A stretch of 37,202 bases of DNA, from positions 1-37,202 of the forward strand of contig JANQJC010000064.1 in assembly GCA_028281825.1 (NCBI GenBank). Reading direction: 5' to 3'. Each line of letters begins with the position of its first letter. Within the stretch, counting starts at the first letter, position 1. The notes below the pieces were generated by a model, which saw only the letters and a program-made list of their open reading frames with translations, was not told where the DNA came from and did not search any database. This DNA is from Flavobacteriales bacterium (lineage in GTDB: Bacteria > Bacteroidota > Bacteroidia > JANQJC01). A program made the position numbers and the translations under genes. Below are positions 1 to 37,202 of this stretch, in pieces.

Positions 1-1
1 T

Positions 2-1177
2 GTACATTACATCTACAACAAGGAAGCAAGCATGCTTCATCCTGAGTTTCATGTGGTACATATAAATGACAGCATTTCAAAGCTTTACTTTAAGGTAAAC
101 TCAAACGAACTACTATACTCCAAAAAGAATAATGATACCTTGTTTACGGCTTCGTTTATAGTGTCTTTTGTGCTTTATGAGTCATACGAATCAAACGTAG
201 TGTTGGATAGTGCTTCTATGCTTATCAAAGATAGTCCACTACCCAATAGCTCTAAAGAAATCATCAGTTATATTGACTTTGAGAACAAGAAAAGAAAAGA
301 AACCTTGCTTCAGGCAAAGGTGACCGATATCAATCGCAATCAAATTGCCAAGACCTACTTGCGAGTGGTTAACTCAAGCCCAAATAGCAAGCAAAACTTT
401 ACACTCATAAGACATCAGAAAACCTACCCTTCATTCAGCACTTTCATTGATAGCAAAGAGCGTTTTGCAGTTCACCACTGGAATAAGAAATACGACAAGT
501 TTCAAGTGCGCTACTATTCGGCTGACCATGATTTGGCTTTACCGCCCTTTTCTGTAATGGAACCCGCTCCATTGAAATATGATGCAGACAGTTTGTTTAC
601 CATCCAGGCAGGCAGGGAGTATACCTTCTCTAAACCTGGTATGTATCACATACAGGTAGATACTTTTGATAAAATGGGGCTCACACTGTTCAGGTATGAG
701 AATGATTTTCCTAAGTTGAGATATCCTGAGCAAATGCTTTTTCCATTGCGCTACCTCACCTCTAAGCAAGAATACACCAAACTGGAGCGTGCTGAAAAAC
801 TAAAAACTGCAATTGATGACTTTTGGATAGACTTGGCAGGTAACCCAAGCCGTGCAAAAGAACTTATCAAGAAATACTATGGAAGGGTTGAGGATGCCAA
901 TAGGTTCTTTACCTCTTATCTTGAAGGCTGGAAGTCTGACCGAGGGATGATATACCTTGTATATGGTCCGCCCAATATCATCTATAAAAATTCTAATTCA
1001 GAAACGTGGGTGTATGGTGAAGAGAATAATTTGTTATCACTCAATTTTACTTTCTATAAACTAGGTAACCCTTTTAGCGAAGAAGACTATCAACTGAGCC
1101 GTTCGGTGATATACAAGAGTAGTTGGTATCGCGCTGTAGATACCTGGCGCACTGGCAGGGTGTTTACTGATAACTAA
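2..1177 (+). CDS. GWxTD domain-containing protein (5' end outside the window)
   Basis: The frame is open to the left edge and there are ten in-frame sense codons before the first ATG at 32, so the gene very likely starts upstream; the N-terminus and any signal peptide are missing. The C-terminal ~115 residues match the GWxTD domain found almost only in Bacteroidota. Counting from the ATG at 32, residues 299-314 read GWKSDRGMIYLVYGPP, a Ser variant of the GWxTD signature, followed by a conserved region rich in Trp, Tyr and Phe. The preceding part is predicted to be beta-rich with a short helical segment. The family is usually 400-500 aa and exported; its biochemical role is not established, although members often lie near gliding or T9SS genes. 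The next gene is convergent and ends 3 bp away. Confidence 0.8.
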   Translation, partial: VHYIYNKEASMLHPEFHVVHINDSISKLYFKVNSNELLYSKKNNDTLFTASFIVSFVLYESYESNVVLDSASMLIKDSPLPNSSKEIISYIDFENKKRKETLLQAKVTDINRNQIAKTYLRVVNSSPNSKQNFTLIRHQKTYPSFSTFIDSKERFAVHHWNKKYDKFQVRYYSADHDLALPPFSVMEPAPLKYDADSLFTIQAGREYTFSKPGMYHIQVDTFDKMGLTLFRYENDFPKLRYPEQMLFPLRYLTSKQEYTKLERAEKLKTAIDDFWIDLAGNPSRAKELIKKYYGRVEDANRFFTSYLEGWKSDRGMIYLVYGPPNIIYKNSNSETWVYGEENNLLSLNFTFYKLGNPFSEEDYQLSRSVIYKSSWYRAVDTWRTGRVFTDN

Positions 1178-1179
1178 TC

Positions 1180-1728
1180 TTATTGGTCTTCCTTTTCATC
1201 ATAAGACTCAACTGCTGGCTTTTTCTCTTCATTACCTGTATCACTATCAAAAAGGCCATCTAAAGCCCTATTGATCGCTGATTTCGAAACAGTCTTGTAA
1301 GTCTCCAGGAAGTTCCTCACATTAGTCTCATTCAGTCCATCATCAGTCATCAAGCCTTGCTCTATAATGGTGCGGGCCACTTTTTCAAAACTACAAGTTA
1401 CCTTCACATACCCTTTGTTCATGTCCATTGTAGGGAAAACGAACTCTACCCAGTTGCCTGTATAGTCTTTGGCATTGATGTAAATCACGTCGTTTGTCAA
1501 AGCCTTTACGGTGAAGTTCTCAGGATAATATTTACTATGGTCAAACAGCATCACGAATTGGGCATTGCCACGATAATAAACCGTATCAAGGCTTTCAATA
1601 ATAGAACCATCTTTCCTTGATTCCTCAATAGCGTTTCTATGTTTTCTAGCTTCTTTTTTGCTGAGTGTTTGTGCTTGCAAAGCAGCCGGTGCCAGAACAA
1701 CCAATAAAATATAAATCAAGTTCTTCAT
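1180..1728 (-). CDS. small secreted protein of unknown function
   Basis: A protein of about 182 aa beginning MKNLIYILL, with a clear Sec signal peptide (hydrophobic core then AALQAQ cleavage region). I chose this ATG rather than the one 8 codons upstream because it starts the signal peptide and lies 26 nt downstream of a good Bacteroidota -7 box. The mature part is a mixed alpha/beta domain with a charged, acidic C-terminus (DEKEDQ). I do not recognise a family. It is probably periplasmic. It diverges from the HtrA-like protease gene across an 11-bp inverted repeat, so the two may share control. Confidence 0.75.
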   Translation of the reverse strand: MKNLIYILLVVLAPAALQAQTLSKKEARKHRNAIEESRKDGSIIESLDTVYYRGNAQFVMLFDHSKYYPENFTVKALTNDVIYINAKDYTGNWVEFVFPTMDMNKGYVKVTCSFEKVARTIIEQGLMTDDGLNETNVRNFLETYKTVSKSAINRALDGLFDSDTGNEEKKPAVESYDEKEDQ

Positions 1729-1754
1729 ATGGGTAAGATGTATTTTATTCACCT

Positions 1755-1762
1755 CAAAAGTA
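1755..1762 (-). promoter_or_regulatory. putative -7 promoter element for the small secreted protein
   Basis: On the minus strand this reads TACTTTTG, a perfect match to the Bacteroidota -7 consensus TAnnTTTG. It ends 26 nt before the ATG at 1728, a normal leader length. No good -33 TTTG is seen at the right spacing, so this is a motif match only. Confidence 0.4.
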
Positions 1763-1788
1763 TAGAATCTTTATTATCTGGCCTATCC

Positions 1789-1838
1789 TTTAAAGTGTTG
1801 AAATAATAAAACTATTTTTACACTTCAAACACTTTAAA
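1789..1838. promoter_or_regulatory. 11-bp inverted repeat in a divergent promoter region
   Basis: TTTAAAGTGTT at 1789-1799 is exactly complementary to AACACTTTAAA at 1828-1838. The right arm ends 3 bp before the ATG of the HtrA-like gene, and the pair lies between two divergent genes. It could be an operator or a leader hairpin covering the start codon region. No specific regulator can be assigned. Confidence 0.4.
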
Positions 1839-1841
1839 ACT

Positions 1842-3335
1842 ATGTTGAGAACTATCCTCATGGCAGTCTTTTTCTTTTTTCTTCCTTTCAACCTTTTGGC
1901 TCAAAAGCACTATTTTAAGATAACAGCTAGTGTTGACTCGGCTCAAGTTTTTTTGAATGGAGAATTTCTGGGTTATACGCCACATACCATGAACTATAAA
2001 TTCAATTTCAAAAAAACTCCTTCATATGCTTTTGAATTGATGAAGGATGGCTATGAAATAGGTGAGAAGATTTATAACGAAAATCCTGATAAGAATTCTC
2101 AACATATAGATTTAGTACTTCAGCGCAAGCGCAACAAACTTGCCAATGAAGGCGAGGTAGTAGCTCCTGAGGTGGATAAAATCATATTTGACATCAGGCA
2201 AGGTGAGAGAATAGGAGAGGTAAAACAACAGGCGGGCTTGATGCTGACTAAAAGAGACCTTTTTCTGGATGGCTTTTTTGAACTTGACCCCAGGGAATAT
2301 GAGGCCATTTTGAGTGACGAGTTTGCTAAGTTTGGATACAAGGTTAATGATACAAAAACCAAACTATTTTCAGACAATAACCCAATTATTGAAAGTGATT
2401 ACAAAATTGGTGGCGCTATCAAAAGTATGGATGTAAAGTTTACTGAATCACAAACTGGCTTCTACTATTACGGCATGTATTCTGAAACTGCCAATAAAGT
2501 GAAAAAGCTGGAAAGTACCATGAACATTGAGTGGAGTGTGTACGACAAAAAGCTGGACAAAGTGGTTTTTACAAAAGCTTTCACAGGTTTCTCAAGGCGT
2601 GAAGAAGGTAATGTGAGTGGCGTGTTTTATGAGAGCTTAAGAGATGCTTCTATTCAACTTTTGAATGATGAAGAGTTTACGAGTTATCTGGCTTCTGGTG
2701 AAGGAGAAGCAAGTGAAACCAATAGCAATAAAGAAAGCCGTGTAAAGAGAATCAAGGCTCCCGTAGCAAGTGATTATGCGGCCTTAATAGATAAAGTACT
2801 ACCTGGTGTGGTTACTGTGAGTTTGGGTGAAGAATCACATGGTAGTGGTTTTCTTATTTCTGAAGATGGCTTGGTGATTACTAACCACCACGTAGTAAAA
2901 GGCAATGAAGAAGTGAATATTATTACCAGCGGCAAAGTAACACTTCCTGCTGAAGTTGTAGCTATTGACCACAAGTATGATTTAGCCCTTTTGAAAGTAG
3001 TAGGCGCTGGATATAAACCACTAGCAATTGGTAATTCAACAAATGCTAAACTAGGCAGTGAGGTAACCGCCATTGGCACGCCACGCTACACAGAACTAAA
3101 TCAAACAGTAACCAAAGGTATTATTAGCGGTTTGAGAGAGATTGAGGGCAAAGAATACATACAAACAGATGTGAGTGTGAGCCCGGGTAATAGTGGTGGC
3201 CCACTTATCAATGACAAAGGTGAGGTAATAGGCATAGTATCTTGGAAGATAGGCGGTGGTGCTTATGAGGGTTTAAGCTTTGCCATACCCATCAAAACAG
3301 CTTTAGATAAACTGAATGTGAAAGTGGTGGAGTAG
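1842..3335 (+). CDS. PEGA domain / trypsin-like (HtrA-type) serine protease
   Basis: 497 aa, exported, predicted periplasmic serine endopeptidase. Residues 1-20 are a signal peptide. Residues ~25-75 resemble a PEGA domain (VDSAQVFLNGEFLGYTP). Residues ~110-300 form an unassigned middle domain. Residues ~312-490 are an S1C/DegP-like chymotrypsin fold with all three catalytic residues: His350 in TNHHVV, Asp380 in DLALLKV and Ser451 in GNSGGPL. Unlike DegP/DegQ there is no PDZ domain after the protease; the chain ends shortly after it. The N-terminal module may provide targeting or substrate sensing in its place (inference). It is divergent from the secreted-protein gene at 1728. Confidence 0.88.
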   Translation: MLRTILMAVFFFFLPFNLLAQKHYFKITASVDSAQVFLNGEFLGYTPHTMNYKFNFKKTPSYAFELMKDGYEIGEKIYNENPDKNSQHIDLVLQRKRNKLANEGEVVAPEVDKIIFDIRQGERIGEVKQQAGLMLTKRDLFLDGFFELDPREYEAILSDEFAKFGYKVNDTKTKLFSDNNPIIESDYKIGGAIKSMDVKFTESQTGFYYYGMYSETANKVKKLESTMNIEWSVYDKKLDKVVFTKAFTGFSRREEGNVSGVFYESLRDASIQLLNDEEFTSYLASGEGEASETNSNKESRVKRIKAPVASDYAALIDKVLPGVVTVSLGEESHGSGFLISEDGLVITNHHVVKGNEEVNIITSGKVTLPAEVVAIDHKYDLALLKVVGAGYKPLAIGNSTNAKLGSEVTAIGTPRYTELNQTVTKGIISGLREIEGKEYIQTDVSVSPGNSGGPLINDKGEVIGIVSWKIGGGAYEGLSFAIPIKTALDKLNVKVVE

Positions 3336-3336
3336 T

Positions 3337-4896
3337 TTATCTCTCAACAACCACCTTAACAGTAGTTTCACTCTCACCTGCTTGTATCCTTAGCAGATAG
3401 TTTCCATTGGCCAGGCTTGCAGGGAAGTTCAATTCCTGCTTATAGCTGCCTGCCTGTTGCGTCATTTCATTGCTGAATGATTCAACCATCCTACCATCCA
3501 AGCTATACAGGTTGATAGACACCTCTTGGCTACTGGTAAGGTCATACTCTAGTGTCGCTTTATCCTGTATTGGGTTGGGGTAAATCAATGTCTGCTGGAT
3601 GGTATTGTCCACAACTCCCACAGATAGACCTGTTATATACCTGGTAACCAATATATCGGTAGCTGCGCTGCTTTGTATGCCACCCCTGCCACTTACTGCC
3701 ACCTTTAGGTCGCTTTGCGAGGCTATGTCATATGCGGCGTCATATTCCCCATCATCTATATCGGTATACACCACACCGTTGGTGCCAAAACTATTATCAG
3801 GTGCACCATCGTAATAATACCTCCTAAGAAAAAAATCAGACTCTGTTCCACTGCCGTTGGCAAAAGTGGCTCCTGCTATTAATATGCTTCCATCGTCTTG
3901 CCACACCACTGCATTGGCAACTGAGTTAGCATCATTACCCAGAACACTACCATCGCTATCAAATGAAGTATCTAAGCTTCCATCACTGTTCAATCTCATT
4001 ACAAAATAACCACCCGGCACTACATAGCCACAAGCCAGTATTTTACCATCGGGTTGCAACACGATGTCTCTAATGGTTTCCGCTATGCTGTAGTGCAGCA
4101 ACACTTTTCCCCCTGTACCAAAAGAGTTGTCTAGTGTGCCGTCAGTATTATATCTGGCAAGTGCTAGATCAGGATCCCAGCCATTGTGCCCGTTTCCTGC
4201 CACTATTATTTTGCCATCAGGTTGTATGGCAAGAGCCTCACAGCGGTTATCAGTGCCACCAAAGTTCAAAGTATCCCATCCATTGCTGCTGAATGAGTTA
4301 TCCAAACTACCATCGGCATTTAGCCTTATTATGGCCATATAGTAATCACTTTGATCGCGCACTTCACCGGCAAATACCACTTTGCCATCACTTTGTACGG
4401 CAATGGCATTGGCTTCGCTATTGCCAAGACCTAGGTTGATGGCATGAAAACCGTTGGTGTTAAAGCCAGTATCATAACTTCCGTCAGCATTCAATCTTAA
4501 GGCAGTCATATTATTAACCCCTGATACCCTAAGATACCCAGTACCCAATATTTTTCCATCTTGCTGCAGCGCAAGCCCATTGATAAGGCTATTAGCTGAG
4601 AGGCTCACCCCATTAGCAATGCCGTTGGTGCCAAAAGTATTGTCCAAACTGCCATCTGCATTATATCGGGCTACAACATACCTGAGTGTACCACCAGAAC
4701 TCATCGGCCCTCCCGTTACTATTTTGCCATCCGTTTGTATCAATAGGGCATCACCGGAGGCTTGGCTATAGCCACTCACATGGGTTTTTACTATTCCATC
4801 ACTGTCAAAGCTGGCATCAAGGCTTCCGGGTTGGGCTAATGCATCAGAGTTGAAGGTGATGGTTAGGCAGATGAGGTAAAATAAATGTTTTTTCAT
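3337..4896 (-). CDS. delta-60 repeat protein with T9SS C-terminal sorting domain
   Basis: 519 aa from the ATG at 4896, chosen because it begins the signal peptide MKKHLFYLICLTITFNSDALA; the longer reading frame adds an unlikely 16-residue leader. The body has about seven delta-60 repeats, each marked by a QxDGKI-type strand followed by RxNxDGSLDxSF and a Gly-Asn/Gly-Gly turn, a pattern predicted to fold as a beta-propeller-like or solenoid domain. The last ~80 residues (IYPNP start, SLDGR, then GNYLL) are a type A T9SS sorting domain, so the product should be exported by Sec, then by T9SS, and displayed or released at the surface. The ligand is unknown. It converges with the protease gene, one base between the stops. 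Confidence 0.88.
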   Translation of the reverse strand: MKKHLFYLICLTITFNSDALAQPGSLDASFDSDGIVKTHVSGYSQASGDALLIQTDGKIVTGGPMSSGGTLRYVVARYNADGSLDNTFGTNGIANGVSLSANSLINGLALQQDGKILGTGYLRVSGVNNMTALRLNADGSYDTGFNTNGFHAINLGLGNSEANAIAVQSDGKVVFAGEVRDQSDYYMAIIRLNADGSLDNSFSSNGWDTLNFGGTDNRCEALAIQPDGKIIVAGNGHNGWDPDLALARYNTDGTLDNSFGTGGKVLLHYSIAETIRDIVLQPDGKILACGYVVPGGYFVMRLNSDGSLDTSFDSDGSVLGNDANSVANAVVWQDDGSILIAGATFANGSGTESDFFLRRYYYDGAPDNSFGTNGVVYTDIDDGEYDAAYDIASQSDLKVAVSGRGGIQSSAATDILVTRYITGLSVGVVDNTIQQTLIYPNPIQDKATLEYDLTSSQEVSINLYSLDGRMVESFSNEMTQQAGSYKQELNFPASLANGNYLLRIQAGESETTVKVVVER

Positions 4897-4945
4897 GGGT
4901 ACATAAATTCTTACCCCAAAGGTAAAAATTAAGCCCAAAGGCACC

Positions 4946-5353
4946 TTATGACAGCCATTTGCTAATAAAGTAACCAGCGGCGCTCACACTACTGGTTAAA
5001 ACAATCCCCCAGGCAATATCAATAAATACTATAGGCAAAGGCCAGTCCTTGAGGGTAGCAAGATTAGTGAGGTCATAAGTAGCATAGGTGAAAAAGCCAA
5101 ACAAGGCACCCATTACGATAGCTGTTTTTAAAGAATTTTTTTCAACGGCAGGCATAATGGCAAACACAAAAATTCCCACTATAAATAGCAAATAAAATAT
5201 GATGGCTGCAGGCCAGTTGACCGTATCACTCAAAAAACCGCCTAAATATTTACGGTATAAGTTCTTCGCGATAAAGCCTAACCATGCGATATCAATAGCA
5301 AAGAAAACCAGGGTAGTTAACAAGTAGCTTAACAGTATCTTAGAGATTGGCAT
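4946..5353 (-). CDS. DUF2177 family membrane protein
   Basis: 135 aa, full length for the family. Four predicted transmembrane helices (about residues 7-27, 48-68, 75-95 and 108-130). DUF2177 features include an N-terminal Asp-x-x-Trp-Leu-Gly after the first helix, the YATYDLTNLATLKDWP stretch and the final DIAWG helix. The function of the family is unknown. It has its own well-formed promoter upstream. It lies 49 bp upstream of the delta-60 protein gene on the same strand and might be cotranscribed with it. Confidence 0.82.
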   Translation of the reverse strand: MPISKILLSYLLTTLVFFAIDIAWLGFIAKNLYRKYLGGFLSDTVNWPAAIIFYLLFIVGIFVFAIMPAVEKNSLKTAIVMGALFGFFTYATYDLTNLATLKDWPLPIVFIDIAWGIVLTSSVSAAGYFISKWLS

Positions 5354-5404
5354 TGGATGAGTATTTTGAGTTTAAAGGATAACAACATAATGATAATTGT
5401 GTTC

Positions 5405-5421
5405 ATACCAATATGTGGTAT
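5405..5421. promoter_or_regulatory. small palindrome near the DUF2177 transcription start
   Basis: ATACCA (5405-5410) and TGGTAT (5416-5421) form a perfect 6-bp inverted repeat with a 5-nt spacer, placed about 10 nt downstream of the predicted -7 box. It could be an operator or part of a leader hairpin. Confidence 0.3.
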
Positions 5422-5431
5422 CTCATCATAC

Positions 5432-5464
5432 CAAAGTTACTTTTCATCGAATAAATGTAACAAA
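5432..5464 (-). promoter_or_regulatory. Bacteroidota-type promoter for the DUF2177 gene
   Basis: On the minus strand, TTTG at 5464-5461, a 21-bp spacer, then TAACTTTG at 5439-5432. Both boxes match the Bacteroidota primary sigma consensus (TTTG / TAnnTTTG) perfectly at acceptable spacing. It would give a leader of about 70 nt before the ATG at 5353. This is the best promoter match I found in the window. Confidence 0.55.
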
Positions 5465-5516
5465 ATCACCTCAAAAACAGTAGTTTAAAGCTGTAATCAA
5501 CCAAAATCAAGCCACC

Positions 5517-5912
5517 TTGGAGAAGAAGCTGAGAAAAGTGATGTTTGTGGATGACGATTACTATGTGACTGAATTCCACAAAATGTTGGTACAACAAACC
5601 AATATGGCCGATGAAGCTTTGTTTTATAATAATGGTAAAAAAGCTTTGAAGTATTTAGCAGGTTTATCGCTTGAAGAATTTCCTGAACTTATATTGATTG
5701 ATGTAAACATGCCTGAGATTGATGGGCATGAGTTTGTGAATAGACTGGGCAGTGTAGCTAATTACACTAGTGATAAAACAATTGTAGCTTTTCTCACTTC
5801 ATCAAAAGACATCAGGGATGTGATAAGGGCTGATGAAAACAACGTAGAGTTTTACTACTGGAAACCTCTTGATAAAGAGGGGATTGAGAAAATAATGAAA
5901 GACTGTTTTTGA
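5517..5912 (+). CDS. CheY-like single-domain response regulator
   Basis: 131 aa receiver domain with no output domain. Acidic pocket residues Asp12-Asp14 (VDDDY), phosphoacceptor Asp62 (IDVNMPEIDG), Thr/Ser94-95 and Lys116 (WKP) are all present. The start is a TTG: the first in-frame ATG, at 5541, would remove the first beta strand, so TTG is preferred despite being non-standard. The insertion-containing, Rcp1-like layout is typical of regulators paired with PAS histidine kinases, and the next gene, 67 bp downstream on the same strand, is such a kinase. It probably passes phosphoryl groups to or from that kinase. Confidence 0.85.
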   Translation: MEKKLRKVMFVDDDYYVTEFHKMLVQQTNMADEALFYNNGKKALKYLAGLSLEEFPELILIDVNMPEIDGHEFVNRLGSVANYTSDKTIVAFLTSSKDIRDVIRADENNVEFYYWKPLDKEGIEKIMKDCF

Positions 5913-5979
5913 TAAGTTGTAATGAGTTGTCTCCTAGTCTGGCTATTTGAAGCGTACTGTTCCTAACCCAGTTTAACCT

Positions 5980-7860
5980 ATGCCGAATAACAAATACGCG
6001 ATTTTTGATAAGGTGATAGAAGGCGTTCAGGTAATTGCACCTGATTTCACCTACCTATACGTAAACGAAACCCTTACCAAACACGGTAAATACAGCAAAA
6101 AAGAGCTTTTGGGATTTACCATGATGGAAAAATACCCTGATATAGAGAATACTGATGTATTTGAGTATATCAAACGCTGCATGGAATCAGGAAAAGCCCA
6201 CCAAACGGTAAATGAGTTTGACTTTCCTGATGGTTCTAAAGGCTACCTTGAATTGAGAATGCAAAAAGTAGATGATGGAGTTCTTGTTTTGTCATACGAT
6301 ATAACAAATATTAAGCGAGCACAAAAGTTGTTTGAAAATACCAATAGAGAGCTGGAAAAAAGAGTGAAGCTACGCACCGAAGAATTGAGAAATAGTGAAG
6401 AAAAGTTTCAATTAGCTGTGGACGGTACAAGTGCCGGTATTTGGGATTGGTATGATATGAGTGATGATGAAAAGTGGTGGTGGTCTGAGCAGTTTTATAA
6501 CATGTTGGGTTTTGAGTATAAGGAGATACCAGCAGTAAGGCAAAATTTCAGGGAATTGGTTCATCCTGATGATTTACAAGCAACATTAGATGCAATTGAA
6601 AAGCATTACACTAAGAAAGAAGAATTTGAGGTAGAGTACAGACTGAGAACCAAATCTGGTGCTTATAGGTGGTTTTTAGGTAATGCACAAGCCAAATGGG
6701 ATGAAAATGGCAAGCCCATACGTTTGGTAGGCACCATTATTGACATACATGAGCGGAAGGTAGCTAAGCAGAGGCTGGGTGAAAGCAATGAAAGATTTCA
6801 GCTGGCAGTAAAAGGTACAAGTGCGGGTGTCTGGGATTGGATAAACGTAAATAGCGATGAAGAGTGGTGGTCACCAAAGTTTTATGAACTACTTGGATAT
6901 GAAAATGGTGAGGTTGATGCTACGCTAAAAAACTTTGCTGAAATGTTGCACCCAGATGATAAAGAACAAACTTTTAAAGTGCTCGAAGACCATTTCGCTG
7001 GGAAAGGAAAATTTGAAGTGGAATACCGCCTGAAGACAAAGTCAGGGAAATACAAATGGTTCTTGGGAAGTGGACAAGCCCGCTGGGATGCGCAAGGCAA
7101 ACCCACAAAAATGGTTGGAACCATAGTTGACATTAATGAAAGGAAAAAAGCTGAAAAATTGCTGAATCAGCGTTCAAAGGAATTAGAAGAGAAAAACAAA
7201 GAGTTACAAGAGTTTGTGTATGTTGCTTCCCATGACCTGCAAGAACCCGTAAGAACGATTGCTAGTTTCGTCAATATGTTCTCGGAGATGTACGAAAATA
7301 AAGTGGACAAAGAAGGAAAGAAAATATTGAAGTTTATCAAGGGAGCAACCCAACGTTCACAAGACTTAATTGTTGACCTTTTGGATTATAGTAGGATAGG
7401 AAACAATAAGTTAAGGGAAAAAGTGAAGTTGGATGAAACTGTAAAACAAGCCATTGACGACCTTAATGCTAAGATAAAAGAAAAGGGTGCCAAAATAGAA
7501 CTAACCAAAATGCCCGAAATTAATGGCTTGAAGACTGAGCTTCGTCTTTTGTTTCAAAACCTGATTAGTAATGCTATCAAGTTTAGCAGGCCCGACCGGC
7601 AGCCATTGATTTCAATAAATGCCGAAAGTGGCAGCGGCCACTGGCAATTCGCCATTAAGGACAATGGCATTGGGTTTGACCCCCAGCACAACGAAAAGAT
7701 ATTCGTGGTATTCAGACGCTTGATTAGTAGACAAGAGTATGAAGGTACAGGCATAGGTTTGGCACAGTGCAAGCGCATAGTAGAGTTGCACGGCGGCAAA
7801 ATATGGGCAGACTCAAAAAAGGGAGAGGGCAGTACTTTTTATTTTACCCTACCCACTTAA
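5980..7860 (+). CDS. triple-PAS sensor histidine kinase
   Basis: 626 aa, apparently soluble: no signal peptide or transmembrane helix. Order: PAS 1 (~1-112), a coiled coil (~113-140), PAS_3-type domain (~141-262), a second, closely related PAS_3 domain (~271-393), a coiled coil (~393-410), HisKA with phosphoacceptor His418 in ASHDLQEP, and HATPase_c with the N box around Asn531, G1 DNGIGF (561-566) and G2 GTGIGL (589-594). The two PAS_3 domains look like an internal tandem duplication, sharing phrases such as FQLAV-GTSAG-WDW and FEVEYRL-TKSG. It is predicted to autophosphorylate in response to a small cytosolic ligand or redox signal and to work with the receiver protein encoded just upstream. 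Confidence 0.9.
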   Translation: MPNNKYAIFDKVIEGVQVIAPDFTYLYVNETLTKHGKYSKKELLGFTMMEKYPDIENTDVFEYIKRCMESGKAHQTVNEFDFPDGSKGYLELRMQKVDDGVLVLSYDITNIKRAQKLFENTNRELEKRVKLRTEELRNSEEKFQLAVDGTSAGIWDWYDMSDDEKWWWSEQFYNMLGFEYKEIPAVRQNFRELVHPDDLQATLDAIEKHYTKKEEFEVEYRLRTKSGAYRWFLGNAQAKWDENGKPIRLVGTIIDIHERKVAKQRLGESNERFQLAVKGTSAGVWDWINVNSDEEWWSPKFYELLGYENGEVDATLKNFAEMLHPDDKEQTFKVLEDHFAGKGKFEVEYRLKTKSGKYKWFLGSGQARWDAQGKPTKMVGTIVDINERKKAEKLLNQRSKELEEKNKELQEFVYVASHDLQEPVRTIASFVNMFSEMYENKVDKEGKKILKFIKGATQRSQDLIVDLLDYSRIGNNKLREKVKLDETVKQAIDDLNAKIKEKGAKIELTKMPEINGLKTELRLLFQNLISNAIKFSRPDRQPLISINAESGSGHWQFAIKDNGIGFDPQHNEKIFVVFRRLISRQEYEGTGIGLAQCKRIVELHGGKIWADSKKGEGSTFYFTLPT

Positions 7861-7881
7861 ACAGAGGACGGTGCTTTTTAA

Positions 7882-9012
7882 TCAGCTAACTACGAAATAC
7901 ATCTCTATTTGACCTTTGCCTCTCACATCTATTTTGCCTCTGTGTGTGCAGCTAAACCGGTCTTTAACCAATTCATAAGTAGTTCCTGAGATATTCACTT
8001 TACCCTCTTCACCTGAACTCTCTATTCGGGCTGCTATGTTTACTGCGTCACCCCACACATCGTAAGCAAACTTGCGCTTACCAATTACCCCGGCTACTAG
8101 TTCACCGGTGTGCACACCAATCCTTATTTCCCAGGGTGTTTTTCCTTCCGTCTGGCGTTTCTGGTTCCATTCATCAGTCCAGCGGCTTATTTCGCATGCG
8201 GCAGTCACGGCATCAATAGGGTTGGTGTTGTTGGCTACAGGTAGTCCACCAGCACACATATAAGCATCACCTATAGTCTTTATCTTTTCCAACTGGTGTT
8301 TGTCGCATATCTCATCAAAAGCCGTGAAACATTCATTCAGGGTTTCCACTAATTCTTGCGGTGATATCTCTGATGCAGCTTTGGTAAACGCTTTAAAATC
8401 TGTGAAGAGTACGCTTACCATATCATAGTGCTTGGGAGAAGATACCCCACTCTTTATCAGTTCTTCAGCAGTTTCATTGGGTAATATGTTTAGGAGCAAC
8501 TCTTCACTTTTTTCCTTTTCTTGTCTTAGCTCAACGGTGCGTTCTTCTACAAGGGCTTCCAACTCTCTGTTGTGGCGTTCAAGTAGTCTGTTCTGCACTT
8601 CCAGTTGCTTGTCCTGATAAAAGCTTTTTATCGCTTCTCTCACTGTTAATATTAGGTCTGTACCTTCCCAGGGTTTACCAATATACCTGTATAGGTTAGC
8701 TTGATTTACTGCATCAGTAACGGCCTCAAGGTCAGATTGGCCTGTAAGCAATATCTTAAAAGATTTAGGTGATAAGTGATGTACTTTGGTCAGTAACTGG
8801 TGACCCTTAAGCCCAGGCATCAATTGGTCTGATATCACAACGGGAATATCCACACCATCCTGCAAAAACTCTTCAATAAGCTCCAAGGCTTCTTCGCCAC
8901 TCTCAGCAAACTCCAGTATATATTCATTACCAAAGTCTCTACTTAGCTGCGATTGCAAACCATTGAGTACAACGCGTTCGTCGTCTACACAAAGTATAAC
9001 GGCATTTTCCAT
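7882..9012 (-). CDS. response regulator - class III adenylate cyclase fusion
   Basis: 376 aa. Residues 1-125 are a receiver domain (Asp10/Asp11, phosphoacceptor Asp62, Thr90, Lys113). Residues ~135-170 are a coiled coil leading into a cyclase transducer element (SEELLLNILP), and ~195-376 are a class III cyclase domain. Metal-binding Asp205 and Asp249, Lys245 and Asp318 (the pair that selects adenine) and Asn325/Arg329 (transition state) are present, so cAMP synthesis is the predicted activity. It is the last gene of a tight operon: the preceding receiver gene stops 2 bp before this ATG. Phosphorylation by the kinase encoded at 9404-10978 would be expected to control cyclase activity. Confidence 0.9.
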   Translation of the reverse strand: MENAVILCVDDERVVLNGLQSQLSRDFGNEYILEFAESGEEALELIEEFLQDGVDIPVVISDQLMPGLKGHQLLTKVHHLSPKSFKILLTGQSDLEAVTDAVNQANLYRYIGKPWEGTDLILTVREAIKSFYQDKQLEVQNRLLERHNRELEALVEERTVELRQEKEKSEELLLNILPNETAEELIKSGVSSPKHYDMVSVLFTDFKAFTKAASEISPQELVETLNECFTAFDEICDKHQLEKIKTIGDAYMCAGGLPVANNTNPIDAVTAACEISRWTDEWNQKRQTEGKTPWEIRIGVHTGELVAGVIGKRKFAYDVWGDAVNIAARIESSGEEGKVNISGTTYELVKDRFSCTHRGKIDVRGKGQIEMYFVVS

Positions 9013-9014
9013 TA

Positions 9015-9407
9015 TCAGGATTCGGTTATTAAACTAATAAGGTCTTTTTCATTCCAAGGCTTGAAAATGCACTTTATTTTACCCTTGGTATCTTCTTCAA
9101 TGTTCTTCAATACCTTATTGTCCACATGGCCAGTGAGCAAAATGGTTTTAACGTTGCCCACCTTTTCCCTAACTTCTTTCAACAATTCATCACCTTTCAT
9201 CCCTGGCATTAGCCAATCAGATATTACTACATATATCACTTCATCATTCTCGCTTCTCAAGTCTTCTATTATCTCAAGTGCTTCTTCAGCCGATTCAGCA
9301 AACTCGTAATGGTAGGTATTACCAAAGTTTCTTGTAAGTTGTGAGTTTAGGCTATCCAAAACCATTTTTTCGTCATCAACACAAACTATATTCAGTATCT
9401 GTTTCAT
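9015..9407 (-). CDS. single-domain response regulator
   Basis: 130 aa receiver with Asp11/Asp12, phosphoacceptor Asp64 (ISDWLMPG), Thr92 and Lys117 (FKPW). It has no output domain. It is clearly paralogous to the receiver half of the downstream cyclase (shared CVDDE, NSQLTR/QSQLSR and FGNxY-EFAES-EEALE), pointing to tandem duplication. The ATG overlaps the stop of the upstream kinase gene by 4 bp (ATGA), which indicates translational coupling. It may act as a phosphate sink or shuttle that competes with the receiver-cyclase for the same kinase. Confidence 0.88.
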   Translation of the reverse strand: MKQILNIVCVDDEKMVLDSLNSQLTRNFGNTYHYEFAESAEEALEIIEDLRSENDEVIYVVISDWLMPGMKGDELLKEVREKVGNVKTILLTGHVDNKVLKNIEEDTKGKIKCIFKPWNEKDLISLITES

Positions 9408-10978
9408 GATATTGTATTATTAATGGGGAGTTTTACATAAAATGTAGTACCAACACCCTCGGTCGTTTCAAAAGATATTTTGGCTGAATGGTCATCCAAT
9501 ATTCGCTTGATGATATCCAGTCCTAATCCGGTCCCTTCACCAGATACCTTAGTGGTAAAGAAGGGGTTAAATATTTTTTGCTGTATTTCTTTAGGGATAC
9601 CTTTTCCAGTATCCTGGATACTAACTACTATATAACCACTCTTTTGCGTTACTCCAATTGTAAGGGTCCCTGCGTTATCCATAGCTTGTACAGCATTCAC
9701 AATTAGGTTAGTCCACACCTGGTTCAATTGGTCAGGAAAAACCATCACTTCAGGCACATCTTCATAGTTCTTTATCACATTTACACCTTGCTTCAGGCGG
9801 TTGTGATAAATGGTGAGTACCGTTTCAATGTTCTCTTTGATGTTGGTCGCTTCAGGTTCATCACTTCCTGAAGTATACAAGTAGGTCTTTAGTGCTTTCA
9901 CTATTCGTGAAGCCTTTTCAACTGCAAGTTTAATCGTCTCATTGTTTTTCTGCTGGTTGAGTAGGTTATACACTATCATTACCAGCCCTTCAAATTGAGG
10001 CAGTTTGGCCAGTGCTTCCATTTGCGGGGTAGTGTCATACATACCTACTTGTACCAACCTATCCGCCAAAAAACGGGCATTTTTAACCTTCATTTTCTCC
10101 AGTTTCTCCTTAAGTTGTTTCCTCTTTTCCCGTTCTTCTTTGGTAGATAAAGGTTGCCCACTTGGGCTAACCGAAGTGAGGAATTCAACAAACAAATCCT
10201 TGTCTTCTTCCTTCATCTCCTTAAGCATCATAGGCAGTTTGGCAATTGCCTCGTAGTAGGCTATGGATGACTCTTCGGCAGAAGATTTAATGGCGCTTAA
10301 GGGTGTATTTACCTCATGCGCTACTCCTGCTGATATCTGACCTAATACAGCCAGTTTTTCTGAGTTCATCAATTTTGTATAGGTGGTTTTTAGCTTCTCC
10401 ATGTTGGTATTGTTCATGATGGTAAAATATAGCACTAGGGCAAACACAATACCCGAAACACACAGTATATTAACTACTAGGAAAACCAGAGACACATTTG
10501 GCTTAACCCCCATATTGAAGTATTGAAAAAAATAGCCATCCAATAAAAGGGAGATAATTGTAAGCGCTACAAAAGCAGATAACCATAATAAAGACGACTT
10601 TGCGTTTTGATAAGAAACGGACGAGGTTAAAGCGAGTATTGACCAAAGCATGACTCCACCCGATACCGCAAAGCCACCCAAAAACCATTGCAAGAGAAAA
10701 GGGAGCAATAGGCTGATAGAGGTCTGTAGATTGCGGCATATCACAAAATTTTTGGTCCTGTCAAAAAAGAAGAAGTTGATTATAGTTATGATAGTGTACC
10801 CATAAGGGATAATTGAAGGTAGTGGATAGTTGAATGCCATAAGTAAAGTGCCCCAAAGCAATCCACCCATGCTCATGGCCAGCCCCTGGTATACCAGGAA
10901 TTGCTTTCTAAGTACCAGGTTGTCATCATCATTCGGCTTAATGCCTATGCGTGATATATTGGCTAATATTTCTTTCAT
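9404..10978 (-). CDS. membrane sensor histidine kinase with an expanded DHp domain
   Basis: 524 aa. About six transmembrane helices within residues 30-187 form a membrane-embedded sensor without a large periplasmic domain. The phosphoacceptor is His221 (VAHEVNTPLSAI). The second DHp helix seems to start only near residue 346, leaving an insertion of about 100 charged, helical residues (~240-345) where a short loop is normal. HATPase_c motifs follow: Asn428 (N box), DTGKGIP (456-462) and GTGLGL (482-487). It is the first gene of the kinase/receiver/receiver-cyclase operon, overlapping the next by ATGA. Its likely role is to control cAMP production through the two receivers. Confidence 0.9.
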   Translation of the reverse strand: MKEILANISRIGIKPNDDDNLVLRKQFLVYQGLAMSMGGLLWGTLLMAFNYPLPSIIPYGYTIITIINFFFFDRTKNFVICRNLQTSISLLLPFLLQWFLGGFAVSGGVMLWSILALTSSVSYQNAKSSLLWLSAFVALTIISLLLDGYFFQYFNMGVKPNVSLVFLVVNILCVSGIVFALVLYFTIMNNTNMEKLKTTYTKLMNSEKLAVLGQISAGVAHEVNTPLSAIKSSAEESSIAYYEAIAKLPMMLKEMKEEDKDLFVEFLTSVSPSGQPLSTKEEREKRKQLKEKLEKMKVKNARFLADRLVQVGMYDTTPQMEALAKLPQFEGLVMIVYNLLNQQKNNETIKLAVEKASRIVKALKTYLYTSGSDEPEATNIKENIETVLTIYHNRLKQGVNVIKNYEDVPEVMVFPDQLNQVWTNLIVNAVQAMDNAGTLTIGVTQKSGYIVVSIQDTGKGIPKEIQQKIFNPFFTTKVSGEGTGLGLDIIKRILDDHSAKISFETTEGVGTTFYVKLPINNTIS

Positions 10979-11129
10979 CTAGCTTTGGAGGAATTAAAAC
11001 TGCAAGATATCAAAAACCATTTTGCCTACTCAAATTAATTGAAGGTAAACACGTGCGAGATAGTTTAGTATTCATCATTCTGAGGAATTGGTTTATGTCT
11101 CAAAACTATAAACCCTTTTTGAGGTGAGG

Positions 11130-11145
11130 ATTATCATTTGATAAT
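11130..11145. promoter_or_regulatory. 16-bp perfect palindrome between crp-like and kinase genes
   Basis: ATTATCATTTGATAAT is a perfect palindrome-like inverted repeat (7-bp arms, TT centre) 3 bp beyond the end of the Crp/Fnr-family gene and about 150 bp upstream of the kinase ATG. Its size and symmetry resemble the TTGAT-N4-ATCAA layout of Fnr-type sites, although the half-sites differ. It could be an operator for the kinase operon; without a T-run, a terminator role is less likely. Confidence 0.3.
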
Positions 11146-11148
11146 TTC

Positions 11149-11742
11149 TCAATACTCTTTTTTGAGCAGCCTGCTCTTTATTCTTGACAGGGTAACGGGC
11201 GTTACCCCAAAATAAGAGGCGAGATACTTTTGTGGTATGCGTTGCAGTAAATCGGGGTATCGTTCACGGAAACGAGCAAAGCGCTCCTCATTAGTCAGTA
11301 TAGTATAGTCTTCCATTCGCTCTATACTTTCCATCAGGTTTTGGGTGAGTGCTCCATTATAAACCTGCATGATGTTCATATTGCTTAGTGCCAACTCTTT
11401 AAACTTTCTGGTATCTAGCATGCCCACCATTCCATCTTCAAGCACATCAATAAATTCTGTTGCAGGTTTACCTTGAAAAATACAGGCATAGGCTGCCGCA
11501 TTTTGTCCTTCTGCTGAAAATAAAAGTGTCTTATCTTCACCGCTAGATGTGATTACATAATTTCTAAGAATGCCTTTCATCACGCGAAAGTGATGATAAT
11601 TGATATCGCCAGCCCTTACTAGCACTTCACCCTGCGATACAGGTCTTAGCTCAACAAGGCTAAAGAAGGTCATTATATCTTTGTCTGTTAAAAAAGGGTA
11701 TTTTGCTTTTAGTTGGTCAATTGGAGGAACTGCTTCGTTCAT
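11149..11742 (-). CDS. Crp/Fnr family transcriptional regulator
   Basis: 197 aa. A cyclic-nucleotide-binding-type beta roll spans about residues 25-115, with the dimer helix at ~120-148 and a C-terminal helix-turn-helix at ~168-192 (IPQKYLASYFGVTPVTLSRI), the classic Bacteroidota Crp/Fnr sequence. No cysteine cluster for an Fnr iron-sulfur centre is present. The region equivalent to the phosphate-binding cassette reads GKPATEF, so the Arg-Ser/Thr pair that contacts cAMP in E. coli Crp is absent. cAMP binding is therefore doubtful despite the adjacent cyclase operon. It lies on the same strand, 170 bp upstream of the kinase operon, and may regulate it. Confidence 0.88.
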   Translation of the reverse strand: MNEAVPPIDQLKAKYPFLTDKDIMTFFSLVELRPVSQGEVLVRAGDINYHHFRVMKGILRNYVITSSGEDKTLLFSAEGQNAAAYACIFQGKPATEFIDVLEDGMVGMLDTRKFKELALSNMNIMQVYNGALTQNLMESIERMEDYTILTNEERFARFRERYPDLLQRIPQKYLASYFGVTPVTLSRIKSRLLKKEY

Positions 11743-11791
11743 AATGGAGGAGTATTGGTTTATTTAACTCTAATGTTGATTTAGGTACTAA

Positions 11792-11799
11792 CAAATATA
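11792..11799 (-). promoter_or_regulatory. putative -7 element for the crp-like gene
   Basis: On the minus strand this reads TATATTTG, a perfect TAnnTTTG match 49 nt upstream of the ATG at 11742. A TTTG at 11826-11823 lies 23 bp upstream, slightly farther than the usual 19-21 bp. Confidence 0.35.
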
Positions 11800-11827
11800 A
11801 AATTTTGTTGATGCGTGAAAATCAAAC

Positions 11828-11885
11828 TTTCATGATTTATTTTTCATGTCACTTTATGGTTTTGTAATATGGATTGTTATTCGAA
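11828..11885 (+). repeat. 58-bp imperfect direct repeat, copy A
   Basis: Ungapped alignment with 12022-12079 gives 45 of 58 identical bases. The strongest part is the last 22 bp (GTAATATGGATTGTTATTCG core), with 20 of 22 identical. The start-to-start distance is 194 bp. Confidence 0.5.
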
Positions 11886-12021
11886 AATTAACCATTCTCA
11901 ATTGTCTATCTTTTATCCTCAAAAGCATGACTTGCATTACTCCGAAGTAGCAGGATTGCTTATTGACTTGCTCAAACCAACACATCAATTAAGAAATATC
12001 ATAAACACATTGGAAGCAATT

Positions 12022-12079
12022 TTTTATGATTTGTATTTCATATAATTATGGAGTTTAGTAATATTGATTGTTATTTGAA
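12022..12079 (+). repeat. 58-bp imperfect direct repeat, copy B
   Basis: The partner of 11828-11885, ending 57 bp before the ATG of the T9SS protein gene. Both copies translate in the same frame to related short peptides (NMDCY and NIDCY), so they may be remnants of duplicated coding DNA rather than protein-binding sites. Confidence 0.5.
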
Positions 12080-12094
12080 TAATTTTTGCTTTTG

Positions 12095-12117
12095 ATTGTA
12101 AAACAAGTTTTTACAAT
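12095..12117 (+). promoter_or_regulatory. 9-bp inverted repeat in the leader of the T9SS protein gene
   Basis: ATTGTAAAA (12095-12103) and TTTTACAAT (12109-12117) are perfectly complementary with a 5-nt spacer, 19 bp before the ATG at 12137. It could be an operator or an RNA hairpin near the ribosome-binding region. Confidence 0.35.
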
Positions 12118-12136
12118 TAATCAAACACCATAACCC

Positions 12137-13852
12137 ATGAATAAGTTATACTTAGTTGCAACCCTCACTTCATTTTTATTATTGTCTGATTCTGTTTCAG
12201 CCCAATGGACAGATGTAGTCAACAACAACATCAATTTCGAAATTCGAATCAAGGAAAATTACTACGGGGGAGATAATGATTTTGATGGAAACGCCGACCC
12301 TGCGATTACAACATATATAGAAATTGATAATACTGGTTTAGTGTATAATGAATGCACTGATTGGGATTGCTCGGCACCATGCTCATACACCAACTTTCAT
12401 TCAAGTGACCGTTTAACAGGTGAAGATATGCCCTTTGACTCTGAGTTTTATGCAGAAATAGAGGCTCATGAATCAGATGCATCACACAGTGAGTGCATTT
12501 ACCAAACTGGTGATGACCATGAATATTCAGAATGGGCCAACTTCAGAAGTGGTCAACAAACCATGTTAGTTGTGTATCCTCATATTGACTTTTATCCAGC
12601 AAATTGGAATCGCTGGTTGGCAGGTGGCAACACCGCCTGGCTCTATCCTAACTCAAGTGTTTGGGACCAACAATTAGAAAGCACCTGGCGTTACACCCAC
12701 GGCGATGAATTTGGTGACCCACTTAGTTTTGGTACACTTATCAATCAACAAATTAGGTCAGATGTTAACTCCAATAGAGATGTTGACCATAGCTATCAAA
12801 CCGACTTGCATTATTATAACCATGATGACAGTACCAATGCTTCTCCTGATGTGTTTTATTCATTTACACTCACATCAGTTGCAACAGTAACTATATCTAC
12901 AGACCATGCAGAGACAGGTTTTGACACCTACCTCAAATTGTTTGATGAGAATGCCACTCTGCTTGCAGAAGACGATGATAGCGGCTCGGGCGAAAGGGCG
13001 GTGATAACCAAAGACATATGCGAAGCAGGTACTTATATTTTTATGGTTGAAGGTTATGGTCCTCTCACTGGTGTGTTCAAGGTATCTGTAGAGGCTGAAT
13101 ACTCTACTGCTCAAGTCACAATATCTCCTAATATCACTCACGTGAGTTGCCCTGGTGCTATGGATGGTTTAGTAGTTTGGGGTGTTTCAGGAGGTTTGCC
13201 ACCATACAATCGCATGTGGGAAAGTAATGCTTCTGGTGGAGTTGAGGAAGATTTAGCTATTGGTTCTTATGTAGCTTCTGTCGAAGATGCCTGTGGCACT
13301 TTTTCAGCCGCATTTATCGAAGTTGAAAATGGTGATGATACCAACCCAGTAGCAAATTGTATATCCTACACTGATATCACAGTTTCAGGTTCAGGTCAAA
13401 CATCCATAGCTCCATCAAGCTTGGATAATGGAAGCACTGATAACTGTGGTATTACACAAACAATTCTTACACCTTCTATTTTTACTGCAGCCAATGCTGG
13501 ACCTAATAACGCTATTTTTACAGTGTATGATGCTAACGGGAACACTGATACCTGTGCTGTTACTGTTAACGTTCAGGTAATAACAGGTATTGAAGAACCC
13601 ATTTCTCAAAGAGATATTTTGGTGTTTCCCAACCCAGGGAGTGGATTATTTAAGTTTGACTTCTCCAGCGTGGAAATATCTGAAGGTGCTATGCTAGTTA
13701 TTTTAGACAATCTCGGAAGGGTGGTATTTTCTAATCCTATCACCAGTACTATTCATGACTTTGATTTGAGTAACCTATCCCCAGGGATTTATCATTGTGC
13801 GCTTCAAAATACACAAGCTATTATCAATACAGAGATGGTGGTAATCAGGTAG
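12137..13852 (+). CDS. multi-domain secreted protein with T9SS sorting domain
   Basis: 571 aa with a signal peptide (1-22, cut after SVSA). Residues ~25-220 form a Cys/Asp/Trp-rich N-terminal domain that I do not recognise. Residues ~235-320 resemble a bacterial pre-peptidase C-terminal (PPC) domain (DVFYSFTL, FDTYLKLFD, AGTYIFMVEG). Residues ~330-400 resemble an SprB-type repeat (VSCPGAMDG, GGLPPYN, GSYVASVEDACG). Residues ~405-480 are HYR/Ig-like (SLDNGSTDNCG, YDANGNTDTC). Residues ~493-571 are a type A T9SS sorting domain (FPNPGSGLF, LDNLGR, LSPGIY). No protease or other enzyme domain is evident. A surface adhesin or matrix role is plausible. Confidence 0.85.
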   Translation: MNKLYLVATLTSFLLLSDSVSAQWTDVVNNNINFEIRIKENYYGGDNDFDGNADPAITTYIEIDNTGLVYNECTDWDCSAPCSYTNFHSSDRLTGEDMPFDSEFYAEIEAHESDASHSECIYQTGDDHEYSEWANFRSGQQTMLVVYPHIDFYPANWNRWLAGGNTAWLYPNSSVWDQQLESTWRYTHGDEFGDPLSFGTLINQQIRSDVNSNRDVDHSYQTDLHYYNHDDSTNASPDVFYSFTLTSVATVTISTDHAETGFDTYLKLFDENATLLAEDDDSGSGERAVITKDICEAGTYIFMVEGYGPLTGVFKVSVEAEYSTAQVTISPNITHVSCPGAMDGLVVWGVSGGLPPYNRMWESNASGGVEEDLAIGSYVASVEDACGTFSAAFIEVENGDDTNPVANCISYTDITVSGSGQTSIAPSSLDNGSTDNCGITQTILTPSIFTAANAGPNNAIFTVYDANGNTDTCAVTVNVQVITGIEEPISQRDILVFPNPGSGLFKFDFSSVEISEGAMLVILDNLGRVVFSNPITSTIHDFDLSNLSPGIYHCALQNTQAIINTEMVVIR

Positions 13853-13899
13853 TTAACCCATATACTCCTGTTACCTGGGCTATGTATCAATAAATGAAT

Positions 13900-13907
13900 T
13901 ATTTTTG
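13900..13907 (+). promoter_or_regulatory. putative -7 element for the collagen-like gene
   Basis: TATTTTTG, a perfect TAnnTTTG match 28 nt before the ATG at 13936. The -33 region is poor, so it is supported only by the -7 box and its position. Confidence 0.38.
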
Positions 13908-13935
13908 TGCCTCTCAATAAATCAAAAGCACAATA

Positions 13936-14877
13936 ATGAAAACTGCAATAAAAGTAATATTCGCCTTGGTATTGATGATGCCATTGCTTGTTTCAGCACA
14001 AGCTCCTGATATGTTCAACTATCAAGGGGTGGCACGCGATAATGTGGGTAATAGCCTTACCAACCAAAATATTGGTTTGCAAATAGACATCAGGCAAACT
14101 ACACCAGGTGGTACGGTGGTTTTCAGTGAAACACATGCAGCTACCACCAATACTTTTGGCTTGTTCAATATTGAGATAGGAGGGGGAACTCCCTTGGTTG
14201 CCACCCTTTCAGCTATCGACTGGTCTAATGGGCCTTATTTTGTAGAAGTAAGCATGGACGAAACTGGTGGAACCAATTACGTGAGTATGGGCGTAACCCA
14301 GCTTTTATCGGTTCCTTATGCTTTGTATGCCAAAGCTAGTGGAACAGCAGGCCCTACAGGAGCAGATGGTGCAACAGGTGTAACGGGTGCAGACGGTGCA
14401 ACTGGTCCCACAGGTGAAGCAGGACCAACGGGTACTGAAGGAGTTACTGGCGCTGATGGCGCTACAGGCGCTACAGGGCCAACTGGCCCGACAGGAGCGG
14501 ATGGCCTTAACGGTGCCACAGGCCCTACAGGCCCAACTACTTTGGTAGGGCCTACCTTTATCGACCCAATTGTGTTGACAACAACAGACAACATAGGTTG
14601 GACAGATGTAGATGTATCAACCCACGTGCCCACTGGAACAAGTGTTGTGATACTTGATGCTGAAGCTCGTGAAAATGAAAACGATTCCAATGCTGAAGTA
14701 CGGAAGAATGGGGATACCCATTCTGGGTACTATCTTATCCGCGCAAGGGCTGAAGGTAATTTTGATGATGTAGGGGTTTACAACCAAATCATGTGTCCGG
14801 TTGATGGTAACTACATCTTTGAGTACAGGGCTGATAACTTTGATGCCTTGACATTGAGAATTATCGGGTACTATTAA
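13936..14877 (+). CDS. collagen-like triple-helix repeat surface protein
   Basis: 313 aa. Signal peptide at 1-22. Residues ~25-133 are a Bacteroidota-specific N-terminal domain ([10 protein letters not shown], then FGLFNIEIG) common in proteins with collagen or tail-fibre-like stalks. Residues 136-201 are 22 uninterrupted Gly-X-Y triplets, mostly GPT, GAT, GAD and GVT, with Thr favoured at Y instead of hydroxyproline, as in bacterial collagens. Residues ~205-313 are a compact beta-rich C-terminal domain that may act as a trimerisation head (C1q/TNF-like in position, not proven by sequence). No T9SS domain is seen, so it may be periplasmic or outer-membrane-associated. The repeat is codon-repetitive and a likely site of length variation. 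Confidence 0.85.
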
Positions 14878-14885
14878 TTGGTGAT

Positions 14886-16796
14886 TTAGGCTTTAGCTTC
14901 CACAAAATACATTTCAATTTCGCCCTTGCCTTTAGCCTGTACTTTACCTCTTGACTCACAGTTAAACCGGCCATTCACCAACTCATAAGTAGTTTGTGAG
15001 ATGTTTACCTTACCCACTTCGCCGCTGCTTTCCATTCGGCTGGCAGTGTTTACGGTATCCCCCCAAATATCATACTGGAATTTCTTGATACCCACAATGC
15101 CGGCTACTACCGGACCTGTGTGAATGCCTATACGTATTTCAAAGCCATTATCTCCTTTTCTTTCTTTGTATTTCAACATCCAATCGCGCATTTCAAGGGC
15201 GGCATTTACTACATCTTGAGCATTGGTTTTATTGGGCACAGGCAAGCCACCTGCCGCCATGTAGGCATCACCAATAGTCTTTATCTTCTCAATGTTATAT
15301 TTGTTGATAATCTCATCAAATGCCTTGAAGCACTCATCGATGGCACTTACCAACTCAGTAGGGGAGAGTTTCTCTGATATCTGCGTAAAACCTTTAAAGT
15401 CAGTAAACAGAACGGTTACTTCATCAAACTGGCGGGCATCGGCATAGCCTTTTTGTTTGAGCTCCTTAGCGGTTTCTTCGGGCAAAATGTTTAACAGTAA
15501 TTCATCGCTTCTCTTCTTGCCTTTGTATATGGAAAAAGCCAAAGCAACCAGTAATAACAACCCTACAGCTGCACCCAATAAACCTATACGCTGCTTTTTG
15601 GTTTCAGCTTTGAGGATAGCCTCCCGTCCCACAAATGCCAAACTATCAGCTAAAGCTTTCTTTTCAAACTGATAACCAAGTTCCTGGCGATTAATTTCTT
15701 TTTCCCTGTCAATATCTACTAATGAATCTTTTAGTAATTCTTCATACTCATGATACTTTAATGCAGAATCTAGTTTTCCCAAGCCTTTATAGGCTACATA
15801 TAAGCAATTGCAGCCATCTATTTCTGAAATCAGTTCCTTACTTTCCCTGGCTCCTTCATAGGCTATCTTACACCAAGTTAAGGCTTGTTTATAGCGCCCC
15901 AGTTGCGAGTTAACACCTCCCAGACCTATTTGGCTTGAATTAAGGGATGATATCCAACCTATTGTCTCTTTCTTTTCAAGTGCCTTTGTGAAATAGATAA
16001 GTGCACTATCCAAGTTATTGAGATAATTCCAATGAGTAAGGCCTATGTTATGATAGGCAGCAGCAATATATTTTTGATTGATTGACGAGTCTTGCCATGC
16101 CAGGATTTCGCGATAATATTTAAGTGATAACTGAGCGTCAATAGTATCACTGTTTTTACGGCCATAAAGGTTACCCATGCTAATCAGGTAACTTGGTATC
16201 CGTTCAGTGAAACCATTATCCTCTACTATCCTTAACCCCTTGTTATAGTATTCACGCGCTTTTTCAAAATCGCCCATTTCCACGAAACAAACACCGATGT
16301 TCTTTACCACATACTCTATATCCTCTGTGTCTCCCAACTCTTCAAATAGCTTTAAGGCTTCCAAATAATTTTCTAAAGCCCTGGTATTATTATCCATTAA
16401 AGAAAACATTGTACCCGTTGCACTATATGTGGCAGCCAGAGCTGTTATATCATTTGCCTTTTTTGCTATTTCAAGGCCTTCTTCAAGTAGGTCGAGGGCG
16501 GCTATTGGGTCCCCTTTCGAACCCATTACGCGAGCCATCATAATTAGAGCGGTGCATCTATATTGCCCGTTTTTTTTGTTACTTGATAATCTTAGGAACT
16601 CTTTTGCTACCCTCTCTGCAGAATCATTGCTAAATCGCATATAGTGCTTGATAAGCTCCTCCGCCACTTCAATTCTTGTGGTTTCAGAAAGCTGCTGGTC
16701 ATACCATGTTTGCTTTAGGCTATCCATATCAGTCACAGAGCCAAACACTTGAACATAGACCAATAGATAAACTATTAAGGGTATAATATTTTTCAT
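14886..16796 (-). CDS. TPR - transmembrane - class III adenylate cyclase
   Basis: 636 aa. A signal peptide or signal anchor at the N-terminus, then TPR-like helical repeats over ~30-380 that would lie in the periplasm, a coiled-coil approach, one transmembrane helix (~403-425), a transducer element (DELLLNILPEE, ~431) and a class III cyclase domain to the end. Metal Asp466 and Asp510, adenine-specifying Lys506 and Asp576, and Asn583/Arg587 are present, so it should make cAMP. This layout suggests protein-protein sensing outside the inner membrane coupled to cytoplasmic cAMP production. It lies 86 bp downstream of another cyclase gene on the same strand, and the two catalytic domains share an almost identical DNA tract. 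Confidence 0.9.
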   Translation of the reverse strand: MKNIIPLIVYLLVYVQVFGSVTDMDSLKQTWYDQQLSETTRIEVAEELIKHYMRFSNDSAERVAKEFLRLSSNKKNGQYRCTALIMMARVMGSKGDPIAALDLLEEGLEIAKKANDITALAATYSATGTMFSLMDNNTRALENYLEALKLFEELGDTEDIEYVVKNIGVCFVEMGDFEKAREYYNKGLRIVEDNGFTERIPSYLISMGNLYGRKNSDTIDAQLSLKYYREILAWQDSSINQKYIAAAYHNIGLTHWNYLNNLDSALIYFTKALEKKETIGWISSLNSSQIGLGGVNSQLGRYKQALTWCKIAYEGARESKELISEIDGCNCLYVAYKGLGKLDSALKYHEYEELLKDSLVDIDREKEINRQELGYQFEKKALADSLAFVGREAILKAETKKQRIGLLGAAVGLLLLVALAFSIYKGKKRSDELLLNILPEETAKELKQKGYADARQFDEVTVLFTDFKGFTQISEKLSPTELVSAIDECFKAFDEIINKYNIEKIKTIGDAYMAAGGLPVPNKTNAQDVVNAALEMRDWMLKYKERKGDNGFEIRIGIHTGPVVAGIVGIKKFQYDIWGDTVNTASRMESSGEVGKVNISQTTYELVNGRFNCESRGKVQAKGKGEIEMYFVEAKA

Positions 16797-16882
16797 GGTT
16801 AAAACTTTCTCAAGGCATCAAGTTTAATGAAGTAAATGGAAAAGGCAATAACAGCTAAGAATTAATTAACTAATGTTAATCT

Positions 16883-18094
16883 TTAGCCTTTCTCCACAAA
16901 ATACATCTCAATCTCGCCCTTGCCTTTAGCCTGTACTTTACCTCTTGACTCGCAGTTAAACCGGTCATTCACCAACTCATAAGTAGTTTGTGAGATGTTT
17001 ACCTTACCCACCTCGCCGCTGCTTTCCATTCGGCTGGCAGTGTTTACGGTATCCCCCCAAATATCATACTGGAATTTCTTGACACCAACAATACCAGCTA
17101 CTACTGAGCCTGTATGCACTCCAATACGTATTTGGAAACTATTCTCACCCTTTCTCTCTTTGTATTTCAGCATCCAATCGCGCATTTCAAGGGCGGCATT
17201 CACAACGTCAACTGCATTGGTAGTGTTGGGCACTGGCAGGCCCCCAGCAGCCATGTAGGCATCACCTATGGTTTTTATTTTTTCTATGCCATACTTCTCC
17301 ATAATGTGGTCAAAAGCCTTGAAACATTCATTTATTTCAGTCACCAATTCTTTGGGAGATAACTCCTCAGACAAGGCCGTGAAATCCTGAAAATCTGTGA
17401 ATATTACTGTTACCTTTTCAAAGTGTTTGGCATCAGCATGGCCTTTTTCCTTCAATTCTCTGGCTGTTTCTTCAGGTAATATATTCAGCAGAAGTTCCTC
17501 ACTCTTAGCTTTTTCTTCTTCAAGTTTTTTAAGGGCTTTGGTTTTGGCATTATCAAAGTTGAGCACTACAATAAAAAGTATAATTGTAAAAGCCACCTGG
17601 GCTATATAGTGGGCTTTTGTAACATTTTCAACTGGTATTTCATTTTTTATCTCAAAACCAGTCTCTTGCAAATAAAAAGTTATGGTGAGAATAGCTATCG
17701 AAACAAAAATCCAGGGTATGGCATTTTTTTTGTCCAAAATCAATAGTGTTACCAACGGAATGACACTCACCCAAAGCACTACCTCTGAGGTGAGCCCACC
17801 CGTGGTAAATATGCCGTGGGTAAAGTTAAGCATGGTACAAGCCATGCCTAAATGAACAAGGGTTTTATACTCAGCCAGGTTAAACTTTAGCATTAAACCA
17901 ATACTAAACGCCACCGCAGCACCTATACTCACGGCAATGCCCATTGAAGGTATTTGAAGAAAATAGCTTTGGGCGAGTGCTAATAAGGAGTATGTGATGT
18001 AAACATATATAATGATAATCCAAAGGCGAACTTTTCTCAGGACTTCACCATCAGCAAAGTAACGTTTAGGTATAAACCAATCAATGAATCGCAT
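16883..18094 (-). CDS. six-TM membrane class III adenylate cyclase
   Basis: 403 aa. Six predicted transmembrane helices within residues 24-180 form a MASE-like membrane sensor, followed by a short coiled coil, a transducer element (SEELLLNILPEE) and a class III cyclase domain (~225-403). Catalytic set: Asp234, Asp278, Lys274, Asp344, Asn351 and Arg355, the adenylate cyclase pattern. The C-terminal ~180 residues are nearly the same as those of the TPR-cyclase encoded 86 bp downstream, while the sensor halves are unrelated, so a shared catalytic module has been joined to different sensors. The two genes are probably cotranscribed. Confidence 0.9.
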   Translation of the reverse strand: MRFIDWFIPKRYFADGEVLRKVRLWIIIIYVYITYSLLALAQSYFLQIPSMGIAVSIGAAVAFSIGLMLKFNLAEYKTLVHLGMACTMLNFTHGIFTTGGLTSEVVLWVSVIPLVTLLILDKKNAIPWIFVSIAILTITFYLQETGFEIKNEIPVENVTKAHYIAQVAFTIILFIVVLNFDNAKTKALKKLEEEKAKSEELLLNILPEETARELKEKGHADAKHFEKVTVIFTDFQDFTALSEELSPKELVTEINECFKAFDHIMEKYGIEKIKTIGDAYMAAGGLPVPNTTNAVDVVNAALEMRDWMLKYKERKGENSFQIRIGVHTGSVVAGIVGVKKFQYDIWGDTVNTASRMESSGEVGKVNISQTTYELVNDRFNCESRGKVQAKGKGEIEMYFVEKG

Positions 18095-18194
18095 CAGTGG
18101 AGGCGGTGGTTTGAGTGCAAGTTAGTAATTTTATAAAGCCATGGTAAGCGTTATCAACTCAACTTGATAGTGGTAATGAAACCTGCACCGAAAA

Positions 18195-20390
18195 CTATTC
18201 CCTTGCTACTTTCAGGTAATGCGTAAGGCCACCAACCTCGATTAGTTGCAGGGTGTATAAGCCTTTGCCTAAATCACTCATATCCAACCACACTTTTGTT
18301 AATCCTTCCTGTATAGATAGGCTTTTTACCGTCCTGCCATTGAGGTTATACAAAACCATGTTTCCACCTTTGTAATCATTGGGTAAGGTGATGGTAGTGA
18401 AATCCCCTGTTGGGTTAGGGTAAATGTTAATTGCTGAGGGTAGCAAATCTCCCTCACCAACGGTAAATAGCTGCACACAATCCGTAGTGTCAGTGCAGCC
18501 ATTGGCATCATACACTATAGCTGCATATCTGTGGTAAGGGTCTGATGGAGTGTAATAAGCTCCCGTATCACCAAGTGGGGCATAGTTGTTCTCACAGTCC
18601 AGCCATTCATAATGTACTCCTCCTGAAGCATAAAAAGTAGCTCCACCCACAACCACGCCAGCTACCGGTGGCGTGTTAACAGTTACGGTTACACTAGCCG
18701 ATGGGCCACTGCCACAGGAGTTATATTCAGCCACAGAAATAGTGCCCGACGCGTCTGGTGTAAGTGTAGCAATAGATACACTTGAGTCAGCTGTGCCAGT
18801 CCAGCCATTCGGGTAGCTCCATGCGTATTGGCTATTTGCCTGTGTGTAGGTAAAAGTAAGCTGTTCATTTCCACAGGTACTCATTGGCCCTGCAAGGTTT
18901 CCAACGCCTGTTGGTGCAGCTTCAACCACAAATACTTCCGGACTTTGATTGGTACAACCTGTACTCAAATCAGTATAAGTGTAGGTGATATTATAACTGC
19001 CTACCCCTGCCACAGACGGGATAAAGTACGTTGAACTGATACCTACACCACTCCAGTATCCTCCCGAAGGGCTTGAATAGGGTGATAAGTCATAGGGATT
19101 ATCTGATACACAAAAGAAGGTATCCGCAGGGTTAAACACTACAGTAGGCAAAGGATTAACTGTTAATACTGCTACAAACGAATAGGTTGTATCCAAACAA
19201 TCACCTTCAACACGACACCTATAGGCATATTGGTCCATATTGGTAGTGGCGCCTGTTATGTTCAAATTAATGGTATCAGTATTGGAATAGGGTGGAGTAT
19301 TACTCAAGTCAACCCATGGGCCATTCACGCCATTAGAGCTCACTTGCCATTGGTAACCTGCTATATCACCCGTTGCGGCTATCGAAAAAGAAGTATTGTC
19401 ATTATTACAGACATCTTCATCTGTTGGGTGGGTGATAATATTAATAGGAAGACAACCAGCCGTAGTACTCAAACATGCCACAGGTATGCCACCACCAAGC
19501 AGTGAAATATTATCCAGTTTCACCTCAAAAGTGTTGCTGTTGTTGTAGCCGTTGTTGGGTTCTATGTAGAACAAAATACTGGAGGCATTGCTCACACTGG
19601 CAAGGTCAAAAGTAACACTCACATTAGCACAACTGCGAGCCTCAGTAAAACGCAGCCACAGGCCATTAATATCGCTATAGCCCACTTCTTGTCCACCAAT
19701 CTTGATAGAGCTGGCCTGCTCATAGCCACCATCCACCCACATGTAGAAGCGAATTTTATCCCCTGTTACCTGGTTGGCGAAGTAAGAATGTGAAATGTCA
19801 AGATTCAGGGTAACGGAGTCTTCACCTGTGCAGTTAACCGTTGGTGTGCGTAAGAAACAACCAAAGTAATTGGTCCAGTTGCCTGTTTTGCCTACGTAGC
19901 CATCAGTACATCCACCACTGGCAGTGTAAGTTAAGCCACCACTGCTGCATGATGAGGGCGACCAAAACATATTGGTAGGCCCACTACCTGATTGTGCACT
20001 AAAGTTACTGCTTGTGGCAAAAGTTTCCTTAGCCATAATGGTGGAGCCTGTACCTGTGGAAGGTATCATATTACTATCATAAGCAATGGCATAAAAACAA
20101 TAATCAGTGCTGGCACTCAATCCCGTTACTACTGTATTGCCCCAGGTGGCTGCCGTTTGCATCACCTCTGTTGAACCCAGTATTCCGTTAGCTTGCACCC
20201 ACTGCCCAGTGGTGGTGCAATAGATAGAGTAGGTAGTAGTTGCAGGGTTGCCATCAGCAGTAATAGTCACAGTAATACTATTTTGGGTAGCATTGGATAA
20301 TGTAGGCGTGAGTGGGGCATAGGTAGGCTGAGCCAAGCTACTCATGCATATTCCAATTAAAAATAGGAGGGTGAGGTATACGTTTTTCAT
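18195..20390 (-). CDS. fibronectin III / Ig-like secreted protein with T9SS sorting domain
   Basis: 731 aa. Signal peptide at 1-20. Residues ~23-115 are fibronectin type III-like (repeating SNATQNSITVT and STDYCFYAIAYD). Residues ~130-300 are a Cys/Asn-rich beta domain that may be lectin- or MAM-like; residues 310-412 are an Ig-like domain (IAGYQWQVS, AYRCRVEGDC). Residues ~413-575 hold PKD/Ig-like segments, and the last ~80 residues (IYPNPTGDFTTI, YNLNGRTVK, GLYTLQL) are a type A T9SS sorting domain. No catalytic motif is visible. It is a likely surface adhesin or matrix protein. A matching -7 box lies just upstream. Confidence 0.87.
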   Translation of the reverse strand: MKNVYLTLLFLIGICMSSLAQPTYAPLTPTLSNATQNSITVTITADGNPATTTYSIYCTTTGQWVQANGILGSTEVMQTAATWGNTVVTGLSASTDYCFYAIAYDSNMIPSTGTGSTIMAKETFATSSNFSAQSGSGPTNMFWSPSSCSSGGLTYTASGGCTDGYVGKTGNWTNYFGCFLRTPTVNCTGEDSVTLNLDISHSYFANQVTGDKIRFYMWVDGGYEQASSIKIGGQEVGYSDINGLWLRFTEARSCANVSVTFDLASVSNASSILFYIEPNNGYNNSNTFEVKLDNISLLGGGIPVACLSTTAGCLPINIITHPTDEDVCNNDNTSFSIAATGDIAGYQWQVSSNGVNGPWVDLSNTPPYSNTDTINLNITGATTNMDQYAYRCRVEGDCLDTTYSFVAVLTVNPLPTVVFNPADTFFCVSDNPYDLSPYSSPSGGYWSGVGISSTYFIPSVAGVGSYNITYTYTDLSTGCTNQSPEVFVVEAAPTGVGNLAGPMSTCGNEQLTFTYTQANSQYAWSYPNGWTGTADSSVSIATLTPDASGTISVAEYNSCGSGPSASVTVTVNTPPVAGVVVGGATFYASGGVHYEWLDCENNYAPLGDTGAYYTPSDPYHRYAAIVYDANGCTDTTDCVQLFTVGEGDLLPSAINIYPNPTGDFTTITLPNDYKGGNMVLYNLNGRTVKSLSIQEGLTKVWLDMSDLGKGLYTLQLIEVGGLTHYLKVARE

Positions 20391-20413
20391 ATCAAGGTGA
20401 TTTGTACTAGAGC

Positions 20414-20421
20414 CAAATATA
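20414..20421 (-). promoter_or_regulatory. putative -7 element for the 731-aa T9SS protein
   Basis: The minus strand reads TATATTTG, a perfect TAnnTTTG match, 23 nt before the ATG at 20390. No clear -33 TTTG is at the expected spacing. Confidence 0.38.
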
Positions 20422-20504
20422 ATTCATTTGTGATTTGGGGACTGTCTTTTTAACATCATGTTTGTTTTTGTAATTATATTGCGTCTTTAATAAACTTGGT
20501 GCTA

Positions 20505-21119
20505 ATGTTTAGTTTTTTTAAGAAAAGGAAAAAAGGTGATACAACAGTGTTTTGGAATTGGTTCGTGAAAAACCATAAGAAGCTGGAAGCCTTTATAGAT
20601 GAGGGTGCAAATGATATGGCTATCTATGGTAAGCTCACTGAGGTAATGAAAGACTATAATGATATTTTATTCCCTGAACTTACGGTTGGTGACAAGGCAA
20701 AATATAGGCTTATCATAACGCCAGATGGTTTAAAGGAAGGTATTGAGCCTACTAAGGCATTATATGATGACAAACCTGATATACCAAACTGGGAAGTGGT
20801 AAAGTATAGGCAGCCCTATGATGACTTTAGGATTGAAATGGATGGTTTGAGTTTTGATAGTGAGGTATTGAGGATTTTGGCTCAAATAGACCATGAAAGG
20901 GAGATGGTGGATTTAGCGATATACATCCCTGGAATGAACAATGATGAAAAGAAGTATAAACACCTTGCTTTTCTATATTTAGACCATGTGCTAGGTGAGT
21001 TTAATGTATTAACCAGGGTTGGTCATATTGATTTTGAACACCTTGATGAAGGTGGTTCAGTTGATGGAAGCATTACGCTTATAGAACTCAGAAAACTTAT
21101 CGAGGATAATTTGTATTAG
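20505..21119 (+). CDS. cytoplasmic protein of unknown function
   Basis: 204 aa from the ATG at 20505; the frame also allows a TTG three codons upstream, but ATG is preferred. No signal peptide or transmembrane helix. The N-terminus is basic (FFKKRKKGD) and is followed by an FWNWF aromatic cluster. The rest is a mixed alpha/beta protein with several acidic helices. I do not recognise the family. The next gene starts 9 bp after its stop, so the two form a small operon. Confidence 0.7.
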   Translation: MFSFFKKRKKGDTTVFWNWFVKNHKKLEAFIDEGANDMAIYGKLTEVMKDYNDILFPELTVGDKAKYRLIITPDGLKEGIEPTKALYDDKPDIPNWEVVKYRQPYDDFRIEMDGLSFDSEVLRILAQIDHEREMVDLAIYIPGMNNDEKKYKHLAFLYLDHVLGEFNVLTRVGHIDFEHLDEGGSVDGSITLIELRKLIEDNLY

Positions 21120-21128
21120 TTTACCCTC

Positions 21129-22016
21129 GTGTATAAACTCCCCAAAATATCCCGTTATGAAGACCTTGAGTTTGAAGGGCTTCAGCAAATCATGGGTGTG
21201 GGTGGCCCCTGGGTGGGGGATATGTACCTTGGTGCAAAAGGCATTTGCAAGGGGGTGGTAAAAGGCAACCTGGTACACAACAAAAGCCAAAAGAAACTCT
21301 TCTTTGTGCAGCAGCATGAGGATTACTTCACCATCAACTGTTATGATATTGAAGCCGACAGGGTAAATGTGCTGGACATGAAGTTGATGATGGCCCATAT
21401 TGATGGTGTAAGGGGTAAGAAAATGGTGTATTATGAGGCCTTTAATGATAAGGATGGACGCTATCGTAAAAGCCTCAAGCTAGACCAGATAAAACACCTG
21501 CCATTACCCGAAAGCGACAAACCCGAGGATAAGCCCATCAGGTACAAGGTTGAAGTATCTTTGGATGAACCCCTGTTACCTCAACTCACACAGCGGGATG
21601 TTACGGTTATCATTTTTGTGCTAGCTGTTTTTGCCTTTGTAGTGCTGTTTGCCGCGGGCCGTTATCAGGCATTGCCAGGGGTTTTGGCTACGGCAATGGT
21701 CATCTATGGCTTTGCAAGGGCTTTTATCAGGCCACAGTACTACATTACCCGGCTTATGGTTATCAATGATGAGTTGCATGTGGAGTATACAGAAGGTCGC
21801 TCTAATAAGCAAAAAGTATACAAGTTGGTGGATATAAAAGTGGAGATGGGAATATATGGCAATAGCAGGGATGAGTACCGCCTGATGATATACAACTGGA
21901 AAAAAACCAAGTACCACTTTATGCAACCTGTATTCGGTAACTGGACATCATATATGATTGAGAAAGTGGGGAAGGAACTCTCAGAATTTACTCCCCGTAC
22001 TGGCAGGCAAAGTTGA
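21129..22016 (+). CDS. membrane protein of unknown function, GTG start
   Basis: 295 aa from a GTG start 9 bp after the previous stop; the next in-frame ATG (codon 22) would cut an ordered-looking N-terminus, so GTG is kept. Residues 1-155 are soluble, two transmembrane helices lie at ~158-177 and ~183-199, and a basic/aromatic C-terminal domain (~205-295) reads like a PH-like or bPH-type beta domain (YYITRLMVINDELHVEYTE), as in membrane proteins with a DUF-type PH fold. That last point is inference. It is cotranscribed with the preceding gene and probably works with it. Confidence 0.7.
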   Translation: MYKLPKISRYEDLEFEGLQQIMGVGGPWVGDMYLGAKGICKGVVKGNLVHNKSQKKLFFVQQHEDYFTINCYDIEADRVNVLDMKLMMAHIDGVRGKKMVYYEAFNDKDGRYRKSLKLDQIKHLPLPESDKPEDKPIRYKVEVSLDEPLLPQLTQRDVTVIIFVLAVFAFVVLFAAGRYQALPGVLATAMVIYGFARAFIRPQYYITRLMVINDELHVEYTEGRSNKQKVYKLVDIKVEMGIYGNSRDEYRLMIYNWKKTKYHFMQPVFGNWTSYMIEKVGKELSEFTPRTGRQS

Positions 22017-22124
22017 TTGTATTTCTATGTAACACCCAACCTATTGCATTTTGTTTCGTGTTGTAATGTAAGTACTTCTCAAAAGGTATATGCTTTTGAA
22101 TGAGTAAGAAATAAAGCAAAACAA

Positions 22125-22156
22125 TTTCCAGATTACCTAATGTGGAGATAGTTTTG
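22125..22156 (+). promoter_or_regulatory. Bacteroidota-type promoter for the 594-aa T9SS protein
   Basis: TTTC at 22125-22128 (3 of 4 to TTTG), a 20-bp spacer and TAGTTTTG at 22149-22156 (perfect TAnnTTTG), ending 27 nt before the ATG at 22184. Its position supports that ATG over the upstream GTG in the same frame. Confidence 0.5.
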
Positions 22157-22183
22157 AAACCTAGTAATTTAAAAACACGCACC

Positions 22184-23968
22184 ATGAAACACTTCAAACT
22201 CTTTTATGCTTTATTAGTAGCCATTGTGGCTTTACTTTTCACGACCCAAAAGGCTCAATCACAAGTTACTTCAATAGAAATCTTAGCGGCTGGCGACTCT
22301 GTATGGGGCACTCCGTGTCCGGTCCCACATCCCGTTGAGTTTTATATGTATGGTAATATGTATGGCACAAACCTTCCCAATTCAGTTGACGTGGAGGTTA
22401 ACTTTGGCGACGGGAATGATACTACATTTACTGCTTTGGTTAGCACACAGCCTACAATAGCTGTTTTTTATACGTGGTTTACACATACATACGAATACCC
22501 AGGTAGCTACACCGTTCAGTATATTGTGACAGATGCCAGTAGTGGTGTGGCAGATACAATAGTAGTGCCCAATGAGGTTTTTGTTGGTGACTCCTGTGGT
22601 ACAGTATCTGGTACTGTATATCTGGATGAGAACAGTAATTGCCAGTTTGACCCAGGTGAGCCAGGTTACTCTAATGAAATGGTATCCATATCTACTGGTG
22701 GTTCCATTATAGCGTGGGATTACACCAACCAAAATGGTGAATACAGTTTTGATGTGCCGGTAGGCCCTACTTATACTGTATCTGTCAGTAATAATGTACC
22801 TGGCTTAACAATCACCTGCCCGCCAAGTGGCGCTCTTACTGTAGCTAGCGTTCCTTCAAGTGGTAATGATATAGGCATGGAATGTTTGGGTGGTTTTGAT
22901 GTAACTGCCACTGTTAATGGCTGGGGCTTTAGGCCGGGCTTTGATGGTACGATATACTTCTGCCCTCGAAACCTGAGGTGCTTACCTACTTCAGGGCAAG
23001 CCATGTTAGTGATTGATGACCCATTGGTTACTTATCTTTCAGCCAATCCTTCTCCTGATTACATCAATGGTGATACACTGGTGTGGGATTACACTAATCT
23101 TGCCAATAACTACGGTTCTTATAATGGCCTGTGTATGGCGGTGCAGGTGGCCACGGATACCACTGCTCAGATAGGTGATTCAATTTGTGTGGATGTGGTA
23201 ATGACACCGCAGAACGGTGATGCCGACCCAAGTAACAATACAAGCACCACCTGTATGGAGGTAAGGGCCTCTTATGATCCTAATGATAAGGCAGTTATAC
23301 CAGCGGGTGTTGGAGCAGAGGGTAGGATACTCAACAATCAAAAGATGACCTACAGGGTGCGTTTCCAGAATACGGGCACAGCGCCAGCAGCTAACGTATA
23401 CATACTGGACACACTTGATGCTAACCTGGATATCAACACCTTTAGGTTGATTGAAACAAGCCATCCTATGAATTTATACATCAATGGCAATGACAGGATT
23501 AAGTTTGATTTCCCTGATATATGGTTGCCAGATAGCACCAGCAACGAGCCTGAAAGTCATGGTTTTGTGGTGTTTAGCATTGACCAAAAGGTTGACTTAG
23601 CCAATGGCACCGAGATTGAAAACACTGCTTATATCTACTTTGATTACAATCCACCTGTGATTACCAATACGGTGCTTAACACTATCGACCTTTCACTTTC
23701 CATTATGGAAAACTGGGTAGAGGTGCCGTTTAATATTACCATATATCCCAACCCTGCGAAGGATTTGGTAAATATCAAGTTTGACAAGGCAGTGAGTAAT
23801 GCCACAGTAAGCCTGGTGGATATCTCAGGTAAGGTAGTAGACACCAGGTCAATAAATGGCCCGTTGACCCAATTGGAGACAAGTCAATTGCCAGCAGGTA
23901 TGTATACCCTTGTTTTCAATCACGAGGAGAGTGAGTTGGCAAGGAAGAAGATAGTGTTGGTAAAATAA
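22184..23968 (+). CDS. large secreted repeat-domain protein with T9SS sorting domain
   Basis: 594 aa from the ATG at 22184, which begins the signal peptide MKHFKLFYALLVAIVALLF; the longer GTG frame would put 14 extra residues in front of it. Residues ~30-130 are PKD-like (VEVNFGDGNDTT). Residues ~135-205 are SdrD B-like (VSGTVYLDENSNCQFDPGEPG). Residues ~215-370 are a DUF11-like beta domain. Residues ~375-500 match the DUF7619-type conserved domain of Bacteroidota surface proteins (DPNDKAV, VRFQNTGTAPA, IYFDYNPPVITN). Residues ~515-594 are a T9SS sorting domain (IYPNPAKDLVNI, DISGKVVD, LPAGMYTL). A structural surface protein is likely; no enzyme motif is seen. Confidence 0.88.
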   Translation: MKHFKLFYALLVAIVALLFTTQKAQSQVTSIEILAAGDSVWGTPCPVPHPVEFYMYGNMYGTNLPNSVDVEVNFGDGNDTTFTALVSTQPTIAVFYTWFTHTYEYPGSYTVQYIVTDASSGVADTIVVPNEVFVGDSCGTVSGTVYLDENSNCQFDPGEPGYSNEMVSISTGGSIIAWDYTNQNGEYSFDVPVGPTYTVSVSNNVPGLTITCPPSGALTVASVPSSGNDIGMECLGGFDVTATVNGWGFRPGFDGTIYFCPRNLRCLPTSGQAMLVIDDPLVTYLSANPSPDYINGDTLVWDYTNLANNYGSYNGLCMAVQVATDTTAQIGDSICVDVVMTPQNGDADPSNNTSTTCMEVRASYDPNDKAVIPAGVGAEGRILNNQKMTYRVRFQNTGTAPAANVYILDTLDANLDINTFRLIETSHPMNLYINGNDRIKFDFPDIWLPDSTSNEPESHGFVVFSIDQKVDLANGTEIENTAYIYFDYNPPVITNTVLNTIDLSLSIMENWVEVPFNITIYPNPAKDLVNIKFDKAVSNATVSLVDISGKVVDTRSINGPLTQLETSQLPAGMYTLVFNHEESELARKKIVLVK

Positions 23969-24338
23969 TTTTTCATGGGTACCCAACCTTCAATTTTAAC
24001 CTATCGTGTAATAGGGTACAAGAGCTTTTTTAGTTGGTCATAAAAGTTTTTGGTTAGGTTGGAAATGGACTTCGGGGGTTGCAAGTGCTTACTTGCGCCC
24101 CCGAGTGCTTTTTAGGTGGTTGGTATTAAATTTACTTAGTATGTTGATTTTAATTTCCTCATTATCAATCACTTAAAAGAAAAAACAATTTTTTTTCAAA
24201 AAATACCCAACCCAAGGCAAAAAACAGACGTGTATGGGGGTACAGAACAATTCTCTACATGGTCAAACGGAGTTTTTCTGCTTAGTTTTGGAAATATTCA
24301 GGGGTTGTAAGCGCTAGCTTGCAGCCCCTGAATTGTTT
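23969..24338. other. intergenic region carrying two palindromic repeat units (370 bp)
   Basis: A convergent space between two genes, largely made of the two related repeat units described separately, with AT-rich sequence between them. I see no ORF worth calling. Confidence 0.6.
24005..24115 (+). repeat. REP-like palindromic repeat unit, copy 1
   Basis: An element of about 111 bp starting CGTGTA and ending in a T-run plus AG. Its core is a strong hairpin at 24073-24103: CGGGGG/CCCCCG and GCAAGT/ACTTGC arms around a GCTT loop, with a small internal bulge. Copy 2 lies 224 bp downstream (start to start) with the same order of landmarks (GGGTACA, TGGTCA, GTTTTT, GGAAAT, hairpin, TTTTTAG). The hairpin plus T-run could also terminate transcription. 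Confidence 0.6.
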
Positions 24339-24342
24339 TTAG
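24229..24342 (+). repeat. REP-like palindromic repeat unit, copy 2
   Basis: About 114 bp, homologous to 24005-24115. The core hairpin at 24297-24332 has TTCAGGGG/CCCCTGAA outer arms and GTAAGC/GCTTGC inner arms (one G-T pair) around a GCTA loop. Its T-run overlaps the stop codon of the minus-strand gene at 24339. Confidence 0.6.
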
Positions 24343-25187
24343 TCCTGCTTCTCTTGATTTTTCTGCTCTATCACTTTGTCCCAACTTTCTTTAGTTACAA
24401 CTGTTAACTGGTCATTTGCGCAATCCCATAGCGATAAATATTTCTCTGACATCACAATATAGCTCTCCCATTCAGCAAATTTCTCATAAAGCATCAGGGT
24501 ACATATGTCAGTAGGGGTAATATAATCACCCGTACTGGGTAGGTGTGAATGAACACCACTATAGCTTTTCAGGCCTTCTTCATTCTCGAAGTCGGCAACG
24601 ATTATATTGGCGTGTAACTCTTTCTTGCTGAGTAAGTTGTGATCTTTATCATACACCAGCAGGTAGTCATTACCAAATATCATAACACCATGCTCTTGTG
24701 GCCCTGTGAGTATATACATCTTGTTTACCTTTTCACCAATTAGTGGTATCAGGTTCAAGCTCGTATTATTATATATCTTAAATAGGGTATCTGTGTTTAC
24801 TTCAGCCAAGGCTTTTTGCCTGAATGCGTGTAGCTCCTTTTCCACTTTATTAAATTTTCTTTCCTTGCCATCCACTTTTGCTGTTTCAGTATTAAAAGTG
24901 TGGTCAAAAGTAATGGTACATGTCACTCTCGGTTTATTACCTTTTGTGAAATAAACAAAAGTACTTTCATCCCCTTCGGTATATGACAGGTAACCGCCAC
25001 GCTCTTTATCTGGAAATCGCTCCAGGAAAATATCAGAACCATACCACGATGCCATTTCTAAATAGTAAAGAGCTTTGCCTTCAGCAATTATTGAATCGAT
25101 TTCGGCATTCTTCACAAATTCATAATCCTGTGTGTGGCCTGCTAAGACGCATAAGAAAGCACTAAAGCATAGAATAAGTTTTTTCAC
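24339..25187 (-). CDS. secreted protein with a JAB/MPN-like (JAMM) motif
   Basis: 282 aa with an N-terminal signal peptide (1-19, ending AGHTQ). The central part carries a candidate JAMM metalloprotease-like signature: Glu165 in PQEHGVMIFG, His213 and His215 in GVHSHLPS, and Asp227 in TPTD. The spacing His-x-His-x8-Thr-x2-Asp is one residue longer than the classic x7-Ser-x2-Asp. An acid residue followed by HG about 50 residues before the HxH is also typical. If functional it would be a zinc-dependent peptidase or isopeptidase acting outside the cytoplasm, but the match is based on motif reading alone. The C-terminus is charged. Confidence 0.65.
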   Translation of the reverse strand: MKKLILCFSAFLCVLAGHTQDYEFVKNAEIDSIIAEGKALYYLEMASWYGSDIFLERFPDKERGGYLSYTEGDESTFVYFTKGNKPRVTCTITFDHTFNTETAKVDGKERKFNKVEKELHAFRQKALAEVNTDTLFKIYNNTSLNLIPLIGEKVNKMYILTGPQEHGVMIFGNDYLLVYDKDHNLLSKKELHANIIVADFENEEGLKSYSGVHSHLPSTGDYITPTDICTLMLYEKFAEWESYIVMSEKYLSLWDCANDQLTVVTKESWDKVIEQKNQEKQD

Positions 25188-25404
25188 AGTAGGAGTGTTT
25201 TAATGCTTGATAAATTTAAAATAAAACCATGCTCATACACTAATCAATAGGAAACAAGATACTGGAAAAGGAAGTTTTCCTTACCATCCTACATTTCAAC
25301 AAGTTATCGACCATGCAATATAAAGAACTTGGCTGTCGTGTATATGACATTTTTCAACTACGTGCTTTAATTGATTTGTAAGGCAATTCAAACATCCAAT
25401 AATC

Positions 25405-25761
25405 ATGAAATTCAACCCTGAAGTAGACACCTTTTTGAAGAAAAAAGCCCACCCTTTGACTGCTGAAATACAGCGGGTGAGAGAAATAGTGATGGAAGCT
25501 GATGACAGGGTTGAAGAGACCATTAAATGGAGCTCCCCCACCTTTATGTATAAGGGCAACATCGCCTCCTTTTTTATGAATGCCAAGAAAAATGTAAGTC
25601 TCTTATTTCACAAAGGGGCTACCATAAATGATAAAAGCGGGCTACTGGAAGGCGATGGCAAAGAAGCCCGCACCGCCCGTTTCTATGGTATGGATGATAT
25701 CGAGAAAAAGAAAGACGACCTTCAAGCCGTTATCCGCGAATGGATAAAGATGCAGGGGTAG
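25405..25761 (+). CDS. DUF1801 domain protein
   Basis: 118 aa, full length. DUF1801/YdhG-like features: an N-terminal LTAEIQRVREIVMEAD helix, ETIKWSSPTFMYKG, an NVSLLFHKGA strand, and GKEARTARFYGMDDI before the final helix. The fold is a small alpha/beta domain resembling iron chaperone frataxin-like proteins; the biochemical role is uncertain. It is cytoplasmic and stands alone between convergent and divergent neighbours. Confidence 0.85.
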   Translation: MKFNPEVDTFLKKKAHPLTAEIQRVREIVMEADDRVEETIKWSSPTFMYKGNIASFFMNAKKNVSLLFHKGATINDKSGLLEGDGKEARTARFYGMDDIEKKKDDLQAVIREWIKMQG

Positions 25762-25764
25762 CGC

Positions 25765-26742
25765 TTATTCATAACCCTTTAGTTTTTCCATAAGGTCGGC
25801 TTCATACTTTGGGTCAAATTTTAGGTCAAAGAATAGGAACTTTCGTTTAATCAGTTTCTGTTTTAGACTTGCTTTCAACCAGTCTTCAACAAAAAATTGG
25901 GAATAACCGCTCGTGCTAAATGTTGCATTGCCATCAGGCAAGGCTATCATTTTTGGATAAATATTAAGATAGTCTTTTTTGCTTATGATAGTGTTTGCTT
26001 TGCTGTACAGCAAGAACTGAATATCATACATCAGGTAAGATAATTCATCGTCATGCATAGCGAAGTATTCTTTCTTCAAGGTCATTTTCTTACAAATATT
26101 CCTGGTAATGGCTTCAAAATCCAGTTCTCTGCGTTTGGATATCAGTTTATTAAACAAGTCAGAAAACTCACTGTTCTCTACCTTGTTTAAATCTTCTTTC
26201 AAGTATTCACTATTATCATATACCACTTCATCCACCAAACCTCTAATAAAAGTCTCGAAGCCCTTAGCTAAGAAAGTAATGCTGTAGTCATCAACATCCT
26301 GACCAACATATACTACTTCAGGCTCGCCTTCTTTCCCACATTTTCTATAATCAAGCATCACCATGTGATGGCCAGCAGTTGGCGTATCACCAATGCAAAA
26401 GCCTATATCAGGGTAACCGCCTTCAGTAGTGAAAAAGGTGCTACCAAGGTCGCCACACAAAGAGTATATCTTGTCCTTACCGATACCCATAATACCTGTA
26501 ATGGCAGCATGGTTGTCAGACCAACCAGTATCCTCTGCGGGGAAACAGTTTTTATTAAGTAAACCTCCATTTTGCATCTTCATCAACTCAATGTAGCTGG
26601 CGGGTAACTTATATCCACCAAGTTCTTCTTCTATCTCAGCTATCAACTCATCGCTGGGTGGTGGCTCAGTATAATTCTCCCTTGCGTATTCACTCTCATT
26701 CCAAAAATCAGTGAAATCAAAATCGGCGAATATCTTATTCAT
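25765..26742 (-). CDS. SMI1/KNR4 (SUKH) domain protein
   Basis: 325 aa from the ATG at 26742, chosen because the extra 24 codons upstream are Cys/Asn-rich and unlike a domain start. Residues ~20-165 match a SUKH-1 domain (EIEEELGGYKLPASYIELMKMQNGG, then FFTTEGGYPDIGFC and HHMVMLDY). SUKH proteins are widely found as immunity proteins in contact-dependent and polymorphic toxin systems. No toxin gene is adjacent, so here it may be an orphan immunity protein or serve a cellular role. The C-terminal half (~170-325) is unassigned. It converges with DUF1801, three bases between the stops. Confidence 0.82.
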   Translation of the reverse strand: MNKIFADFDFTDFWNESEYARENYTEPPPSDELIAEIEEELGGYKLPASYIELMKMQNGGLLNKNCFPAEDTGWSDNHAAITGIMGIGKDKIYSLCGDLGSTFFTTEGGYPDIGFCIGDTPTAGHHMVMLDYRKCGKEGEPEVVYVGQDVDDYSITFLAKGFETFIRGLVDEVVYDNSEYLKEDLNKVENSEFSDLFNKLISKRRELDFEAITRNICKKMTLKKEYFAMHDDELSYLMYDIQFLLYSKANTIISKKDYLNIYPKMIALPDGNATFSTSGYSQFFVEDWLKASLKQKLIKRKFLFFDLKFDPKYEADLMEKLKGYE

Positions 26743-26823
26743 AACAGGTAAGGTGTTGGGTAAAGATATTGAATTGATGTTTATGGAATAGGGGCAAAAG
26801 TTGCACCCATTCAAATAAAACTT

Positions 26824-27201
26824 ATGAAAAGACGCTCACTTATCGTTTTATTTGGCATGCTTTGCTTAGTGCCTATAGTTTCTTTTGCACAGAATAATTA
26901 CAAGGAGGATATTAAAGGAACTTGGCAAATGACAGATGAGAATGGAAATCGATTCAGTATACAAATTACTGATGATAGCTGGACAAGCAGTTGGATCAAC
27001 TCAACCGTTACGCCACCCCAGCCAAATACAAATATTCAGCAATACAGTTTTATTCGAAAGAACAAGGTATGCGTGTTTTGGGAAAGTATGAGTGACCCCG
27101 AAAGGAGCTACTACAAAGTGATAGACCTTAAGGATAATTCACTTACCCTTAAGTTGGCCAGCACAAAGAAAGTGTTTAAGCTCTCCAGGGTAAAGAAGTA
27201 G
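26824..27201 (+). CDS. small secreted lipocalin-like protein
   Basis: 125 aa with a signal peptide (1-22, ending VSFAQ). The mature part begins with KGTWQMTDENG, the GxW motif of lipocalin-like domains, followed by alternating beta strands, ending in basic residues. It is probably periplasmic and may bind a small hydrophobic ligand; this is a family-level guess. Its stop codon directly abuts the stop of the convergent last gene of the phage-derived cassette. Confidence 0.65.
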   Translation: MKRRSLIVLFGMLCLVPIVSFAQNNYKEDIKGTWQMTDENGNRFSIQITDDSWTSSWINSTVTPPQPNTNIQQYSFIRKNKVCVFWESMSDPERSYYKVIDLKDNSLTLKLASTKKVFKLSRVKK

Positions 27202-27510
27202 TTAATTCTCCCCAGCAAGGATAGACTCATTTACCTGCATCACTTCAAAGTAGCCTTCAGTTTTGGTGCAGGTGTCAAAAATGGCATCTTGGTTCTTTTG
27301 CAATGCTTTTATCTGGTAATATACATAAACAAGGGCAACCATCAATACTACTTGCAGGCAGGTTATTATGCCAATAAATATTGCGAGGGTTATCATGTTG
27401 CTCAGAGTTTTTTCCAGTGTTTCCACCACTTTATCAGTAGCGCTATTATAGCTAGTAACGTTAGCATGTTTTAGGTAATTCACCACCAGCAAGCATCCCT
27501 TTTGGGCCAC
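27202..27510 (-). CDS. small one-TM protein at the end of the phage cassette
   Basis: 102 aa with a GTG start; an internal ATG at 27396 is possible. One transmembrane helix (~42-68) follows an amphipathic N-terminal region and precedes a polar tail. Size and position next to two holin-like genes suggest a lysis accessory (spanin- or antiholin-like), but nothing in the sequence proves it. It lies downstream of the holin gene and inside the reach of an imperfect inverted repeat (27481-27557). Confidence 0.5.
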   Translation of the reverse strand: MAQKGCLLVVNYLKHANVTSYNSATDKVVETLEKTLSNMITLAIFIGIITCLQVVLMVALVYVYYQIKALQKNQDAIFDTCTKTEGYFEVMQVNESILAGEN

Positions 27511-27557
27511 ATCCCGTCCCTCAACCAGGATGAAAAAGGGTGCTCACAAGGTGGTGG
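27481..27557. repeat. imperfect inverted repeat at the 3' edge of the phage cassette
   Basis: The left arm 27481-27503 (CACCACCAGC...CATCCCTTTT) and right arm 27534-27557 (AAAAGGGTGCT...GGTGGTG) are complementary apart from a few mismatches and gaps, around a 30-nt loop. It sits over the start of the last small gene. It may be a hairpin controlling that gene or a degenerate mobile-element end. Confidence 0.4.
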
Positions 27558-27560
27558 TAG

Positions 27561-27941
27561 TTATTGGCCTCTTAGGTTGTCAATCTTGTCACGAATAGCA
27601 TTCCAAAGGTCAATTCCCGTTGCTTCGCTGATGTTCTCTATGTTGCTCTTAAATTCTACCAGACATATATAGCCACCCGTTATATTTACAAAAGGCAGCG
27701 TCCCGAAAACATTTTCCATTCCATGGGCCAGCAATACGGCTATCATGTAAAGTATCATTTTAGTTATTGTCTTGCCCATTGCTTTTGAGTAGATGGGCTT
27801 TTTAATCAGCTTGTCACGCCATACGGCAGTCACAACATCCGATATCAATAAGCAACCAATCAATATTAACATAGGGGCGAGGGGGGTAATAAATGCAACC
27901 AGGTAAGCTACAAATAACTCTATGAATTCAGCTTTTTTCAT
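27561..27941 (-). CDS. phage holin family protein
   Basis: 126 aa from the ATG at 27941; the longer frame overlaps the preceding gene more and adds a polar, domain-free leader. Three hydrophobic helices and the KPIYSKAMGKTITKMILYMIAVLLA segment resemble the phage_holin_4 / toxin-secretion holin family. In a complete phage it would permeabilise the inner membrane to release endolysin, but no endolysin gene is seen nearby. The ATG lies 14 nt inside the upstream gene, which suggests translational coupling. Confidence 0.72.
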   Translation of the reverse strand: MKKAEFIELFVAYLVAFITPLAPMLILIGCLLISDVVTAVWRDKLIKKPIYSKAMGKTITKMILYMIAVLLAHGMENVFGTLPFVNITGGYICLVEFKSNIENISEATGIDLWNAIRDKIDNLRGQ

Positions 27942-28209
27942 TAATTCTAACTGATTTATCGCTTGATGGTTTTTCTTCTCGTTTCTTGCCGAAAGATTTG
28001 AGTTCTGCCACTTTGTGCAAGTATTTTGGTGCAAAAACAGCGGTGAGCATTAGCACATCAAACATGATAAAGTCTGCATTAAGGCCACAGCTATTGCTTA
28101 TCACATAGTATAGGTTGAAAACCATGAAGAATATTAGCAGTAGGAAACTGTTTAGCCTGGTGCTACTTTTGCGCCCTGGTTGTTCTTCGAAAAATCCTGT
28201 CTTTTCCAT
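27928..28209 (-). CDS. two-TM holin-like phage membrane protein
   Basis: 93 aa from the ATG at 28209, 1 bp after the stop of the fibre gene. The N-terminus FFEEQPGRKSSTRLNSF is typical of small phage membrane proteins with a Ser-Ser-x-Arg-Leu motif before the first helix. Two helices (about 20-40 and 48-65) are followed by a basic, polar tail. It is likely a holin, antiholin or membrane anchor; the exact role is not known. It overlaps the next gene by 14 nt. Confidence 0.65.
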   Translation of the reverse strand: MEKTGFFEEQPGRKSSTRLNSFLLLIFFMVFNLYYVISNSCGLNADFIMFDVLMLTAVFAPKYLHKVAELKSFGKKREEKPSSDKSVRINEKS

Positions 28210-28210
28210 C

Positions 28211-30550
28211 TTAAAATGATACTTTACGGTAAACAATATTTAAGGAGATATCGCTGTCTCCGTCTGTTGGGTTGCTCATCATTGTGGTTAGAACTATTCC
28301 ATCATTTTCTACTATCTGTGTATCAGCTGCATCAAATGGAGTGATGTATGACCAGCCTTTCACTACCCTGCTTGTGTTTGAAGAAAGAAGCTGGACGTTT
28401 TGTAACCAATTAGAATTGGCATTTTCGCATTTTATTGTTAGCCCAGTGTCTGTGCCGTAGGCAGTGGTATTAAAGTTTATACTTCCTACTATGCTGATAA
28501 TATCATAATAATACCCAACACCAGGAGCAGGTAATAAAGCTTGAGGCCGAGTGTTACAAACCAGAATACTATCACTAGAGATGGTAACGGTTGTATCTTT
28601 AATAATGGAGCCTGTGAAGTTAAGAGTACCATTACCATCATTGTACAAAATACCTTCAACATCACTGTCAGGCCATTCATATCTATTGCCCCGCAAGTTG
28701 AGATATTTTATATATTCGGGTAAGGCAAATTCATATTTATTAGATTGAGCCTCATAGCCAAGAGCAACTGAACTGTCTTGAGCGTATGATATATATCCAA
28801 TAGCACTAGCAAACTTAGTGGCCAAAGCACTTCCTCCCATAGTAATACTGAAACTGTCTGCTACAGCATTATATCCTATAGCAGATGCATCATAAAAGGC
28901 GGTGGCTTTGCGGCCTAAAGCTATTGAGTTTTTCTCTGCATCTGTGCTATCTCCAATCGCAATGCTATGGTTCATATTAGTAAGTGAACTATTCGCACCA
29001 ACACCAATAGCAATGTTATTGCTGTCGTTTGACATGTATTCTCCTGCATCTGCACCAATAAGTATATTATTGATTCCATCATATAAATTGTATCCACTAG
29101 ACTCTCCAATCACAACATTGTATTCTCCAGTATTTATCATGTATCCAGTGTTGTTACCCAACAATATGTTATTATTTCCTCCTCCAGAAGTCATTAAAGG
29201 GTTGAGTAAGTTAAAGTTCTCGTCTAAAACTACTGAGCTATCTGGCTCACTTACCCCTCCAGATACTGTGCTCCAAGTAAGGTTGCTACTGCCATCTGTT
29301 GTTAGGACTTGGCCTGAAGAGCCGTTGTAAGATGGAAAGGTGTAAGATTGAAACCCATAACCAAATTCAATTGTACCAAATTTGTTGATACGGATAAAGG
29401 CAGATGGTTCGCCATCAGTACTATCATTAGCTTGCAACAATATTCTAGTATCATCAATCTGAATTGAGTTTTCAGAATAATCACTCCCCGATGATTCATT
29501 AAAAGTATGGGTCATTCCTAATCCAAATTCGCTAATATTAAAGGCATCAACTGTCATATTGTATGGTTCATATAGCTTGAAAAGGCTAGCAGAGTTTTGA
29601 CAACACTCGGCTTCGTCACCAAAGGAGGAAATGCCGAACGAATAATCTGTTTCGTCTTGGGTTGATATGTTGAAGCTAGACCTTGAGTTGATATAGAAAG
29701 TACTATCTGAGGTTATATAGATTGTTGTGTCTGTTGAAATAAAAAAATTGCTCGAATTGATATCAATATTGTTTATGGCCTTAATATCAAAATCTCCTAA
29801 TGACTGGATATCTAAAGTGCTATCGGCTACCTTTGAGGTAAAACCGTGATCATTCAGGCTTACGGGATCAGTAAAGCCTAAGAATAGCCTGCAACTGTCG
29901 GCTCCATATCCGGTGAGGTCCATGAAACCAGCAATACTATGAAATCCATAAGAGGATCTATACAAACCAGTCATAGGAACTCCCCAAATATCATTATTCA
30001 GTAATACCATTTGGGTGTCTGCTTTCATAAGGACTGAGTGACTGGCACTATCCCGCACATAACCATTATCAGATACCAAGTTTCCGTTGGGGCTGAAGTA
30101 TAGTACCTCGTTTATGTGATTCGTACTGCCTTCAATGGTATCACCCCACACGGCACTAGTTCCTGAGCCACTACTCACATCACCGGTAACCAATAACTTT
30201 TTCCATTCAGTTCCAGTGTATAATTCAAATCTGTTTGAGCTAGTATTAAATATCATCAATCCAGTAGGAGGTGAGGATATAGCATCTCTTTGAGTTTCAT
30301 CCATCTTGGAGATGAGTACACCACCATTAGTGCTGCTAACTTCAAATGCCGTTCCTGGAGTAAGGGTGTCCGCTCCGATTACAGCGAAACCACCTGATAC
30401 AAAAAGCGAATCTCTTACTTTGGTGTTACCTTTTATGTAAAGATTGTTGTTGTAGTTTCCATAAGTTTGGGCATGGTTATCATTGGTGAAAATCAGGACT
30501 ACCAATAAAATGAGTAGCCCATTTAAGCTTGTCTTTATTATTGCTTTCAT
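28211..30550 (-). CDS. secreted YadA-head-like fibre protein inside the phage cassette
   Basis: 779 aa. Residues 1-28 form a convincing Sec signal peptide (basic start, LLILLVVLIF core, NDNHAQ end), which is unusual for a virion gene. Residues ~75-120 carry the Bacteroidota surface-fibre motif (VLISKMDETQRDAISSPPTG, then FELYTGTEWKKL). Residues ~459-603 hold ~10-15-residue repeats with NSIAIG, NSIALG and SVALG cores, typical of the left-handed beta-roll in YadA/trimeric autotransporter heads. The C-terminal ~125 residues read like a phage structural or receptor-binding domain (VLTTMMSNPTDGDSDISLNIVYR). No YadA membrane anchor or T9SS sorting domain is visible. It lies 31 bp after the preceding phage gene and 1 bp before the next. 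Confidence 0.75.
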   Translation of the reverse strand: MKAIIKTSLNGLLILLVVLIFTNDNHAQTYGNYNNNLYIKGNTKVRDSLFVSGGFAVIGADTLTPGTAFEVSSTNGGVLISKMDETQRDAISSPPTGLMIFNTSSNRFELYTGTEWKKLLVTGDVSSGSGTSAVWGDTIEGSTNHINEVLYFSPNGNLVSDNGYVRDSASHSVLMKADTQMVLLNNDIWGVPMTGLYRSSYGFHSIAGFMDLTGYGADSCRLFLGFTDPVSLNDHGFTSKVADSTLDIQSLGDFDIKAINNIDINSSNFFISTDTTIYITSDSTFYINSRSSFNISTQDETDYSFGISSFGDEAECCQNSASLFKLYEPYNMTVDAFNISEFGLGMTHTFNESSGSDYSENSIQIDDTRILLQANDSTDGEPSAFIRINKFGTIEFGYGFQSYTFPSYNGSSGQVLTTDGSSNLTWSTVSGGVSEPDSSVVLDENFNLLNPLMTSGGGNNNILLGNNTGYMINTGEYNVVIGESSGYNLYDGINNILIGADAGEYMSNDSNNIAIGVGANSSLTNMNHSIAIGDSTDAEKNSIALGRKATAFYDASAIGYNAVADSFSITMGGSALATKFASAIGYISYAQDSSVALGYEAQSNKYEFALPEYIKYLNLRGNRYEWPDSDVEGILYNDGNGTLNFTGSIIKDTTVTISSDSILVCNTRPQALLPAPGVGYYYDIISIVGSINFNTTAYGTDTGLTIKCENANSNWLQNVQLLSSNTSRVVKGWSYITPFDAADTQIVENDGIVLTTMMSNPTDGDSDISLNIVYRKVSF

Positions 30551-30581
30551 TGCTGTTGTTGATTAAATGATTTGAGGGTTT

Positions 30582-31160
30582 TTAATAAGCCATTATGTTA
30601 ATCTCTATTCCTGCCACATTTTCATTGGCATGGACTTTTATTTTATTCAGTTCATCACTTGTGTCCCGCTCCCATAGGAAGTCACTTTTTTGACCATCTT
30701 CCATGAAGGCCACAATGCGAGCTTCTTTGCCAAGGTTGTGGGTAATCTCATTTTCACCTTCTGTAAGGTCAGCTTCAACTGTGAAGGTTTTCGGGACTTT
30801 GATTAAGTCAACGGGATTGGGCAAAATGTTGATTAGACTTCGGGTTTGCCAATAAAGCCCTTCTTCTGGGATGAAACCGGTAAATGCTACTGGCTCGCCT
30901 TCTTCTTCATAGATGGCTTCCCAGGCTTTGCCTTCGTAGTAAGCATATCTCTTGGCTGGGTCATTGCTTTCTGCTAAGTATTCTGCAGCAGGGTTGTAAG
31001 GCTCCATGTTGAGAGGGTCGAAATAATCGTTCAAGGCTTCATAGAGCTTTATAAAGTTGCCATCCAACTCTTCGTATGTGAGGGTGGCTCCCTTGGTGAT
31101 GAGGGTGCCATGTATGGCTTCTCTCAACACCAGGTTTTCTAGTTCAGTAAGTGCACTCAT
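30582..31160 (-). CDS. small virion-type protein
   Basis: 192 aa, starting within the stop of the upstream gene (4-bp ATGA overlap). The N-terminal half (~1-110) is helical with acidic and Tyr-rich stretches. The C-terminal ~75 residues (FTVEADLTEGENEITHNLGK, FMEDGQKSDFLWE) resemble a beta-rich domain found in phage tail-fibre or virion proteins. No catalytic motif is visible. Translational coupling to DUF6712 suggests it binds near the head-tail connector. Confidence 0.6.
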   Translation of the reverse strand: MSALTELENLVLREAIHGTLITKGATLTYEELDGNFIKLYEALNDYFDPLNMEPYNPAAEYLAESNDPAKRYAYYEGKAWEAIYEEEGEPVAFTGFIPEEGLYWQTRSLINILPNPVDLIKVPKTFTVEADLTEGENEITHNLGKEARIVAFMEDGQKSDFLWERDTSDELNKIKVHANENVAGIEINIMAY

Positions 31161-31666
31161 CCTATTGAATTGATTTTAACTGTTCCTGGATTGGTTTGAA
31201 GGCTGCACTTAAAGAGGGGATAGGCACTAGCCATCCTTTCTAAGTAAAGCAGCATTTGATTTTCGTGGTGGCGGGCACCGCTTTTAGCTTGGTTGACCAT
31301 TGAGCTCAATTGCTCATTGTCTGGCCTTTCAGAGTTTTCAAGTATCTTTTTGGTAAAGCCTGAAGGTGTTGACGTAACTCCATTGTTCACTAAGAGGCGA
31401 ACATAGGTGTAGTAAACCAACACGGCTTTAGCGCCTTTAAACTCATAGGTGTTGCCCTTGTAGGTGTATTGCCCACCGAGCAAAAGGGTTTGGTATTGAG
31501 GTAGGGCAACGTTGTCCCTGAAGTCAATGTAAAGCTGCTCGCCTAAAACGGGTTTCAGGTCAAATTCTTCAGCTTCGTCAATGTGTGGGTCAAGGTCTTT
31601 GGCGGTGTTGATGTTGGCCGTTAAAAACTTGTATTCCCCGAAATCACTTAAGGTTATCAGGCTCAT
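31157..31666 (-). CDS. DUF6712 family head-tail connector-like protein
   Basis: 169 aa, full length for the family. The opening LITLSDFGEYKFLTANINTA and HIDEAEEFDLKPVLGEQLY are hallmarks of DUF6712, found in Bacteroidota phages and prophages next to the portal gene. By position it is the connector or head-completion protein that joins the portal ring to the tail or closes the capsid. It lies 25 bp after the portal gene. No tail genes follow, so it may serve only to close the head. Confidence 0.75.
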   Translation of the reverse strand: MSLITLSDFGEYKFLTANINTAKDLDPHIDEAEEFDLKPVLGEQLYIDFRDNVALPQYQTLLLGGQYTYKGNTYEFKGAKAVLVYYTYVRLLVNNGVTSTPSGFTKKILENSERPDNEQLSSMVNQAKSGARHHENQMLLYLERMASAYPLFKCSLQTNPGTVKINSIG

Positions 31667-31691
31667 CTGTTATTAGTTTTTTTGAGGGGTT

Positions 31692-32801
31692 TTATAAATT
31701 TTGATCTATGCTGAGAGTGGCAATCTTATAGTTCTCTGACGGGTTGGCATCGGGGAACAGGCTGAATAGCCTCTGGAATTGTTCCTCGATTACCATTCTC
31801 TCGTCAGACGTTTCCTCATTGTATTGTTTGATGGCTTCCATTCTCTCGCTGTTATCGCCCAGTTGGCCAGGGATGGATTTGAAAAGCACAGGCGGCAGGC
31901 CATAATTCATGCGGATGTTCTCCTGAACGCTGCTCTCATGGTATTCATACAGCCTGTCATTGTTTTGATGGCTGAAAGGTGTGATATCTGGCACTTGCTC
32001 ATCCAATTCTACTTCTGCCCAGAAGATTTTATTGAAGTTATCGGCGCCCTGGAATTCGGTTATCTTCTCAGCAAACTCACGGCGGGCTTCATCTGTTTCA
32101 AACTTACCTTTAGTTACCAAAAGGTGAGAAGCCATAAATCCGCTGGTGATATTGCGGTATTTGAAGAGCTTGATCTGGCTATCCACTTCTACATCCTCCA
32201 ACACGGGGTCGCAAGTACTGAGTGGGTAAACCATTTCTCCTTCGCTGCTGTACCAGAGTATCTGGCCTTTGTAGTTCTCAAAGCCCCCAGCGGCTTCTAC
32301 TTGTGCGGCAATTATCTCTGGGTCAGGATTGAAAACATCTATAAAGTCAATGTCATCAACCAGAATACGTTTTTTGCGGTGCATATCCCAATTGTCATAC
32401 ACGGCTACTTTTGAGATATAGCCTTGGTCGTCAGCTATGGCTAGGCGACAATACTTAAAAGGGATGTGCTGGGCTTCTACGGGCTCTAACTTGGCATTAT
32501 AGTTGACATGAATGGCGAAGCCATTGATGTAGCTATAATCCTTTGCTACCTGCCTCAAGAGATGATTGGCGGTTTGGCCTTTGGTGTTGATGATGGCCTG
32601 AGCGAAACCTTCGTCCTCAAAGCCCTGGCCTATAATGTATTTCTTAAGGCGCTCGATACATATACTTGCAGCACCACTGCCTGCCAATATATCCAGGATG
32701 CGCTGAGGGTAAAGGTTGTCGCGGTCATAGCTTTCAATGCCCAGGCGTTTATCTACGGCATATACCTTCCGCTTTTGAATTTTATCTAAGTTGATACGCA
32801 T
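31692..32801 (-). CDS. phage portal protein
   Basis: 369 aa, shorter than most portals (400-550 aa). Typical HK97/PBSX-type features: an N-terminal RDNLYPQRILDILAGSGAA, an interior DYSYINGFAIHVNYNA strand region, a mid YYSSEGEMVYPLSTCD-like stretch, HESSVQENIRMNYGLPPVLF and a C-terminal GQLGDNSERMEAIKQYNEET followed by a helical tail. It would form the dodecameric DNA gate of the capsid. It is downstream of the capsid gene, the reverse of the usual portal-protease-capsid order, and no terminase to drive it lies nearby. A REP-like repeat separates it from the upstream HhH gene. Confidence 0.83.
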   Translation of the reverse strand: MRINLDKIQKRKVYAVDKRLGIESYDRDNLYPQRILDILAGSGAASICIERLKKYIIGQGFEDEGFAQAIINTKGQTANHLLRQVAKDYSYINGFAIHVNYNAKLEPVEAQHIPFKYCRLAIADDQGYISKVAVYDNWDMHRKKRILVDDIDFIDVFNPDPEIIAAQVEAAGGFENYKGQILWYSSEGEMVYPLSTCDPVLEDVEVDSQIKLFKYRNITSGFMASHLLVTKGKFETDEARREFAEKITEFQGADNFNKIFWAEVELDEQVPDITPFSHQNNDRLYEYHESSVQENIRMNYGLPPVLFKSIPGQLGDNSERMEAIKQYNEETSDERMVIEEQFQRLFSLFPDANPSENYKIATLSIDQNL

Positions 32802-32855
32802 TGCTTTGTGTTAAGTGTTTTGTCGTATTCGTTGTGTTTTTTGGTGCTGTCCGTA

Positions 32856-32940
32856 TCATCATTGCCAGGAGGAACGACGAAGCAATCTCCTTTTATGATT
32901 ATTGAATTTGAGATTGCCACGCTACGCTCGCAATGACGGG
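32856..32940. repeat. REP-like imperfect palindrome between two phage genes
   Basis: An element of about 85 bp with inverted ends: TCATTGCC (32859-32866) against GCAATGAC (32930-32937), and GAAGCAATCTCC against GAGATTGCCAC. The CATTGCGAGCG / GCAATGACG theme is the widespread intergenic repeat seen in many bacterial chromosomes. Such repeats are normally chromosomal; its presence inside the cassette implies long residence there. A short ORF that reads through it is discounted. Confidence 0.65.
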
Positions 32941-32945
32941 TAGGG

Positions 32946-33500
32946 TTACTCACCAGCCGACAACCTCTCAGCGCTGGCTTTGCCAATACCTTTGATGGCG
33001 GTCAATTCTTCTACGCTCATGGTTTTGGCTTGCTGTGGGGTAATGCCCGCTTTGGCTAAGGCAGCCAGAACTTTTGCCGGAAGGCTCTCGCTCTTGGGTT
33101 CTTCTGTTGGTAGCGCATGGTCTTCGGGTTGTGGGTTCTGGCTGTCAAAGTCATCAAGCACCTGTTGTGGGTTTTCAAATAGTTTGGCATTATCGCGGCT
33201 GCGCTCTATCATTTGCATTACCACCTTATCAGTAAGGGTTGAATTGGTGTAATGCGTATGATTAAAGTAGAATAACGCGTTTTTGTTTTTAAGCTCGTAT
33301 TGTGTCATTTCGGGTTGTTTTTGGTTCAGTAATAATTCCAGTTCCATCACTGCTTCTTCGGCGCACAGGCTGCATCCCCTTTTGCGGGGGCGTTTGCCAG
33401 TAGTGAGATGATACACTTTACCCACTTCCTCAATCAAGGCTCGGCTATCGCCGGGGCGATTGCGCCATTTTTGGATAATATCTTTAACAAGTGCTTGCAT
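32946..33500 (-). CDS. helix-hairpin-helix protein of the phage cassette
   Basis: 184 aa. Residues ~1-60 are helical with one CxxC pair (Cys43 and Cys46, GCSLCAEEA), which could bind a metal if paired across subunits. Residues ~100-140 are acidic and Pro-rich (linker). Residues ~163-183 are a helix-hairpin-helix (EELTAIKGIGKASAERL), a sequence-nonspecific DNA-binding motif. It probably binds DNA at the capsid vertex or during packaging, a plausible partial substitute for missing packaging proteins (inference). The start is ATG. Confidence 0.6.
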   Translation of the reverse strand: MQALVKDIIQKWRNRPGDSRALIEEVGKVYHLTTGKRPRKRGCSLCAEEAVMELELLLNQKQPEMTQYELKNKNALFYFNHTHYTNSTLTDKVVMQMIERSRDNAKLFENPQQVLDDFDSQNPQPEDHALPTEEPKSESLPAKVLAALAKAGITPQQAKTMSVEELTAIKGIGKASAERLSAGE

Positions 33501-33569
33501 AGGTTCAAGAGGAAGAAGGAAAGGGCTTTTGAGGGCCCTATTCCTTCAGGTGGTTGGGTTGAGAAAGGT

Positions 33570-34151
33570 TTACGGTACTATTACATCGATGATGTTAGTT
33601 ACTGTGGTTGTAAAGTCAGTGTCAAACAAGGTATGTGGTATGGTACCCGGGCGACTAGTTTCACTGTTGCGCAACAAGAGATTATAAGCGCCCATGGTGT
33701 CACCATCGTTCAATATTCTTTCTAACTCCTGCAACTCAAGGCCACTATCATTTCCATACAATTCAAATGCTGCGTTGCCACTAGCTCCCTTATGGTTGTT
33801 TTGCACAATGGCCACCACTTTTGACTGACCCAACTTCATGATTTGCTCTTTAATGGATGGGTCATTGTTGAATACTTTAAACCTTACTTCATGGTCGAAG
33901 CTATCTACGTAGCGGCCTTTCACCAATGCTACGCGAGGTTCTACACTGTCGTTTTGACCTTCAAAGGCATATCCTTGTCCTGTACCAAGTGTATAGCCAT
34001 CAATGATTAATGGGTTGTTGACATCATAAGAGATGGTACCTGATTGCCAATCATCAAAGTTCATGAGAATAAGGCGGTCGTTTGCCCCACCAGTGGGTGG
34101 GTTTGCGCAGTCATAAACAATTCCTGCGTCTATTTTTCCACAAGCTGACAT
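33570..34151 (-). CDS. conserved phage structural protein (unknown role)
   Basis: 193 aa, full-length ATG start. The sequence is of a virion type seen beside capsid genes in Bacteroidota phages: CANPPTGGANDRLILMNFDDW near the start, FEGQNDSVEPRVALVKGRYVDSFDHEVRF in the middle and a late YGNDSGLELQELERILNDGDTMGAY. Candidates are a tail-tube-like, decoration or head-tail protein; sequence alone does not decide. It lies 24 bp downstream of the capsid gene. Confidence 0.62.
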   Translation of the reverse strand: MSACGKIDAGIVYDCANPPTGGANDRLILMNFDDWQSGTISYDVNNPLIIDGYTLGTGQGYAFEGQNDSVEPRVALVKGRYVDSFDHEVRFKVFNNDPSIKEQIMKLGQSKVVAIVQNNHKGASGNAAFELYGNDSGLELQELERILNDGDTMGAYNLLLRNSETSRPGTIPHTLFDTDFTTTVTNIIDVIVP

Positions 34152-34175
34152 AATTTTTCTGTGTTTTTAGGTTGA

Positions 34176-35264
34176 TTAATAAGCGATTTGTATCATGTAG
34201 TCTTCGATAACTTTTGCATCGATGTGCATGCCGATATCGGTGTAGAAGGATTTGTCTCTCCTGTCGTAGAACCAATCGGTAGCCATGCCTGCAAAGTCAC
34301 CTGCTTCTTCCAAGCCTACAGCCAGGTTTTCCTTAGTGGTAAGTACTGCCCTGTGTGGCAAGTAATAAGTGGTTCCATTGTCTTGATAGGTCCTGATTAG
34401 GTTATCAAAAAGGTTGACACCTACTACAGGGATGTCTTCAAACATCAAGGCTTTGTAGCCACCTTCAATGCGTTGGAAAGATGAATCCAGTTGTTCACTT
34501 CTTAATTCCTTAGCATACTGGTCAGCAACTGATTGCGTAGTGATGAATACTAAGTCATCCCTTTGCCTTAGCCTGTAATCAGCATTGTACTTCAATTGCT
34601 CCAGGGTGTTGATAGCAATTTTGTTGGTTGTATCGGTACCATCAAATTCTTGAAGGGCGTAACTGGCTGCTGTGTTTTTACTATCCAATGTGCCTACCAA
34701 TCTTGTGGCATCAGCCGTAGCTATGGCTACCAATTGCTTCCAGAAACCATCAATTGGGTTCCAGTAGTCCAAGTCGATACCTGGTGTCATTACACCTGTT
34801 GCGTCTGAGTGGTCTGCTGCTGTATCGCCGAACCAAATCAAGCGCCATACCATTTCCTGTACGGCTTCTGATACGCGGTCCTCTAACACGATTGCATAGT
34901 CAGTACCTTCCAAGTCGCCCACCTGCACACCGTTTTTCATTGAGTAACGGAAAAGGCTGTTGTTCAGGTCTTTCCAGCACTGCTTCAAGCGGTCTTCCAC
35001 AAACATTGGGTCCCAGAACTTTTCTGATAAAGCGATTGTTTCGTCACTTACCGAAGGTTCACAGCTTTCAGGGTCACTTTTGCGACCAATCAAACCCAGC
35101 TTGCCTACATAAGCTATTTGTTGTTTTGTTTTGATACCAGCATGAACACTGTGGAACAACTGGAACTCTGGTCTTTGGAAAACCTTTTCCCATACGGCCT
35201 CCCTAATGTCTTTCACTTCTTCACCGTTAAAGGTGAGTTGTGAGGGGTCAAATACTCCTGCCAT
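34176..35264 (-). CDS. HK97-like major capsid protein
   Basis: 362 aa. An HK97-fold capsid is supported by an N-terminal helical arm (~1-50), a central spine and A-domain (DDLVFITTQSVADQY, GGYKALMFEDIPVVGVNLFDNL) and YLPHRAVLTTKENLAVGLEE leading to a C-terminal strand with YDRRDKSFYTDIGMHIDAKVIEDY. It lies 6 bp downstream of the protease gene, the usual protease-capsid pairing. It is intact, with no internal stop. Whether it assembles with the gene products nearby or a separate phage is unknown. Confidence 0.82.
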   Translation of the reverse strand: MAGVFDPSQLTFNGEEVKDIREAVWEKVFQRPEFQLFHSVHAGIKTKQQIAYVGKLGLIGRKSDPESCEPSVSDETIALSEKFWDPMFVEDRLKQCWKDLNNSLFRYSMKNGVQVGDLEGTDYAIVLEDRVSEAVQEMVWRLIWFGDTAADHSDATGVMTPGIDLDYWNPIDGFWKQLVAIATADATRLVGTLDSKNTAASYALQEFDGTDTTNKIAINTLEQLKYNADYRLRQRDDLVFITTQSVADQYAKELRSEQLDSSFQRIEGGYKALMFEDIPVVGVNLFDNLIRTYQDNGTTYYLPHRAVLTTKENLAVGLEEAGDFAGMATDWFYDRRDKSFYTDIGMHIDAKVIEDYMIQIAY

Positions 35265-35270
35265 TGTTTA

Positions 35271-36395
35271 TTATTTGTTTAGTTTAAGTTTCTTTTCTTC
35301 TAGCTCGGCGCGCCTTGCAGCCGTTTTGTCTCTTAGTGAGCCATCATTGCCTTGCTTGCCTTTATTGAAGGTTTTGCTGTCTTTGGGCGGCACGTAACCA
35401 CTCTTGATGTTTTTAGCCACGAAAGCCAACTTGCTGTTGATTTCAGCGATTTCCTTCTTAAAGGCTGCCACTTCAGCACGTAGCTTGCGGTTTTGGGCTT
35501 TTAGCTCTTCAGTGCCTGCTGTGGCCGGGGTAACTTCGGTCACTTCGCCGCCTTCGGCAACAGTAAAGAGGGTGCCGCCCTGCAACTCATAGTCGCCAGC
35601 GGCTAGTGGTTCACCAGCTTCATCGGTTACTACCTGCCCAACTGCAATCTCATCATCGCTGTTGGTGCTCACGGGGCTGCCATCGGCTAGGGTATAATCC
35701 ATGTTGAGGATACCCGTGCGGCCTGCCTTGATGCTCAATTTTTGGAGGATAGAGTTGAGCACTCCGTTGGTCCTCCTGATTTCTGTTTTGATTTCTGACA
35801 TATCATTAGGGTTTGAATTACTTGGTGTGAAAGCCGCTATCGGCATGCGGTGTTGATAGTTGCGGGCAGCGAAAGTGTCCACCACTTGTGTGATGAAGCC
35901 CAGTTTCTTTGCTTCAGCTGATGTGAAGCCTGTTTCTTGCGCCATGAATTGGCTTATCTTTTGCCTGTTGCCACGGGTTTTGCTCACGTAGAAGTTGAGT
36001 ATGCGTTCTTCTGCCTTCTTGAGTTCGTTGGCATATTTTTGCACATCTTTGGCATCGCCATTAATCATGCCCCAGGGGTTGTGGATGAAAAACTCGCTGT
36101 TTTCCAGCATTTTCCTTTCGCTGCCCGCAAGCGCGACGATGGTGGCTATGCTGGCGCACAAGCCTTCAATAATGGTTTCAATCTTTTTGCCTGAGTTCAC
36201 CAACACGTCGTGGATGGCAAAACCCTCGCTCACATCGCCGCCACGGCTGTTGATGTGTACTATTAGTTTCTCAGTATTGCCTGCGGCTTTTAGCTGTTCC
36301 TGAACGGATTTGAGGTTCACGATGCCCCACTCACTGGGGTTGTTTACCTGCTCATTGTAAATGTCTCCGTAAATGTAAATGTGTGCTTCTGTCAT
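35271..36395 (-). CDS. ClpP-type prohead protease fused to a scaffold-like tail
   Basis: 374 aa. Residues ~1-175 are an S14/ClpP-like fold: HINSRGGDVSEG substrate-groove loop, Ser82 in GLCASIATIVALAG and His105 in EFFIHNPWG. I could not assign the third catalytic residue (the Asp position reads Thr in ETGFTSAEA). Residues ~200-374 are a separate region: a short helical start (MSEIKTEIRRT), a beta-rich stretch with TLADGSPVSTN and DYELQGGTLFTVAEGG, then a charged coiled coil (~285-318) and a basic end, resembling a scaffold. An internal ATG at 35801 (residue 199) could produce the scaffold alone. It would cleave capsid and scaffold during head maturation. First gene of the cassette. Confidence 0.8.
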   Translation of the reverse strand: MTEAHIYIYGDIYNEQVNNPSEWGIVNLKSVQEQLKAAGNTEKLIVHINSRGGDVSEGFAIHDVLVNSGKKIETIIEGLCASIATIVALAGSERKMLENSEFFIHNPWGMINGDAKDVQKYANELKKAEERILNFYVSKTRGNRQKISQFMAQETGFTSAEAKKLGFITQVVDTFAARNYQHRMPIAAFTPSNSNPNDMSEIKTEIRRTNGVLNSILQKLSIKAGRTGILNMDYTLADGSPVSTNSDDEIAVGQVVTDEAGEPLAAGDYELQGGTLFTVAEGGEVTEVTPATAGTEELKAQNRKLRAEVAAFKKEIAEINSKLAFVAKNIKSGYVPPKDSKTFNKGKQGNDGSLRDKTAARRAELEEKKLKLNK

Positions 36396-36449
36396 CTGTA
36401 AAAAAAATTATTTTCAAAAGGTCAGATGGAACTCCCAAAATTTTGTCTA

Positions 36450-36472
36450 TGCGCATCTTTATAGTTTGCGCA
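36450..36472. promoter_or_regulatory. paired TGCGCA sites upstream of the phage protease gene
   Basis: Two identical palindromic TGCGCA hexamers at 36450-36455 and 36467-36472, 17 bp apart centre to centre, about 55-77 bp upstream of the ATG at 36395. Spacing near two helical turns is operator-like. The binder is unknown and the hexamer could recur by chance. Confidence 0.3.
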
Positions 36473-36483
36473 AGCCAAAATTT

Positions 36484-36562
36484 ATGGTCGTTTCATGCGT
36501 GTTTTGTATCGTGATTAAAACATGATTTATGTCCTTTACTCATCGATACAAATTTCGACCAT
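36484..36562. promoter_or_regulatory. nested inverted repeat upstream of the phage cassette
   Basis: The outer arms ATGGTCG (36484-36490) and CGACCAT (36556-36562) are perfect, and the inner arms TTTGTATCG (36503-36511) and CGATACAAA (36544-36552) are also perfect. The shared symmetry suggests one large dyad, suited to a tetrameric or looping repressor or to a cruciform or RNA structure. It lies 89-167 bp before the first phage gene. Confidence 0.45.
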
Positions 36563-36674
36563 CGGGGTGAGATATTTAAGGCATAATTGTGTCAATAAGT
36601 AAAATAATTTAAAATAATGATTATTATAGTTATATTTGGTATATAAAATCAAGTCTTTGTAACACCCCTTTCTT

Positions 36675-36783
36675 AACACCCCTCTCAAAGTGGTTTTAAG
36701 TCCCAATTTCAGGCTGCAAATTCCCCTTAAGGGGAATTTGCTATCAAAGCAGGTGAGGGATAGTGTTAAAGGGGAAGGGGTGT
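36675..36783 (+). repeat. palindromic repeat unit, copy 1
   Basis: About 109 bp, starting AACACCCC and ending GGGGTGT, with a 26-bp perfect palindrome at its centre (36716-36741: GCAAATTCCCC, TTAA, GGGGAATTTGC). Copy 2 follows 140 bp downstream with the same ends and a different central palindrome. It resembles non-autonomous palindromic repeats of Bacteroidota chromosomes. Confidence 0.6.
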
Positions 36784-36814
36784 AAAAGACAAGTGAATAT
36801 TAAAGTAACCTTAA

Positions 36815-36921
36815 AACACCCCACCCAAAACAGTTTCAAATCCTATCTTCAGGATTACCAACTCCCCTCGAGGGGAGTTGGTAGCCAAGATGTAAGAGAC
36901 AAGGAAATTGTGAGGGGGTGT
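36815..36921 (+). repeat. palindromic repeat unit, copy 2
   Basis: About 107 bp, starting AACACCCC and ending GGGGTGT, with a 28-bp perfect palindrome at 36856-36883 (TACCAACTCCCC, TCGA, GGGGAGTTGGTA). Its end lies 18 bp before the ATG of the sulfotransferase-like gene. Confidence 0.6.
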
Positions 36922-36939
36922 ACCTAAAAAAAATAGAAT

Positions 36940-37202
36940 ATGAACCTAAAATTGCCCCACCAAAAGATTATCGTCATAGGCCCACAGCGGAGCGGAACCA
37001 ACATAGCTGCCGCCATCATAGCGCAGGTAAATGGCCTGCCACTCCATAATGAGCGGGACCTGGGTTATACCTCTTGCCTGGAGGGTGAGAAAGGGGAGAA
37101 GTACCTTGCCCTAAAGGGGGTGCAAGACTTTATCAAAAACGAAAAGGCTTTTGTACTACAGGCACCGGCACTTAACTATATCTGTGAGCTTTTCCCTGAG
37201 GT
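36940..37202 (+). CDS. P-loop sulfotransferase-like protein (3' end outside the window)
   Basis: The frame begins at ATG 36940 and stays open to the end of the window (87 codons plus a partial one). The N-terminal IIVIGPQRSGTN motif is a P-loop of the sulfotransferase type (GxxRSGT, PAPS phosphosulfate loop), located where it is normal in that family. The rest of the domain is missing, so catalytic residues cannot be checked. It is transcribed away from the phage cassette and begins 18 bp after a palindromic repeat unit. Confidence 0.6.
   Translation, partial: MNLKLPHQKIIVIGPQRSGTNIAAAIIAQVNGLPLHNERDLGYTSCLEGEKGEKYLALKGVQDFIKNEKAFVLQAPALNYICELFPE

Follow-up and report, generated by a model that had tools for sequence, protein, structure and literature searches.

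An operon of histidine kinase, lone receiver and receiver-cyclase in a Flavobacteriales bacterium as part of a conserved, probably branched two-component module with cAMP as predicted output

CyaC of cyanobacteria unites receiver, kinase and cyclase in one hybrid protein, and we take the solved cyclase domains 1wc0 and 1wc1 to derive from an enzyme of this type. Receivers that have no output domain and work with histidine kinases are also known; PMC5964349 describes single-domain response regulators of this sort, among them sinks, shuttles, DivK and MrrA. In the LvrA-LvrB system of Leptospira histidine kinases are controlled by receiver (Rec) domains (PMC13269768), and HnoK/HnoS of Shewanella, acting with HnoB, HnoC and HnoD, is a case in which one signal branches to several receivers (PMC6335343). 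Finally, cyanobacteria have Ser/Thr kinase-histidine kinases of the HstK type, such as Alr2258 (PMC2176072).

The locus analysed here lies in a window of 37,202 nucleotides (the whole stretch of DNA under study) and shares some traits with each of these systems. As in CyaC, a class III cyclase is joined to two-component domains; in the window, however, kinase and cyclase are separate proteins. Like LvrA-LvrB, the locus would have a kinase feeding a receiver-effector via a coiled coil, and HATPase_c and HisKA domains are each found in 14 of 40 effectors of the module described below, the receiver-kinase effectors among them being similar to LvrB; unlike that system, the window has a cyclase as effector and a lone receiver as a protein of its own. 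With the Hno proteins the locus would share the branching of a signal and the modulation by one receiver of another's second-messenger enzyme, but there the messenger is c-di-GMP and the modulator a degenerate HD-GYP protein, whereas in the window these would be cAMP and a lone receiver. Compared with the known single-domain response regulators, the window's type is distinguished by adjoining its kinase and effector in distant phyla. One related cyanobacterial locus (L118) encodes a single protein with Pkinase, AAA, GAF, PAS, HisKA and HATPase domains, and a lone receiver and a receiver-cyclase come next; from its domains we read this protein as HstK-like, its kinase core being 47% identical to that of the window's kinase while the input half is wholly different. 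No description of the three-gene module was found in the literature searched, the scope of which fell short of most subscription journals.

The three genes lie end to end on the minus strand in the order histidine kinase (524 aa, 9404–10978), lone receiver (130 aa, 9015–9407) and receiver-cyclase (376 aa, 7882–9012), the last comprising a receiver, a long helix and a class III adenylate cyclase, as delimited by open reading frame calls and Pfam. The end of the kinase gene overlaps the start of the lone-receiver gene by 4 bp (9404–9407) and a 2-bp gap (9013–9014) separates the stop of the latter from the start of the receiver-cyclase gene, just as an earlier note on this DNA had described. Since order and tight spacing are retained in near relatives, comparison of the sequences confirms a tight operon beyond a chance arrangement. 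The same note had one receiver free and the other fused to a cyclase, and this is what Pfam returns: Response_reg alone (1.9e-15) in the lone receiver, Response_reg (2e-14) with Guanylate_cyc (6.5e-56) in the receiver-cyclase.

In the kinase, Pfam recognizes HATPase_c at residues 415–519 (1.7e-26), while the HisKA match covers residues 213–235 only and lies under the cut-off (21.0 against 26.9 bits). The predicted phosphohistidine, H221, sits within HEVNTP and is invariant in 56 aligned kinase cores, as are N424/N428, D456 G458 G460 and G480 G482 G484; with phosphohistidine and N, G1 and G2 boxes in place, the protein has the features of a HisKA-type histidine kinase. The first ~190 residues, which match no Pfam family at E <= 0.001, form long helices in the structure model and are hydrophobic by eye. 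The core is unusual in that its two hairpin helices are separated in the alignment by an insert, conserved and unnamed, at the tip of the hairpin. The tip region that holds this insert (kinase residues 236–348) is mostly helical in the predicted model, is 113 residues long in 72 of 97 aligned cores (range 111–117) and contains R283, which is invariant across the 97; from the near-constant length and the invariant arginine, it probably does something specific. No Pfam family matched residues 236–414 at E <= 0.001. Fold comparison of the model, which barely probed the insert and the N-terminal part, placed histidine-kinase ATPase matches at the top, with the best (Z 23.6) to ZraS over residues 373–522. 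We did not assign the kinase to the LvrB family of NCBIfam (NF047466), the model of which gave 79.7 bits where more than 500 are required. A membrane sensor common to the kinase and the window's other cyclase (16883–18094) was likewise considered and is unsupported (BLASTP E 0.11).

Class III adenylate cyclases depend on two metal aspartates, on a lysine and an aspartate for adenine, and on an asparagine and an arginine. The Guanylate_cyc domain of the receiver-cyclase (189.3 bits against a cut-off of 21.9) has D205, K245, D249, D318, N325 and R329, which align with mammalian AC8 and AC9; D205 and D249 are presumably the metal aspartates, and K245 and D318 are taken by us to be the lysine and aspartate positions that select adenine in the mammalian enzymes. 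By these residues the protein would be a class III nucleotide cyclase of the adenylate type. Among 17 receiver-cyclases of the module K245, D205 and D249 do not vary but D318 does, so ATP can fairly be predicted as substrate in the window's clade and less surely in the cyanobacterial members. The active site thus lends good support to cAMP as the predicted output, which the earlier note had proposed; its term phosphorelay seems too strong, since no Hpt match is present in the three operon proteins (Pfam, E <= 0.001), and the system reads as a branched two-component system. Membership in the NosR family (NF053512), which requires more than 400 bits over the whole protein, was rejected, as the receiver-cyclase scored 146.2 bits and the lone receiver 78.7, with the receiver part of the model only.

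We then looked at the same arrangement across bacteria. A profile made from five kinases was compared with one genome per species (84,980 species) and gave at least 577 stretches, of which the best 80, representing 79 distinct loci, were kept; these loci were picked by the kinase alone. A trio was scored where this kinase, a lone receiver and a receiver-effector followed one another on one strand with gaps of less than 800 bp. The three-gene order, the conservation of which the earlier note had put forward as a check, recurs as a full trio in 40 of these best 79 loci; in 14 the kinase is joined by a lone receiver alone, in 4 by a receiver-effector with no lone receiver called, and 21 are other cases, including three (L109, L112 and L136) that hold such receivers in a different order. 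Among the 39 loci that fail this strict rule, some are contig ends or broken frames and several have no receiver nearby; L116 was scored as having no lone receiver, but the gap encodes one (73% identical to that of L118), and L122, L149 and L169 were likewise left out of the trio count. The trios, many of them records from metagenome bins, belong to Cyanobacteriota (23), Bacteroidota (9), Pseudomonadota (5), Chloroflexota (1), Calditrichota (1) and a SAR324 genome (1), and in 19 of the 40 the lone-receiver gene shares exactly 4 bp with that of the receiver-effector. For 90 kinase genes of this type there is a next gene on the strand, which is a lone receiver in 56 of these cases, compared with 1 of 17 other HATPase genes at the same loci; that sole exception is itself a fragment of a kinase of this type whose frame is broken.

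Outputs and layouts vary within this set, so the wiring of the module seems to be flexible. The 40 effectors carry cyclase (23), HATPase_c (14), HisKA (14), Hpt (2) and GGDEF (1) domains. At some loci several kinases of this type stand ahead of one lone receiver; L098, which is identical in DNA to the G192 place mentioned below and represents the locus also contained in L068, has two kinases, one with TPR repeats, and then one lone receiver and one receiver-cyclase, while in L105 no lone receiver separates the kinase from the receiver-cyclase. We also drew an even sample of 296 Bacteroidota genomes, which is not a count, the best 5 or 6 of the candidates listed per genome being scored: of 28 places opened, a full trio is found in G192 alone, G070 has kinase and receiver-cyclase, and the other places have related kinases with different receiver partners. 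The trio is not common in this sample. The recurrence of the three-part arrangement in distant bacteria with the output enzyme swapped suggests that the lone receiver is an enduring functional component, not a residual duplicate, and the trio appears to be part of a wider conserved branched two-component module consisting of this kinase type, a lone receiver and a swapped effector.

Both receivers in the window retain the acid pair, the aspartate, the threonine or serine and the lysine of phosphorylation (D11, D12, D64, T92 and K116 in the lone receiver) and have what a phosphorylatable receiver is expected to have. Across loci, D64 and K116 are kept in 55/55 lone receivers, T or S at position 92 in 55/55 and the acid pair in 54/55, while D64, T92, K116 and the acid pair are kept in 41/41 effector receivers. 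Over 124 residues the receivers of the window share 47% identity; they are paralogous as the earlier note had it, albeit ancient paralogues from two separate lineages rather than a local copy. A quick tree built from 129 receivers places the 55 lone receivers in one group with six lone receivers from other layouts and with no effector receiver inside (support 82). Constraining all 58 lone receivers of a second tree to one group improved it by 12.6 log units over the free quick search (p-AU 0.67), and constraining the lone and effector receivers of Bacteroidota to one group worsened it by 182 log units (p-AU 3e-73); these are quick trees with few columns for many rows and many unresolved forks, the groups being named after the first tree and nine rows being removed for the second. 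A recent or local duplication of the cyclase's receiver within Bacteroidota is rejected at this cost. The trees support the view that lone receivers behave as one lineage and that the receivers in the window are descended from two.

Both receiver families share the helix alpha1 consensus VL.SL...L...FG and differ in the output face. We compared receivers of the same locus at 39 loci (the window and the 40 trios; L123 and L139 were excluded here and in the covariation test between kinase and receivers). Same-locus identity in alpha1 is 0.525 versus 0.486 in within-phylum shuffles, with 0/2000 shuffles as high; for the four other regions 150, 1897, 333 and 492 of 2000 shuffles were as high, and for the whole receiver 8/2000. 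With shuffles across phyla, the alpha1 excess was equalled in 0, 1 and 4 of 2000 shuffles for 21, 11 and 7 representatives, respectively; 2 representatives, a sample too small to judge, gave 982/2000. With 21 representatives, the regions of alpha2 and alpha4 also gave a weaker excess (37/2000 and 57/2000, respectively). The receiver columns with z >2.5 (21, 22, 26 and 29) all fall in the alpha1 region, and position 22, which matches within the locus in 23/39 loci (0.59 versus 0.25, z 6.3), is the main driver. Gene conversion was rejected as the source of this match, as codon identity shows no sign of it: where the receivers agree, codons are identical in 29/58 cases at positions 21, 22 and 26 and in 739/1571 at positions 31–130.

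On the kinase side, residues 232 and 233 (H+11 and H+12) rank within the first eight columns for receiver positions 22 and 21, as do others. We take the phosphohistidine of EnvZ to be H243, and it is on this basis that the two residues are placed opposite those of EnvZ. The corresponding EnvZ residues are L254/A255, and helix alpha1 is a known specificity surface (PMC2991266). These associations of columns are confounded by phylogeny, and 232/233 are two among many high columns, so that their link with receiver alpha1 is weak support. In the window's own genome, 34 candidates were scored with a lone-receiver model, and the two that reach E <= 1e-15 both lie in this operon; one kinase of this type is found at E <= 1e-50. 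The alpha1 match within loci, along with the finding of only two such receivers and one such kinase in the genome, supports one kinase with two cognate receivers that would dock through alpha1.

We consider it reasonably probable that the operon works as a branched system in which the kinase phosphorylates both receivers, cAMP is the output and the lone receiver shares or drains phosphoryl groups. The kinase, presumably located in the membrane, would phosphorylate its two cognate receivers; phosphorylation of the cyclase's receiver would rearrange the long helix behind it and so switch the dimeric cyclase, in one direction or the other, and the signal would exit as cAMP. The lone receiver would dock on the same kinase via the same alpha1 surface and, having no output domain, would most likely share or drain phosphoryl groups and thereby set the threshold and the duration of the cAMP signal, which makes the competitor or timer of the earlier note plausible. 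In the alpha4-beta5-alpha5 face, 4/35 columns reach 90% or more in lone receivers, compared with 15/35 in effector receivers, and such a looser output face fits a sink; the remodelled alpha4-beta5 region of lone receivers in the window's clade is compatible with a sink and also with a new partner.

Alternatively, the phosphorylated lone receiver might not be a sink and might instead bind the kinase as an allosteric feedback factor, perhaps at the tip insert and in a DivK-like manner. We regard this as unlikely while giving it real weight: the tip region is near-constant in length with its invariant R283, in many phyla the lone receiver adjoins a kinase of this type, the strongest association of receiver position 22 is with kinase residue 307 within that region, and allostery of the DivK type is described in PMC5964349. 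The confounding of the kinase columns by phylogeny counts against it. Less probable again is a lone receiver with an unlinked effector, or one that hands its phosphate to another kinase or Hpt as an MrrA-like hub, giving two outputs. Lone receivers elsewhere can act as hubs or bind effectors (PMC5964349; see also PMC12802240), and the loci with several kinases ahead of one lone receiver would suit such a role; the poorer conservation of the alpha4-beta5-alpha5 face relative to effector receivers argues the other way. That the cyclase escapes the kinase altogether, being constitutive or served by another kinase, seems improbable given the tight operon and the matched alpha1, even with wiring that appears flexible and a locus such as L105. 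We find it hardly credible that the lone receiver is a decaying, functionless duplicate of the adjacent, 47% identical cyclase receiver, as the tree test rejects local duplication, phospho-aspartate and lysine persist in 55/55 lone receivers, and among the three proteins it is the lone receiver that shows the highest conservation in five trio relatives (77–81%, versus 66–71% for the receiver-cyclase and 62–64% for the kinase).

A gene of the Crp/Fnr type (11149–11742), located 170 bp upstream of the kinase gene and also on the minus strand, is a possible associate of the operon. We rejected it as the reader of cAMP: its cNMP domain is barely over the cut-off (29.3 versus 27.5 bits), and its phosphate-binding stretch looks degenerate by eye. 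Relatives were sought in 15 close loci (14 of the best 79, and L068). One lies directly upstream of the kinase in L102 (42%, E 3e-43) and another about 3.2 kb upstream in L096, while the 13 other close loci, some with little upstream sequence, gave no match; among the seven cNMP proteins of the window's own genome, both relatives match the window's best, that of L096 by a small margin. From these two upstream relatives, the gene may belong to the operon neighbourhood. In L096, a cyclase encoded upstream also shows a weak 22% match to the first part of the kinase.

More broadly, the kinase core with its tip insert and the lone receiver could form an ancient self-contained signal-processing cassette, in which the constant task of the lone receiver would be to shape the kinase output, whether by acting as a dedicated sink or by attaching to the insert, and sensors and effectors (adenylate cyclase, histidine kinase, diguanylate cyclase) would be exchanged around this core; we put this forward tentatively, as an idea that falls somewhat short of an even chance. 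Lone receivers abound, and what they are for is usually settled case by case. Here one lone-receiver lineage stays with one kinase type over several phyla as the output changes, and therefore one purified protein set could test timing, buffering or feedback by a lone receiver on its kinase. In Bacteroidota, the module offers a defined route from sensor to cAMP.

The genome from which the window is drawn contains seven class III cyclase matches, three of which are clustered in an 11-kb section of the window, all on the minus strand. One is linked to a receiver (7882-9012) and belongs to the cyclase operon, one is linked to TPR repeats (14886-16796), and the third follows an unnamed N-terminal part (16883-18094) that appears to be membrane-bound.

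Upstream of the operon kinase, the window carries a Crp/Fnr-like gene (11149-11742, minus strand), in whose product the nucleotide-binding stretch looks degenerate. Relatives of this gene were found at two loci from other genomes: one in L102 (5279-5854) immediately precedes the kinase gene, and one in L096 (3-485) lies farther upstream of it. Elsewhere in the genome of the window, at locus L175, a single protein carries a receiver together with a cNMP-binding domain, ends in an HTH-like part, and is a candidate cAMP-linked regulator.

A second receiver (5517-5912) and a PAS-rich histidine kinase (5980-7860) form a plus-strand pair that points at the cyclase operon, with 21 bp between their ends; in the receiver tree, this second receiver is distant from both operon receivers. 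The remainder of the window includes a protein with collagen-like repeats (13936-14877) and, at about 27561-36395, what looks like a prophage stretch, in which Pfam identifies holin and Clp-protease domains and further genes look phage-like by eye.

Within the genome collection searched, the genome of the window is the sole representative of its order. Kinases sharing the core of the operon kinase were found in the phylum Bacteroidota (loci L074-L085 and L087), where the N-terminal part matched a cyclic-nucleotide-binding domain in all six kinases checked (E <= 0.001), above the cut-off in four of them. Of the receiver proteins that adjoin these kinases, two were analysed and both carry a thioredoxin-reductase-like enzyme as a fusion partner; other adjoining receiver proteins are similar in length. 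At seven further loci (L098, L119, L138, L147, L168, L170 and L174), two or three kinases of the operon type stand in tandem ahead of a single lone receiver, an arrangement that looks like several sensors sharing one receiver pair.

Follow-up and report, generated by a model that had tools for sequence, protein, structure and literature searches.

Introduction

The accepted view is that the fibres of tailed phages fold and are assembled in the cytoplasm, and to our knowledge no route has been described in which they are instead exported, stored in the periplasm, and released by lysis. The locus analyzed here lies in a 37,202-nucleotide stretch of DNA from a Flavobacteriales bacterium (contig JANQJC010000064.1, hereafter the window), and its closest described relatives are temperate phages of Bacteroidota with this portal type: BS-TP3, phi46:1, and BX788P2. 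As in the window, their genes run in the order protease, major capsid protein (MCP), (gp193), portal, DUF6712, slot protein, and holin. The complete Bacteroides phage BS-TP3 has the window gene order and a portal that is 37% identical, and Cellulophaga phi46:1 matches the order more loosely. The slot proteins of these phages lack a Sec leader, whereas the window fibre has both a leader and a host-type shaft. In a survey of variable binding proteins from phages, absent signal peptides were counted toward phage origin (PMC6199706).

A second kind of relative is found among exported fibres encoded on Bacteroidota chromosomes, in which YadA_head is combined with an S74 chaperone or Collar domain (L039 genes 4-6, L040 gene 8). 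These have a Sec leader and shaft repeats, as the window fibre does, but they lie outside phage operons and have S74 or Collar at the end where the window fibre carries a phage jelly-roll. The fold of this last domain is shared, at a TM score of about 0.5, with phage cement or decoration proteins (KHP40, 7dou; GP4, 8h89; Pam1, 7eel), although these are stand-alone capsid proteins with no clear sequence relation to it. Finally, clusters related to the window's operon resemble gene transfer agents (GTAs) of the RcGTA type in standing at a fixed site without integrase or replication genes and, in the window's own genome, in being dispersed over three contigs. The GTAs named in one paper belong mostly to Alphaproteobacteria and Brachyspira, with Faecalibacterium as a new addition (PMC12946183); in the literature searched, none was found in Bacteroidota.

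Results

The fibre gene is part of a single late operon

One late operon runs along the minus strand from 36395 down to 27202. It opens with a ClpP-type head maturation protease (35271..36395; phrog_94, E 2e-53) and a leaderless MCP (34176..35264), which matched phrog_38780 (E 6e-46), gave weaker major-head matches, and is colinear with the BS-TP3 capsid gene. These are followed by the virion structural protein gp193 (33570..34151; phrog_21217, E 2e-17; phrog_19979, E 5e-8), a 184-aa protein with a helix-hairpin-helix (HHH) motif (32946..33500; PF14520, E 4e-5, below the cut-off), the portal protein (31692..32801; phrog_11226, E 4.6e-90, and its place in the portal tree), and a DUF6712 protein in the head-tail connector position (31157..31666; PF20459, E 1.6e-26). 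Next come gp192 (30582..31160) and the fibre. A 102-aa membrane protein, an ORF with no family match (27928..28236), overlaps the fibre stop codon, and it is succeeded by a holin (27561..28034; PF05105, 30.2 bits against a cut-off of 22.2; phrog_199) and by the last cassette gene, a 102-aa single-TM protein (27202..27510; ORF list and family scan). The position assigned to the fibre in the preliminary description, between virion-type and holin-like genes, was thus borne out, with portal, DUF6712, and gp192 upstream and the holin downstream. No terminase or tail genes were present within the window, and no long direct repeats that could be att sites were seen flanking the cassette. The BS-TP3 record annotates gp1, directly before the head protease, as a SusD-family outer-membrane protein (L045 5-1264).

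The fibre begins with a predicted Sec leader

The fibre ORF (28211..30550) has the coordinates given in the preliminary description, which named no strand, and lies on the minus strand; it encodes 779 aa from an ATG at 30550, with an in-frame stop five codons upstream, and the full-length protein is unique in its own genome. Residues 1-27 (30470..30550) read as a textbook Bacteroidota Sec leader, MKAIIKTSLNGLLILLVVLIFTNDNHA followed by Q, with the n-region MKAIIKTSLN, the h-region LLILLVVLIF (mean hydropathy of 4.0 for the best nine residues), and a c-region ending in NHA. The predicted cut falls between NHA and QT, and this Ala-Gln site is typical of Bacteroidota. The leader had a value of 6.9 in the home-made score used for all leader calls, in the fibre and its relatives alike. 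None of 4000 shuffles of the first 60 residues reached this value, and all 342 conserved virion proteins taken from the related viral contigs (families of the protease, gp193, HHH protein, portal, DUF6712, and gp192) scored below even 5.5. This agrees with the convincing signal peptide claimed at the outset, and we consider the case for a Sec (type I) leader strong but not definitive. A lipoprotein reading was discarded, as there is no Cys at +1 and no lipobox; the only Cys residues are at 220, 316, 317, 665, and 708.

A true start codon downstream of the signal peptide, which had been named as one finding that would overturn this reading, was rejected. Before residue 98 the only other in-frame starts are TTG16 and ATG83, and a leaderless start is unlikely because the former falls within the hydrophobic core of the leader and the latter would cut the conserved module at residues 58-119. 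No orthologue of the whole fibre was found in which conservation of its leader could be followed.

The fibre body joins a host-type shaft to a phage-type domain

The N- and C-terminal parts were compared separately, as the preliminary description had proposed, and they led to different relatives: the N-module and shaft to exported proteins of the own genome, the jelly-roll to tailed-phage proteins. The N-module (residues 58-119; 30194..30379) matched exported own-genome proteins as well as phage fibres; residues 70-136 matched phrog_1325 (E 7.7e-8), and residues 453-570 the tail spike family phrog_4636 (E 1.1e-6). For the shaft (residues 446-603; 28742..29215), own-genome proteins with leaders and YadA_head/S74 domains showed 37-46% local identity to parts of the region. 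Every own-genome relative of N-module or shaft that was scored had a leader by the home-made score; three of these relatives are tandem neighbors, and the single relative scanned has both YadA_head and S74 above cut-off. The earlier term YadA-head-like holds for the shaft as a resemblance, since one own-genome relative passes the YadA_head cut-off, but the fibre's own matches stay below the cut-offs (Pfam YadA_head on 554-565, E 0.0049 and 17.7 bits against 25; NCBIfam YadA on 516-603, E 0.0022).

The last 136 residues (644-779; 28214..28621) form the phage-type jelly-roll, with relatives in 53 IMG/VR contigs in an alignment-based scan. Relatives were obtained with alignment queries; direct sequence scans of genome and viral contigs with the portal, the whole fibre, or the jelly-roll were unsuccessful, and tblastn against isolated phages with the fibre, the jelly-roll, gp192, and the fibre of contig L173 returned nothing useful. 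AlphaFold, given 25 sequences, produced a beta-rich jelly-roll with a pLDDT of 88.6. The structures nearest to this model were uncultured tailed-phage proteins (TM 0.90), and the match to trimeric phage cement proteins was weaker (TM about 0.5). A single-sequence model of residues 430-779 (pLDDT 34) was set aside. T9SS cargo was also rejected as an identity, as no C-terminal T9SS sorting domain was found with Pfam or NCBIfam.

The jelly-roll and gp192 hold the two halves of one phage protein

In seven viral contigs (L139, L145, L149, L153, L154, L163, and L164), the gene directly after DUF6712 encodes a single protein of about 255 aa. Its residues 1-120 correspond to the N-half of gp192 (residues 1-119), with 34-41% identity and best E values of 4e-26 and 1e-27, and its residues 125-255 correspond to the fibre's jelly-roll, at best with 33% identity and an E value of 7e-15. 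In the window these halves are held by gp192 and the fibre, and the leader and the host-type shaft sit between them. The portal tree places the same seven contigs as the nearest relatives of the window, with modest support (81/83). Since the C-terminal domain of the fibre is the missing half of the neighboring virion protein, the mosaic was most likely made in place, inside the operon. The fusion of a host surface-fibre N-terminus to a phage-like C-terminus, suspected in the preliminary description, was substantiated by this split, and the comparisons support a true mosaic of leader, host-type shaft, and phage-type C-terminal domain.

Leaders recur on proteins in the same slot

Of 38 viral contigs whose sequence extends 2.5 kb or more beyond DUF6712, five (L173, L178, L181, L186, and L208) have a leader-bearing slot protein of at least 230 aa that is not spanin-like, and the truncated contig L176 has one in addition; the short leader-bearing genes by the holin are spanin-like and were left out of this count. 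Two genomes, G362 and G404, have a leader-bearing fibre in the slot as well. The bodies are diverse and clearly alike only in L173 and L178. They include collagen-like and tailspike-like proteins, non-homologous to the window fibre: that of L173 is a collagen-like tail fibre (phrog_6320, E 6.5e-27), and the one in G362 has a relative in gp49, a tail protein of phage LKA1. A leader also precedes the same jelly-roll in contigs L104, L108, L114, L117, and L106, which carry terminase, portal, or capsid genes; their close relatives L123, L125, and L126 have the jelly-roll without a leader. In genome G051, a leader-bearing host-type fibre ends in this jelly-roll. Most slot relatives are leaderless, including those of phi46:1, BS-TP3, and BX788P2.

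These data bear on the other finding named as overturning the earlier reading, homologues in complete phages with the same leader, and they go part of the way toward it. The leader-bearing slot does recur in viral contigs, with bodies of other descent, and a leader also precedes the jelly-roll in phage contigs, but the search of isolated phages found no complete one whose fibre bears such a leader. The idea that the leader marks a host gene recruited into one cassette was not supported in that form, as leader-bearing fibres occupy the same slot elsewhere. The export leader seems less an accident than a trait that keeps reappearing in this lineage, and from the combination of different bodies, one slot, and one leader type we argue that the leader itself would be selected.

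The portal of L208 nests inside the host clade of genus g82, and this contig may be chromosomal. The portals of four IMG/VR contigs labelled viral (L208, L213, L194, and L217) fall inside this chromosomal clade, and these contigs are probably misfiled host sequence. Further large leader-bearing proteins occur among the structural genes of the phage contigs L108 (2199-4232) and L104 (7560-9830), and one of them is a GDSL esterase with a weak laminin-G-like match. Four MCPs (L156 7682, L175 7479, L178 7441, and L186 6764) are extended at the N-terminus by about 48-58 aa that the window MCP lacks; the added stretch has two hydrophobic segments, of which the first is leader-like, and a later start is possible (ATG48 in L175). 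The extension evolves fast: L175 and L178 differ in it at 6 synonymous and 19 non-synonymous codons, and in L178 and L186 it occurs together with a leader-bearing slot protein.

Discussion

Envelope export is the likely fate of the fibre, because the leader appears real, the shaft is host-type, and the C-terminal domain is phage-type. We consider it somewhat probable that this phage-derived mosaic is exported through Sec to the periplasm when the late operon is expressed, and that it acts at the envelope or is freed at lysis. An ancestral virion-operon protein of about 255 aa would have been split, its N-half, probably the particle anchor, passing into gp192, and its jelly-roll tip being joined to a leader and a shaft like those of the bacterium's own exported fibres. 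Upon induction, the fibre would be exported and its leader cut. Lacking any outer-membrane or lipid anchor and any T9SS signal, it would then collect in the periplasm until the adjacent holin triggered lysis and freed it. With its phage tip, it would most likely work at the envelope, where it may occupy the receptor of its own particle, blocking superinfection or keeping progeny off debris; another putative role is that it joins particles only after lysis.

An ordinary virion fibre, assembled onto particles mostly in the cytoplasm, whose weak or ineffective leader came from a host fibre gene through recombination, would account for the place in a virion operon beside gp192 and for the phage tip domain, and the virion proteins of phi46:1 detected by mass spectrometry have no leader. 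We nevertheless hold this unlikely, given the strength of the leader and the repeated presence of leaders on unrelated proteins at this position; of the marks of a virion fibre, operon location and a phage-type tip were found, but leaderlessness was not. Could the gene instead be a passenger (moron) of a decaying prophage, encoding a host adhesin unrelated to particles? The genome has several related exported fibres, and the G+C content of the fibre (0.38-0.39) is nearer to that of the host flank (0.41) than to that of the capsid genes (0.43-0.49). However, the fibre ends in the missing half of the neighboring virion protein, so that its gene was most likely built in place, it shows no outer-membrane anchor, T9SS domain, or lipobox, and similar slots exist in viral contigs; we regard this origin as rather improbable. 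The leader and YadA-head-like repeats might also recall a trimeric autotransporter adhesin (T5c, YadA type) located in a prophage by chance, but with no Pfam or NCBIfam match to the YadA membrane-anchor barrel and a phage jelly-roll as C-terminus, this identity was rejected as very improbable.

If the recurrent leaders are what they seem, some phages or phage-derived particles send a binding protein to the envelope, and such a protein would offer a test of superinfection control or of post-lysis attachment. A wider reading, which we offer tentatively and hold doubtful, is that some Bacteroidota tailed-phage lineages have a slot for Sec-exported, periplasm-stocked, lysis-freed fibres, and that the operon belongs to a domesticated, vertically inherited, dispersed GTA-like system of Bacteroidota.

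Genomic setting

The surroundings of the fibre suggest that Bacteroidota may harbor a gene transfer agent. Phage-type genes lie at three loci on three contigs of the window's genome (G000), each with host genes beside it: both terminase subunits, small and large, with one more operon gene (G000:C6; L041 8428-13639), tail-operon genes, one of them split by a frame change (G000:C71; L234 286-5073), and the head-fibre-lysis module of the window (27202-36395). Taken in the order terminase, tail, and head-fibre-lysis, these modules follow the single cluster of genus g82. In that genus, portals with 71% or more identity to the G202 portal occur in 29 of 61 genomes, and in nearly every genome for which the cluster ends were read, the same host genes border the cluster on at least one side. 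Reading of the gene lists revealed no integrase or replication genes in the window cassette or the g82 clusters. In f14, protease, MCP, and portal had dN/dS values of 0.016-0.09, like neighboring host genes. Inheritance at a shared site was assessed in g82 and purifying selection in f14, the family and order of the window being represented by one genome in the collection. That the operon's relatives keep one chromosomal position throughout a genus, with no integrase in the gene lists, suggests a GTA-like element, and the related clusters look like vertical inheritance of a working particle in GTA fashion.

In the g82 contigs L029, L030, L033, L061, and L267-L286, the cluster is of tailed-phage type, about 25 kb long, and occupies the same chromosomal site in many species. 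The frame change in L234 (1278-2847) divides a homologue of a tail-operon protein of about 685 aa into 356 and 155 codons, through decay, an assembly error, or a frameshift. In L041 (10357-12849), an 830-aa protein between a terminase gene and the next operon gene is predicted from its leader to be exported, which would make it the second such protein encoded within the dispersed phage operon. The single-contig genome G056 has broken portal and tape-measure genes (L028 8253-9382; L059 15910-16787), which are intact in a sister species and may reflect sequencing error. Acyltransferase-like genes, called from N-terminal sequence only, stand repeatedly beside the fibre or lysis genes (L027, L029, L031, L034, L267, L279, and L281), an arrangement that we liken to surface-modifying prophages.
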